DNA from: Agelas oroides
Taxonomy: Eukaryota; Porifera; Demospongiae; Agelasida; Agelasidae
Direction: 5' to 3'
Assembly (NCBI GenBank): GCA_949130485.1
Contig: OX422185.1
Span: 14,755,011 to 14,819,010, forward strand
DNA: 64,000 nt
Each line of letters starts with the position of its first letter. The first letter of the stretch is position 1. This document shows positions 1 through 64,000 of the stretch, piece by piece. Under the pieces are notes generated by a model. It searched no databases and was not told where the DNA came from. It saw only the letters and a program-made list of their open reading frames with translations. Position numbers and translations under genes: made by a program.

Positions 1-183
1 CAAATCCCCTAGGGATTTTGGAACCCCCTCAGTGCTTTTGGTATCCCCCACCGAACAGGGAATTTGGCGTCCGCATGCAAAATTCCCTAGAGAATTTGGC
101 ATCCCCATACACAATTCCCTAGAGAATTTGGCATCCCCATTCATAATTCCCTAGAGAATTTGGCATCCCCATGCAAAAATTCC
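1..183. repeat. Left inverted-repeat region of a DNA transposon, subterminal repeat array
   Basis: Four spaced copies of a unit built on ccctagagaatttggcat follow each other about every 40 bases. The first 28 bases of the window are the exact reverse complement of 1344-1371, so this is one arm of an inverted repeat that encloses the Ulp1/PHD gene. The true outer end lies left of the window. Arms of short palindromic units around a transposon gene are typical of several cut-and-paste superfamilies; the family is not fixed here. Confidence 0.6.
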
Positions 184-272
184 ATACTATTAATATATTA
201 GCTTTCAAATCAATCGCTTCTGTTATGGCACCTTATGTAACAATACAATACTACAATCACTTGAAACATTTA

Positions 273-1008
273 TTACAGTTCCACTGTTCGCTTTCTGCTG
301 GAAATTGCATGCTGTAGACTGACACACTTGAGGTGGTACCAGTCCCCACACGTGTCACACTCGACCATATCATCATATGTTTCTGGCATCTGACAAGTGC
401 AGAACAGTTCAATCTCCATATGGGGGAAATAGGTCTGGTAACGAGGGCCAGCCTTAGTCTGTGGAAAAGGCATCATTGTTTTCCTTTGAAAACATTTCAA
501 CAGATGCTGTCTCATCTTGGACTGGTCAAAGTTCAGTCCTGCTGCATCATCACCAAGGGCTAAGTGGACTGCAAAAGCAATCGCGAAGAGTCCACAGTCT
601 GAAACACCATGCTGTGCATATGGTACATCTATAAACAACGTTGGGTCCATTTCCTCACCATCTTCGTCCTCAGTTTTTACCAGCAGCCTGTAGCTCAAAG
701 CTAACTGGTGAGTAAGTGATGAACTTAGTCGGCCACCTAAAAACTTGCTGTCATAAACAGCAACACTTTGGCCAATACTACTTGAAGTCACCCAATGCCC
801 GGGTCACGAATATGGTGTATCTGGATTCCCTCATGTTGCAGTGCCTCAAAGCCATCTGTCTCGGATAGTAAAGTTGACTGTAGGCCATCTCAAGATGAGG
901 AAACTGCTTCTTGAGCAACTGCTGGGCCAAGTGAATATGCTCATCAGTCAGTTGCCCCCCCTTCACCAGAATCTCCTTCATCTGTGCTGTAAACCTTGGA
1001 ATCTTCAC
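273..1008 (-). pseudogene. Ulp1-like cysteine protease + C-terminal PHD finger, transposon-borne, decayed
   Basis: Read on the minus strand. The N-terminal part (about 880-1008) has the LTDEHIHLAQQLLKKQFP segment that in many transposon-linked Ulp1 proteins of invertebrates precedes the protease core. The central part (about 560-640) has QHGVSDCG, the Gln and catalytic Cys neighbourhood of C48 (SUMO-protease-like) peptidases. The C-terminus (about 320-400) has a PHD-type zinc finger, CxC...CDTCGDWYHLKC. No single frame covers all three parts and at least two frame changes are needed, so it is a broken copy. Possible sources are KDZ/Zisupton-like or other Ulp1-carrying DNA transposons (family knowledge; not resolved). 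A splice acceptor-like CATGTAG just upstream of 1017 suggests that more coding exons once lay further right on the minus strand. Flanking inverted repeats at 1-183 and 1260-1410 place it inside a mobile element. Confidence 0.7.
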
Positions 1009-1259
1009 CTTGTCATCCTACATGGAATAGGTTTATAGTTAATAAAATTACACACATGCATAAATATTTCTGCTCGGTCTCTGCCTGAAAGTTGATGTTC
1101 AAATGAAGATAACTCTACTAGTATGCGTGCTTGTGTGCCAGTATACAGCTGATAGTGTGAGTTGACCAACCTTGGATGAGTCTGGCTTTTCGTTTGGCAA
1201 GTCAAGTAGTCACACAAGTTCACCATGACTGACACCTTTTGATAAGCTCAGCAATCCGA

Positions 1260-1410
1260 TTCATTGAGCTGTACCGTCGCGGGATGCCAAATTCCCCAAG
1301 GGGTGCACTGCAGGGTGCCAGAATCCCTCAGCGTATTTTACTCGGGGGTTCCAAAATCCCTAGGGGATTTGGCTCGGGGGTGCCAAAAACCGGGGAAGCC
1401 AAATTCCCTA
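1260..1410. repeat. Right inverted-repeat region of the Ulp1/PHD transposon
   Basis: Contains 1344-1371, the exact inverted match to window bases 1-28, plus further degenerate ccaaattccc/gggatttgg units. The outer boundary is probably near 1410, where the repeat units stop, but no target-site duplication can be tested because the left end is outside the window. Confidence 0.6.
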
Positions 1411-1925
1411 TGACAGCGGCATGCAGAGACCCTGCTTCACGGCTAATGCATGGCAACCCCCATCTGCAGTTTCTCTATAAGATGCCTCAAGGACTATGCA
1501 ATACAAGCCAGGCTGTGTTTAGACATAGCCTAGAGTTAGCCAGACTGAGTAGCTGCTTATAAGTAGTACAAATAGCTCCATTCTGCTATCCCATTTAACA
1601 AATGTACCTGCTATGGATGATTTTCCAGTGTCTGTCCCAGAGGGTATTGACACACTAGGATACCTCCGCACTCTCTTGTAAATTTTCCGTAACCCTCAAT
1701 AAGGTACTGCATGTCTGTCCTAGAGCATTTCGTCTAATCCCAGGGTAGGCAAATAGTACGTAATCTAGAGGGGATACCCTTATGGTACAGCCCATTATAT
1801 GGTACCACCCCACAACAAGCTCCGCAACCATGACAGTTTTCTCTAAGCTGTTATGCATGCACTTGTGCGGACAGTAGAGTGATAAACCTTGTTTAGCTAC
1901 ATGCCGTGTGCTGTGACCTGATACT
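1411..1925. other. No gene recognised
   Basis: About 500 bases of mixed composition with no homology, repeat or splice-flanked ORF that I can support. Short ORFs here have no recognisable motif. Confidence 0.4.
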
Positions 1926-2005
1926 TCAATGCCGCTTGCTCACGCTCGCCCCACAATGTTCTACATTCGCCTAGTATATAATTGGGGCGAGCCTGAGCGA
2001 GCCCT
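1926..2005. mobile_element. Palindromic MITE, GGGGCGAGC family
   Basis: Arms GCTTGCTCACGCTCGCCCC (from 1928) and GGGGCGAGCCTGAGCGAGC (from 1984) face each other around an AT-rich centre with CTAGTATATA. The same arm recurs about twenty times in the window. Confidence 0.6.
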
Positions 2006-2568
2006 ACATTAACGTGTTGAACGCGAGCGGTGTCTGTATGTATGTATGTATGTATTCGTACATCGTACCGTAAATACATTCGTAATTGTTGAATAACAAT
2101 AGTCACATTGTGAAAATTTGAAAATGCACATGTGGCTATTTATCGGCAGTCTTACAGCCATGTTCTCAACGTAAACCTAAGGGATAAGTGATATGGAGCC
2201 ATCGTGTTCTCGAAATGAAGGTTCGGGGGTCGTCAACATGGCACCATTGTGTTCTCGAAGTGACACACAAAGGACCTCACAAACAATGGAGGAGAAAAGG
2301 AGACATAGAATCGAACGTGACAGAGCACGCTGCGCTGCTGAAACAGCAGAGCAAAAAGAACACAGACTGAGTAAGCCCAGAACAAAAGACAGAGCAAGGC
2401 GTGATTCTCGTGCTGCTGCTGAGGTAGTCAAAACCCGTTGAGGTGTGGCCACGCGAGTGAGTGCCAGTGCACATGCTCCGCCTACCCCGGTTACGTAAGT
2501 GCAAAAGCAATAACCAACCAGATTATTGCCCTTCTCTCCTTCATGCTACTGCTTGCTCAGGCTCGCCC
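1982..2568 (+). mobile_element. 0.6-kb non-autonomous element, copy 1 (GGGGCGAGC ends)
   Basis: The segment from the GGGGCGAGC motif at 1984 to the inverted motif at about 2548 is repeated, inverted, at 9345-9925, and in part at 23625-23925. Both well-preserved copies start and stop at the GGGGCGAGC/GCTCGCCCC motif, so the motif acts as the terminal inverted repeat of this larger element as well as of the short MITEs. It contains the 82-codon ORF 2193-2441. Confidence 0.6.
2193..2441 (+). CDS. Arg/Glu-rich small protein repeated in the 0.6-kb element, copy 1
   Basis: 82 codons from ATG to TGA. The first third is Ser/Pro-rich, the rest highly charged: RIERDRARCAAETAEQKEHR then LSKPRTKDRARRDSRAA. 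Such repeated RERDRxRRAAETxEQRxxRL segments are known at the N-termini of long transposon proteins, Helitron-type ones among others, of sponges and cnidarians (family recollection). So this may be the first exon or N-terminal stub of an autonomous element. The second copy (9475-9714, minus) has the same start, same stop and an in-frame 9-nt deletion, which is what one expects of a translated sequence. Function unknown; likely nuclear or DNA-binding from its basic charge (inference). Confidence 0.45.
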   Translation: MEPSCSRNEGSGVVNMAPLCSRSDTQRTSQTMEEKRRHRIERDRARCAAETAEQKEHRLSKPRTKDRARRDSRAAAEVVKTR

Positions 2569-2640
2569 CACAAATGCAACGCATTCTGCTAGTATATATA
2601 CTAGGGGAATGCAGTGCATTGTGGGGCAAGCGTGAGGGAG
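2546..2640. mobile_element. Palindromic MITE, GGGGCGAGC family
   Basis: Left arm CTGCTTGCTCAGGCTCGCC, right arm ending in TTGTGGGGCAAGCGTGAGG, with matching inner arms around CTAGTATATATACTAG. Almost the whole 95 bases fold back. It overlaps the right end of the 0.6-kb element, so two members share one terminus. Confidence 0.65.
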
Positions 2641-2700
2641 TTGTATGGTGCATTAGTGTTGCATAGCGCTACCTTTTCCCACTTGCATACATCTCACATA

Positions 2701-2746
2701 ACTAGACGAATGCAGGGCATTGTGGGGCGAGCCTGAGCAAGCAGTA
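2701..2746. mobile_element. Half MITE, GGGGCGAGC family
   Basis: Single arm ACTAGACGAATGCAGGGC followed by GGGGCGAGCCTGAGCAAGC; the opposite arm is missing. Confidence 0.5.
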
Positions 2747-3250
2747 TGCCAAGTCAAGTCTGGCCTCCTATTGACTCTGAACACACTGCAAGGCTTGGCA
2801 TGTGTACTGGTTCATACACAATCAGGAAAGCTGTTGAAAAGTCACAGCTATTCAATTATCAGCTACCTTGGTCCTATAGAATAATACTTAAAACAGCAAA
2901 TTTCCCATGTGTAACACATGGGTAACATATGTCACCTGTCCCTCCCTAGCCTCGTACCCAGGCCGTTAATTAGGAAAAACGGCGTGGCAACTTACCCGGG
3001 TTCAAACTGTATACGGATGTGACGTCTAAAAGATTACAGCTGCACCCATACAAGCCATGAAAATTGGATAATGCATGTGATATTTAATCGTAGCCACGTG
3101 ACTGTTCGTAATGTGCAAGCGCGTTGTTATTGCCAGTAGACTCGTTACAGGCTTATATTGGATGGTTACTGTCTTACTTGTCATCTGTAGACGAACTGCT
3201 TGCAGTAGACACGCTCTCGCTCACCGATGTCGATGTGTCCGACTGACAGT
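2747..3250. other. No gene recognised
   Basis: Contains a lone CCTCGTACCCAGGCC-like stretch near 2950, a relic of the AGCCTCGTTCCCAGG MITE family. Nothing else is supported. Confidence 0.35.
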
Positions 3251-3494
3251 AAGTACCGTAGTGTCCCGCTAATACGCCCCCTTCGAAAATACGCCCCCCC
3301 CCCCTCTTTTCCGCCAAAGTTCCTGCACAGGGTAGTTTGACTCGTTATAACGCCCCCCCGGTGAGCGTCTTCTGGAACATCAAAACTACACGTGCTTACT
3401 ATACGTTGCAAGTGCGTTCAGTAAGACTATAGTAGTCGGTGAATCTTTTGTAAGTTTTGTGGCTTTTAGAAAAGCCGGTTAGATGTTCCAAGTT

Positions 3495-3857
3495 TTAAGC
3501 TGCTAGTTTAGCAAACAGGTTTATCAGTCTGTCAAGGTGTTTTTGTTTCCCTCTGAAGATGTACACGCACGGAACCACGAGTCCTTTCCCATCAACTTCA
3601 GAACGTCTTCTGTCACCATTGACGATGCAAGTCATCTCGCTGCCACTCTTGTGCAAGAAATACCAGCAGACTCTGGAAATTTCCCGTGGTACATGACCGA
3701 CAGTGTTGCCGTTCTTGAGGACAGCTACAGCGAAGTCGTCGTGAATGTTATTGACCTCGCGTTGAACTGGCAGCTCTTCTCCGATGTAGGGAGACCACGC
3801 AGCTTTGTAAACGTGATGTCCGCGAACAGTACTCTCGATCCTGAAAGTCGTCGCCAT
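3495..3857 (-). CDS. HIRAN-domain protein, short, single exon
   Basis: 120 codons. ATG at 3857 was chosen because the ten upstream in-frame codons are only a translation of the GGGGCGAGC MITE motif that abuts the start. The domain fills residues ~10-105: VRGHHVYKAAWSPYIGEEL, then HDDFAVAVLKNGNTVGHVPR, ISRVC and a final VPCVYIFRG. This order matches the HIRAN fold (HIP116/RAD5 N-terminal), which in known helicases binds 3' DNA ends; free-standing HIRAN-like proteins are numerous in sponges and cnidarians, often near transposons (family knowledge). No helicase follows it. The ORF is intact. It lies between the two inverted ends of the 3254-5176 element, so it may be cargo of that element rather than a host gene. 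Confident on the fold, unsure of the role. Confidence 0.65.
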   Translation of the reverse strand: MATTFRIESTVRGHHVYKAAWSPYIGEELPVQREVNNIHDDFAVAVLKNGNTVGHVPREISRVCWYFLHKSGSEMTCIVNGDRRRSEVDGKGLVVPCVYIFRGKQKHLDRLINLFAKLAA

Positions 3858-3860
3858 AGT

Positions 3861-3886
3861 TGGGGCGAGCCTGAGCGAGCCCCACA
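3861..3886. mobile_element. GGGGCGAGC motif abutting the HIRAN start codon
   Basis: GGGGCGAGCCTGAGCGAGCC ends within a few bases of the HIRAN ATG on the minus strand and adds an open in-frame extension (Met-Trp-Gly-Ser-Leu). It may replace the native 5' untranslated region. Confidence 0.5.
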
Positions 3887-3917
3887 TAGACGGTACAGCT
3901 GGGAGATTTCATATATG

Positions 3918-3943
3918 TATTATTATTATTATTATTATCATTA
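3918..3943. repeat. ATT microsatellite
   Basis: About eight tandem ATT triplets immediately downstream of the MITE motif. Confidence 0.8.
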
Positions 3944-3954
3944 TCGTACGACCG

Positions 3955-4122
3955 TCACCCGCGCGCCGCGCTTGGTCGCACGAAGTATGTAGGGCTTCGC
4001 ATTCGCGTACATGGCTTCCGTGACCGCAAGAGAATCACCCGCGCGCCGCGCTTGGTCGCATGAAGTATGTAGGGCTTCCAATAGCGCATTAGCGTACATG
4101 GCTTCCGTGACCGCAAGAGAAG
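3955..4122. repeat. 80-bp tandem duplication
   Basis: Two near-identical copies beginning TCACCCGCGCGCCGCGC at 3955 and 4035. Each contains GTATGTAGGGCTTC and ends in GTGACCGCAAGAGAA; the second has a small insertion. Confidence 0.8.
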
Positions 4123-4223
4123 AAGCCGACGTCAAGGAGGAAAAGGACACCATCCGTCAGGTGATCTTTAACAACAAAGAATTCAAGCAATAGCTGTGTG
4201 ATTTCAGTGAACTGTACCCAGGT

Positions 4224-4298
4224 GTAGCCTCCTTCCCAGGCTCTCCCAACTAAGAGGGGGGAGGGCCCTTCTTAGTGGGGAGAGCCTGGGAACGAGGC
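4224..4298. mobile_element. Short MULE-like MITE with 9-bp target duplication
   Basis: A 75-bp foldback with arms AGCCTCCTTCCCAGGCTCTC and GAGAGCCTGGGAACGAGGC. It is flanked on both sides by TACCCAGGT (4215-4223 and 4299-4307). Nine-base duplications are typical of the MULE/Mutator superfamily; the family also occurs at 21886, 41505 and 50874. Confidence 0.75.
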
Positions 4299-4309
4299 TA
4301 CCCAGGTAA

Positions 4310-5000
4310 GCAAGAATGGGAAGCATTTGCCACAATTGTCTCCACTACACAATCTGCCAGAGACAATGATGATGCAAAATATAGACTCTTCTAGCCAGCA
4401 CGACGTTCAGCAACCTGGAGTAGAAACTCTCAGAGAAAATGTCATAGAAAAAATGGAAAACTTTTGTGGCTACCAACAATGGTGTTGAGATAGCAATGAC
4501 ACAGCCCTAATGGAAAAACTGAACCAACCAACATCCACTAACTCACTGGCAATGTGTAAAAAACTACCATTTGAAGCTCATTTGGTCGATAGAAACTCCA
4601 ATGTAAGCTCTCATGCAAACAGGAAATATTATGTCATCACTTTTATATCATTATTAGTGTAATGTCATGTTGTTTACAACAAAAATTGATAAACCATAAC
4701 GGTGATTGTGTACACAAAAAATTGCATGTTAGCCTCTTCCAAACCAATTCATTGTTTCTCACCCCTAAGCAGAAAACTAGATGTGGGTTGGCCAAGAATT
4801 GAAGACTTTCAATTACGAGGTCATTCCTGTGTGAATAATGTACAACGCTGCCTTTGTCATTTCTACACTTGGATGAGGCACAGTAAGCAAACAGCAACTT
4901 TACTTCTTACTAAACACCACGCCAACTTCGACACCTCGACAAGTGCGAAAGGGTACGCGCGCGTGTGTACGAACTGCGCATGCGCAATTGTAGTCCTTGG
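4310..5000. other. No gene recognised
   Basis: ORFs on both strands lack motifs. The only structure is the surrounding transposon ends. Confidence 0.35.
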
Positions 5001-5002
5001 CA

Positions 5003-5050
5003 TACTGCTTGCTCAGGCTCGCCCCACAATGCCCTGCATTCATCTAGTTA
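5003..5050. mobile_element. Half MITE, GGGGCGAGC family
   Basis: CTGCTTGCTCAGGCTCGCCC followed by the ACAATGCCCTGCATTC inner arm and CTAGTTAG; the same layout as the left half of the MITE at 2546. Confidence 0.55.
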
Positions 5051-5176
5051 GTTGATAATGAAAGGCATTGATTTCATAGGGGGGGGGGGGGTGCATCCTC
5101 GAATATAAGCCGCCCCCCACTTTAGGCGGGATGTAGTGTACAAAATGGGGGGGCGTATTAACGGGACACTACGGTA

Positions 5177-5515
5177 CTAACTAGTACCTGACCCTGCTAC
5201 TCTCGAACAGGTCCTTTTTTATAAAGAATCCATTTTGTCTGCAGGTACTGTAGTTGCTGCACACAAGTCAGCGGAAGGAGTTCGAACAAAAGCATCATTC
5301 CAAGCGCTAGCGGTACCACGGAACAGGTATAATACTGTGATGCATTTATGACGCAATTAAAATTCTCTACAACTGTCACGTGAAGCGTTCTGAAATCTGA
5401 TTGGTACTACCATTGGTTTCTACGCCTTAGCCTTTCTCTCCTTCTTTGTTCGGATTCCATAAGTGTGTCGTACATACAACTTGTTCCTGGCTTTCAAACG
5501 TAGCTAGCTTGGCTA
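5177..5515. other. No gene recognised
   Basis: No repeat or coding signal that can be supported. Confidence 0.3.
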
Positions 5516-5534
5516 TATCTTTAGACATGTATAA

Positions 5535-5640
5535 CTTGTGGAAATATTGCATCACACACAAATAGGGCAGAATGCATATATGGAATACGCACGTACCATA
5601 TATACATATATATATACATATATATACATATAAATAAATA
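5535..5640. repeat. Partial copy of the 0.45-kb duplicated segment
   Basis: GTGGAAATATTGCATCA...CACAAAT, then a GGAATACGCACGTACC stretch, matches 6475-6550; it then ends in an ATATAC microsatellite. Confidence 0.6.
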
Positions 5641-5664
5641 GACAAATTTTCGTTTTATCCACAA

Positions 5665-5696
5665 GTGTGGGGCTCGCTCACGCTCGCCCCAACAAT
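5665..5696. mobile_element. GGGGCGAGC motif copy
   Basis: GTGGGGCTCGCTCACGCTCG followed by CCCCAAC; both the direct and inverted forms of the motif are fused in one 28-base stretch. Confidence 0.5.
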
Positions 5697-6474
5697 AGTT
5701 TCATTCCCAGGTCTTCCCAACCTCCAACTGTAGCTTGTAAAACTACAGGTGAAGAACACCTGGGGAAGAGGCTATGTAGAATATCAAATGTATGCCGGTG
5801 TTTGTGGAGCAATATAATAACTTGGGTATGTGCTAATCTTGGGTTCATTGTACACACTCTGTGTCATTACTGTGAAATGGTAGCTACTGCTGCAGGCAGC
5901 AAGGTCTCAAAGCGTTTGGAGGTGGCTTGAATGGTTGCAAGTTGAGGATGAGGGTTCAACATCTTTGTACGAACAAATATATTCCATTGGTTTCCTGTGT
6001 CCCCAACTTATTCACATCTTGGCACTGTCTCCTCAAGTCACAGTCTTTGCATTGATATTTGCTGAGCACATACAGCTGTGGAATCAGGATTCTCTCAGCT
6101 ATGGGGTATGGAGTCAGGGTGGTGCGGACTACACTGTCAGCCCTTTTCCAGAGTACAATTACTGGAACTGTGGTATGGGGTTTTAGAAGCTCTTCTGTAG
6201 CTGTTGCTCACGAGGGTTATTTGGTCGAGTCACGCAGATCTCTTTGGTTTGGGTCCTCACAAGCTAATCGCTCAGTCTTTATTAAATACACTGAGCACTC
6301 CCCGTTGGCAGCTGTGTCACGCAGCACGTTAATAATCAGTCCCCATCTTGCTAGTCATGCCTCCCTTTCCTCACCGTTTTCAAGTCCCTGTTACGTTGGT
6401 TCCCACTGTTCAGCCTTTCTGTCCTGCTAGTCTTGTCTCTTGAGCAACAGTGGTTACATAAACCAATATGCAGT
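5697..6474. other. No gene recognised
   Basis: Overlapping ORFs 5935-6186 and 6059-6430 in two frames have no recognisable domain; I see no repeat with a partner in the window. Confidence 0.3.
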
Positions 6475-6960
6475 GTGGAAATATTGCATCATGCACAAAT
6501 GGGACAGGATGTATATATACGGAATACTCACGTACCAAACATACATATATATAGTGTAGATGCAAGGCATCTTGGGGCGAGCCTGAGCGAGCGGTCGAAT
6601 ACCACATGGATGGGTAATAGTAGTCAGCACACATTACATCACAACTGTGAAAGTATTGTTGTGCAATGCTGTTGTTTCGTCTCTTGTATGCAGGTGTGCA
6701 AGTATGGATGACTCGTTGATGGTTGAGCTGTGTTAAAATAAGGCGCTTTGTTACATCACCGGGACAATACACCTTCCCATGCAGTTTAATAGAGTAAAGA
6801 CATGGTTTTAATAAGTGGGGGTGTGTACTGCTTGATGCAGGGGGTGTGTAGGAACACTTCAGAGGTTAAATTAGGTTAATTTGTAGTGTATATACAATGT
6901 TGCTTCAAGGACAGTTTCTGCATACTGGTAGTATTATGTTGCGCAGGTTATGCTGGTGCA
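6475..6960. repeat. Segmental duplication, copy 1
   Basis: About 0.45 kb (core 6515-6955) repeated in the same orientation at 7205-7625. Shared landmarks in order: GGGGCGAGCCTGAGCGAGC, CACATGGATG, ATTACATCACAACT, CAATGCTGTTGTTTCGTCTC, GTGTGTACTGCTTGATGC. A GGGGCGAGC motif sits inside, so the motif was present before duplication. Confidence 0.75.
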
Positions 6961-7204
6961 TGAGTTTGCTATATACAGCAGTGTAAATATACCGTCAGCT
7001 ATTCAACTGTCAAAAGAATCTCCGCCGCCATCTGGGTTCTGTAAGTAGCCAGGTTTGTCTTCACAAATTGCAGCCCTCTTACAGTAAACTTTCACGCTCC
7101 AGCTACTCCTCCCAAGCCTCTCTCCCTTCGCCGTCTTCGCCAAAAGTGGGAGCGAAAATGTTACTTATAGACCACACGCGGCGCGCGGTTGCGTTAAATT
7201 ACAG

Positions 7205-7625
7205 TCTAAGCAGACATACGGAATACGTACGACAGATATATAGATGCAAGGGGCGAGCCTGAGCGAGCGGTACCATACCACATGGATGCCATATGGGTAA
7301 TAGTATAGTCAGTACACATTACATCACAACTCTGAAAGTGTTGTTGTGCAATGCTGTTGTTTCGTCTCTGGTATGCAGGTGTGCAAGTATGGATGACTCG
7401 ATGGTTGAGCTTTGTTGTTAAAAAGAGGCGCTTTGTTAAATCACTGGGGCAATACACCTTTCCAAGCAGTTAGAGTAAAAGACATGGTTTTAATAAGTGG
7501 GGGTGTGTACTGCTTGATGCAGTGGTGTAGCGACACTTCAGAGGTTTGTAGTGTATATAAAATATTACTTCAATTTAAGGACAGTTTGTGCATACTGGCA
7601 GTATTATGTTGCGTAGGTTAGGTGA
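7205..7625. repeat. Segmental duplication, copy 2
   Basis: Second copy of the 6475-6960 segment, with small indels (for example TA-rich differences near 7550). About 250 bases of unrelated sequence separate the copies. Confidence 0.75.
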
Positions 7626-7635
7626 GTTCTATGTA

Positions 7636-7775
7636 TATGTTATTACATGAGCGGGAGTGCAATATCGTTTATGTTGCACGAGGGATTGATGTTGACCCGA
7701 GGGCGAAGCCCGAGGGTCAACATCAACCCGAGGGCAACATCAACGATATTGCGCTTCCGCTCATGTAATAACATA
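7636..7775. mobile_element. 140-bp palindromic MITE
   Basis: Ends TATGTTATTACATGAGCGG and its inverse (…CCGCTCATGTAATAACATA), with inner arms GCAATATCG/CGATATTGC and a GTTGACC…GGTCAAC core. Nearly the whole unit can form one hairpin. It lies just upstream of a TATA-like box. Confidence 0.7.
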
Positions 7776-7802
7776 CTTGTTGCGCATGCGCGACACGGCC
7801 GT

Positions 7803-7810
7803 TATATAAG
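7803..7810 (+). promoter_or_regulatory. TATA-like box
   Basis: TATATAAG, 28 bases before the ATG at 7838 and next to a palindromic MITE end. Position and sequence fit a core promoter for a short first exon; the downstream ORF is tiny, so support is modest. Confidence 0.3.
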
Positions 7811-7837
7811 GGAGCATCCTAGATACGAGAGAACGCA

Positions 7838-7948
7838 ATGGAAGACGGTGAATCGGCAAGCAGTTGCAGCCAGAAAGGACGCGTTTCACGGAGGCCTAGT
7901 TTAGTGAGTCCTAACACAGCAGCGTCGACCTTTCTACTATACTGGTAA
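7838..7948 (+). CDS. Short ORF starting MEDGESASSC, unknown
   Basis: 36 residues, Ser-rich: MEDGESASSCSQKGRVS then RRPSLVSPNTAAS. I do not recognise it. Interest comes from an inverted relative at 8161-8256 that begins MEDGELASSYPQNG: the two starts are about 300 bases apart and face each other. A TATA-like box lies upstream. It may be a first exon whose continuation is lost; the stop TAA overlaps a weak donor-like GTAATT. Confidence 0.25.
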   Translation: MEDGESASSCSQKGRVSRRPSLVSPNTAASTFLLYW

Positions 7949-8160
7949 TTCTCCGCGAGTACAGAAGGCGCTTCGTTTCCGACGTACTTTGCACCCAGTC
8001 CGCCATCCACTGCCATTCACGCTTCCAGAAATAGGCCGAGAACGTGGGGTAAGAGTGGCACTACTATTTTCCTTTCACAACAATCCGTCAGAGAGAAGCC
8101 CCTACGTCTTCACCGGTTATTCCATCGAGAACGGTCGCGGAAACAGTGTGTGGAAGGCGC

Positions 8161-8256
8161 CTACGCCCTGTGGTCCGACATGCACTGCAATTCCAGGTTA
8201 GTCGCTAATCTCGTACCGTTTTGGGGGTAGCTACTCGCCAATTCACCGTCCTCCAT
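8161..8256 (-). CDS. Short ORF starting MEDGELASSY, inverted relative of 7838-7948
   Basis: 31 residues on the minus strand. The first ~15 codons align with the plus-strand ORF (MEDGE.ASS..Q.G), and the base match runs across the start codon (GCAATGGA/GACGGTGAAT). After that the two diverge. Unknown function. Confidence 0.2.
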   Translation of the reverse strand: MEDGELASSYPQNGTRLATNLELQCMSDHRA

Positions 8257-8281
8257 TGCTATCTTTCAGCGCACACCTGGT

Positions 8282-8357
8282 GTGCAACATGACTTCCGGT
8301 GCAACATGACTTCCGGTGCAACATGACATCCGGTGCAACATGACATCCGGTGCAACG
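8282..8357. repeat. 17-bp tandem repeat
   Basis: GTGCAACATGACTTCCG four times plus a partial fifth; the last two full units carry ACATCC instead of ACTTCC. Confidence 0.9.
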
Positions 8358-8765
8358 TTGCATTAGAAAATTGTATTATGATGTGCAACAAAATATATTA
8401 ATTTACTTGTCAGATTGGCTATCATTCAGACAACAATAATTATATATGGATCACAGGATTTTTAATAGAGTTGTGTAAGTAACAAGTTCTGTAGGACAGG
8501 CTCTTACAATCATTCTTACCACTGGAACCAACAGCTTCCTGGAATTAAGTTTGCATCCTTTCTATGTACTTTTAAATATTGCTTGAAACAATTCCTGTTG
8601 TAACTGTATCATTTGATTGGTCTCTGTCATTGTTGTAAACTACTTGTATCTCTGTGTTTGACATGCTAGCATACACTTAGTATTCGTTCATGCATTCGTC
8701 TCAGGGCACATTCTTTGTACTAGCTACATAGCTACTTATGTTCTTTTTGCATTCAACTCTTGATG
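8358..8765. other. No gene recognised
   Basis: AT-rich, no supported feature. Confidence 0.35.
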
Positions 8766-8767
8766 TA

Positions 8768-9000
8768 CAATGCATTTCTCTCTCCTCGGGGGTTTCAGCT
8801 GCCAGTCTATCATCTGCTGTAACCTCGTTTCTCTCTCCTCGGGGGCTTCAACTGCCAACCTTTCGCGCTGGTTGGTGCTCTTCCGATCCGATATAATCTT
8901 GTTTCTCTCTCCTGGGAGGTTTCAGCTGCCAGTCTATCTCTCATTCGGTGTAACCTCATTTCTCTCTCCCCAGGGGTCTCAGTTGCTGCTCTTTCGCGTT
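8768..9000. repeat. Degenerate ~57-bp tandem repeat
   Basis: Four units each with TTTCTCTCTCC(T/C)..GGG followed by TCAGCTGCCA or TCAACTGCCA. Alternate units resemble each other most (CTATC versus CTTTCGCG endings), so the array may have grown as a dimer. Confidence 0.75.
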
Positions 9001-9214
9001 CACGGGTACTTTTCCGCTGTGAAGTAGCTTGTCTTTCACTAACAGTTTGAGCAGTGTGCCTGATTTGAGAGCTCTTCTAGGATTGCTCTGGGTATCCATG
9101 TTGAACAAACCTTGTAGGCTAAAACACTGAATAAAACACTGATGTAATGTAAAACTCTGTACCGTCTTTTCGATATCCTGTCCGCACTTGTACTCGGCGT
9201 GCGCAATGTTTCTG

Positions 9215-9334
9215 ATCGGGGCGAGCGTGAGCGAGCCCCCTTCTAGCGATGCTAACGGCGACTTTCTTTAATATATATAAAAGAAAGTCGCCGTTAGCAT
9301 CGCTAGAAGGGGGCTCGCTCACGCTCGCCCCGAT
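9215..9334. mobile_element. Perfect 55-bp-arm palindrome ending in GGGGCGAGC motifs
   Basis: Bases 9215-9269 and 9280-9334 are exact reverse complements, with a 10-bp AT spacer. The outer arms are the GGGGCGAGCGTGAGCGAGCC motif, the inner arms contain GCGATGCTAACGGCGAC. With no mismatch over 55 bases this is the youngest-looking member of the family here, or it is being homogenised by gene conversion. Confidence 0.85.
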
Positions 9335-9344
9335 AATAACTAGC

Positions 9345-9925
9345 AGAATGCCTTGCATTGTGGGGCGAGCCTGAGCAAGCAGTGGCATGAAGGAGAGAAG
9401 GGCTGGTTGGTTATTGCTTTTGCTCTTACGTAACCGTGGTAGGCGGAGCATGTGCACTGGCGTGTTTGCACACCTCAACGGGTTTTGACTACCTCAACAG
9501 CTGCACGAGAATCACGCCTTGCTCTATCTTTTGTTCTGGGCTTACTCAGTCCGTGTTCTTTTTGCTCTACTGTTTCAGCAGCGCGGCGTGCTCTGTCACG
9601 TTCGATTCTTTTCTCCTCCGTTGTTTGTGGGGTCCTTCGCGGGTCACTTCGAGAACACAATGGTGCCATAGCGAGGACCCCTGAAGCTTCATTTCGAGAA
9701 CACGATGGTTCCATATCACATACCCCTTAGATTTACGTTGAGAACATGGCTGTGAGACTACCGATAAATACCTACACGTGCATTTTCAAAATTTCACAAC
9801 GCGACTATTCTTATTCAGCAATTACGAATGAATTTACGGTACGACGTACGAATACCTACATACATACATGACATCGCTCGCGTTCAACACGTTAATGTGG
9901 GGCTCGTTCAGGCTCGCCCCAATAA
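9345..9925 (-). mobile_element. 0.6-kb non-autonomous element, copy 2 (inverted)
   Basis: Inverted counterpart of 1982-2568, bounded by the GGGGCGAGC motif at 9361 and GCTCGCCCC at about 9910. Landmarks such as GCGGAGCATGTGCACTGG and CGTTCAACACGTTAATG match copy 1 in order. Confidence 0.65.
9475..9714 (-). CDS. Arg/Glu-rich small protein of the 0.6-kb element, copy 2
   Basis: 79 codons, same start (MEPSCSRNE) and same stop as 2193-2441. Differences are substitutions plus an in-frame 3-residue deletion in the basic block (RIERDRARRAAETVEQKEHG). Retention of the frame in both diverged copies argues that the ORF was translated while the family was active. Confidence 0.45.
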   Translation of the reverse strand: MEPSCSRNEASGVLAMAPLCSRSDPRRTPQTTEEKRIERDRARRAAETVEQKEHGLSKPRTKDRARRDSRAAVEVVKTR

Positions 9926-9939
9926 TAAATATATATATA

Positions 9940-9995
9940 TGAAAAATCCACCGTTCGACTCGCTAGTGTGGGGCTCGCTCAGACTCGCCCCAATA
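9940..9995. mobile_element. Half MITE, CGACTCGCTAGTG subtype
   Basis: ATATATGAAAAATCCACCG then CGACTCGCTAGTGTGGGGC and the inverted GGGGCGAGC motif. The same half is seen at 10711-10772 and, damaged, at 12610-12645. Only one arm is present each time. Confidence 0.55.
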
Positions 9996-10037
9996 ATGAT
10001 AATAACAAGACATAAAAAACATTAAAAATGTACAAAG

Positions 10038-10712
10038 ATGTAGGGATGGCATGCCAAAAAGTATGCAAACAAGGTAGGGATAATGCATGAAAGCAAAGGT
10101 CAACATATTGGCAAAGCCCCACCCCTACATCTTTTTTTTAGTGTTCATAAGCCTTGCCCAATGCCGGCGGGAGGAAAAGACCATGACAGCCAAGCATACT
10201 GCCCGCTGGCGATTTCGCGTGTGCACTAGTCTCGCTTCCAGACCAATGACCGTGGTCTTTGGTCTGGGAACGAGACTTCGTGTGCGCATGCGTACAAAAT
10301 TAGAAAATGGCGTCCTAAGCAACGCACAGCAGCCTCAGAGTGTTGTGAATGGCTTTTGTTGACCAGGGTGAACTTGAAGCTATGAAGACGCTGAGTGGTC
10401 GTAGAGCTCCGCGCTGTGATAAGCATGAGTTTCGTGCTAAAATTACGGTGAGTGCTTGAACCGTTTTTGAGTTATTGTTGTTTGAACAAAAGTCGTAACG
10501 AAGAAGAAAGAAGAATACGAAAAATGGCACTTTTGCTATCGCACACTTTTGCGTTTAGCTATCTTCCGCGTGGCTTTTGGCCACTTATATGAGTCTTGCT
10601 GATCACAAAGGCACTCAAAGAGGAAGCCTGGATGCTTAAATAAACTTTTTGCGTGTTTGTGGTGAAGTTATACGGCTTTTGCTTATATTGCGCGTCGGCG
10701 CCATCCCTACAT
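10038..10712 (+). mobile_element. 0.67-kb element with ATGTAGGGATGGC ends, copy 1
   Basis: Starts ATGTAGGGATGGC at 10038 and ends GCCATCCCTACAT at 10712. The inner 10141-10710 part recurs at 12012-12581 with the same right end. Near its left end (10038-10133) is a ~95-bp hairpin unit that also exists alone at 11100 and 11540. It includes a nested palindrome TAGTCTCGCTTCCAGACC/GGTCTGGGAACGAGACT (10229-10279) and a short exon (10349-10447). Confidence 0.6.
10349..10447 (+). CDS. 33-codon first exon with splice donor, repeated unit copy 1
   Basis: ATG at 10349 (GAATGGCTT context), reading MAFVDQGELEAMKTLSGR then RAPRCDKHEFRAKIT, followed at 10448 by the consensus donor GTGAGT, phase 0. The second copy keeps the start, length, frame and donor with conservative changes, so it behaves like real coding sequence. 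No continuing exon is recognised. The CDKHEFRAK segment with its Cys and His may be the start of a zinc-binding or transposase N-terminal domain (speculative). Confidence 0.4.
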
Positions 10713-10812
10713 ATATATGAAAATTCCACCGTTCGACTCGCTAGTGTGGGGCTCGCTCAGGCTCGCCCCAACTAGGGGAATGCGGTGCATTGTGGGGCGA
10801 GCGTGAGCGAAT
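10711..10812. mobile_element. Two adjoining GGGGCGAGC-family halves
   Basis: First the CGACTCGCTAGTG subtype half (to 10770), then ACTAGGGGAATGCGGTGC with GGGGCGAGCGTGAGC. It looks like one palindrome with different outer arms, or two halves that met. Confidence 0.5.
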
Positions 10813-11070
10813 TGTATCATGTACTTATAGGTAGCATGGTAGTTACGTATATACTGCATGTTTGTAATGTATATATGCACAATGCACAATAGGATGTTTA
10901 ATGCATCGGCGGTCTGGGTAGAGCGCCTAGCCCTATCTCTCTCCGCTTCGTTAATCTTTCCTGCTTTTTATCGGCTGTTTCTGCCGCACGTCGGGATCTC
11001 TCTCTCGTTCTCGTGTGCGCAGTAGCCCGCGCGTACGCATGCACTGGACGTACGTACGATATATATATAT

Positions 11071-11213
11071 ACAAGACTTAAAAAACATTGAAAATGTAAA
11101 AAGATGTAGGGATGGCATGCCAAAAAGTATGCAAACAAGGTAGGGATAATGCATGAAAGCATATATTGGCAAAGCGCCATCCCTACATCTTTTTCACACT
11201 ACAGTTACGTTAG
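11071..11213 (+). repeat. Inverted-repeat arm carrying the ATGTAGGGATGG hairpin
   Basis: From CAAGACTTAAAAAACATTG to CTTTTTCACACTACAG. It matches 11522-11668 in inverse orientation. The shared region extends beyond the hairpin unit at both sides, so the two arms plus the 0.3-kb middle form one foldback element. Confidence 0.65.
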
Positions 11214-11521
11214 ACAATGCATGGGGGTCTTCCTAAAACGTACCACAAGTTCACAATCTTTACTGGCAGTTCATGGCTGTAGCATCATTCTCAGGCCACT
11301 TCCTCCTCCCTCGTGGCCTGGGAACGAGGCTAGTATGACCCTCTTGGTAGCCTTATGTTATACGGAACCTCTTCAACAACTTAAGCAGTGAGTTGGAGTA
11401 GACTGCAGACTTATGATAGTGTCGTTCAAGTACATGGCATAGTTTTAGCCTCACTCCAGACCATTTTCCTTCTCCCACATGTTGGCTCAGGAACAAGGCT
11501 AATATGATCTAGCAGCATTGC
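11214..11521. other. Loop of the 11.1-11.7 kb foldback
   Basis: No gene. Contains GGCCTGGGAACGAGGCTAGT (11309) and a related GGCTCAGGAACAAGGCTA (11481), single arms of the MULE-like MITE family in direct orientation. Confidence 0.4.
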
Positions 11522-11668
11522 ATCAGCTGTAGTGTGAAAAAGATGTAGGGATGGGGCTTTGCCAATTATATATTGACCTTTGCTTTCATGCATTATCCCT
11601 ACCTTGTTTGCATACTTTTTGGCATGCCATCCTTACATTTTTTATGTTTTTTAAGTCTTGTTTCTCTA
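11522..11668 (-). repeat. Inverted-repeat arm, partner of 11071-11213
   Basis: Reverse complement of 11071-11213 with few differences, including an ATATATTGACC insertion also present in the 10038 copy. Confidence 0.65.
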
Positions 11669-12011
11669 CTTTTTTGATGCTAATCTCAGTTACAGTTAGA
11701 CCTAAGCCTATTTCAAGTGTAACCACAACACCAAAACTTGAAACGGCATTGACAGTTTTCAGGTATGTAATAATTATGTGTAATATAGCCGCTAGAACCC
11801 GATGAAGGGCCAACCACTCTCCCTACCAAACTTTGTGAAACCAATTTCATGATTCAGTTGTCAATCACATGATGACTGACCAGCTGCAGCACAGAAAACT
11901 ATCATACTGACAACTTACCATCCTAACTTTACAGTTCACTAAAGCTGTGGAGTAGGCTATTTTTAATGTAGCTTCAAGTAGGCAGCTGAATGCAGCGCCT
12001 TACCAACGTCG
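11669..12011. other. No gene recognised
   Basis: About 340 unique bases between two related repeat units. Confidence 0.35.
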
Positions 12012-12581
12012 TGTTCATAAGCCTTGCCCAATGCCGCGGAGGGAAAACTGCCCGCTGAGGATTTTGCCTGTGTACTAGTCTCGCTTCCAGACCAATGACC
12101 GTGGTCTTTGGTCTGGGAACAAGACTTCGTGTGCGCATGCGTACAAAATTAGAAAATGGCGTTCTAAGCAACGGACAGCAGCCTCAGAGTGTTGTGAATG
12201 GCTTTTGTTGACCAGAGTGAATTTGAAGCTATGAAGACGCTGAGTGGTCGTAGAGGTCCGCGCTGTGATAAGCATCAGTTTCGTGCTAAAATGACGGTGA
12301 GCACTCCGTAAACCGTTTGCGAGATATCATTGTTGAAAAATTGAAGGCTGAACGAAGAAAGAAAGAAAGAAGAATACGAAAAATGGCACTTTCGCTACCG
12401 CACACTTTTGCGTTTAGCTGTCTTCCGCGAGGCTTTTGGGCAGCTATATGAGTCTTGCTGATCACAAATCCACTCAAAGAGGAGCCTGGGCACTTAAATA
12501 TGCTTTTAGCGCATTTGTGGTGAAGTTATACAGCTTTTGCTTAAGTATTGCATATATTGCGCGTCGGCGCCATCCCTACAT
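12012..12581 (+). mobile_element. ATGTAGGGATGGC element, copy 2 (inner and right part)
   Basis: Matches 10141-10712 from TTCATAAGCCTTGCCCAATG to the terminal GCCATCCCTACAT. It has lost a ~30-base GACAGCCAAGC stretch and gained GAAA repeats near 12350. The left terminus may be the inverted hairpin at 11540. Confidence 0.65.
12198..12296 (+). CDS. 33-codon first exon with splice donor, repeated unit copy 2
   Basis: Reads MAFVDQSEFEAMKTLSGR then RGPRCDKHQFRAKMT, donor GTGAGC at 12297. Compared with the copy at 10349 the changes keep the frame and the donor GT. Same unknown identity. Confidence 0.4.
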
Positions 12582-12696
12582 AGAGAGTCTACCGACTCTC
12601 TGATATATCAGAGAAATTCCGCCGTTCAACTCACTAGTGTGGGGCTCGGTACAAAAGTTTTACAAATGTACATACAAGCCATGAAATACACACACA

Positions 12697-12885
12697 AAGT
12701 ACTCACCACGTGGCAAGAATGGAGGATGGCGAGCAGTTTTCTGTAACCGAGTGGTATCTAATTAAATTCATGAGAAGTTCGGTCATTTTTATTTTTATTT
12801 TTTTGCCTGCCTATCGGGTCATGTTTCTGACCTAAGCAATCCGTGAAACATAAAATCAATTTGGTATGGCCTAAGTGTGAGAAAG
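12697..12885 (+). repeat. Partial copy of the AGGCCATACCAAATTGAT element
   Basis: Inverted match to 21700-21885, including ATCAATTTGGTATGGCCTA, the TTTTTATTTTTATTTT tract and CCACGTGGCAAGAATGGAGG. This is the left half of the element that is whole at 21712-22090. Confidence 0.65.
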
Positions 12886-14940
12886 TGGGTGAACATGAAC
12901 CAAGTCACTAACATGCACATGCTACCCAGAGCTAGGTTCCATCTGGATGACTACTCCGTTTGAGTAGGTGTGCGCCTCCCGTGGGTTAACTATTACTGTG
13001 TCTCTAGGGTTTGCATTCAGGTCCTGGGGAATTGATGTGCAAAAAAGACATCATGAGGGTCAAAAGGAGTTAGCATACATGATGGAATGACCCCATCTAC
13101 AGGGATGTGTCCGATTCAGTAAATAGCGGTCTGATACAGCAGACTGAATGCGTTTTGTGTTATGCTACAGAAATGTGCAATGTATACGTAGTCTTTGTAC
13201 AGTCTTAGGCCTGATCATGATCCCCCAGTGTTGCTTGATTGTTGAAGCTTGCTTCTTTGCTTTTTGTTTGATGACATCCTGGAAGATCGGCTGCTAGCTA
13301 CAGGCTGAAGGACCATTCAAGGCTACAACATAACAGTTATGTTTGCAGCATGCATGATCTATGTTGTGAGGGATATCGCCATTTAGATTTGTACACAGGT
13401 CTCGAGAACAGGAATTCCTTTCGGGCACATTTCGAAGTTGGACAGAATCAAGCCCTGGGAATAGGGCGAGGTCAAAATACCTCTTGAAAAGCATTACTGC
13501 AGCACTCTCTCAGGCCGGCGATCTGGCTTTAGTTTAGGACAACCATCGACAAGGCCGGGCTAGTTAATTTCCGTCATTCTGCACTATTCCACATTCCGCG
13601 TTGATTTCTGTCCCTTGCGCTATTTCGCTCAAGATTTTCGCCCGACTCGGGAATCATCACTAGAAATCAACTATTGTTGTCTAAGGTAGGCTCTTTTTGT
13701 TTTTGTACTAGAGAGTATTAATATCATTTCCTTCTGAATCTATGCTAAGGAAATATATTCAGTGTAGACACTAGCTATAACGTAAAATATCTATCGACTG
13801 CTGGACGGCACGAAACATCCCGTCTATAATGAGAGTCAATTAACTACAGTTGACCACTGAACTGTTTCTTTAATATATACTCTGCCAGTAACGCTGAAAT
13901 ATATTTCTGATCTCGAGCCTCAACAAAGCCTCAGCAAAGAATCAGAGACTCTTAAAAGCCTCAGTAGTAGCAGCAACTGTTTAAAATCAAACGTCAGATT
14001 GCAGTATACTTTATGGATAGACATTGACATCACATTCTGAGCCTCTAAAGCACTGACCATTTATTTACTACCCAGTCCCAGTTGACTAGGATGTACCTCT
14101 ATAGTAACAGCTAGTATAAAGTTCAAGAACTCATAGTGGTTGTTCAGTTTCTGTAAGGTCTCACTACAAGGACATCATCACCCAGTGTATGGGTGTGTAA
14201 CTGGTTTTGAAACTTGATGAAATGCCATCTTCGGATAGAATGTGATGGTAAATCTATCTGCTGTAATGTAACCATTGACTACATCTGGTCTGTAAATATA
14301 TAAATAGTGACAAGCACTACCTTAATTGTCATTCCAGTAGTACTCACCCCCAAGAATTCCGTCAAGCTTCATTAACGTTAGGAATGTAATAGCACTGGAG
14401 GACACTTGTCTGTAGTTGGTACACAGAATGTTACCAGGTTTATTTAGCAGTATAAAAGTGGCTTTCAGTAGAGCATGGGACCTAGCTAGGTTGCAACATT
14501 TTTGTTCACTCTTGTATTTGTCTTTGTATGTAAGGGAAGCCCACATATAGTGTTACCCCATCTGTTGGATAAATATTATCTAAACTACAGCACTAAGGCC
14601 TGTAATGGAAAATACAAAAAGGAGATAGTTGTATCCCTGCTATAGCACAGTCATTTGCACTGGACGTCAATTTGTAAGAGCTGAACAAAGAAACCAACAT
14701 TTCTGACAGTGGCAGCTACAAGTTGATCAGCACATCTATCATGTTGTATGTAGAGTGTGAACATCTAAAGTTGTCTATCATGTCGTACGCAAACTTGTCT
14801 CTGTCATGTTTGATAAGTGGAGATCCACTGCAGATGAAATTATGGGCCTGGATGGATTGAGAATACAAGCACATTGCATATATCTCTCATAGTCCACTAC
14901 GTATCTCAGCCAGCTACTCATTCCAATCATGTGATGTCAT
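12886..14940. other. Two kilobases without a supported feature
   Basis: No homology, no tandem structure, no paired inverted repeat noticed. Small ORFs (for example 13294-13494 minus, 14322-14546 minus) have no motif. Confidence 0.35.
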
Positions 14941-15117
14941 AATGGCAAGCCACTCTAGTGTGGCTGTTACTATGTTTTTACTTTTTTTTTTCACCCAGAA
15001 AATTTTGTTGCGAAATCAAATATTACAATACATTATTATAGAAAGCTCCCAGGGTAGTTCTATTGCCAGACCTAATTTGTCACTTGCATGTACACGTTTT
15101 GATGTGTACCATATTTA

Positions 15118-15560
15118 TTCTAATAAAATGAGTGGGCATGCATTAAGTTAGATCCAATCATAAATTCAATTTCTTGCATTAGATTAGATCATGTGTTTCA
15201 ATGGATTTAAATGCAAAAAAAAAAAAAAAAAAAGAAAGAAAACAGTTCCAGGCCTTCAGCTCTCAGTCTTGTCCAGAAGTGAGATTCTTGATAGATAGTA
15301 GCAGTTACAGCAACAAGAAGTCTTTCAAACGCCAAAGTAGAGCATTTATAGGATGTCTCTTTCTCCCGAAAATTGTTCTTGTCTACCCTTTGTTGTCACT
15401 AAATAAACTGACTGGGACAACTGAGGGGCTTCATTCCAGGTGTTGCGCTAAATCGGATCAACCCCAATTTAATTAGTTGTGGCTTGCGCTAACTTGGATC
15501 CACCCATAAATTCTCAGAATTTAATTTCTTGCATTAGATTGGATCATGCGTTTTATGTGG
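15118..15560. repeat. Direct repeats around an A-tract
   Basis: TTTCTTGCATTAGATT followed by GGATCATG or AGATCATG occurs at about 15170 and 15520, each preceded by a GATCCA...CATAAATTC stretch. Between them is a run of 19 A (15216-15234) followed by GAAAGAAAA. The arrangement could be a retroposed insertion with flanking duplication, but the duplicated region (~60 bp) is longer than usual. Confidence 0.35.
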
Positions 15561-16060
15561 TAAAGGCTGGGGACAAGGCTACTCCAAAGCATACCATAAG
15601 CATAGGCGTAGGAAGATTGTTTGACTGGGGGACACACGTCAGGACTTTAGCCCAAGCAAACTACATGCATAAGAACACAGGGAGTCTAGGGGGAAGACCC
15701 TCAGGGAAATTTGTTAAATGAGGTGCCTGGAAATCGCTTTTGAGGTTATTTTTGAGTCTGAAATTCCTATATCTTTCAGTCTTATCTTGTGAGGCTGAAT
15801 TCCTGATTTGCCACACTTCTACTGAATACAGATTCTGCATAGAAGGGCATGCCCTTGGAGATCGCCCCTTTTCTTGTATGTAGGATTCTGATTTAGTACA
15901 TGAGCACACGGAGGTAGATCTAGTGCCAGTGACTGCAGATTCTAGCTGCTTGTACATCTCGCTGCAAGCCATAATCATCGCACTGAAGGAACGACCATTG
16001 AGTGAACTAATCTCTTGCTGAGGTTGTTGGAGAACACAAGACTATAAAACGGTGATACAG
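15561..16060. other. No gene recognised
   Basis: ORF 15661-15978 (minus, 105 codons) has no motif and no partner elsewhere. Confidence 0.3.
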
Positions 16061-16062
16061 TG

Positions 16063-17000
16063 ATTATGTGTTTCTCCGGGGAATGTGTACCCCCAAACAC
16101 ATTTTCTGTTCCCTGAACAGATATCACTAGAGTCAGGGGTTTCCCCTCGCAAAAATATCATTCATAAGGTAGATGGCATTATGAGCCAGCTAAGCTGAAT
16201 TACTACTCTTTACTGTAATTTAGTATTTCAGTTGCATCTAAAGGTTTAAAACATCTCTCCCGAAAATGTACCACTTATAAAACTGGTATTTCCCCCCCTA
16301 GGTAGTGGTTCTAAAAGAAAGAGCCTAAGTTAATCACTCTCTTGCAGATATTAATTATGAGTTGACTGCTGGTATTGAGAGTCACCAGGTGCTATGTTGA
16401 TTGAAACATTTTTCAGTTGGAGTTAAAAATGTATTCTAGCAGTTTATAAACTTTTGTGTTGATCGTCATTTTTCTTGAGTAGAGCACCTTCCAGTCTACC
16501 ATGGCATTAATGTTAACATACACTGTTCAGGGTTTATAATTAGCAATCCCCAAAATCAAAAGTGAGTGGACTTTGTGGCCATTCCAGTTTTTTTCACTGA
16601 CAGATATTTAACATTGCAAAGCAGTAGTAGTATTCAAGGTCACAGACACCTGAAAAATGAAATCTGAAGTGTGTTTTGCAAACTGATCCAAAACAAAGCT
16701 GCAGTATGATTCTCATTTGGCCAACATTCCGAATCCAGTTTCCACTGTAACTGTTGATGACCACACTAAGAGTGGCATCTTGTGGCCAGTCTTTCTCCAA
16801 TGTTGTAATGACTGTGATGTTAACCTTCCAGATCAATTTTTACAAAACAGCTAACGGAATGGAAGATGGAAATCTGCCATATTTCATTTACAAAACAGCC
16901 AACAAAGAGGAAAATGGAAATCTGGTGGTTGTTTTCTTATATCTCAGGCACATCATTGATCTTATGGTAAAACCTGCCAAACCAGTTGGGTGAGCACACG
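16063..17000 (+). repeat. 0.94-kb repeat, copy A (uninterrupted)
   Basis: Landmarks TATGTGTTTCTCCGGGGAA (16076), GAGTGGACTTTGTGGCC (16563), and AACCAGTTGGGTGAGCA (16981) recur in inverse order at 33600-29010, where the repeat is split by a 3.6-kb insertion. ORF 16754-16993 (MMTTLRVASCGQS...) stays open in both copies, with the repeated phrases KTANGMEDGNLPYFIYKTAN. Whether that is coding is unclear. Confidence 0.65.
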
Positions 17001-18365
17001 CTCTCACATTGAGGTCACACATATTGATTATGAAAGGCCGACCAGTTGCAAGAGCATAGTTTAGGGCTAGTTAGCTTAGTTGGCTACATACAAAAATGAG
17101 TAAGCAGAGTTTAACATGTAGTTCCAGTGGATAGCTGGTTAGTTCCAAAGGAAAGAGTGCATGTACTCCTTGATCTTTGAGAATTCTTGAAGTCATCATC
17201 GTCAGCTTCACACCCCTGAGATGCTGACAGTGCCTGTGTCCTGTCCTCACTTTTTCCTTGTGGGAAAAGAGCCAAAAGTTCGTTGAATCCTTTCAGCTCC
17301 AGTTTGGAAGTGATGATGGAGTTGCCTTTACAAAGAGGATCGACAAACAGGACTATGTGCTAACCACATGTCCAGGCAATCTTTGCATCCAACAAGGCGA
17401 TGACAACACCCTGATATGACAGGTTGTCTTGCTACTTGGTGGTACATTCAAATGCACGTTTGGTTTCGTCTTCAATCATTGAAGGGCACTGCATGAGATG
17501 AAATCCTGGCTAACAAGTGATAATTTGTCTGATGTGATTTGGTATCCCACCTGCCTGCCAGGAATGCAATGGCTATTCCAAGATCAAGTAAAGTTAACAA
17601 TAGCAGGCTGAGCAACTTGTATTGTCACCCAGGAAACACTCATATCAATGATCTGTTTTGCTTCTATCTGTATTAACAGATGCTTCAGTGGGCAATTGAT
17701 CCTCTGATTTACTTAAGGCCAAATGCATTCTGCTTGGTGGTTTTTTCGTGAAACTGTCTGTTAACCCTCATCAAGGTTATAGTAACCGCAGTCACGCAGA
17801 TAAGTCTTAATTTACAACTTCCTCCCTATAGAGGAATGAATGATTGGTAACACTGCAGGGGCCACTCCTCCATCAGCGCCTTTACACATAGTAGCCAATG
17901 GGCCGCATGGCCTCAGCCAGCAGAGCATAGAAACAGCCAATACATAAGGACAGCCAATACAGATAATATATAGTAGTTACCCGCAACACCTTGCATAATG
18001 TGTATAATAGCGATTATAGCCATAAGTCATGATAGTGCTGCCACAGAAGCTGCAGCTGTATATGCAGAGCACAATACGTTTCACTCGCCAGTAGATGTGC
18101 AGCCATTCAAGGGGAGAGTGTATGTCGGTGACATCCACAAAGTGCAGCATGCACTACACTCTCCCAAACACTGTCCTGATTTTAATAATTACTACAACAT
18201 TATGAAACTTTCTATTATTCAGAGTATGTGATATGTAAGGGTGAGACTACATTATTACTCAAACTATCTGACCCTAGGTGTCACTAACCAATGGTAATCT
18301 ACTCAGTATATAAAAGTATTAACTCTTGATAACGCTGCTGAGGCTGCTGTCAAATTATCGATGGG
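17001..18365. other. No gene confirmed
   Basis: A plus-strand stretch near 17300-17420 reads well (QLQFGSDDGVAFTKRIDKQD, then YVLTTCPGNLCIQQGDD) without a start or splice site. It may be a relic exon. Otherwise nothing is supported. Confidence 0.25.
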
Positions 18366-18369
18366 GGTC

Positions 18370-19290
18370 CTTATGTAAGCTGTGAAGGCCATCTACCCAG
18401 TTTTTGAATAAATGAATCGCTGAAACAAGCCGCTGCTGCAGTTGATGGCGCACCAATTCGGAAAATGTGGCCCGAGAAGGTGGTGAAATTGGCTCCCACC
18501 TGTGAAAGGGCATCTCGTAAATGTGAAATCAGTTGGGTTCTGCTCAATGGAGTGCTGTCGTGGAATATGAATAACGGACCAGCGTAGATGGGCGAATTGA
18601 CAGATATGCTAACACCGCTGCAACAGGGCACAGGGTTGTACCGGTTTGTCCCAAATAAATGTAACTCCCTGCACCAAACTGGTCAGTTTTATTCCTACAA
18701 AGGAAAACAGTCAGAACTTGAGGATTTTGCCTTGAGTCAATAGATACATTACTCACGGACAGTATGCACTCATTGGGGTCCTGGGAGGGGTTCGTGAACT
18801 CCCCTGAACGCAACGCAGGAATCCAAAAAATACCAAGCAGAATGCTGCCCATAGCGTAACTTTGTCAAACAATAGTGAATGATTGGACCACAGAGTATGA
18901 ATCCACAGCAGTAACTCAGGTGTGATTGGGAGGCACTGCGATCGGTGGCGGCTTGGTGAAGTCCTCTGGATCCCCTTTAAAACGTATGCGAGCTTTGGAG
19001 AGGTGGTTAGGGTAGGGTCTGGTAGGCCAGCTCATATTCGATAGAATCAAAGGGCACACAGATAGGCGTGTATAGTTTTTGTGCTAACAGATTGGGAGAG
19101 ATAAGCGGCAAATGCTGTTTGTGAGTGTTCTGTTAATGGTAGAGGTGTAATATTCACTTGATTGCAAAATCTCTGGTATTGACGCCATCCTGACCTGTGA
19201 CCGCCTTGGTTGCTGGGGGTCAAACAGTGTGTGAACAAGTGAGTCCAGGCTTGTTGCCCCAGTCCGGTCTGCTGTTGACCACAAGGTCGA
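18370..19290 (-). pseudogene. Tyrosine recombinase region of the DIRS-like fossil
   Basis: Contains the conserved LRSGEFT block with the first catalytic Arg, the RNKTDQFGAG block with the Lys, and SGHIFRIGA...LGRW blocks of DIRS/Ngaro recombinases. The N-terminal core-binding part lies at 19.05-19.28 kb. In intact relatives this enzyme integrates a circular DNA intermediate without target duplication (family knowledge). Broken. Confidence 0.8.
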
Positions 19291-19439
19291 TTACTGTCTG
19301 TGGTAGGGAAACCTGTTGGCTCTGTGGAACAAGAGAGTGGAATAATGAGAGGTTGTTGCAGGATAATGCATCTGCGGCTGTATTAAGGATGCCTGGTATA
19401 TGCTCTGCCGTAATTTGGAAGTTATAATAGGCTGCGTAA

Positions 19440-19960
19440 AATGCTAAGCAATGCAGCATGTGCATGTGCATGTGCATGTGCATGTCTTGTGACGTACGGG
19501 ATTTGAGAAGGCTAACCACTGCCATGTTATCTGACCTAAAGTGGATACGTTTATGGGGCCATCAAGGGCCCCCATACGGCTGCCGAAATTACAATAGGCA
19601 CCAGCTCCTTCACTGTGATATGAATGGACTGCCAGCCATCGCAGTTGGAACCAGCCGTGGGGATGGGCAAATGCGCCACAACCAAACGTCCCCGAAGCAT
19701 CAGAAAATACCTCAATGGAAGTATCCGTGACTGGGAAAAATGAAGTGGCATTACAATCTTGCAAGAAAGTCTGCCACCACATCAGGTCAGCTCTAGCCCC
19801 AGCGTTGAGACAGAGGAAGTGGTGGGGTACCCTGTTTAGTGAAAGGAGTGAGAAAAGCTGCCAAAGAAAGACCCGACCCTGCGGAATAACGGTGACTGCG
19901 TGGGACAAGTGGCCTAAAAGTGACTCCAATTCCTGTTTAGTACATGTATGCCATGGCACC
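19440..19960 (-). pseudogene. RNase H region of the DIRS-like fossil
   Basis: DASGTFGCGAF is the characteristic RNase H start of DIRS-type polymerases; upstream WHTCTKQELESLLGHLSHA links it to the reverse transcriptase thumb. A TGCATG microsatellite lies at its lower edge (about 19457-19482). Confidence 0.75.
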
Positions 19961-19979
19961 CATTGCTGTATCGTCTGTT

Positions 19980-20970
19980 GGAGTCAGGTAAGCTTTTCTG
20001 CCAGAAGCCGTAACTCAAAGTTGTAGGTGTCAATAAGAATCCCTAGGAAGACCAGAATAGTTGTGGGCCCCTCTGTTTTGTGAGTCACAACCGGGATACC
20101 AAGCCTTGCAAGTGTTTGCAGGGTTATTGCCAAGAATTCGTGCCCTTGCTGAAAGTTAGGTGCCGCAATGAGCAAAAAATCATCCAGATAGTGCAACTGA
20201 CAGTTGACTCCCTGGCAGGCCAGCACCCATGCAATAAAATCTGCTACTGCATTAAATATCTTGGGGGCGGAGCGTAACCCAAATGGTAAAGCTCGATAAA
20301 TATAGGTGTTACCTCTCCACTCAATACCCAGGAGGTGGTAGTCGGCAGGGTGAACGGGTACTATGCGATAGGCGTCTTTGATATCCAGCTTGACCAACTG
20401 TGTGCCTCTTCCTAACTTCCTAATTATGTCCACCGCATCGTCTACCTTATCATAGTGCAGCGAACATACATCTGGTGGAATACCGTCATTGACGCTGTGG
20501 CCTATAGGTGAAGAGAGGTCGCAGATCATGCGCCACTTGTTAGAGTGATGTGCTTTCAGGACCAGACCAAGGGGGCTGGTATGAACTAGAGGTAGGAGCT
20601 GGGGTGAAATTGGGCCAAACAATCATCCCGCTGCAAGCTCAGCTGCAATTCGTTCATCCACTACTGTTTCATTCATGAGCGCCGATGGGTGATTTGCATC
20701 GCGGGGGCGTAACTGCGTTCTGTCCTGACTGTACCCTATCCTGAATCCTGTCAGGAGGCCCATATGGATGTAGGATGCAAAGGCTTGGTCCGGATGGCTG
20801 GCTAGGAACGGAGCAATCAACTCCAGTTTAATTGGAGACTGGTATGTCAGCCAACTCTGGTACAGGGAGCGGCTGGAAATAGTTGCCAGTTGCAGGAGGT
20901 CAGCTGTATACAGATAGTGGCCTTGAATTATGTTGGCAGATGGAAGAGCAATTGCTGGATACATGTGCCC
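19980..20970 (-). pseudogene. Reverse transcriptase region of the DIRS-like fossil
   Basis: Blocks in order: SPLGLVLKAH...WRMICDLS, LVKLDIKDAYRIVPVHP, ALPFGLRSAPKIFNA, LHYLDDFLL (YLDD active site) and FLGILIDT. The upstream segment ends in MNETVVDERIAAELAAGR-like sequence typical of the DIRS RT leader. Best preserved part of the element. Confidence 0.85.
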
Positions 20971-20984
20971 TGCTGGACAGTCAC

Positions 20985-21710
20985 CTGCAACAATTACAGG
21001 GGGGAAGGAAGGGGGAGGTTATTAGATTGGCACACGTGTGACACATCTGTTTCATGCTTATTGCCTTGCTTTACCCAGAATAGCAGTTGCTTTTAGTGCA
21101 TGCTACACTGTATGCTGCCCACCATACACTTCTCGTGGAGTTAATTCCCTTTGCATGCACTTGATGCGCAAGCCCGTTTCCAATAGCCAATAGCTAGTTT
21201 TGGTGGGAGTTAAACACACAACTAGTGAACACGCTCAGCGATAATAATTAATATACACAGTGTTACAGTATTGCCTAAGTTAAGTTGAGTGAACTACGGT
21301 GAGAAAATTGTTAAACCAGTGTCCTATGGGTTTAACTGATTATACGCTAAGCTTATTGGAATTTAATTAACCCCAAATGCGTAATGTCACGTGAGGTCAA
21401 CAATTATAAAAGCTTTTATCTGAAAATAGAAGCATCAGAGAAGTTGAACATAGCTCTCCAGAGTTAAAATAGGGATTTGAAAAGCTTCCTATTGCTTAAT
21501 TTGTACCCAGGTAAGTGTTTGTGAAGCACACCGCAGCTGCTTTTCGCAGAGCGCTTGTTTGTTGCTTGCTGTGTGTACCGTCTTTGGCTTTTCTCGTTGA
21601 CAGTGAGATGTAGCCTCGGAACTGTCTCGATAAGTATGAAGCCTGAGGTCCGCTGTACCTCTGTAGCTAGCGTTGTGTCTTGATCGACGACCTACATGGC
21701 TTCTCACACT
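20985..21710. other. Unassigned sequence between ORF1 and polymerase of the DIRS-like fossil
   Basis: No coding match to DIRS and no repeat partner found. Probably inserted or replaced sequence. Confidence 0.3.
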
Positions 21711-21711
21711 T

Positions 21712-22090
21712 AGGCCATACCAAATTGATTTTATGTTTCACGGATTGCTTAGGTCAGAAACATGACCCGGTAGGCAGGCAAAAAAATAAAAATAAAAATG
21801 ACCAAACTTCTCATAAATTCAATTAGATACCACTCAGCCACACAAACTGCTCGCCATCCTCCATTCTTGCCACGTGGTGAGTACTTGGCCTCGTTCCCAG
21901 GCCTTCGCGCGTTCGTCGCTAGCAGTACGATAATTCGTAATGCTGGCGACGAACGCGCGAAGGCCTGGGAACAAGGCCAGTGAGTATTGGATTACGCGTA
22001 CATATTAATGCATTTTTACATTTTTTTTCAATTTTCAGAAAAAAAGACCCGGCCGGATCCGTGAAACATAAGATCAATTTGGTATGGCCT
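21712..22090. mobile_element. MITE with AGGCCATACCAAATTGAT ends
   Basis: Left end AGGCCATACCAAATTGAT, TTTATGTTTCACGGA; right end the inverse, ...ATCAATTTGGTATGGCCT. 379 bp, with its own guest at 21886-21979. A half copy is at 12697-12885. Sits inside the DIRS-like fossil, so it is younger than that insertion, or arrived with the unassigned sequence beside it. Confidence 0.75.
21886..21979. mobile_element. MULE-like MITE nested in the 21.7-kb MITE
   Basis: 94-bp foldback, GGCCTCGTTCCCAGGCC ... GGCCTGGGAACAAGGCC with long inner arms CTTCGCGCGTTCGTCG. Flanked by GTGAGTACT (21877-21885) and GTGAGTATT (21980-21988): a 9-base duplication with one difference. The outer half copy at 12.7 kb shows the uninterrupted GTGAGTACT site. 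Confidence 0.8.
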
Positions 22091-22329
22091 TACTACGCTC
22101 CGCCCCTTGAAGGGTTCTGAACGAAACCTCACATATTACAAGGGGAGGCCCCACTCTAACCAAAGACCAGATACAAAGCTTGTTGCTAAGAGCCTATGGC
22201 TGTAATAAAGCTCAAGCGTATCTGTGATGCCTATAGGCGTCTATCACGCTTTGACGTAGTGACGCCTATAAGCGTCTATCACGTATAATCGGTTAACGGA
22301 GAATGTTTGTGTGTTCTTGTTGCCCACGT

Positions 22330-23330
22330 GCTTGCTGAAGAGAGGTGACTATGGGCGGGCAGTGGGTGGTGCTTGTTGTACGGCTGACTGTTGTGACGGA
22401 CCACGAGTTGTCTGGGGTCCTTGGGCAATCCCTAGCTTTGTGTGCAAGCTGGCAGGTAGTGCACATGTGCCTATATGTACAATTTCTGGGGAAAATGCAA
22501 GCTCCCCGGTTCTATGACATGCAGATGTTGTCTGATCTGCGTCTGGAGACAGGTGAGGTAGTGGTAGGGGCCCAGGCTGTAGGGCGGTGCAAGCACAGGA
22601 GTGCGCATTGCGCCCGAGTGTGGTCTACGTCCCGGCACAGTGTACAGAACAGAGCCCCTTAGCCAGTGCCGTGGCCAAGCATCATTGATGCCTGCAGTCC
22701 TGGGAGCAAGGTGTGCAGAGATGGGTCCACTGCAGCTTGTTGACGGAATGCTCTATCACAATCCAGCCAACCCGCTCCTCCATGGTGTAAGGCTTCCCTT
22801 ATAATAAGACGAGCGTAAGTTAACTGATCACGCATCGTGGGGTCGGCGGTTCTTATGGCCATATAACCCAGGAAACAGTAGCACCAGGTTGTCAGTGAGG
22901 ATACATCACGGAGTTGGGGCTTTGCAGCTCCTGCTAAGTGAAGGGGAGAGTATCCATGCAAGGCCTCGAGCTGATGAAGTAGGGCAATGTTATCAGCCAG
23001 GAGCTCCCTCATCTCGATGAACTGGCCAGAATTGACTTCATCCACCAGCTTATGGGGGAATGGCTCAGCTGCAGGTGATAGCACAAGACCTGAGGTGCTG
23101 GACGGTGGAGGCAGACCAGCATTGGCACCGGGTAGGTTCATAGAGGTAGCAGTCCCTGGTGTCACTGACGGTTGCTGAGAGATTGTGGTTATCGGCATGG
23201 TGTTCTGACCCCCAGTAGAGAGTGACACAAAAGTGAGGAGATGTGGCGGGGGGAGTGTGCTGAGGGCTGTTAGTGGGAGAATTATGTGTACAGGTACATG
23301 GAGAGGAATGGTGAAGCCTCGCACATCACA
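22330..23330 (-). pseudogene. ORF1 (gag-like) region of the DIRS-like fossil
   Basis: Contains the conserved LVDEVNSGQFIEMRELLADN helix, LTTWCYCFLGYMA and ARLIIREALHHGGAGWLDCD blocks known from DIRS ORF1 proteins, with a Pro/Ser-rich leader. A Cys/His-rich tail (CTTCQLAHKARDCP type) follows toward 22.4 kb in other frames. Broken. Confidence 0.7.
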
Positions 23331-23624
23331 GATTACGGTGTGTGAGTATAAATGCCTTCATATGTGATGCACACCCCCCAACAAGGATGAGTAATGCCAT
23401 CAAGTGCTGTGGTTAGGCACTGTCTATTCAGGTGTGGTGAGACGTGTGTGACCAACAGGTGGTCCTACACTACCCTGCATGCCAGCTCTGCCTTGTGCAT
23501 ATGTTATGGATTGCGAACCCTGTGCCTGTGAAAACCCAGGCACACTAACTGACCGTACTTTGGTAGAGGAAAGGAAAAGAGGGGGGGGACCTGTCGGCTG
23601 TACACTCACCGAACCTAACCTATG

Positions 23625-23925
23625 CAGCCATGTGTTCGCGGGTCACCTTGAGAACACAATGGTGCCCCACCAACGACGTCCGAAACATTGTTCGAAGGCT
23701 GCATATTAACCATCCCTCAAGATCATGCTGAGAACAAGTAGGGCCTGCCGAGAAGTACACGTACATAAATTTTTTAACCCCATTCACAGCGCGACCCTCG
23801 CCATCCAGCCAACACGAATGCACTCACGGCACGACACACGAACACACAGTCACATAGATACACACACACAGACAACGCCCACGGTCAACACGCCAATTCG
23901 GGGGCCGCCCAGGCTCGCCCCAATT
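23625..23925 (-). repeat. 0.6-kb GGGGCGAGC-type element, copy 3 (half, diverged)
   Basis: Matches 9640-9925 from GAGAACACAATGGTGCC through GAGAACA, ACGAATG, CGTTCAAC-like CGGTCAACACG to GGCTCGCCCCAAT. Many differences from copies 1 and 2 are T to C on the plus strand. The ORF start is recognisable but the basic block is absent. Confidence 0.6.
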
Positions 23926-24289
23926 ACCCCAAATCAGCATACCTGCTCCAATTGAGTCTGCTTGAGATTAGTCTCGCAAGCCAGACCCACTTCCGCAAGA
24001 GAGGGAAGGGTCTGGTGAACTGCGTATACAAGCCTTGTCCCGGCGCACTGTACAGTGTGCCCCAATCACGTTGCAGTATTTTGTCACATGATATATTACA
24101 TCATTGTTTCAGTAGCAATAGCAGTCTTGAAAACAGCAAAAGAGAGCTAGGACATCTTTCCCGCTTCTACAGGAACTGTAAAAACACTTCGAGAATAGTT
24201 TTCAGGGAGCGTGCTTACCCCGCAACAGGTAATTCAAGAGTGCATTATTTAAAATTAACCTCGTCCCCGGCGCGCGCGAAAAACGGAGA

Positions 24290-24811
24290 AGCGCCTGGTA
24301 CACACTGTTTGCGCATGATGTGGGGACTCCGGACTATTTTCTGATTCTTCCGTGTCATGTGACGCCAGAGTTCGGACTCGATATAGTAAACTTGTCAGGA
24401 TAATAGCGTGTAATGAAAGTTCGGATTTTCAGCAAGCGATTTCTCAAGCCCTTCAGCGACTTGCGACCCCAAGTATGGTTCTCTAAACTTCAACTCTCCG
24501 CTTGCACTTTGCACACGAGATTCGGTAAGCCGTCGTCATCGTTCAACGCTATATCCAACAGAGCGCTTATCCTTGATGCTAGTCTTTCCTGGCTAGTTTT
24601 TTTTACCAAACAATGCTACTCTATGGTGGCTATAAGCCACAGGGGATCCGCAAAGGTGGCACACCGATGCCATTTTCGCTAACTGGGCCACGGCGGGATG
24701 TTTACTACTTAAATCTCGTCAGAGCACACGCCCCTAAACAGTGTGAACGTCATAAACGTGAGCAACGCCATTTTTAATTAACCGGAAGCGCATCAGTGTG
24801 CACCAGGCGCT
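24290..24811. mobile_element. Guest MITE in left arm of the P-like element
   Basis: Ends AGCGCCTGGTACACACTG and inverse (CAGTGTGCACCAGGCGCT). It accounts for most of the extra sequence in the left arm; the rest (24034-24289, 24812-24864) is unexplained. ORFs inside lack motifs. Confidence 0.5.
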
Positions 24812-25127
24812 CTTCGGGTACCAGGCTATATTTGAAATCTGATTACGTCATCCAGCTAATAGACAACTTTATTTTAAGACTTCAGGTATTCAATTATTTG
24901 TAATTGTACGTGACGTCACATCCGGAGTACAAGCCTTGGCCGACTTGGAGTACTTTTCCATTGAAGTCAGTACTTAACATTGGTGAGTTCGAAATTCGCG
25001 CGCTGGCTAGCTGTACCGTTTTTTCTAATACAACGATTGCAAATCAGTTAAGCTCACGTGTCTAATCCCTGTTGTGAAAGAACGAAGGTGCTATCTTGCT
25101 CGGTTGTGAAGCTGTGGTGTTGCCATT

Positions 25128-25349
25128 ATGCCCGGAGATACGTGCGTTGTTTGCGGGAACACTCGAGCGAAAGACAAGAGCGTGTCTATGTACCGCTTTC
25201 CTCAAGACGAAGCTAAACGGCAGCGATGGATCGAAGCGCTAGCCCTTCAGGACTTTGTCATCGAGGATCATCATCGCGTCTGCAGCCGGCATTTTCCCAA
25301 CGCTGATGTACGAAATGACCCACAACTTACACTTGGTACACTGTCTTGA
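25128..25349 (+). CDS. THAP-domain ORF, truncated transposase N-terminus
   Basis: 73 codons. C2CH pattern: CVVCGN at residues 6-11, RWIEALALQDF mid-domain with the conserved Trp, VCSRHF for the last Cys and His, then PQLTLG in the place of the usual LTLGKRF phrase. THAP domains bind specific DNA and form the N-terminus of P-type and some PIF/ISL2EU-type transposases. The frame stops right after the domain. Neighbouring inverted arms and the 8-bp duplication favour a P-type origin. ATG at 25128 (GCCATTATGCC) is the natural start. Confidence 0.75.
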   Translation: MPGDTCVVCGNTRAKDKSVSMYRFPQDEAKRQRWIEALALQDFVIEDHHRVCSRHFPNADVRNDPQLTLGTLS

Positions 25350-26039
25350 GGCACGCTGTCTTGTAGCACGCTGCCTTGGTCTGCAGACATCATTGGAAGC
25401 TGAAGTATATCTTTGAGCAGCGAGTTCAGGTGGCAGGTAAGTAAATACGTACCGACAATGCCTAATGCCGTAAGCCAACTTCAACCAGCAGGTTCTCCAC
25501 AACGAAGCAAGATAACACCTTCGTTCTTTCACAAAAAGGGTGGGACACGTACGCTTAACTGATTTGCAATCGCTTTATTAGAAAATACGGTACAGCTAGC
25601 CAGCGCGCGAATTTCGAAATCACCAATGTTGAGTACTGACTTCAATGGAAAAGTACCCCAGAGCAGTAGCGAACGTACTCCGGATGTGACGTCACGTAGC
25701 AATTACATCTCATCAACATTCTTTTGCTTACAGTAAAGTTGTCTATTTGCATTCCGGTGGGACAAGGCTTGTATACGCAGTTCACCAGACCCTTCCCTCT
25801 CTTGCGGAAGTGGGTCTGGCTTACGAGACTAGCTTGAGACGTCGTCGCAGCGGCCAGCCCAGTCGTTGCCCGCTGGCCAGTCGTTCAGTCACTGTAGGCT
25901 GGCTCGCTTGAGTTGTTGTAGCTTCCTGGTCCGCTTGTTGGGCTTGAATTTCCGCCCTCACTTGGTCGCGGATCCCGGATGAGGTCCAGGAGGTTGGTCA
26001 GAGTGCCTTCAGAGAGTTGATCGGGCTGAAGCTGGGTGT

Positions 26040-27923
26040 TTGTTCCAGTGCCACGTGGATCTCTTCAATGCCATAGTCACCACTGGCCATATCCCTACAG
26101 TCTTCCAACTCGGTTACATTACGCCAATACCTAAAGACCCGAAAAAAGACCAGACTGATCCATCCAACTACCGTGGAATTTCCCTCCTCTCTAACATCTC
26201 CAAACTCTTCGAAAAAGTCATCCTTGCCAAACTCCAATCCCCCGCCCTCTCCCTAAATCCACTACAGGGTGGCTTCCGCTCTGGCTACAGTCCTATCCAC
26301 ACCGCCTTTGTCCTGCAAGAAGCTATCCAATCAATCAGGGAAAGTGGTAAGAAGGCATATGTAGCATTGCTAGATGTCAAGAAAGCCTTCGACACAGTCT
26401 GGCATCAAGGACTGTTCGTCAAACTGCACCACAAAGGCATCCCAACCCGGATCTGGCATATCCTAAACAACTGGTACACCTCCTCCTCTTGCTCTGTACT
26501 TCAATGTGGCGATCACTCCAGATCATTCCCAATCCTACAGGGTGTCCGCCAGGGAGCAATTCTATCCCCACTGCTATACTCTATCTTTGTGGACGACCTC
26601 TTAAACACTCTTGACCACTCCGGTCTTGGAGCGAGGATTGGAGAAGTCTTCTGCGGTGCCCCAATGTACGCTGACGATCTAGCACTGGTGGCCAGCTCCC
26701 CTGAAGAACTACAAGCAATGCTAGATACTGTCTCACACTACGCCTCCCAGTGGCGCTACCGTCCGAACTCCTCCAAATCCGTGATCCTTGTATTCGGTGA
26801 ATCACCCCGCTCCAGGGCCCTCGCAAGATCCAATAGGCAATGGCTACTAGCAGGCCAGCAACTGCAAGAGGTTGATGAGCACCACCACCTTGGAATCCTA
26901 CGCTCAGTTCACTACTCCACCTTGGCTCGGACTTCCGAGCGTTGTGCCGCTGGCCGGAGTGCCTTCTTTGCCCTGAATGCAGTCGGCTCTAGATTTGGCT
27001 GCTTACATCCTGTCACCTCCCACAGACTTTACTCCACACTCTCTCTTCCCATCATGCTGTATGGATGTGAACTATGGTCTATATCTAAAACTGAATCACT
27101 TATGCTGGAACGCGTCCACCGGAAGATCCTAAGGACCATTCAAGGCCTCCCTGTCAGATGCCCTAGTGTAGCTCTAACTAGTCTCCTAGGCTCCAGGGAC
27201 ATATCTTCGTTCATATCACAACAACAACTCACCTTCATCAACTCCATCGCATCCATGTCCACTACTGACCTTCCCAGACTGATCCTTGAACAACGGTTGA
27301 CTAACCCATCGCTCTCTGGGATCATCCCCCTATGGCAACAACTACTGGACAATCTCCACCTTCCATCCCTTGAACTTATCTCCACCCCAAGGGGCAAAGC
27401 CTCTTGGAAAAACTCCAACAAAAGGCTGCTAAATATCAATCATTACATCGCCCTCACTGAAGAGTGTCCAGACTATCCGATTGGCTACTGCGACCTCCCC
27501 CTCGGTAAACCCTCCCACCATTGGTCCTCCACCCTGCACGATCGACAAGCCAACTTTCGTCTTAGAATGCTGGTTGGCTGCGATGGCCTGGAGGCTGACG
27601 CCTCGAGGTTTCGACGCAGGATGAATAGCACAGCCCCTGGCGACTCAACCTGCAAGCTGTGTCTAACTGCACCTGAGGACCCCGCCCACTTCATCTTGCG
27701 CTGCCCCTCCCTCTCCACTCGCCGCCGTGAATTACTCTCAGATGCACCCACCCACGTTAAATCGCTACTCCCTGATATTAACCTGGACCCGGACCACTTT
27801 GTCGACGTCATGCTCGGTTGTGTATGGATTAAGGACCACGCAACACAGGTGTACATTGTGGACTTTCTAGACCAACTCCTTGCACACCGGAACGCACTAC
27901 TACTCCAACCCGGCCCTATATAG
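26040..27923 (+). CDS. LINE reverse transcriptase with C-terminal zinc knuckle
   Basis: 627 codons open without interruption. There is no good ATG at the beginning (the frame opens on TTG), consistent with truncation. Domains: RT fingers NYRGISLLSNISKLFEKVI (~43-61), FRSGYSPIHTAFVLQEAI, palm ALLDVKKAFDTVWHQGL (~120), GVRQGAILSPLLYSIFVDDL, active-site YADD at 26667-26678, thumb HLGILRS, then YGCELWSISK. A final knuckle CKLCLTAPEDPAHFILRC lies near 27650. The polymerase makes target-primed cDNA in the nucleus. With an uninterrupted 1.9-kb frame the insertion is fairly young. A minus-strand ORF 27485-27997 is only its shadow. Confidence 0.85.
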   Translation: MFQCHVDLFNAIVTTGHIPTVFQLGYITPIPKDPKKDQTDPSNYRGISLLSNISKLFEKVILAKLQSPALSLNPLQGGFRSGYSPIHTAFVLQEAIQSIRESGKKAYVALLDVKKAFDTVWHQGLFVKLHHKGIPTRIWHILNNWYTSSSCSVLQCGDHSRSFPILQGVRQGAILSPLLYSIFVDDLLNTLDHSGLGARIGEVFCGAPMYADDLALVASSPEELQAMLDTVSHYASQWRYRPNSSKSVILVFGESPRSRALARSNRQWLLAGQQLQEVDEHHHLGILRSVHYSTLARTSERCAAGRSAFFALNAVGSRFGCLHPVTSHRLYSTLSLPIMLYGCELWSISKTESLMLERVHRKILRTIQGLPVRCPSVALTSLLGSRDISSFISQQQLTFINSIASMSTTDLPRLILEQRLTNPSLSGIIPLWQQLLDNLHLPSLELISTPRGKASWKNSNKRLLNINHYIALTEECPDYPIGYCDLPLGKPSHHWSSTLHDRQANFRLRMLVGCDGLEADASRFRRRMNSTAPGDSTCKLCLTAPEDPAHFILRCPSLSTRRRELLSDAPTHVKSLLPDINLDPDHFVDVMLGCVWIKDHATQVYIVDFLDQLLAHRNALLLQPGPI

Positions 27924-27980
27924 CCCAAGTTGGGTACTCTCCTAGAAAGGAGGTTACAAAGACGAAGAAGAAGGAGCAGG
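26040..27980 (+). mobile_element. 5'-truncated non-LTR retrotransposon (LINE)
   Basis: Long RT ORF 26040-27923 with no apurinic endonuclease upstream, hence 5' truncation. The 3' end is a GAAGAAGAAGG-like tract near 27965-27980. It inserted ~200 bases right of the P-like element. Clade not fixed: the RT blocks and the C-terminal C..C...H...C knuckle are seen in several Jockey/RTE-side lineages. Confidence 0.75.
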
Positions 27981-28296
27981 GCCAGTTGTGGCTCCACTAG
28001 ACGCCCGCGTCGATGGTCGTGTAGAACGGCGTCCCGGGTTCTGCTGTTTTCTTGGCCGTACGCGATTCGACTTCGTCTTCGGCATGGCAGGCGAACTTGT
28101 CAGCAACAGCACGGCTCGAACCAGAGACCAGATTGATGTAGCTATGGCAGCACAGCATGGATCAGCAAAATGCTAGCGTGGGCTCTGAGGGGTCACGCAT
28201 GCGCACACGGTAATACCTCTTTGGCCTCGCCTACTCCGAGGAGCGGCCCCCCTTCAAGTGTTAACTGTATCTAACGATCTCTTTAAATGCCATTAG
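27981..28296. other. Downstream of LINE, no firm gene
   Basis: A plus frame (27988-28176) and a minus frame starting MPKTKSNRVRPRKQQ near 28085 are both open. The minus one looks like the basic N-terminus of some mobile-element ORF1, but I cannot assign it. Confidence 0.25.
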
Positions 28297-28668
28297 GTAG
28301 GGAAGTCTGTCTTCTCTAACACAGAAACCTGCCAAGCCCTGCTGAAAACTAAGCATGAGACTAAATTCACACCTGTACCCACAGCCCTTCCTTTAGCAAC
28401 AGTGGTCGGAAGAGGCAGACTTTTTAGTACTATTTTACGTGAGTATGCATCTATATCAACAACATACGTCATTCCACAAATTACGACTTTTTCATTTGAT
28501 CGAGATGCAATTTTTCACCATGAGCAGTTATCCTATATGGAATAGGATTCATTAGTTGCTGGGTGCTGTGTTGGCGTTGTTGATGCTGAATTGGAGCTAC
28601 TCGGGATAGTGATTCAGCAATACGATGTTCTGAAACATGAATCTGAAATAGATAGCATTCAACTACAG
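28297..28668 (+). pseudogene. Exon-like 124-codon frame with one in-frame TAG
   Basis: Preceded by acceptor-like ATTAG (to 28296) and followed by CAG/GTAACT at 28669; exactly 372 nt. Reads GKSVFSNTETCQALLKTK ... LPLATVVGRGRLFSTIL, with a TAG at 28543-28545, then DSLVAGCCVGVVDAELELLG. Alternatively a donor GTGAGT at 28439 and acceptor at 28545 could remove a 107-nt intron, but that shifts the frame. Not recognised; perhaps a decayed host exon or part of an unknown element. It has no ATG near the beginning. Confidence 0.25.
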
Positions 28669-29709
28669 GTAACTGAAGTGTTCAGGTCATAATGTACTTT
28701 CTTCTTTTAATAACTCGCCCCATTAGATGCCAGCAATCCATGCATTGTGCACCTGCCATAACTAGCTATGTCCAACTGTAATTACTCCATTACAGATAAC
28801 TCAGTCTAACTCTTGAACAGATAGGTTACTGCGGTAGTGAATATTATGCTCAGAGCAAAACTTAAACTTCGGGCTGAAAGCCCACATAATCCATAGTTTT
28901 GCTGCTGCAGAAATTCACTAATCTGTTCATCTGTACAGCCATCTTCCACCATTGAGCTAATATAGGCCTCCATTTTCCTACTAGGTACAAATCATGTAAT
29001 AAGTTCACACATCATATGCTCACCCAATTGGTTTGGCAGGTTTTACCATAAGATCAATGATGTGCCTGAGATATAGAAAACGACCACCAGATTTCCATTT
29101 TCCACTCTGTTGGCTGTTTTGTAAATGAAATATGGCAGATTTCCATCTTCCATTCCGTTGGCTGTTTTGTAAAAATTGATCTGGAAGGTTAACATCACAG
29201 TCATTACAACATTGGAGACAGATTGGCCACAAGATGCCACTCTCAGTGTAGTCATCAACAGTTACATTGGCACACTGTTAAAATAGAGGTGTGAAATTAA
29301 CACCAGTAGTGTTAAAGTAAGCATATATCTGCAGTGCAAGTATCAACCCATGAGGTGTAGTATAACACTTGGTTGTTTAGTTCAGCACCAGCATGGCTTA
29401 GTGTAAACCACCATGGAGTAGGATTGACACCAATGTCAGGTTCACATGATACACGCAAGAAAGGGAGGTGTTATACCAACACCAGGAATACTATTTATGT
29501 AGTGCTAAAGTTAACCCAGTAGGTGCAGTGTAGCACTACATGTTTTACTTTAGCCCTAACATAGTTTAATTTAAAACTCTAGTGTAGAAACAGCACCAAC
29601 AGTAGGGTTTATAAGGTTCATACTCTAGTGCACCTCAGACAAGAATTTCCTGAGTATTTTCTCATAAAACATACAGATAGCTACTTTATTACACACTTCC
29701 TCAGTTAAT

Positions 29710-29887
29710 TTGCTACAATACATTGATGTTAACCACCTTGAAACAATTGTTGACATCGATTTGAAGGCGCTATATATCATGGACTTGCAAAAATTTGGAG
29801 TTAAACATATAGTGGTAAAACTCCAGACGCTTGCTGCGGTGGGAATCCGTGCAGAGATGCAGTTTCTAGCCTGCTGTGTCTCACTGG
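29710..29887 (+). pseudogene. SAM-domain-like exon inside the 29.3-kb transposon
   Basis: Reads IVDIDLKALYIMDLQKFG then VKHIVVKLQTLAAV, the second half of a SAM domain (IDxxxLxxLxxxDLxxxGI...LGxRxKIL pattern). It ends at donor GTAAGT (29888). The first helix is not convincing. SAM domains mediate protein-protein contacts. Cargo or transposase-associated; the minus-strand ORF over it is a shadow. Confidence 0.35.
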
Positions 29888-31296
29888 GTAAGTATTTCCG
29901 TGCTACGCATGCGCATACTGAACTTCGTACTTTGCACTTTGTACAATCGCGTGATTTTCGGCGCGCGGGCAGCGCAACAGCTGCCGATTTCTCTTGTGTG
30001 CGATTTGAACCTTCTGTGGCCTTTCCCTGGTTTGTAACTTCTAACTTTTGTGATTCTAGCAACCTCCTACAGTTTTAAAGTAGTCGCTCTCGACGTTTAA
30101 AATGTGTGCGCATCCCGCGCATGCGAGTCGGCGTATCACTGATCGACAGCTGGAAGATGAATGCCATAGTCAGCACGCACTGGGTTGGACTTCGCTCCCC
30201 CAGATTCCAACAGGAGAACAGACAATTCTGTATTGTTGGAGTCCTTCTACCGCGAGAGACAGCAACAAGACAGTGGAATCAGCTATCATAGTGAGTTGCA
30301 AGCAATAAACTCTAGTGTGAACAAGACTAGGAGATTGCCAGAGCATGCATGCAGTACACAACCTGTATAACTATCTATAGGCTTACTTTTTATACCAACA
30401 TGCAGTTGATTTCACTGTACAGAATGCCATTATACATGTCTATATTTGTAGCTGCTCAAGAAGCTCAAAGCTGAGGATGTGCTATATAACAGGGAGTATC
30501 AACTGAGAGAAAATGAGGGGAAACATTTGGAGTGGCAAAGCTGTGTGGACTAAGCCAATGACGACTTCTCTACTACAGGTGGCGGATAACATGGTAAGAC
30601 AACATTCAACAGGTCAGGAAGCCACATGCGTGATTCAATTAAGATAAATTTTTCATGTCAAAATATTTTCATAGGCCATCATTTTTACACAAAAATTGTT
30701 AACGTTGAAATTTGTTTAGCAAGGCAAGGGTGGACTTGAGGGATTCAGCTGCTGATGAGCTACCACTGGCCAAAGACATAGCTGTATTTGTGCCTACCAT
30801 TATGTACCTTGGCTACAATCACTTGTGAAGGCAGATGAATAAAAAACGACTCCTTGCTTCGAAGGTGAAATTGTGAAACCAATGCACTGCATTGGAACTA
30901 TAGCCTCAATCTGAGTCAGTTGATCTTACCCAAGACTTTTATGCCTAGCGCTCAAGTTCGTCGCTAGCAGTACTTACCCCACAGGCATGTCACTAGCTTG
31001 AGCTATATTTTCATGTAGCATTGTTTAATACTTAGCTATTGAAAATTTTTCGGCAGTTCAATTTTTGTTGCTGTCTAGGTCTACAAAATATGTTAACACC
31101 AAAATTTTTCCAATTTACAAGATATATAAACTGTCTCTAACAGCGTGTTGTGTCAATCTTCTCCATGTAGAGAATGAGAGTGCAGTAGCTCTGCTCCTGT
31201 TGTTGATGTGGTACAAAACTGGAGTCGGCTTCAGTTGTTGGAGGTGAGGTTTACATTTGAGTAAATGCCTCCTCCTCACTTTAGACTAAAATGTAG
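29888..31296. other. Interior of the 29.3-kb transposon
   Basis: Frames 30106-30291 and 30450-30560 look partly coding but are unrecognised. A stretch AGTTCGTCGCTAGCAGTACT near 30955 equals part of the MITE arm at 21908. Confidence 0.25.
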
Positions 31297-31797
31297 TACC
31301 GTAGTCTCGCGAAAAAGGGCCCATGGGCGGAGCACCTTACAAGTCTGCCAAAGAGGGGGGTGGGCGCTCTTTCCGGTGTTTCCGCATTTAACCACGAAAG
31401 AGCACCCATGTCTTGTTTACAGTGACTCGATGCCCTCGAAGCAAATAATTGGACAAACAGTAACGTACAACGGAACCACCAGCGGCTTCGAAGTCGAGTC
31501 CTAATGGCACACAACACTCTGAACGGCACCACGTCACTGTGAGCATGGTGTAGCTCGCAGTGCATACCGCATTAGCTACGTCCGTCTACGCAAAGATGCC
31601 TTGTAGCAACTTTGGTGAAGTATTACACGAAGTTTCGTACCTCAGATACGCATACTGTGCTTCTCAAACTCCATGCGAAGCTCACTCCAGGGTGGGGGCT
31701 CATTCGAGTAAACTTTGACGCTGTACAGGAAATTGGGCGAAAAGTAGGGGATGGGTGCTCTTTCGTAAGTGGGCCCTTTTTCGCGAGACTACGGTAT
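31297..31797. mobile_element. 501-bp MITE, TACCGTAGTCTCGCG ends, copy 1
   Basis: Ends TACCGTAGTCTCGCGAAA, AAGGGCCCA and the exact inverse; inner GGGTGCTCTTTCG words also inverted. TA at each end, so probably Tc1/mariner-type. Diverged copies lie at 46656-47165 and (half) 47630-47752, inside the NLR gene. Confidence 0.8.
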
Positions 31798-32636
31798 AGG
31801 AAAAGGGGAGACGGCATTTTGGCAAATGTATTGATTTACTTACTAGGCCCAGTGAAAACATGAGTGAATGGTCTGGTCAATTAAGGGAAATCCATGGGCA
31901 TAGTTAGCAGTGATGCAGAGAAGGCAGTTGTGTTCTCACTTTTATTGTGAAATGACATGCATCCACTCGGTCCTTCATGGACCTGCATGTTTAAAAGACA
32001 AATACAAATACATGTAAATATTATAAATGCATGCACTTGCTTGAAATACATAAAGGAAATCACTATGACTGCGTCTACACAATCTTTCTCTCGATGTAGG
32101 ACGAGGATGATCCGGATTCTGCTCTCAGAGAAAGCAAGTCAAACTTTGAATTCCATAATGTTAAAGTGTGTTGTGTGCACGGACAAACTGAAGCTGCTTA
32201 TTTTATCGCATGTTAGGTTATTGCATTTGTGCAACTTGTTTATGGACTGCTATTCATCCATTTTATTGTACTTGTTCGTTTTTGAAGTATACGTTCAACA
32301 TGTGTTTGAACTTTGAACTTTGAATCCTCCAGTGCTAAATTTACCCAAAAACTGGTGTACCCCTACACAATTACGCCATTTAGAGGTGCCAATTGAGCAC
32401 TCTCAGCTGGTGTCACCAATATTTGGCCTTTGAAGAACTCCACAATATGGTGCTATTCTAAATCCTCTGGTGCTAAACATGCCCAGGAAGCTGGTGTAGT
32501 TCTACACCACTCGAGTGTAGCATTAGCACCATTTTAGAGGTGCTATCAGAGCACCCAAAGGTAGAGTCACTGAGTGGACACTCAAGTAACACCTCTTTTA
32601 AGTGTTAATGTAACACCTCATTTTTAACAGTGCATG

Positions 32637-32864
32637 TAGGCGCCTGCAGACCCGGGCATACCCGGGCATTGCCCGGAGTCATGCGTACTCATATCACGAG
32701 GACTGGACGCGAAGATACGTGGTCTGTGCGTGCGTAAGCACGCACAGACGTACGTATAGCGTAAAGTGAGTGTAGTGACAAAATACGCTTTCCGCAATCG
32801 CGCATCAAATGCGGCGTAGGCAAGTCTTGCCCGGGTACCCACACAGCTCTGCAGGCGCCTATGT
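32637..32864. mobile_element. TA-flanked MITE with GGCGCCTGCAG ends
   Basis: TAGGCGCCTGCAG at the left and CTGCAGGCGCCTA at the right, with inner CCCGGGCA/TGCCCGGG arms. Sits at the right end of the 29.3-kb transposon and so postdates it. Interior holds a GTGCGTGCG/CGCACGCAC hairpin. Confidence 0.65.
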
Positions 32865-33600
32865 ACATTGGAAACTGGATTCAGAATGTTGGCCAAATTG
32901 TATCACTGTCAGAATCACACTGCAGCTTTGTTTTGGATTTTGCAAAAAATGTACTTCAGATTTCATTTTCAGGTGTCTGTGACCTCGAATACTACTAACC
33001 GCTTTGCGATGTTGAATATCTGTCTGAGAAGAAAACTGGAATGATCACAGAGTCCACTCACCATCAAACCTTGCAAGCACATTTTGATGGAAAAGTTGCT
33101 CGATAATTCCATGTGCCCTAAATCTACATTGAGGTAGGAGTTGAAGTTATATGTGGACCCATAATACCCTCTGACTCATAATACCAGCATCCTACCTTAT
33201 GTATTTCGGTCTTCAAAGCTCACACCTGCGTGACCTGTAGGATATTGCATGCACATCTAGCTACTTCTGGCTCCCGTTGTATCCTTGGATCTGCATACTC
33301 AGCTGTCTTACCTATAATGAAATACGTACTTGATATCTATCTCACACTTTTTACCATTATGTAAGTACAAAATCCAATTTTAAAGAGTGACAAGGTTATT
33401 ACTGTCCCCCAATGCAAGATATTATATACTGTCTTGGGATATAGCTACTTTCATACCTTTATCATGGGGGAGCAGTTAACCCCGGGAAACATAAATCACT
33501 GATATCAATGCTAATGTTGCTCTGTTCGGGAGAACAGATATCACTAGGGAAATCTGTTCAGGGCACATGTTCTCCGGAGAAACACATATTACTGTAAGAA

Positions 33601-33740
33601 TGGCGTATGGTTGGTGTCAACGAGTCTGACTGCTCTAAGTTTGATTCATGACTAAAGGAGGCCCAAGTTTCCTGCTAGCAGACAGACAGCTAGCGCAATA
33701 CTTGGTGATCACTTTTTGTGTCGGTGATCAAGTAAAACTC
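33601..33740. other. No gene recognised
   Basis: Short unique stretch following the 0.94-kb repeat. Confidence 0.3.
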
Positions 33741-33744
33741 TTAG

Positions 33745-33990
33745 CTATCTTGTAGGCTGTATAGTTATGTAGCTAGTGCTTTCGTCAGTAAACTACTTCT
33801 CTCTCACTAAGACTCTTCTGCCAAACTACAGAGAAGGATGCTTAGGTCAGTCTTGTAGGCTGTAGGTATATTCAACCGATATTTATCATTATGTAGCTAG
33901 TGCTTTCGTCAGTACTTCTCTGTCACTGTTATAGACTGTTCTACTAAACTATGGTATGGGGATGTTCAGGTCACTAATGGGCTGGTTATT
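33745..33990. repeat. ~120-bp tandem duplication
   Basis: CTTGTAGGCTGTA, TATGTAGCTAGTGCTTTCG, TACTTCTCT and ATGGTATGG/AGAGAAGG-GATG.TTAGGTCA landmarks occur twice in order; the second unit carries a 20-base insertion. Confidence 0.65.
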
Positions 33991-34049
33991 GAAGATCTCC
34001 CACACAGAGGGTTCCATACTCTTGGAGAAATGTTCAGCCATGCAGAGGA

Positions 34050-34265
34050 TCCTCACATTCCTGTGATAATGGTCTGCCATACAGAGAGTCTCCATATCCT
34101 GTCAGCCATACAGTAGGTCCCCATTTTCACAAAGGGATCCACATACTTCAGGGAAAATGGGGACCCCGGATCCTTATTTTCCCGGTAATATGTGTCCCAG
34201 GTTCCCATTTTCCTGGAAATATTGGGACCCGGAGTCCCCATTTTAGGGGGTCCCTATTTTCACAT
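34050..34265. repeat. GGTCCCCATTTTC-word repeat
   Basis: The word GTCCCCATTTT (or its inverse AAAATGGGGAC) appears at least five times in about 200 bases, giving local foldback potential. No ends defined. Confidence 0.5.
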
Positions 34266-34837
34266 AATACCAGTGTCATTGATGTCATAGTTTCCAAAAT
34301 ATGCAAAGTTTTCTTCTACACAGGCCGTTTCTCCACAACATCTTATGTATTCAAATCAAATTTGGTACAGCGGTTCCTTAGACGCTTGAGTATACTTGCT
34401 TGCACTTCTTTGTTAAAAATATTTGCCTTGATCAAACAATTTTTCGTCACATTTCATTACTTTTTTGCAATTTTTTTGACATTTTGTGATGCTGCTCATA
34501 GTTACTTCAACATTCAACAAAGGTACAACCAGTTCTGTATGCTAGATTAGTTGTCCAATGGAGCTTTGTAATTGGAACTTTTTGATTCAACTTCTACAGA
34601 AATGCAACTATTTATGGCCACTAAATGCCATTTTTAAAGCATTAATATTTATCAAGCCTAGTACAAGGATTATATTGGATATCAACCTTCGTGTGGACTA
34701 AATTGGTAGAGACTATCCTTCACAGCGAGTTTTTTTTCTGATTGGGCGTACAGTCGCTTAAGCAGTGGCCACAGTATTGTGCTTAAATGTCGTAGAAACT
34801 TTTAGGCAAACCGGTTACATTTCAAAGACCACTGTAT
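34266..34837. other. No gene recognised
   Basis: T-rich sequence, no supported feature. Confidence 0.35.
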
Positions 34838-35359
34838 TCATTCAATCTGATTGATATGGGTACCAGGTTCAACAATGTCACACGGAAGCAACGGCCTCCT
34901 CAAATCGTCAGTGCCAGTCCAATAACAGTGTGGATTTTGGCCTGTTTGTGATTGCAACTGCACTTGACATCGCTGCTTGAAATAACATTGAACAGGGTTC
35001 ATGTGAGGCAGCACAACTGCATGCATTAAATAGCACCATTCTTGACTGCAGTAGTAGGTGTTTACATCTCCTTTGCCATGCTTCTTTATTTGGATGCATG
35101 GAATCAATGTGCTGCTCCCAGTAGGGCTTGTCATCAATGAGAGAACACTCAGGTACTTTGCAGTTTGCTTGAGTCTGGCCTGCACACTCCATACATAGAA
35201 GTTCAACCTTCTCTTAATAACATGGTATGGGTTTTTTCCAACATTCACCTTATGCCGATTCTGCTGGTACCTCTGGACTGCTGTGTGAAAACCAATTGCT
35301 AGCTTCTGCTTCACTTTGTCAGCCCAGCCTTCTTTAATGTCAGTAGAGAATGGTAACAT
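34838..35359 (-). CDS. Unrecognised ORF, 173 codons
   Basis: Begins MLPFSTDIKEGWADKVKQK with a charged, helical first half (AVQRYQQNRHKVNVGKNPYH), then a Cys/His-containing second half. A second minus frame (34908-35192) over the same region also reads plausibly (CKVPECSLIDDKPYWEQH), so a frame change is possible. No domain recognised. Just left of the KDZ-like transposon; may be a host exon or relic of another element. Confidence 0.25.
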   Translation of the reverse strand: MLPFSTDIKEGWADKVKQKLAIGFHTAVQRYQQNRHKVNVGKNPYHVIKRRLNFYVWSVQARLKQTAKYLSVLSLMTSPTGSSTLIPCIQIKKHGKGDVNTYYCSQEWCYLMHAVVLPHMNPVQCYFKQRCQVQLQSQTGQNPHCYWTGTDDLRRPLLPCDIVEPGTHINQIE

Positions 35360-35718
35360 TCATATACAGCTGGATCTCACTGGTATTGATAACTTGTTCA
35401 TGCAGACAACAGCAAAGGGCCTAGTACTGAGCTTGCTGTGGCTGTCATAAGGAGACTATTTACCTTGTCTGTGTGTGTGTGTGTGTTGTTGGGAGGGGAA
35501 TTGAGGCTTTTTGGCTTACCACTGTAGAGTTAGTGTAAGGCAATGATACGCTAGCAACCTACCACAAGGAACACTGAGGTAGTGAGAACTGGTTGCTGAG
35601 AGTAAAAGAGCCTCAAGAGTACCTGCATGCTGAACATTTACTAGTTACTTTTGAGCAAGACTGTCATAATGGCCGATTTGCACTATAGTATCACGTGATT
35701 ACTGCCATGCCCCTCTGG
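35360..35718. other. Left flank of KDZ-like transposon
   Basis: No gene. A short GT microsatellite lies at 35470-35487. The last 11 bases TGCCCCTCTGG (35708-35718) are repeated at 39124-39134. Confidence 0.5.
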
Positions 35719-36839
35719 AGCTGTGTCACAAGACCATTTTTGGTCTATTTGGACATACCTTCTTTTAACCAATATTGGTCTAAATGGTTGACTTCCTGAG
35801 CCAAATACTTGGTTCTAACTGGACCAGATTTGGTAGAAATGTTTTACTTTGACCAGTTTTGGTAGAAATGTGATATCGATTTTTCGATTAGACCAGTCTT
35901 GGTAGAAATGTTACACGCATTTTCTAAATGAACCAGTTTTGGTAGAAACGTTACATGAATTTTCTAATTGGACCAGTTTTGGTAGAAATGATTCAAGTGA
36001 TTGACCAGTTATGGTTGAAATGTTGTATTTTCTAATTAGACCAGTTTTGGTAGAAATGTCTTATGCATTTATAAATTTACTAGGTGTACGTATTCGCAGT
36101 GTATGCCTCGCGTGCATCTCAATGATCTTTGAACCAACACGTGTGGATTAGTTAGTAGGCGTGGCATGTGCTTTTGGGACTGTCCGGTCATGCATGTGCA
36201 ACGAAGTGTGAGAAGGAGGGCAAAGCATATGTACTACATCGAAAGAGTTTGAGGATGTGAGCACGGTTTCGAACTGCACAGAACGCGAGGATATGGTCGT
36301 TTCTCAAGACGACCACACACTTTATTTGCTTTGCAAGGCACTGCTGCTCTCTCATACTCATTGTTCTCAATGCGGACTTCACGGCGTTGTGGCTGCATTT
36401 ACGCTCGCTGTCTTCTCTTCCATTTTTGTGCCAGGCTCCTAGCTCTTTCTTCCTCGCTCCCATCACAATTTTGATGTCGCAACAATGAGACCGCTAGCGC
36501 CGCTACAGTGCTGAGAACGATAAACTTACGTAAGTGTACACAACTTTTTGTAAACAGGATATTTTAATTGCATTCCTAAGCGGAACGGATGTTTGCGCAC
36601 AAGCCACACATTTAATTGCATTCCTAAAGCGTGACAAATTGCATTCCTAAAGCAGGACGGAAGTCAAAGCCACACCCCACCAACCGAGAACATGCACTGC
36701 AAGATTAGTAGCCTCACGCTAAGGCGCTCGGCAACTAACATAAAAGTTAGGTTACTGAAGTAAAGCTATCAGTGTTTGCAACAGGACTGTATAGAGGTTA
36801 TAGCTACCTGGTCTACCTGTGATGATATGATGCTTGGCT

Positions 36840-38354
36840 TTCGGAAGATCTGCTGTCAACTTTCTCAGATGATGCTGATGCTACTAACGAGGTTCCAGAA
36901 CATATGATTGAAGGAAGTAGCCATGGACATGGAGAGCATGTGCTGGTGGGATCCACAAAAGGTCGAGAACAACTATTGAAGTACTTTGGACTTACCCGAG
37001 TTCGCAAGGGCATTGCTCGACCCAAGCAGCTCAGTCTTGTGCCCTGACCCAACCCTCTCACGAGGAAAGGGTCTGGTGTCACGAGCCCGAATCCTTGGGC
37101 TTGCGGAAGTGTTGAAACCTTGTAATTGTTAGTGTAGGATTCCAAATTGGTTAGTGTAAATAATTTTCATAACAGTACTTTGAGAGATATGATTGAAGTA
37201 CTTGCTCTCGCTTCCGCATATTTCCAATAAACGCTGCTCTGCAATTTGATTGGCTGCTCTACGCTTCTGGAGCTATCCCAAGGATTTGGACTTGTGACAC
37301 CAGACCCCTTCTCCTTGCGTGAGCTGGGTGGGGTCTAGGCACGAGACTAAACAGCTCACCACCACAGCATTTCGACAGCTCTGTCAAAGCTTGGAAGAAG
37401 ATGGTTTCAACTCCCTGTCTGCTCTGCTAAAAAGACTCAAAGGACAAACCCACAAATCTCTTACACCAGATGAGTGCCGTTCCTTTTAGGCAGAAGTTGC
37501 ACGATGCTCTCCAGCCTGTGGGATGATTCAAATCGGCAGCAATGATCAAGCATCAGCAGCTATTCTACAAGTTGTACAGGGAACCCTGAACGTTTTCTCT
37601 TCGGAGCACCACCAGGAACTTTTGGCAGTGCAGAGATTGGCTCCTGTTTTGGCTGCCTTCCTTGACCCAAGAACGAGAGTGGTGAAATACCCAAAGATGT
37701 GTGTGATGAACTTTCACACATCATTGGCATTGTTCTTGCTCCATTTCGGCAGCCTCAGCCCCCAGCTTCAGCATACCAAGCACGTGATGCCACACATTTC
37801 AAGTTCAGCTATTTCCAACATCTACCCCAGCATCATGGCCCAGGCAGCTACAAGGCAGACAAGCAGCAACAAACAGTAAATGATGACAAGTGCCGAAAAT
37901 TGTTGCGGCCACCCTATACTCACTTCTGGAATTTCACGTTATATTACCAGCATGAGGTGTGTTTTGGCTTTGAAGTTCTTAGAGGTTGTGAGTCTCCAAG
38001 GCCCCCATTCCAGTTGTTCACCACTCAATTCACCTCCCCCCTTCAGTGATCATGTATGACAATGCATGTCAATTGCACACTTATGCACTTAACAGGGAGC
38101 CACAGCGATTCAAAAGGACACTGTTTGTAGTTGACCGCTTCCACTGGCGTGAACATGTGGGTTGCTCAAGTGGTTACAACCTCGACATGTACAGCACACA
38201 CAAGGGCTTGAATTTACAAGTTAATGAACAGGCTAACGCCGGACTACAACACATCAAGAGTCAGCTGGCTTACATGACATTAATTTTGACAACTTTGTGT
38301 ATCATTTGTGCTTGTTTTTGTGTCTCAAAAATAAGGATGCTCAGCGTAAAATAG
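36840..38354 (+). pseudogene. KDZ-type transposase remnant
   Basis: Blocks in order: VRKGIARPKQL (about 37000), FRQLCQSLEEDGFNSLSALL and KGQTHKSLTPDECRSF (37370-37487, ending in a stop), ASAAILQVVQG, then IIGIVLAPFRQPQPP, THFKFSYFQHLPQHHGPG, CRKLLRPPYTHFWNFTLYY. The core YDNACQLHTYALNREP (38052), VVDRFHWREHVGCSSGY and VNEQANAGLQHIKSQLAYM carries the candidate Asp-Asp-Glu residues, as I recall from KDZ/CxC-type transposases. The reading frame changes at least twice and a 317-bp MITE interrupts it, so it is dead. Family call is moderate; the pattern fits KDZ better than hAT or MULE. Confidence 0.65.
37033..37349. mobile_element. P-type MITE inside the KDZ transposase
   Basis: Ends AGTCTTGTGCCCTGACCC and inverse of TAGTCTCGTGCCTAGACCC. 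Flanked by AGCAGCTC (37025-37032) and AACAGCTC (37350-37357), 8 bases with one difference. The inner words AGGGTCTGGTGTCACGAG/CTTGTGACACCAGACCC pair. The end sequence resembles that of the element at 23968 (TAGTCTCGCAAGCCAGACCC), so both may be mobilised by one transposase. Confidence 0.75.
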
Positions 38355-39134
38355 ATGTCAGTTGTTTGTCTATCTAACACATGTGTAACATAATAAATCA
38401 TTTCAACCATACTAACATTTCTGCCAAACTGGTCAAAGTGAAATAGCTTGAATCATTTCTACCAAGACTGGTCTAATCGGAAAATCTATGTCACATTTCT
38501 ACCAAAACTGGTCAAAGTGAAATAGCTTGAATCATTTCTACCAAAACTGGTCCAATTAGAAAATGCATGTAACGTTTCTACCAAGACTGATCTAATTGGA
38601 AAATCCATATCACATTTCTACCAAAACTAGTCAAAGTAAAATAGCTTGAAACATTTCTATCAAATCTGGTCTAATCGGAAAAGCATTTAACCTTTCTACC
38701 AAAACTGGTCTAACTGAAAAATGCATCTAACGTTTCTACGAATACTGGTCCAATCGAATCAACTATTTCTGGTCTGATTGATTCCTAAAGCATATAGCAA
38801 TCACAAGTAAATCAACAAAGTTGGTCTAAAAGGTTCAAAATTGAGTAGCCTATAAGGAATAAAAATGAACTAAATCAATCAAATTTGGTCAAATTGAGTA
38901 AACAATAACAAGACCAAATCAACCAAATTTGGCGAACTAAATCAACCAAAGTTGGTCAAATTAAGTAGCCTATAAGGAATAAAAATGAAATAAATCAACC
39001 AAGTTGAGTAAATAATAGCAAGACCAAATCAACCAAAATTAGCTCCAGAAGTCGACCATTTAGACCAATATTGGTTGAAAAAGGGTATGTTCAAATAGAC
39101 CAAAAATGACCTCGTGACATACCTGCCCCTCTGG

Positions 39135-39480
39135 GTGTCAGCTCCTTCTTGTTCTCCATACAAAATGTATGGGAAATGCGTGGATGTGAGGAATAGCTGT
39201 GACTTTGTTCCATAGCTATTGTGCTCATGGGAGTGGAGTATGGTTGTTCACCTTTGTAGTCCTGCCGCCAGCTTATCTCATTCAAGCCATTAAATATGTA
39301 ACTCTTGCTCTTCTTGCATAACAGAGAATGCATCTTTGTTAAAACAAGACAAGAACATTCAGTGGAGAGGATTTTATAAAGGTTCTGACAGCCGGTTTCC
39401 CACATTAGAAATCATATGCTAGTGTAATACCCTTGCCATTCTAAACATGTGCTTTCCTACTACCCATTATACAATTGACA
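39135..39480 (-). other. Right flank of KDZ-like transposon, open minus frame
   Basis: ORF 39091-39405 (minus) reads with plausible composition (MHSLLCKKSKSYIFNGLNE) but no motif; its end runs into the transposon. Confidence 0.2.
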
Positions 39481-39529
39481 TTACCCTAATCACACAAACT
39501 AGCCAAAGCTGTATTATATTTGTAAGAGC

Positions 39530-39925
39530 CACAATTGACCAAATTTTGGATGATTTGTCAACAGTATGGTAATCGTCCAAAAGAAAATAATTTTTGTGCC
39601 AAATTTTCTAAAAATGAAAAGTGGATAAATCATCCAAACTTGGATGATTTGTACAAACCAATTTTGAAACTGAACAACCTGCTGAATCATTCAACAACTG
39701 GGCGATTCAATTTCTGAACATGCTAATAAGTCATTCATGGTTAATACAATCTATTTTTGGATGAAATGTAACTGGCAGTGTATCTTCCAACATTGGATGT
39801 GTTGTACAATCCATTTATGGACAAAAATAAACATCATCCAAATTTGGATGATTGGTACAACCCATTTTTGAATGTAATGAAGGGAGCACTGTATCTTCTA
39901 AAATTCTACAATCCAATTTTCGATC
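39530..39925. repeat. Interspersed CCAAATTTGGATGAT words
   Basis: At least five copies of ATCCAA(A/C)TTGGATGAT-like words, several followed by TTGTACAA(C/A)CCATTTT, in about 400 bases. Comparable to a subterminal repeat array, but no terminus or partner is seen. Confidence 0.5.
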
Positions 39926-39949
39926 TTCAAGATCTTGAAACAATTTTCC

Positions 39950-41400
39950 CATATGTTTGGTTCCTGTTGCGTAGTACACACAGTCTCCCAACACAAAGTG
40001 AAAATGAGTTTGAAAATGTCTGCACACTTGTTAACCCTCGGCACGCATCCGCCGTAGGGTTACAGTAGTCGTTTTGTGTGTGTGTCTGTCTGTTACCACG
40101 CTAGCAGCTACATACCTCGTTTATACGTCTCAAGTGAGGTGTCGTAGGGTTGTTTATGGCGTTTTCAAGATTTTAGTCGTGTGGCTTTCGCTGAAAACGC
40201 TTCGTTCAAAAGTTCTGGCGTGATTTTCTGACCACTGCCTTCCTGGCTTCTTGACGATGATGACGTGCTCTCAATGGACAAGAGAGACAGACTAGTGTGT
40301 AGGGATAGCGATAGCTCCTATAACACAGCTGACTTGTCACTGATCTTACTCAAATAGCCACTATCCTCGAAGCTTCTTGGCTTTCATCGGTGTGTATCTG
40401 CTGACCTGGCACTATGCTGGCACACGTGATACATACATGTTTATGCACGCGCGCGTGCGTCCTATGCATATTGCATTCCTGCTGCTTGCACATTTGCTCA
40501 GGTTCTAGCTTTACGCTAGCTAGCTAGCTAGTTAACCCAGTTATAAATAACGTGGAGGATGTTTATTTATGTACTCCTCACACCGCTCTATACACCTTGG
40601 GACGTCATACTGGCATAGCTATGCTTTCCCATGTCAGCATAATAGCAAAGAGCATAATTACAGGGTTATTGCCAGTTATAGCACAAAATTTTTAAAGTTG
40701 AACATTTTCATTTGATTATTATCACTCAATGAACCAAAACACGCATCAAACGCCGAGGGTTTTGCACTGTATGTGCTTTCATTCATGGTGTGGCAGTGAA
40801 TGATTACCCAACAAGAGGATACAGAAGAGACCAATGTTAAAGACAAAGTATTGGTATGTATGCTGAGGCCAAGAACAATTAGCTTGACTGTGAAAATATT
40901 CCAGCAAAGTTGTCTATCTTAGTAAGAATTTTTTTAGGGAGATGTGGTTCGTTGATTGTTGATGCTGTTTGCCATAAGTGAGTGCCATCATTTCCATAAA
41001 GAAAATGATAGGCCTAGATGTTGTGTAAAGTCACCCACTACGCAGGATGTGTTTCAGCCAATACCAGGCCTCATCAAGTGTGCTGGGGTGACCACGCATG
41101 CATCAGATACATCATCAGTATTTGTCTTTCACCACCAAAGATGAACACGTTTTTCTCAAAACACCTGACAGTCATTTGAAATTATTTTTAGCAACCTCAT
41201 GTCAACTACAATTTTGATCTTTGTTGTGCTCAAGAATGCCAGAATGAAGCAATTTTCACAGTCCCTGTTGGGTAGTACGCACAGTCTCCCAACTCAAAGT
41301 GAAAATGAGTTTGAAAATGTCTGCACACATGTTCATGCATCAGATACATCATCAGTATTTGTTTTTCACCACCAAAGATAAACACCACAGGGTACTACCC
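39950..41400. repeat. Direct repeats GTAGTACRCACAGTCTCCCA and associated units
   Basis: The ~75-base stretch with CACAGTCTCCCAACNCAAAG and TGAAAATGAGTTTGAAAATG occurs at 39970 and 41270. A second ~50-base stretch with CATCAGATACATCATCAGTA occurs at 41098 and 41336. Between them, 40030-40770 is bounded by AACCCTCGGC and GCCGAGGGTT, a possible guest element. No gene. Confidence 0.55.
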
Positions 41401-41504
41401 AAAGCATCCTGAAATATTACCTCCCATCCTTTGGCATGTGATGTACTATTATGTTCTGGCTCAACAGTTTTTGAACATAGGCACCATAACAATAATTGAT
41501 AGGT

Positions 41505-41947
41505 AGCCTCGTTACCAGGCCTCCCCTGTTTTTGTTCTATGGTTTGCATTCAGTATGATACATGGAAGTGGAAGAGTGGTGAAAAATTGGGAAGGCCTGG
41601 GAACACTTACCACATGAATGACGTCAGGTGGACGCAAGGTGGATGTAGCGGGGGCGGTACCCGACTACAAGTATGTGTGCAATAAACCTGAGAGCTGGTT
41701 TCTTACTGGTCAAGCGGAGTACTCGCGATCTTGAGAACGTCTGGGGCCTTGCCTAGCGACGGAGTGCTCGATGATGAAGTCTAGTACGTTATTTCATGAA
41801 TTTGAATGCGGACCTTTACCCCCATGTCCACCTCATGTCCACCTGACGTCATTCATGTGATAAGTGTTCCCAGGCTTTCCCTATTTTTTGCCACTCTTCC
41901 ACTTCATACCAAAAGATCAAAACCGGGAGAGGGCTGGGAACGAGGAT
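41505..41947. mobile_element. Large MULE-like MITE with ~11-bp target duplication
   Basis: AGCCTCGTTACCAGGCC ... GGGCTGGGAACGAGGAT, flanked by AATTGATAGGT at 41494-41504 and 41948-41958. The arms are ~150 bp: TGGAAGTGGAAGAGTGG, GGCCTGGGAACACTTA and CATGAATGACGTCAGGTGG all have inverted partners. The arm itself contains an internal AGGCCTGGGAAC copy, suggesting that two small MITEs were fused head to head. Confidence 0.75.
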
Positions 41948-42032
41948 AATTGATAGGTACAACATCAACAAACATGAACAGATCAAAGCAATATGGATCA
42001 GGAAAATTACTGTGGTTTTGTTCATGTCATTC

Positions 42033-42080
42033 ATTAGCCTTGTTCCCAGGTGTTCAAAACAGCTGGTAATGAGGCTAGTG
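42033..42080. mobile_element. Tiny member of the AGCCTTGTTCCCAGG family
   Basis: AGCCTTGTTCCCAGGTGTTC...CAGCTGGTAATGAGGCTA forms a ~45-base foldback. Flanking bases show no clean duplication. Confidence 0.5.
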
Positions 42081-42579
42081 ATTCAAGTGATTACTGAGCT
42101 CCTGAACATTACATACATGATTAGCTATGTATGCTCAATCAAGCACTTTCAAACTGGCAGCCTTTCGCCAAAAAATACCTGTACCCATTTGTGCATGATG
42201 TAAGTGTTCTGTAAACACAGTCCAGTTCAACCTTTCTGGGGTTGTGACTGCAACTGCAGAAATGCACAATTTATGGTAATTTACTGATACAATATGAACA
42301 AGTATTAAATTCTCATTTTCTGTTTTTCCATTCAGACTTATGTGTCTACGTACTATTTCAGCTTCATACTCTCCCCCTTCCACCCACTCCAACTAAACCA
42401 AGAGGACTACGTTGTTAGACATACTACATAACTGCAGTGAGTAGGTACTTCCAGAAAGTGACTGCTTCATTCCTTCACAACTATCTACAACTGATCGTGA
42501 CTTTCAAGACTGTCAATGCTGTAACTGTACAATAATAGTAGGGTACTACTTTGCATTGAGAACGATACAATTCAGTAAG
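42081..42579. other. Upstream region of the NLR gene
   Basis: About 500 bases with no repeat partner; presumably promoter-proximal sequence. Confidence 0.35.
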
Positions 42580-42587
42580 TATAAAAG
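42580..42587 (+). promoter_or_regulatory. TATA box of the NLR gene
   Basis: TATAAAAG, 62 bases before the ATG at 42642. A start of transcription near 42610 would give a ~30-base leader. Alternatively the CAG at 42634-42636 could be a splice acceptor of an untranslated first exon. Confidence 0.45.
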
Positions 42588-42641
42588 TGACTCAAAGCAG
42601 TTGCAAATCTCATAGTGCCTTGTGGCACACCTCAGGGCACT

Positions 42642-44803
42642 ATGGCTACTGCTGCCAGACCCTCCTTGGAGGTGTTGAAAGATGTGCCTCCTGAGAAACT
42701 GGATGAACCCTGCAAGGATGAGCACCTCTATGAGTTATCCCTCTCTATCACAGACTGGCCATCTATATCGCCATTCCTGGGACTGACAGAAGCAGATGAA
42801 TCTGAGATAGAGGACTGTAAAAGGGTCAGGACGCAAGCAATCAAGATGCTGCGAAAGTGGAGGAGTAAACATGGGGGGAAAGCTACATATAGAAATCTCG
42901 CAGGTGTACTCTTGAAACTGGAGGAGACTGATCTTGCTGAAAAGCTATGTGGTCTTATCTGGCAACGTCACAGCAGCAGTAGTGATGTTCAGCCACAAGT
43001 TAGTCACAAGCTACAGAGCACCAGCAAACCAAGTGATCCTGAAGAAACTAGCAGAAGCATTCGATGTCAATATGCAAACACCCTCAGAGACAAGTACCAG
43101 TCTGGAGTTCCCACTTTTCTCACTCTCCAGTGGCCTCCTCCACCAACCCGCAAGGTTTTTAACCTGACCATGATCTCACAGAGAGTACTACATTATGGCC
43201 ATGATGAAGAGTTGGTGCGGCTTCTACAGAGAGGAAAAGTCAAGGATGCAGTGAGTAGCAGGGATAGAGTAACACTGGAGCAAATATCTGATAGCCTGCA
43301 TTCAAAGGGTCGAAAGGTCATCCTGATAGAAGGTGCTCCAGGAGCTGGTAAGAGCACCTTAGCCTGGCATCTCTGTAAAAGGTGGGAAGCAGGAGAGTTG
43401 TTTCAGGAGTTTGAAACTGTCCTTTTTGTTCAGCTACGTGAGCCAGTCATTCAGTCTGCCCAGTCTTTTGAGGACTTGCTTCCCACTGACTCAAATATGA
43501 GAAGTGAGGTAGTGTCTGCAATTCAGTACTGTCGTGGTCACCAAGTGCTAATCATCTTAGACAGCTGGGATGAGTTCAAACCAGGGCTACACCAACAGTC
43601 AGTCATCAAAAGTCTCATCTGCAACCCTTCTGCCCTGAAGATGCAGTTCAGTGCTCTCATCATCACCTCGCGACCAATAGCAACAGCCCAGCTACAACAT
43701 TTTATCTCAAAGAGAATCGAAATCGCTGGCTTCCTGCAATCTGAAATCACACGCTATTTCAACGAAGCAATTGATGATCCTAAGATAGTGCAGAAACTTA
43801 GTGACCGTTTAAGGGAACACCCAGTCATTGAAGCCAGCTGTTACCTTCCTTTAAACACCGCCATTGTTACTCATGTCTTTCTTGCTCAAAACCACACCCT
43901 CCCAACCACCCTTCATGGAGTGTTTACCTCACTTGTTAAATGCTGCATTAAAAGACATCTGAAAAGCGGGGCAAAAGAGGGAGAAGTAATCCCAAAGATT
44001 TCATCACTAGATCACCTACCTCCGAATATCCAGGAGCAGTTCGAATACTTATGCACCCTAGCCTACCATGGTGTGATGGAGAACAAAGCAACATTCTCAG
44101 AAGAAGACTTGCAGTCATTCAAGCTCCCAACAGAACTGAGCACACTCAGTTTGATGCAAGGGGTGGCAAGTTTTACAGATACTGAAGAGTCCAAATTGTA
44201 CAACTTTCTCCATCTCTCGACCCAAGAACTGCTTGCTGCATTTTACATTTCAAAACTGCAACCGGATGAGCAAGTCAAAATTTTCAACCAACTCTTTGAA
44301 GAACCTCGTTTTGCAAATGTATTTCAGTTTTATGCAGCATTCACCAAACTTCAAACTGCAGGAATTCGGGACACGATTTCCAGCATTGTGAAGAGCGAAA
44401 AGAAGATCCTCATTTTATCTCTCCTTCACTGCCTTTATGAGGCTCAGGATGACACACTCTGCCAATTTGTTTCCTGCCAACTCAAAGCAGAACTGGATCT
44501 TTCTCGACAAACTCTGAGTCCGGTGGACTGTCTGTCAGTGGGGTACACTGCAAGAAGTGTGTGCTCTGCTACTGCTGGACCATTCAAACTGAAACTCACA
44601 ATTACCCGATTTGATGAGTACGGTGCCAATTTGCTATTGAAAGAGTTGTTAAAGTACTCTATCCCAAGTGTTCCAGAGACAGCAGTAAAAACTGAAGAAG
44701 TACAAAACTTGCATTTGGAACTGGACGGAGAACGAAGTAGTTCCTCATTTACCGAGCGAGCCACAATAATCCGCAAGCTGGGCCAGTACTTGAGAGTATT
44801 GAA
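42642..44803 (+). CDS. NLR-type receptor, exon 1: Death domain + NACHT ATPase
   Basis: Cytosolic pattern-recognition receptor of the NACHT-LRR type; animal homologues sense microbial or damage signals, oligomerise through NACHT and recruit partners through the Death fold. Start: first ATG (ACTATGGCT); 720 codons plus two bases in this exon. Death domain ~26-110 (LYELSLSITDWPSISPFLG ... AGVLLKLEETDLAEKL). Linker ~111-225. NACHT: Walker A GAPGAGKST at 231-239, Walker B LIILDSWDEF at 303-312, sensor ITSRP at 341-345, then the helical/winged part to ~590 (LYNFLHLSTQELLAAFYIS). The last ~90 residues lead into the LRRs. Ends at donor GTAAGT (44804) after LRVL plus two bases; the phase fits exons at 49633 and 58638. 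No stop, frameshift or missing NACHT residue seen. Death-NACHT-LRR layout is known from sponge NLR expansions. Confidence 0.9.
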
Positions 44804-44835
44804 GTAAGTAATGAACTTCATATAACCTATCAGTG

Positions 44836-45216
44836 GATGCTTTCACGATTGAGGTGTGGTGGAATTTAGATAAGATGCAAATTATATTCAAAGCGATAAC
44901 AGGAAGTTCTGGTCACACCTTCTGGTGGGAAAGAACTGTACTGCACTCTATGGAGACAATTGTTTGACGCTGGTCTGGTAGCCTTGGAAAGTATCGGTCC
45001 CGGAGAAGGTATTTACTATGGTACGCTAAAGTGCCATACGTTACCTAGCAAAGAGAACCTCCCAAGGCAGCGACCAGCTCCATGGTTTTTGCGACAGATT
45101 TTCTCTCGCCCGTACAGTGCCGCACTTTCCTTCCCACCAAGGGGCATGACCGTAACTTCATGTTATCGCTTTGAATATAATTTGCATATTCCATCACACC
45201 TCGATCGTGAAAGCAT
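44836..45216. mobile_element. MITE in NLR intron 1, GATGCTTTCACGAT ends
   Basis: ~95-base inverted ends: GATGCTTTCACGATTGAGG, then GCAAATTATATTCAAAGCGA, and TTGGTGGGAAGGAAAG-type inner words, all mirrored up to GAAAGCATC at 45216. Only 32 bases beyond the exon-1 donor. Confidence 0.75.
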
Positions 45217-45649
45217 CTATAAGCAATTCTGGTATTAATGGGTGCTTGTGTTATGTGTATAGAGCCAGTACAATAGTTTGGGTTGATGCATTATAGTATC
45301 AGCATATTTGACCTACTATGCAGAAGTATCTACACCACAAGCATATACATGTACATCTTCATCAAACTTCACAGTTTATTCATTAGTATGTATTGTACTG
45401 TTCTCGGGATTCAAAACAACAGACATGCACAAGCAGCTGCAGCTAGCGGTTCACAATGATGGAGATCTCAGATTGTATTTCAGTTGTGACTGACCGTTTA
45501 CAGTGAAAACTGCCCAGAAATATAAACTGGGTGCCTAAGAATGTTCTAGAATTTTAGACAGTACACATGCAGACAACAGTTGAAATAAAGGTATTGTAAA
45601 CATTATCTGCACAGATAATTGACTCTCCAGTTCTGATCACTAAACAATA

Positions 45650-46018
45650 TACCGTATAGCGGGAAATTTTCACTGGGTGCAAATTTTCGTGATTTTTGCT
45701 GACAGACCTGCTTCTGCGAAAATATAAAACCACGAAAAAATGAACTAAGATGCGTACGTCGAGTATCCATGTGAACGAGATGGTTCTATACAGTCTGTCT
45801 GCCCTCTAAATGGTTGCTGTAAAGAAGAATCAGCCTCCTACTGTAGAAAATACCAACGAACCCATAAGAGATGGTCCGAAGATGTCGCATCAACCGGTAG
45901 GGGTGTGGTCAGAGCATCCCGCGTTCTGCGAAAATAAAAACCGCAAAAATTTCTTCTGAAGAGCCAGGACGCTTTTCCACGAAAATTTGCACCAGCAAAA
46001 ATTTCCCGCTATACGGTA
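45650..46018. mobile_element. MITE in NLR intron 1, TACCGTATAGCGGG ends
   Basis: TACCGTATAGCGGGAAATTT, then GGTGCAAATTTTCGTG, mirrored at 45970-46018. TA at both ends indicates a Tc1/mariner-type duplication. Confidence 0.85.
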
Positions 46019-46655
46019 ATTTAGCTCTCACAGTATAAATTGAAGAGGCATAGCAACTAAATGGCTGTGAAGTATATGTAGAGTCAGCATATTCCAGAGC
46101 ACATGAAGTTTTCTCTTGTTCAACAAGTTTTAGAAAGTGGTTCTAGGGCAAGCCTCCATTCTCACTCAGTTTTTGTTTCTCCATTTGATGTGTCTTCTAT
46201 TTCTACTTTTGTTCGTGTATATGCTCACACTGTTCTACTCTCTAACAAAAGGCTGCCTTTATGCTTGCCATTCGTCTGGCTGACTCCATGTAATTTGAGA
46301 TTGACCACAGCTCTGTGGTACTGTCACACATCTGCAGCTTTTTTCTACGAAAACTGGCATGTAAGAACCAACTGCTTCTAGTGTGCTTAAACTGCCATAA
46401 CTGTTACAGCCGTTTCCACTGACCTCAAGTGCTATGTTGCTATCCAGTTCACTATACTATGTAATGGCATCACAAGTGTTGCAACTGTATTGCCTAAAAA
46501 TGTATTGTCAACGCACTATTTCTGTTGCATTCACGTCATTCTGTTAAGATAAAGTACAGCCCTCTACTGATGATCAGACTGTGTGTGGTGTGATTAGGAC
46601 TTGTTAAGATCATGATTACAGTCTGGTGCATCCAAATATATATTTCTATGGATAT
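46019..46655. other. Intron 1 sequence, nothing recognised
   Basis: ORF 46103-46381 has no motif. Confidence 0.35.
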
Positions 46656-47165
46656 GCCCTAGTCTTGTGAAAGAGTGCCATGGGCGGAGCACGTTACAAA
46701 TCTGCCAAACAGGGGAGTGGGAACTCTTTCGAGCATTTCTGCATTTAACTACAAAACAGCACCCATGTTATGTTTACAGTGACTCAAAGCAAATAATCAG
46801 TGGACAAACAGTAATGTATAAGGGCCAACGGCGGCTTTGAAGTCAAGTCCTGACACTACACACCACTCTGAAGGGCACCATGACACCGTGAGCATGTTGT
46901 AGCTCGCAAAGTATGCTGTGTTAGCTATGTCTGTCTACGTAAAGCTGCCTTGTAATAACCTTCAGTTAAGTATAACATGAAGTTTCTTACCTCAGATATG
47001 GATAGCGCTTGAGGCTGTACTTCTCAAACTCCATGGGTACTACGCAAAGCTCACTCCAGGGTGGGTGCTCATTCGAGTAAACTTTGACCCTATACAGGAA
47101 ATTGGGCCAAAAGTAGAGAGTGGGCACTCTTTCGAGTGTGGGTACTCTTTTATGGGACTATAGTA
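46656..47165. mobile_element. TACCGTAGTCTCGCG-family MITE, copy 2 (diverged)
   Basis: Same order of words as 31297-31797 (GCCATGGGCGGAGCACGTTA, CATTTAACTACAAA, CTCACTCCAGGGTGGG, GAAATTGGGC), but ends eroded (CCCTAGTCTTGTGAAA / GGGACTATAGTA). Older than copy 1. Confidence 0.75.
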
Positions 47166-47217
47166 TATGGAAACTTGCATTCACTTTATTGAATACAATC
47201 CTCATGTAATGATTTAG

Positions 47218-47470
47218 TGATCTTCGGCATACCCCCATTCCCAGGCTCTTCCACAGCTACAGTATGTAACAAAAGCTGGGGAGGATCTTGGCAACAAGCC
47301 ACTGTGGCACACAATGCTTGTATATTAGGTCCAAGTAATAAGTTGGAATCTTGATGCTTAAACTTCCTGAATCACACACCAAGCATATTTATGCTAATTA
47401 CTGTAAGATGTCAACTAATGAAGTTGACAAAACACTATAAGCTCACGTATCTAATATCTGAGGTAATAAT
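47218..47470. repeat. Intron-1 duplication, copy 1
   Basis: Matches 49300-49570 in the same orientation: GGCATACC..CATTCCCAGG, CACAGCTACAGTATGTAA, AAAGCTGG, GGATCTTGGCAACAAGCC, ATCTTGATGCTTA, CTTCCTGAATCACACACC. The second copy is followed 60 bases later by LRR exon 2; no LRR exon follows this one. Confidence 0.75.
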
Positions 47471-47629
47471 AATGTCCCACATTATACTTTAGCAAAGTCG
47501 ATTACAAAGTGACTTTCTGTAGACAGATATAGCACTAGCTACATCACAGTGGCATGCTGCTATTTCGAGTGTTGAGTGCCACCAGGACTCCTCAAAGGCT
47601 GGTCACACTGGCAGACATTCATGACATTT

Positions 47630-47752
47630 CACTGTGAAACAAAGGATGCTCTTTTCTGGACAAATGCAAAACACTTGAAAGAGCACCCACCCCCTCTCGG
47701 GCAAATAATGTAAAGTGGTGTGCCCGTGGGCACTCTTTTGTGAGACTACGTA
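47630..47752. mobile_element. TACCGTAGTCTCGCG-family MITE, fragment
   Basis: GAAAGAGCACCCACCCC, CCCGTGGGCACTCTTTTGTG and GAGACTACGTA recall the family's ends, but only one flank is preserved. Confidence 0.5.
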
Positions 47753-49255
47753 TTTGTAAGTTGCATAGTATCCCTAGCGACCAACTTGTTTCAACAATGA
47801 AATAGCCCATTTTCTATTCACTGTATCTCAGAATTACACAGCTTATCAAGGTACAGACCACTTCCCATTTCTTATGCTGGCATTGGAGAAATGGCTGGTT
47901 TTACTGACCATTCACAACTGTTTAATGATAGTGGGCTACTCATGAGGCTGTTCATATTTGTTCTTCATTTTGCAATCAGTACCTGAGCAAGATGTCTATT
48001 AAGACAAGGCTCTGTGTTTTAGATGTTTGCAACAGTGAGGTTCCACTGCAGCCCAGTTAAGACATGCTCAAACATTCTTCTGCCACTACTCACAACAGTT
48101 ACTATTTCCAGTGACCATGCCAACAAGTGACTCACAGGTCTTATAGTTGAGCCACAAAGCCAGGGTTCAGTGATAAATTTGTGGATCAGATTTGTTACTT
48201 TAGAAGACAGCAGGCTCAACATAACCGTGATAAGGCCTATGGTGGTGGACGGTGAGAGAATCTGCTCAGACTGGATGCGTCCTTGAACGCAACCCACCCT
48301 GACACATCACTGCAAGATGAGGACTAGTGTCACATTGGATCTTATAGTTGCTTCCACTATCCTCAACCTTTAACAGAGAAATACGTAGCCTACCACCATA
48401 TTGCTGTATACTCTGATCCAATGGGCCCACTGCATGAGTAAGAGTGTTCCAAAGCCTACTGTATGTAACTAGAGGTAGCTACTGATAATTTTCTTTGAAG
48501 GAAAAAGTTACATTTTGGAAAAAAACACAATATAACCTTTGTCTAACATACCATATATACTCACTAACATGATATGCCTCCATTTTCTACACCAATTTGA
48601 ATCTAAAGTGGAACAAAGCTTTTAGTCAGAATTTCATTTGTATATATCCCTGGTTCAACATAAGGCCGACACTAGTATTGCTGTAGCTATCTAGAAAAAT
48701 AGCAACACCTTGGTAGTGGGATATTTTCAAGCATTTGTTGGAATTTTCTACAGAAGAGAGGCAGTGAGATAACTTGTTCATCAGTGTTGACAAGAGACAA
48801 CCAATATCTGTATTTCGTATTGCAAGCAATGCAGAGCTGAGTGGTGGCCTGGGAACAAGGTTATAGTGGTTCCATGAGTGTACAAGTTCAGAAGTAAATG
48901 AAAACACTTGATAAGCATGTTTGAAGCTAAACTAAAACAAGCTTTCTAACCATAACATGGTACATGTGACATTCTAAAAGATGGTCACCATGGGCAATTT
49001 ACATGAGTATAATCTATGGTCCTGGAGTATGTATATGTCCAGTGTTTACTTGTAGTGAGATAATTGTTACAGCTGCCAAAAATGATTTACGTTGAATCAA
49101 TTATTGTCCTAGCAACATGCTTTTGTGTTCATGAAAAATGACACGCTGGGTTGAGATCGCTTCAGGGTTGTGCATAAACGGCACTCATAAAAACTAGCGA
49201 TTCAGCTCATGATTTCAGTGTGAAGCTTAGTCTACTCATGTGTAGCCATAGTAGC
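47753..49255. other. Intron 1 sequence
   Basis: No gene. GGCCTGGGAACAAGGTTA at 48846 is a lone MULE-like MITE arm. Confidence 0.35.
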
Positions 49256-49300
49256 TGCTTGCTCAGGCTTGCCCCCACAATGTTCTACATTTTCTAGTTT
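49256..49300. mobile_element. Half MITE, GGGGCGAGC family (outlying copy)
   Basis: CTGCTTGCTCAGGCTTGCCC then CCACAATGTTCTACATTTTC and CTAGTTTAG, abutting the duplicated intron segment. Confidence 0.5.
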
Positions 49301-49570
49301 AGTGGTCTGTGGCATACCCTCATTCCCAGGTTCGTCCACAGCTACAGTATGTAATAAAAGCTGGAGGATCTTGGCAACAAGCCTACTGTGACACACATTG
49401 CTTGTGCTAGGTTATGCCCAATCCATAAGTTAGCATCTTGATGCTTACACTTCCTGAATCACACACCCAGCATGCTTACACAATCTTACAGTCAATGCTA
49501 ATTAGTGTAGCAAGTCAAGTATAACCAAGTTTAAAAACCACTACAAGCTTGTTCAATCTGTATCTTACAA
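49300..49570. repeat. Intron-1 duplication, copy 2
   Basis: Direct repeat of 47218-47470, ~2.1 kb downstream, ending shortly before the LRR exon at 49633. The copies differ by small indels. Confidence 0.75.
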
Positions 49571-49632
49571 GTAGTCAGGAATTAGCATTTAAGCTAGGGT
49601 ATGGTGACTGAGTGCTATGTCTCTTTCCACAG

Positions 49633-49716
49633 TCTCTTCGATAATCGGATTGGGAATACTGGTGCTGAATCCCTTGGAGATGCCCTGAAAGAATGCACAA
49701 AACTTGAATACCTCAA
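49633..49716 (+). CDS. NLR gene, LRR exon 2 (84 nt, one repeat)
   Basis: Acceptor TTTCCACAG before 49633, donor GTGAGT at 49717. With the two bases carried from exon 1 it reads NLFDNRIGNTGAESLGDA then LKECTKLEYL, one 28-residue ribonuclease-inhibitor-type leucine-rich repeat (LxxNxIGxxGAxxLxxALxxCxxLxxL). Length 84 = 28 codons with the same phase on both sides, so such exons can be gained or lost without changing the frame. Joins directly to exon 1. Confidence 0.85.
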
Positions 49717-50794
49717 GTGAGTATGAAGTTAAGCATTAAAGTATGTCCAGTTGATAGCTGCAAAGACAATGGGAAATACTTTGTTAGGGTAGGCTGTAAT
49801 GATACTCTAATCTGGTTGCCATCACCACATGCGTACATTGTTATGTACACATTGCATCTGCTTATTGTTGTACATAGACACCTACTAATGCACCCTCTTT
49901 GACTATAAGCCCTTGCTTTCTTTAACTCTTTACCGACTGTAGCAAATTCTTGCAATATTACGTGAATGACCACACAGGAATTCCGGAAGCGGCCTTGACG
50001 ACATGTTGTATACTCCGTGTTATATCTCCAGTTGCAAACCAGCTACAGACTTCTGGTCAAAAACATTGGAGAGCCTTGGGCTTTGTCTAGCTTCGCTGTA
50101 GTTCTGAAGCTTACCACTAAAGAACCAAGCCTGGAGATAAACCCGAACGTTTTATACCGGAAGTTGCTACCTTTGGTCTATTAGCACAGAATGACATAAC
50201 AGCTAGTCTCTCAAAGATTTGATGCTTTGATTGCTGGCCTACTGGATGCTTCAGTACCTGCTGCAATAGGCTGGCACAGTCAACCACGGTTAAAATACGC
50301 TGCACAAACTTGCGTGAATGAAGAACAGTCCTAATTTAAAGGCTCCCTCCAAAAACAGTTGTAATGCCCAGAGGGCACCCACTTTGGAACAGATAAAATT
50401 ATTTTCAGGTTACGAGATACCTTGATTGGAGAGATACCTTCGCACCTTAATTAGTCACCTGAACGCGGTGACCATATTTATACTTTCACATATTACAACT
50501 TCCTGTATGTATGCCCATGACAAGTTTGTGCACTTTCTACATGGGGCTAAAAAGCTTAGTGAGATCTGGGGGTACGCCCCTCCATACTGAATACTAATGA
50601 GGCTAAATCACACCTTTTGACATCATCAGACTAGAAAGGCAGGATGGGGCAGTAGTACTGGGTCAGCACAGAATAGCTACAAACATATAAATTACTAAGC
50701 CGTTATCAGATAAAATAGACACAAATAATGCTTGTTAGCATGTTTGTCACTTTGACCATCCAAGTTGAGAACAAAAAGTTTTATGGTATATAGG
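49717..50794. other. NLR intron 2, first part
   Basis: No repeat or coding match seen; short ORFs only. Confidence 0.35.
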
Positions 50795-50990
50795 TACAGT
50801 AGATTTTGCGAAAGTCTTGCAACAAGCGTAGCTGACAGTGGAAAACCACACTGTGTTTGAACCAAGACGAAGGCTAGCCTTGTCCCCAGAGCCTGGGGAC
50901 TAGGCTAGACGAAGGCATGCTGAGGCGGGTAAGATATAATCAGATTCGCTGTTCAGCTTGCTTGTTGCAAGACTTTTGCAATCTGCTGTA
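50795..50990. mobile_element. MITE with TACAGTAGATTTTGCGAAAG ends
   Basis: The ~30-base ends (continuing TCTTGCAACAAG) are mirrored at 50961-50990. Hosts a 33-bp insertion at 50874-50906. Confidence 0.75.
50874..50906. mobile_element. 33-bp MULE-like micro-MITE, nested
   Basis: CTAGCCTTGTCCCCAGAG and CCTGGGGACTAGGCT, a bare foldback, flanked by AGACGAAGG at 50865-50873 and 50907-50915 (exact 9-base duplication). Smallest member of the family in the window. Confidence 0.75.
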
Positions 50991-52244
50991 ACAAAGGTTA
51001 TATGTGATTGTAAATAGATCTATGGATCTTACATACATTACACATAAAGCTTACAGGGTGGTAGACATCGGTAGGAAGGTAACAGTAACAAGTATTCTGC
51101 AAGTTCATGCAATACAACATATACTAGTATAGTACCAGTACATCACGTTTTAACATGACTGTGTTGTCAATGCTGATTCTCTACATACCGCTGTTCATTG
51201 AATAAACTTAAAAACAATCTGTTTGATTGTTTGATTGTTCCCTTCTGACTGCTTTGTTGCTTGATTTACGGCAGTTCAACAAAATATCAACCGGGGCCCT
51301 TTTAGTATCTGAAAAATATTGTGGACTTGTTGATCCCTGTCGCTCGCATAAATTTGTTGATCAACTGTCACCAAGTAAGTTAGCCTGGTCACAAATCTCC
51401 TACATACACGTGACGTGTAAGCACCCCTTTCATGGGGTTTGGTTCACACTGTTGATTCACCACAGAATGCACAATGGTTCTGTTGATGTTTGCATTAAAC
51501 ATTAGTGCTCTACTGAAGCTTTGCCTTCAAGTGTGAGTGTGAAGTGTCTTATGCGCACTCGTAACAATGCAGATGGCAACAAATTCGTGATATTTTCCGG
51601 TATACCTTTGTACTATGGTGATACTTATATAATAACACAAAAAGCAAAACTTTATAATTATCCGTACACTCTAATTCATACACACCCCTTTTGGGAGGAA
51701 AAAACGGTATTTTACATCTTGCAGTTGATTTGTAAAGTGCAAACAATATATAGCAAAAGGTTTGGGCAGAAGTGCAGAGAGGTGGCCCAAGGTAGTGAAA
51801 TAGCGTTACTGACATCGAGAAGTATGAACAAGCACGCTTTGTCGACTCCTGGTAGTGATCACACAGCCAGGTAAGATGGCAAAAAGAATAAAAATTTAGA
51901 TGCTCAGCACTTTGCTTTTAGGAATTGTCCATGTGTTTGTCCAGCTAAATGCTGCGGCACGTGACTGATGCTATCTTCCCCTTTGAAGTTCATCGATAGC
52001 CTCAAACCAAAAAACAGCAGATTGTTACCATCTCCCGGCTGACTTCAAACCTGCCTGTATGTGTCTCACAGGGAGTGTAATCCTGTAGTCTGGCCTTTCA
52101 ACAAGCAACAGAAATTGACTGTAATTTTAGTGTAGCGGAGTAGTATGCAGGTTACCAAAAGAACTTGGCACATGCGTGAACATGTGTACCAAGCTCTTTA
52201 TTCTCCTCCCCTGCACAAAAGCCTGGGATGAGGTTAGTAGAAAA
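50991..52244. other. NLR intron 2, no feature
   Basis: ORFs such as 51521-51874 show no motif. A GGAATTCGG-free, AT-rich stretch. Confidence 0.3.
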
Positions 52245-52765
52245 TAGGCCTGGGTGATAATAGCGATAGTTTGATATATTGTAATAAGCCTGTAACAATG
52301 GCGTCACAAATGGTAAGTTGAATACTCAAATGTTCATAACAGCTGTGCCATATGTCAAACTCTGCCTAAGCTCCAATATGTTTTAGGCCTATGGTCTCTT
52401 TTCTTAACAGTCCTTGTTGCATGTCTGCAGCTGTTCAAGAACCAGAGATACAGTCGACAATTGGTCGATTGACACCAAACCCTGCCCCACCAACTTACAG
52501 TGTTTGGAAACAGCATATTATTCCTTAGAAGGTATTTCATTCTTGGATATGCTTTATCTAAAGGCCTTAGGTATGTCTTTATTCCGTGTTGATAGATTGC
52601 TTGTAGGCAAAGACATGCTGTGTAAAAAATTACCCAGTAGCCAATGAGTACTGATTCAGCAATCATAGTTACGTACGAATGTGTGTACTAACTTGTAACT
52701 ACGTATTATTGTGATGTTATCACATATCGTGAAACTTCAAATATTTATGTTATTGCCCAGGCCTA
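52245..52765. mobile_element. MITE with TAGGCCTGGGTGATAATA ends
   Basis: TAGGCCTGGGTGATAATAGC and inverse (…TTATTGCCCAGGCCTA). The AT-rich ATATATCGATAT-type sequence near 63800 may belong to the same broad group. Confidence 0.6.
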
Positions 52766-53509
52766 GTAGGAAACCTCAATCGCCCTAAACCAAGGATTAC
52801 CTAGTACTGTGAGCCCCACCACAGGGAAAAGGGTACAAGCTGAAATTGATCAAAGTTGTTGATATGAAAGCTGGCCTCTGTTTGGAAGGACAAGATTGCC
52901 AGAGGGCTAAGCAACACTGTGCAGCCTGATGAACTGGATGCAGTAAAATGCAAGGCTAACTCATGCTACCCACGGGATGGCAAGGCTGTCCAAACTCACT
53001 TGCCAGGCTTTGTGTACAGGTATCATGAGAGTGGCAAGGGCCTTTAACCATAAAGCCAGGCAAACTGAGGCAGAGTCAAGCCAGGGAACACCCTTTGCTC
53101 TAAGTCAACTACTTACCAGTGCGTAACATTCCCTTTTGCAGCAGCTGCTCATGGTTTTCCTTAGCCTATACAGCATTGTACCAGTAAGGTAATCATCAAG
53201 GTCTACCACTAACTAGACCTGCTCTGTATTCATAGCCCCTCTACAACTTCAGGATACAAATAGCAGTGGTAAAAACAGTATCGGCTGATTTAATTTGGTG
53301 GCTTCAACCCCAACTGCCAAACCGCCAAATTTAATTCCCTGTCACATTTTCCGGCTATACAGCATATATATTTCTAGCAAGAACTTTGCTCTGTGAGCTG
53401 GGTCTGGGCACAAGAGTAATTTTTCTGGAGCTAAAGGTATATGCCTAACATGAAGGATGTGCATGGAGTTTTAATTTGTGGTATCATAGCTACGTATGTA
53501 CTCCACAGT
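52766..53509. other. NLR intron 2, no feature
   Basis: Nothing supported. Confidence 0.3.
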
Positions 53510-53534
53510 CGCCCCTACCCACACACATACCTAG

Positions 53535-54536
53535 TTGTCTTTGAAAGCACTTTGTGAAGGCATCCTGGATATCAAAACCCATATCAAGCCCACCAATACC
53601 CAACAGTATGTACATGCCTCATCTGCCCACCCCCCTGGAACAGGCCGGGGTATCATCAAAGGAGAACTACTTAGATACCTCCGAACGAACTCAAACGAAG
53701 CTACATTCCAAACGCACAGAGAGAAGCATGTCGAAAATATGAAAAAAAGAGGATATAGGCAAGAGACCATAGACGAGAGCATTAGAGGGATTAAATTCCC
53801 TGACAGACTAAAAACGCTAGCAAGCAAACCACATGCTGGAGATGAACGCCTAACTTTCACTACTACATATTCACCGCATTTACCAACACACCGCCTCAGA
53901 AGATTGCTTGTTAAACGCTGGCACCTCATCGAGAAATCCCCGCTACTTTCTAGACTTTTCCCAAATAGACCCACGGTAGCCTTTAGAACCCATAAGAGCA
54001 TCAGAAAACAGCTTACCCGAGCAAGACTAGAGGACTCAAAGATCGTATATAAAATTGACCGAGACCTCACTCTCCTTTGTGAACCCCTGCCTGCCCTGAA
54101 TGCACCCCCACTAATCAAAAGATGCAGTAATAACTGCTTGACATGCAGAGCCCTCGATACCAAACCTTATATTAAGAGCACCTCCAAAGGTACATACCAC
54201 AACCTCAAGATTACAAACACCATCAGCTGTAAAACAAGGAATGTCATCTATGTAACAACATGCACTAGATGTAAAGTCCAATATGCAGGAATGACCACAC
54301 AACCCTTACACAATAGATTCAGAAACCATTTGAGAGAAATGTTCACCAAAAGACCACCTAACTGGGTACAAACTCGCCTGTATAGACATGTCCAACAGAA
54401 CCACCACATCCCCTCTGACGTCCAAGTCCAGCCAGTTGAAAGCACAGAAGATCAAAGAAGTCTGAAGAAGAGAGAAAGTGCTTGGATCAAGGCCTTAAGA
54501 ACAATAGAACCCTATGGACTAAATATCATCCCATAG
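53535..54536 (+). CDS. Penelope-like element, C-terminal part with GIY-YIG endonuclease
   Basis: 333 codons, open. Begins in the RT thumb: HIKPTNTQQYVHASSAHPPG and KGELLRYLRTNS are the usual post-catalytic blocks. Then a Cys-containing linker (CSNNCLTCRALDTKPYIKS) and the GIY-YIG nuclease: VIYVTTCTRCKVQYAGMTT, then LHNRFRNHLREM and RESAWIKALRTIEPYGLN. The nuclease nicks target DNA to prime reverse transcription (family knowledge). Start is uncertain because the first codons lie in the flanking direct repeat. Ends naturally at TAG after LNIIP. Confidence 0.85.
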   Translation: MSLKALCEGILDIKTHIKPTNTQQYVHASSAHPPGTGRGIIKGELLRYLRTNSNEATFQTHREKHVENMKKRGYRQETIDESIRGIKFPDRLKTLASKPHAGDERLTFTTTYSPHLPTHRLRRLLVKRWHLIEKSPLLSRLFPNRPTVAFRTHKSIRKQLTRARLEDSKIVYKIDRDLTLLCEPLPALNAPPLIKRCSNNCLTCRALDTKPYIKSTSKGTYHNLKITNTISCKTRNVIYVTTCTRCKVQYAGMTTQPLHNRFRNHLREMFTKRPPNWVQTRLYRHVQQNHHIPSDVQVQPVESTEDQRSLKKRESAWIKALRTIEPYGLNIIP

Positions 54537-54800
54537 CCTCCCTACACCTACTGCCATTGCTCCCGTTTTGTTGTCCCTCCAGGGTTCGTTCCCTGGAGTA
54601 TACCTCCCTTATTATTTTTTGTTTGTATTTGAAGACCCTTTAGGCCTTTCACATGCTGTATCCCTTAGGCCTTACATAGTTTACGATAGCATGCTGTTGC
54701 CATGGCAAACACGCTATCACTAGATACACGCCGTTGCTAGTTATCACACACGCTGTTACTAAGCAAACCTATATTTAAGCGCTGTTTCATTTCATTGTAC

Positions 54801-54844
54801 TTACCCTTGAAAAAGCTCTCCATAGATGAGCGAAACGTCGGGCC
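54801..54844 (+). ncRNA. Hammerhead-like ribozyme motif in the Penelope-like 3' region
   Basis: TTGAAAAAGCTC-loop-GAGCGAAACGTC: GCTC (54815-54818) pairs with GAGC (54828-54831), followed by GAAAC, the conserved 3' core strand. The 5' core strand reads TTGAAAA where the canonical hammerhead has CTGATGA, so it is degenerate. Penelope-like elements are known to carry hammerheads at this place. Confidence 0.4.
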
Positions 54845-54919
54845 TCTAAGCAGTGATAAAGTTTTGACCAACCCCCTCCTACTGTCCTCATCAATAAGCC
54901 TATACCGCAGCGCCGCAGT

Positions 54920-55570
54920 ATGATGTCATTTTTTAAACTACTGCACTATACTACTCGCCTGAGATACGCTCTTCGGTCCAGGGAGATCTATACCGAGGAA
55001 CCGATTACGTCCCCGGAGATACTGTCAGAGCCTCCCCAGACGCAGGATGACAGCATCAGCAGCATACAAGAGACGCCGAACAGCCAATTTAGGCTGGCAC
55101 TCTCGGTAACCCCGTGCATACCCCGTATAAGTAGTATAGAATCTGTTAACCATAGCCCTTCCCCCTTACTGTTTAGCCCCACACCCACCGCAAGCCCAGT
55201 CCATGCCCATACCCCTGATTCCACCCAGGACCAGCCACCTCCCCCTCCACTTAGCCCCACTAACAGTCTAACCTCTTCCCATAGCACTAGCCCCCAGCAT
55301 GAAGAATCCCTATCTGGATCCATCGAACTATTCAGCCCCACCCCCAGCATAATCCAAAACAAGTGGCCATCACCCCCCCCTCTCCCTCAACGATCCCCAC
55401 GCATTAGGAGAAGACACAATTTACACAGCTATGCGAGCCTTGCCTCAACAAATGGGAGCTACGATGTGCGTAGCAGTGTTGGCACTCTCCCACCCGATAC
55501 CCCAACCCCTACCCACATACATACCTGGTTGTCTTTGAAAGCACTTTGTGAAGTAGGTAGTTATCATTAA
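54920..55570 (+). CDS. Penelope-like element, N-terminal leader ORF
   Basis: From MMSFFKLLHYTTRLRYALRS through a long Ser/Pro/Thr-rich low-complexity part (SPTPTASPVHAHTPDST) to a short basic block (RSPRIRRRHNLHSYASL). This looks like the disordered N-terminus upstream of a Penelope RT. It runs out into the flanking direct repeat, so the RT proper is missing. Confidence 0.5.
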   Translation: MMSFFKLLHYTTRLRYALRSREIYTEEPITSPEILSEPPQTQDDSISSIQETPNSQFRLALSVTPCIPRISSIESVNHSPSPLLFSPTPTASPVHAHTPDSTQDQPPPPPLSPTNSLTSSHSTSPQHEESLSGSIELFSPTPSIIQNKWPSPPPLPQRSPRIRRRHNLHSYASLASTNGSYDVRSSVGTLPPDTPTPTHIHTWLSLKALCEVGSYH

Positions 55571-57050
55571 TGCAGCTAACGATGATGCACCAAGATAACC
55601 GTACTGAAGGGAAGATGAAAGTCAGATCTGGAAGGGAGAAACCAGGAAACTTGAAAGATAGTGTGCATCAAAACATGCAACACAGGGCTGTACTACAACT
55701 GGTTCAGCCATGGTCATACACTGGTTTTTTGTGAGTGCTTGTGAGCTGTAGTGCTGCCTCTCAGAACAAGCATGCAAGACTAATACTACACTCAAAGTTT
55801 AACACTTAGAATCATGCTCGCTATTGATCAAATGGCTGCTGGTGAAGAGGGATGTAGGATAGTGAAATCCCCGAGTACCCCATTAGTCCAAAGTATTCAG
55901 TTGTGATTTTCAGCATTCTGGTTTGCAGTCCTAGAAAGGGTATTTGGATAAATTTGTAGGGGGGTAGGTGGGGACAGGGGGCATGCCCTCAGATTATGGC
56001 ATACGAATGTGGCTGGACAGGTAATTTCTAATACAATTTCTTTATCATACTGTGTAAACACTGTCTGAACATGAAATTATGAACTACCGTTTAGCCTATC
56101 ATGAAAATGTGTGTTCAGTTCACAATATTGAGGCTGCATGGCTGTAGACAACGTTTTGAGTTTGGGAATGCTTAATGTTAGACTTTCATTTTAGGTTGTC
56201 AATGTGCTGTGTGCTATGCACCCAGCCATCTAGGGGGGTCTGGAGGGATGCTACCCCAGGAATGTTTTTTTACAATTTGGTGTTCGGAGATTGATATCTC
56301 GAGCACCTTTTGATCAAGGCAATGGTTAATATATGAATGATCACAAAATATAAAGTGAAACCACACAAATTTTCAAAAATAGACTGGTGGTTAAAATTTC
56401 TCAAACAAACTCAATAGCCACAGCTGTTATGTCAACCTTGTCTGTCTCATCACTGTGAACTAGTCTTGCAAGCCAGCTGTATTTTACACCTTTTCAGTCT
56501 TATCTGGTGCATAGTATTCCTCAGGCATGTCTTAAAATGTCTCAGCGCACTGAACGACCTCTCACTGATAGCGTTAGTGGTAGGCATGACGAGAATCAAT
56601 TTTAGCAATGTGCATCACTACACTGCAAAACACAGTCGAATAATTGGAATGTGATAATAGGGCATGGCCTAAGCGTGGTCAAGACCGACAATCAGTGTCA
56701 AAGCGAAAAAAATCACCTGACAAGGTAGCAACATTAGATAATCCACATTATTTCTTTTCTATCCAGAACAGTAGCACTAATTCATGTCTTATACTAGACA
56801 CAGATGCCAAAAATTTGGGGGTGGTTAGCACCTACTTGTCTACAACCTTGGGCTGCCAGTTGTTAATGTACATGGCTACAGCTATGCTAGCAACTATTAG
56901 CACCACATTGTAGGGGTTACAAATTGTTGAACTTGGTTCACTGGGGGATCCAGAATAGCTGCCACATGACTCAAGAGTCAATGAAAATAAAGCTGGATGG
57001 GCTCTTTACCCAGGCAAAGCTATCAACACAAGTTAGATACAAGATACAGT
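55571..57050. other. NLR intron 2, no feature
   Basis: Unique, AT-rich; no coding or repeat signal supported. Confidence 0.35.
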
Positions 57051-57240
57051 AGGAAGTCACTTATCCAAACTTCCGTTATCCAAATCTTCACTTATCTGAA
57101 CCCCTAAAATAGTGATATTCATCGATACTTTTGCTGTGCATTAAATGGAAAGTATTCGGCTTTGTATACAAATAGTATTGTTTCACTCAGTCCAAACATT
57201 TCAGTTATTTGAACACCCCTTGGTCCCAGCATACCATATA
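57050..57240. mobile_element. Possible Tigger/pogo-type MITE fragment
   Basis: CAGTAGGAAGTCACTTATCC, AAACTTCCGTTATCC and CACTTATCTGAACCCC resemble the CAGTxGAACCTC..TTATCCGAAC ends of mariner/pogo MITEs. A second, related stretch (CATTAGTGAGGTGTCC...) is at 57962. Terminus not paired. Confidence 0.35.
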
Positions 57241-57699
57241 AGCTAGCTTGGTCTTCACATCAAGCTCCACAAGTGCTTTTAGTGTCATACGTTATTGAAC
57301 TAGATAATACGGTAACTTATTGACAAGAACAGGAAGAGTGTACTCACAACATAACACACATACACACAGACTAACATGTGGAAGGTGTGTAACCATGGAA
57401 AGACTGGTCTTGATATAACTAACCACAAACCCACAAGCACACTTCACTATATACACAGTTTACACAGTGCATTGGTCACAAACACAGGGACAGGAAGTGA
57501 CAGTTGTTACCCAAAAACATTTGGTGATACATACTGTACTCACCCCTTGTTAAGTGCTTATGCTAATATCTCAGGAAATGAGTGCCCAACAGCAAAATGT
57601 GTGCCTAACAGCAAGAAACATTGTGTCCTTTATTTAGAGTAATGCATGCAAACCAACATTTAGCAGCGAACATGCACTTATAAACAGAATGCACTTAAC

Positions 57700-57790
57700 A
57701 ATGTGTGCGTACAGTATGCATACAGTATGCATACAGTATGTACACACACATACACACACACATACACACACACACACCCTGCACATACAC
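57700..57790. repeat. CA-rich microsatellite
   Basis: CAGTATGCATA units followed by (CA)n with TACACA interruptions. Confidence 0.8.
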
Positions 57791-58637
57791 ACAATCACAG
57801 ACGCCAATACTGCAATTTATCTGGGGTTAAATTTTCTATTTTGCCATCATTTTAGTGTATACTCTATCCTGTGAAATTAATATGTTGATTTGTGTTTGTT
57901 GCCTTCTGAATGTAATGGTCACACTTCACCAGTATATTTATAGTAGAATCCAACTAATAAGCATTAGTGAGGTGTCCTTAATTCAGGTGGTGGATAATAC
58001 GCATATGATGTTGGAAAGTGTTGTGATTTTCAGGGGTGTCCTTTAAGAGGAAATCCACTGTATCTCAAGTTGCGATACATGTCCTTAAAAGTGACTTCAT
58101 TATTTAGAACGTTTCTGTGTATGTGTGTTTGCACCGCAGCATCACCACAAATTGGAAAGCTTCTCTAGAGAATTGGAAGGCTTGTTTGTGAAGCAGATGG
58201 TTTTCATAAAGTAGCAGAAGGCTTCTTTTGAAGACGAAAAAGGCCTCGTGTACTTTCCCAAAAATAAAGGCTTTGCAGCAGTTTCCAGAGCTTTGTTCAA
58301 GCCTTCTGGAGCTGCAATTGTGGTGCAGTAGTGAAAAACGTTTCTGAAACACATCATTTGTAAAGACATGTACCATACAACCTGATAAGATAAAGACCAG
58401 CATGCAGCTCAGGCGTCTGAGTTAAACAAACCCAAGGGTCAGTGAAATACTTTCATAATAAAGAGTGTATTCTGCACTTACTAAAGGTTGTTATAAATGT
58501 TTATTTACATTCCTAGCCTCTGTAGTAACACTACTGCTCTTGCCTAGTTTCATGGTCAGGCTGACTCTAGTGATCATACTTGTCATACAATAACAAACAT
58601 ATCACATGTACGTATGTACTTCTATTTACATTCACAG
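57791..58637. other. NLR intron 2, last part
   Basis: AGGCTT/AAGCCT words cluster at 58155-58310 and could fold, otherwise nothing. Confidence 0.3.
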
Positions 58638-58721
58638 TCTCTATAGGAATGGGATAGGTGATGACGGAGCGAGGTGTCTGTCAGCAGCAATTGAGAACAT
58701 GGTCAACCTTCAAGTGTTAGG
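58638..58721 (+). CDS. NLR gene, LRR exon 3 (84 nt, one repeat)
   Basis: Acceptor TACATTCACAG, donor GTAAGT at 58722. Reads NLYRNGIGDDGARCLSAA then IENMVNLQVL, one 28-residue LRR in the same register and phase as exon 2. Nearly nine kilobases of intron separate them. No terminal exon or stop is seen to the right, so the gene most likely continues beyond 64000. Confidence 0.85.
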
Positions 58722-59278
58722 GTAAGTTGACATAGCTACACTGAAGTGCATCCTGACCTACACATTTTAACTACATATTTTCCAGCAAAGTAACCGCACC
58801 CCAAGATGCTTATAAGAGGTAATGTTTGCTGGTAGGCCTTAGCTACAAGACCTGAAGTAGGTTTTAGAGATCAGGGATTTTGTGCTGCAAATTTACCTGA
58901 AGTAGAAAGCCTTAGAGTTCAGAGTTTTGTGGTTTCTTAAAAAAGCTTTACCCTTGAGGAGCCAGACATCAGTTTATCAATTGTGAATAGTAAGGCATGC
59001 CTTCACCTCCTTCATACTCGCGCATTACGCGCGTAATATCAGCCCGAAGCGCGGTAGTGCACTCAATACATGCAATGATTTTATACGTAGTATATTGAAT
59101 GTGTGATGTCACGTAAGCGGAAAAATCGCTTCGGGAGTCACTGTGAGGGGTGACAGTGGTGTAGCTGGTGAAAGGAGAGTTGTTGGTGTACCAAAGTTTC
59201 ATTCATGGGGTAAGTGCACCATGCCATTAACGAATATCAACTCAGATTGGATGTTCAACGCTTCCTCCGGCCTGTGTA
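58722..59278. other. NLR intron 3, no feature
   Basis: No supported element. Confidence 0.3.
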
Positions 59279-59372
59279 TTATATTAGTTATATTAGTTAT
59301 AATAGTTATATTAGTTATATTAGTTATATTAGTTATATTAGTTATATTAGTTATATTAGTTATATTATTTAC
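59279..59372. repeat. 9-bp microsatellite TTATATTAG
   Basis: About ten tandem TTATATTAG units, one with TTATAATAG. Confidence 0.9.
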
Positions 59373-59870
59373 GCGGGTTCTTTAAGTTGCATCTTGGGGT
59401 GTAATAAGGTTTTGTTAATAACCATATATGGACGTCCATGTTTGTAAGTTAACAACCTGCTACAAGGGAATGCATCCTGACCTTCATAGTCATATTGTAA
59501 CTACATATGGATGTCCATGTTTGTAAGTTAACAACCTGCTACAAGGGAGTGCATCCTGACCTACATAGTCATATTGTAACTACATATGGACGTCCATGTT
59601 TGTAAGTTAACAACCTGCTACAAGGGAATGCATCCTGACCTACATAGTCATATTGTAACTACATATGGACGTCCATGTTTGTAAGTTAACAACCTGCTAC
59701 AAGGGAATGCATCCTGACCTACATAGTCATGTTGTAACTACATATGGACGTCCATGTTTGTAAGTTAACAACCTGCTACAAGGGAGTGCTCCTGACCTAC
59801 ATAGGGACGTCCATGTTTGTAGGTTACCAACCTGCTACAAGGGAGTGCATCCTGACCTACATAGTCATAT

Positions 59871-60511
59871 GTGACCCGCTGAGGGAAAACCCGGCACTTC
59901 GCGCAAATATTGAATTTGAGTTAGAGGCAATTTTATCCGTACAGGTCGTTTCCCAGCTAAACTCAGATTATTGCACCAACGTGTCACAGGGGGCTTGCAC
60001 TGTATGATGCTGAATTATAAAGGCCGGCTCTGCTACTTTAACGACGATATAAGCTCGAACTCACAGGCAGGCCCGTGAAATACGGGAACGCGTTGCTATG
60101 GACAGCTTGTACGCGTTTTTCAAAAAACGCGATTTTACCAGCTTCCAGTCCGTATACGGTTGTCTTTCTGTCCATAGACACAATGTAAGCCCCCGCTTTC
60201 ACAACCGCTGTCTTTCCCAACTGTCTTTGCCGACTTTCAAGTTGCTTTTTAACAAGAACACGTGTAAATTTACGTGACACGATAGTATACGGAGATATTG
60301 AAATTTACCGTAGCAACATAAAAACATTGCGTTTTCTCGAAAAGTTGCGTTCCGCATCCGCTACGCATTTCGCTCTGTAGCTCGGGAACCAAGCAACCGA
60401 TCGCTTCCATTTTTTTTCTGCCGCACAATTACACATTGGTATACCGATTTCCGGTCTTATCTCGATTTTCATAAAATGCGCGATGTGCCGGGTTTTCGCT
60501 CAGCGGGTCAC
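59871..60511. mobile_element. 641-bp MITE inside the minisatellite
   Basis: Ends GTGACCCGCTGAGGGAAAAC and inverse (…GTTTTCGCTCAGCGGGTCAC), with inner CCGGCAC...GTGCCGG. Flanked by ATAT on both sides (59867-59870, 60512-60515); the uninterrupted units read CATATTG, so the duplication is ATAT or a shorter part of it. Confidence 0.85.
60038..60280 (-). CDS. 80-codon ORF in the 641-bp MITE, unknown
   Basis: MSRKFTRVLVKKQLESRQ, then GKTAVVKAGAYIVSMDRKTT and PYFTGLPVSSS. Basic start and orderly composition but no recognisable domain. May be a leftover of the parent transposon's gene or chance. Confidence 0.2.
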   Translation of the reverse strand: MSRKFTRVLVKKQLESRQRQLGKTAVVKAGAYIVSMDRKTTVYGLEAGKIAFFEKRVQAVHSNAFPYFTGLPVSSSLYRR

Positions 60512-61184
60512 ATATTGTAACTACATATGGACGTCCATGTTTGTAAGTTAACAACCTGCTACAAGGGAATGCATCCTGACCTACATAGTCATATTGTAAC
60601 TACATATGGACGTCCATGTTTGTAAGTTAACAACCTGCTACAAGGGAGTGCATCCTGACCTACATAGTCATATTGTAACTACATATGGACGTCCATGTTT
60701 GTAAGTTAACAACCTGCTACAAGGGAGTGCATCCTGACCTTCATAGTCATATTGTAACTACATATGGACGTCCATGTTTGTAAGTTAACAACCTGCTACA
60801 AGGGAGTGCATCCTGACCTTCATAGTCATATTGTAACTACATATGGACGTCCATGTTTGTAGGTTAACAACCTGCTACAAGGGAGTGCATCCTGACCTAC
60901 ATACATGTAGGGACGTCCATGTTTGTAGGTTAACAAACCTATATACAAGGGAGCACATCCTGACCTACATATATATTGTAACTACATATATTTAAGGTTT
61001 TGTTAATAACCATATATGGACGTCTATGTTTGTAAGTTAGCAACCTGCTACAAGGGAATGTATCCTGACCTACATAGTCATATTGTAATTACATATATTC
61101 AAGGGTTTTTATGGCCATATATGTCCATCAACGTAACCTAGCTACAACAATGGAGTGAGTGCTTAACTTTTCATCAAGCATGAG

Positions 61185-61265
61185 GCCTACTGTAAAGTGT
61201 GAAATGGACTGTGAAATGGACTGTGAAATGGACTGTGGAATGGACTGCAGAATGAACTCATTCTG
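61185..61265. repeat. Short GTGAAATGGACT tandem
   Basis: Four to five 13-base units GTGAAATGGACT(G), the last ones altered; followed by the palindrome CTGCAGAATGA...TCATTCTGCAG. Confidence 0.8.
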
Positions 61266-62036
61266 CAGACTCACCAAAAGTGAAACTATGCTTTGATCTG
61301 ATGCCGAAATGACCACTTTGCATTCCCTCCGAGTTCAGGAACACTAGTGGCCACTACAATGCACTCACAGGTACCTATGCTAGCTGCTACATTAAAACAA
61401 CCATTGTTCTCTTTCTGAGGTCTCACCATCCGAGTCAGCTGTCACTGCAGTGCAGTTATTGCTTTCTGAATGCATGGACCATGCTTTGGGCTACTCCGAC
61501 TCTGAACCAAAACATACAAGATTAGTCGTCCTTGGATAAAATGTTAGGTCAATACATGCCATAACTTGTTGGATGACAACAACTAAATCTTGCGAGCCAA
61601 CCGTATAGGAAAAGCATGAGATAACACGAGACTAGATGAAGACATATCGTCTAGCAAATGGAGACATTAACTCCCGAGATTAGTTGTTACTGTCAATATG
61701 TAGCCAGTGTATAACCTAGCCCCCAGGCCTTCCAGCCTGCAAAGATGGTGAACATCGTGTGTGTACAAAAACTTGTACAATCGGGAAGCTAATGATGTTT
61801 GCACCGGAGAGCCAAGGGGCAAGGCTAGCTAGTGTCAATACACTCATGTTGGCACATATAGTTTGGTTCCCATACCTACTATAAGTGTTTGTTTGTACTT
61901 GCACTGTACTAGCTAGTACAGTAATGTTCATGTATGCAGAGAGGCTGTCATTTCAGCATCAGATCAAAGCATACTTTTACTTCTGGTGAGTTTGTGGAAT
62001 GAGTCCATTCACAAGAAAAACAGTATTTTGAACATG
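61266..62036. other. No gene recognised
   Basis: Contains CTAGCCCCCAGGCCTTCC (61719) and CCAAGGGGCAAGGCTAG (61812), possible eroded ends of a MULE-like MITE. Confidence 0.35.
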
Positions 62037-62345
62037 TACCGTAGTGTCCCGCAAATAGGCCCCCCCTCGCACATAACCCCCCCCCCCTACATTTTTAGCA
62101 CAAAGTCTTGCAGAGGTATTTTTATCCCGTGCATAAACACCCCCCCCCTCCCCCCCCCCCCCCCCCTCCCCCCCCCCCCCCACCAGCGAATGGCAGCGCA
62201 AGAATGGCAGCGCACCGGAAGGGAGGGCGTAATCGCAAGAGAAAATGTCACATCCCACATATAAGCCCCCCCCCCTGCGCTTTGCACTAAGGCTAAGGTT
62301 GCAAAAGGGGGGGGGGGGGGGGCGTATTTACGGGACACTATGGTA
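62037..62345. mobile_element. 309-bp MITE, TACCGTAGTGTCCCG ends
   Basis: TACCGTAGTGTCCCGCAAAT and inverse (…ACGGGACACTATGGTA), with long C runs on the left and G runs on the right that pair with each other. Full-length relative of the ends at 3254 and 5176. ORFs in the C/G runs are artefacts. Confidence 0.85.
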
Positions 62346-63280
62346 TATATATTCAACTCTCATTCATGAAAAGGGTGTCACTGGATGTGACCTTGCATTG
62401 AATGTGTCAAAATTTTAGTGGCATTGATGGATCAAATGCAGAACATCGAAAAACGTTTTAGTTAATTTCAACAAGGGATGCTCAGACCTCCCTCCAAACC
62501 ACCCACTTAATTCTGATGAGGGTGGGCTAAGGCTAGGACTACATTCCAATCGTAGTACCATTAAGACTGATTAAGTGTCATATCTATATGCTCTAGCTAG
62601 CCTAGTACTTAGGAAGTGCACATTATGCTTGCTTAATTTTTGAGCACAATCGGCAGCTGTGTAAGAAAAGAGCACAAAGTGTCCTCCTATCAGGGTTTCA
62701 TCTACAGGTAGATACACAGAATTTCATGGAAATAGTCAACGACTAGCCATATGTACTGATAAAGATCTTTAAAATGAAACATTTGCAATTACCTATTGTG
62801 CATTTGCCATGGCCAATTGCTCACAGAATTACTGCACATCTGATTGTGACGTAACAGTTAATCAGTTCAGTGACCTTTGTACTGCACATGCACAGTAACC
62901 GTCAGTCTTCTAGGTGCTACTAAAATCAGGAATACACTGTTATTTAATGGATGAGACGGCAATATGGCTGGATATTACACTCCTGTGAAAATACAGCCAT
63001 GTACTTGTGCAATATCTAGCCACATTGCACTCCCACACACAAATAATATTCATCATACGTCAACCTCACACAAATGTATGGGAGTCAATGGAGAAGCCTT
63101 GCAGCTGCATGCAGTCTATAAAAAGCTGTTTTTTTGTACTACAAGTCACATGAGAATCCGTATCAGGTACTGTAAGTCACGTGCACTACGTCTGAACATG
63201 CAATGAAATCGAAGATCACATAAGAAAATCATTATCACCATAGCGCCAAGCTATATCAGAAACCATATCAGTTGTTGTTG
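62346..63280. other. No gene recognised
   Basis: GGCTGGATATTACACTCC and GTGCAATATCTAGCC near 62968-63020 form a loose inverted pair. Nothing else. Confidence 0.35.
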
Positions 63281-63795
63281 GCATTGTGTTGTACTATGGT
63301 GATACTTACATAGTATATACACGATATGGGCATTGTGTTGTACTATGATGATACTTACACAGTATATATACACGATATGGGGATTGTGTTGTACTACGGT
63401 GATACTTACATAGTATATACACGATATGGGGATTGTGTTGTACTATGGTGATACTCACATAGTATATACACGATATGGGGATTGTGTTGTACTATGGTGA
63501 TACTTACATAGTATATACACGATATGGGCATTGTGTTGTACTATGGTGATACTAACATAGTATATACACGATATGGGGATTGTGTTGTACTATGGTGATA
63601 CTAACATAGTATATACACGATATGGGGATTGTGTTGTACTATGGTGATACTTACACAGTATATACACGATATGGGCATTGTGTTGTACTATGGTGATACT
63701 AACATAGTATATACACGATATGTGCATTGTGTTGTACTATGGTGATACTAACATAGTATATACACGATATGGGGATTGTGTTGTACTATGGTGTA
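63281..63795. repeat. 49-bp minisatellite
   Basis: About ten units containing ATTGTGTTGTACTATGGTGA, TACTTACATAGTATATACAC and GATATGGG. Units differ at a few fixed positions (TACTTAC/TACTAAC, GGGG/GGGC), in an irregular order that records the duplication history. Confidence 0.9.
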
Positions 63796-64000
63796 GTGCT
63801 GAAACAATATATCGATATATAGCGATATTGCAATATTTAGTTCTGCAATACACAGCAATACACTTGGTTCTGAGTATTGATATATTGCGTGTCAATTATT
63901 TATCAAACTATTGTGCTATTAGCTATACATGCATAAGTTCTGGAGATGGGTTGCACATATGTAATTAATTGATTGACCGCAAGTCCTCGTGTGTTCAGGC
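63796..64000. mobile_element. AT-rich ATATATCGATATA element start
   Basis: GTAGTGCTGAAACAATATAT, CGATATATAGCGATATTGCA follow the minisatellite. The sequence resembles the widespread cgatatatcgatat-type MITE ends, but the right end lies beyond the window. Confidence 0.35.

Follow-up and report, generated by a model that had tools for sequence, protein, structure and literature searches.

The question raised by this locus is whether a large exon with Death and NACHT domains and two 84-nt exons downstream, each with a single LRR, belong to one receptor gene, and whether such exons serve to vary its sensor part. The window, i.e. the whole stretch of 64,000 nt that was analysed, was used for all the counts given below, and the features are collected in Table 1. 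Our reading, held at a probability of about 0.83, is that of a multi-exon animal NOD-like receptor (NLR) gene with the predicted order Death-NACHT-WHD/HD2-LRR, of which the window covers the complete large exon and the first two LRR exons detected.

Table 1. Features of the putative receptor gene and its introns (positions in the window)
Feature	Position	Strand	Remarks
TATAAAAG, possible TATA box	42580..42587	+	62 nt 5′ of ATG; short motif, may be chance
Exon 1	42642..44803	+	ATG to phase-2 donor; Death-NACHT-winged helix-helical part
Death domain	42747..42947	+	Residues 36-102; Pfam PF00531, E 8.8e-10, above cut-off
NACHT domain	43317..43772	+	Residues 226-377; Pfam PF05729, E 2.1e-20, above cut-off
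GAPGAGKST	43332-43358	+	Motif inside NACHT of exon 1; presumably Walker A
LIILDSWDEF	43548-43577	+	Motif inside NACHT of exon 1; presumably Walker B
ALIITSRP	43653-43676	+	Motif inside NACHT of exon 1; taken to be sensor-1-like
NOD2_WH, winged helix	44037..44207	+	Residues 466-522; Pfam PF17779, E 2.5e-07
FLHLSTQELLAAF	44205-44243	+	After winged helix in exon 1
Intron 1	44804..49632	+	4829 nt; donor gtaagt
Palindromic, MITE-like repeat	44836..45217	.	Starts 33 nt into intron 1; inverted self-match
Inverted-repeat element in intron 1	about 46657..47750	.	5′ part recurs (partial copy) at 31299-31803
Stretch between arms of the 46657-47750 element	47213..47443	+	78% identical to 49298-49549
Exon 2	49633..49716	+	One LRR, 84 nt, phase 2/2; ...ttccacag before, gtgagt after
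Intron 2	49717..58637	+	8921 nt
Mobile-element remnant in intron 2	53512..55553	+	About 2 kb; 48-nt direct repeats 53512-53559, 55506-55553; we take it to be Penelope-like
333-codon open frame in this remnant	53535-54533	+	Weak GIY-YIG, E 0.014, under Pfam cut-off
Exon 3	58638..58721	+	One LRR, 84 nt, phase 2/2; ...attcacag before, gtaagt after

The large exon

Exon 1 is 2162 nt long (720 codons plus 2 nt) and free of stops, with gtaagt directly 3′ of it. A first-pass annotation had described it as carrying intact Death and NACHT motifs and ending in phase 2; its coordinates proved exact, both domains were recovered by Pfam (E values in Table 1), and the Walker A, Walker B and sensor-like motifs are all intact. 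The winged-helix match reaches 31.1 bits against a Pfam cut-off of 23.1, the HD2 match is weak (NLRC4_HD2, 18.2 bits, under the cut-off), and no FISNA match was found by Pfam in exon 1 at E 0.1. Among solved proteins, the nearest to exon 1 are NLRP3 structures (E 4.8e-20, residues 184-547), and in the Death region THO complex subunit 1 (8.5e-4) and Fas (0.0098) are matched weakly. NLRP genes carry a Pyrin domain. A single-sequence AlphaFold model of exon 1 alone was unusable (pLDDT 41.2, pTM 0.25).

The 84-nt exons and their junctions

Exons 2 and 3 each encode one 28-residue ribonuclease-inhibitor-type (RI) LRR, and their earlier description as two separate 84-nt exons with phase 2 on both sides is correct to the base. 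For the conceptually spliced tail (end of exon 1 plus exons 2 and 3, 93 aa) Pfam returned LRR_6 (1e-12) in two matched stretches, and at E ≤0.1 the tail matches 50 distinct PDB sequences, including the LRRs of ribonuclease inhibitor, RanGAP and NLRs, the best match being a 'Leucine-rich repeat protein' (1.8e-18). It may be noted that our RI-LRR score is hand-made and was written after the exons had been seen, and hence Pfam is the independent LRR test here.

The last complete codons of exons 1, 2 and 3 read ...QYLRVL, ...TKLEYL and ...VNLQVL respectively, and the codon after them is divided by the intron, with two of its bases left in the exon. With the border written as a slash, the same LRR position, L-x-x-L/, is found at 3 of 3 ends (LRVL/, LEYL/, LQVL/), and the joined codons read LRVLN/LFDN and LEYLN/LYRN, as expected for an L-x-x-L-x-L-x-x-N strand, so that both junctions are consistent in phase as well as in LRR register. 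When splice sites are scored by a general consensus, the donors of exons 1, 2 and 3 are equalled or exceeded by only 11, 9 and 3 of the 1220 GT sites, and the acceptors of exons 2 and 3 by 8 and 20 of the 1204 AG sites. In view of the common LRR end position and the strong adjoining splice sites, we take the three exons to be most likely parts of one Death-NACHT-LRR gene. The evidence from phase, register and splice sites is good though indirect, and it also leads us to predict that the exons are spliced in order and all normally included. The first-pass assignment to an NLR-type gene with Death and NACHT domains thus holds in its domains, its single-LRR 84-nt exons and their matching phase, with the joining of the exons as a prediction.

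By analogy with the family, the product is most likely an autoinhibited receptor of the STAND type, in which the LRRs would sense or restrain, the NACHT would switch and the Death domain would signal. The 3′ end of exon 1 encodes the opening half of an LRR strand, and each 84-nt exon contributes one LRR; the solenoid built from them would keep the receptor closed or sense a cue, the NACHT ATPase may switch and oligomerise, and the Death domain may recruit Death-fold partners. The exon modularity would then be an inherited family architecture.

Further LRRs and the 3′ end

On the hand-made RI-LRR score exons 2 and 3 each reach 30.5. There are 132 open AG-84 nt-GT or GC segments on the forward and 151 on the reverse strand of the window, and apart from the two exons none of them scores above 9.5 on either strand, the best such segment in the control (20 order-3 random 64-kb sequences, one strand each) having 14.0. 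If the splice-site requirement is dropped, the next-best open windows have scores of 16.5 (forward, n=17,408) and 18.5 (reverse, n=17,341); as both are below the random maximum of 23.7, a third canonical LRR does not stand out. None was found on either strand of the window, a result that applies to canonical repeats since degenerate or exon-split LRRs could escape detection, and a tblastn search of the window with both LRRs as query gave exons 2 and 3 alone under E 1. That just two LRRs were recognised in the 19.2 kb lying 3′ of exon 1 counts against the reading of one receptor gene, as does the failure to identify a terminal exon.

The coding frame is still open, in phase 2, at the end of exon 3, and additional LRR exons or a terminal exon probably lie past 58721. 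Seven acceptors score at least 4.0 after 58740, all of which reach a stop within 5-62 codons; among the acceptors 3′ of exon 3 in the window no terminal exon could be distinguished from chance. A candidate at 58786 (12 codons to the stop) was rejected as not significant, with 55 of the 1204 AG sites scoring as well. The 3′ end of the gene is either past the window or unrecognised.

Introns and the state of the gene

We infer the mobile-element labels for the intron repeats listed in Table 1, and the long introns may have grown by insertion of repeats and mobile elements. Of the 15 stop-to-stop frames of at least 90 codons in 44804-58637, 12 were scanned with Pfam and none matched at the cut-off (the frames left out are 51227-51502 on the forward strand and 53534-54166 and 54991-55386 on the reverse strand). 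Rfam gave no match anywhere in the window.

Introns of 4.8 and 8.9 kb with mobile-element remnants, and a gene end that was not found in the window, are also what may be seen if the gene is decaying or broken, or if the LRR exons come from another gene, the long repeat-rich introns and the mere two LRRs then marking a lost function. However, we consider this very unlikely, as exon 1 retains 720 stop-free codons with intact ATPase motifs, the splice sites are intact and strong, and three exon ends lie in one register.

Between the two LRR exons 38 of 84 nt and 10 of 27 aa are identical, and their flanks are unalike (33-50% identical over 20-60 nt, ungapped); they are therefore not recent copies of each other. 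No recent exon copy or sign of recent exon gain was found within the 64-kb window. The likeness between 47213-47443 and 49298-49549, the latter ending 84 nt 5′ of exon 2, had suggested a copy of an LRR exon near 47.5 kb; this was rejected because the likeness ends 84 nt before the acceptor and 47200-48300 has no LRR.

Possible splice variation and short forms

Arithmetic on lengths and phases shows that any skipping or addition of single-LRR exons keeps the frame. The earlier claim that these exons can be skipped or inserted with no frame change is thus borne out for both (84 nt, phase 2/2), whereas its extension, that the sensor surface could vary by alternative splicing or exon gain, is possible but found no support, as the strong splice sites suit constitutive use equally or better and the exons are diverged. 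Variation of LRR number or identity per receptor, by alternative splicing or by exon gain and loss between alleles, is in our estimate unlikely. The frame is kept in every exon combination, human NLRs have the same layout with splicing events in all NLRs examined, and exon 5 of human NLRP3 is skipped at 33% (passages of PMC6642158). Yet the splice sites here are strong, the two LRR exons are diverged and without recent copies, and skipping in NLRP3 mostly turns activity on or off, given that activity needs exons 4, 5, 7 and 9 but can do without exons 6 and 8 (passages of PMC11352923). Frame-neutral exons permit skipping, and permission is not use.

In unspliced read-through, an in-frame stop is encountered 2 nt into each intron (TAA at 44805, TGA at 49718, TAA at 58723). 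A short Death-NACHT form could accordingly arise by intron retention or intronic polyadenylation, with the protein closing on an LRR border; a product of exon 1 only would have 721 residues and no LRRs, and 13 AATAAA or ATTAAA motifs are present in 44804-64000, the first at 45584 (a raw count with no chance baseline). But a consensus donor in phase 2 creates such a stop by itself, and retained introns commonly lead to decay, which makes such a form very doubtful. We also rejected the phase-2 stop as a novel feature because it is generic: among the window's 102 strong donor-like sites, a stop occurs in phase 2 at 82, in phase 0 at 3 and in phase 1 at 1, and the effect is already in print for Yarrowia (passages of PMC2911113).

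A bolder conjecture, which we regard as highly improbable, joins these two forms of variation with the age of the layout. Should the host be a sponge, and should human exon borders agree in phase and residue with those seen here, then the single-LRR exon of phase 2 would predate the divergence of sponges and bilaterians. Phase 2 would in that case work like a rheostat built into the gene: skipping would give a shorter solenoid with the frame kept, and retention of an intron would cut the receptor off cleanly behind a complete LRR, so that one gene would yield a graded series of receptors. The reading of one Death-NACHT-LRR gene with all exons normally included is the one we retain. For a sponge host, this locus would be one where cDNA can separate exon skipping from intron retention.

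Relatives and known NLR genes

No paralogue or orthologue of exon 1 was found in the prokaryotic and viral collections scanned (6 pattern matches in viral_contigs and 18 in genome_contigs, 0 confirmed in either). A 646-aa reverse-transcriptase frame and a 79-nt tandem repeat were used as further queries. None of the matches to the former (19 in genome_contigs, 1 in viral_contigs) or of the 8 pattern matches to the intron-2 GIY-YIG frame in viral_contigs was confirmed, and a 36-nt piece of the tandem repeat had 0 matches in viral_contigs. Since the collections scanned are prokaryotic or viral, missing relatives mean little.

In most human NOD/NLRC genes there is one 28-residue LRR per frame-preserving exon with the border at a fixed LRR position (passages of PMC6642158). 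The one-LRR exon layout, which the first-pass annotation had presented as notable, is therefore already described for human NLRs. Our within-gene comparison finds the same class here, with one 28-residue RI-type LRR in 2 of 2 LRR exons and a constant border at 3 of 3 ends; here, however, Death and NACHT are on the same exon, two LRR exons were found and the introns are repeat-rich. With human NLRP3 and the NLRP genes the locus shares the closest solved NACHT region (E 4.8e-20) and frame-preserving LRR exons, but theirs are 171-nt exons with two LRRs against 84 nt and one LRR here (passages of PMC6642158 and PMC11352923). Among human NLRs, exon skipping was reported by Hoss and colleagues to be most prominent in NLRP3 (passages of PMC6642158).

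Zebrafish NLR-B30.2 genes have the NACHT, winged-helix and superhelical parts on their largest exon and LRRs each on single exons, much as here, but with FISNA and B30.2 where our gene has Death and FISNA is unmatched at E 0.1; NLR expansions are also known in sea urchin and lancelet (passages of PMC4852459). The locus adds one receptor gene to a family already noted for its large size in invertebrates.

As for sponges, Death-NACHT-LRR (NLRD) genes with the same domain order as here are an established class, and of the 126 bona fide NLRs counted in Dysidea avara, 25 are Death-NACHT-LRR (passages of PMC12909245). The first-pass term 'sponge-type' is a plausible but tentative label, as NLR expansions are reported in sea urchin and lancelet too. 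Neither 'exon' nor 'splic' occurs in the main text of PMC12909245, no description of the LRR exons of sponge NLRs was noticed among the entries listed by our literature search or in the passages of PMC12909245 and PMC8242945, and a query on '84 bp' LRR exons brought up a single, unrelated paper. If the host is a sponge, the locus would offer a dated comparison for the age of the one-LRR-per-exon NOD/NLRC layout. As both the NLRD domain order and the one-LRR exons are documented, the predicted gene combines two known features and is a further example of the single-LRR exon layout and of the Death-NACHT-LRR class.

Duplicated intron DNA and other repeats in the window

In intron 1 of the predicted Death-NACHT-LRR receptor gene, the stretch 47213-47443, which sits between the arms of the inverted-repeat element, shares 78% identity with 49298-49549, a copy placed 2 kb further downstream and just 5′ of LRR exon 2. 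The exon itself is absent from the duplicated stretch, and the copy between the arms is possibly host intron DNA that was picked up by a mobile element. Downstream of the gene's exon 3, an element whose ends are inverted relative to each other (59867-60515) breaks up the 79-nt tandem array.

Other features of the window (positions in nt)
Feature	Position	Strand	Match or location
Open frame, PHD finger at its end	273-803	-	Pfam, 7.5e-08
Distinct reverse transcriptase and adjoining frame	19444-20622	-	RVT_1, 2e-13 (in 19984-20622)
Reverse-transcriptase frame, 646 codons, intact	25983-27920	+	Pfam RVT_1, 7e-34
79-nt tandem-repeat array	59419-61123		downstream of exon 3
49-nt tandem-repeat array	63283-63793		downstream of exon 3

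The intact reverse-transcriptase frame probably represents a LINE-type element, and the distinct one, with its adjoining frame, is perhaps DIRS-like. The stretch before the PHD finger appears to resemble an Ulp1-type protease. Intron 2 holds a remnant (53512-55553) that carries 48-nt direct repeats. It also contains a 333-codon frame, whose GIY-YIG match in Pfam is weak; this remnant is presumably Penelope-like.
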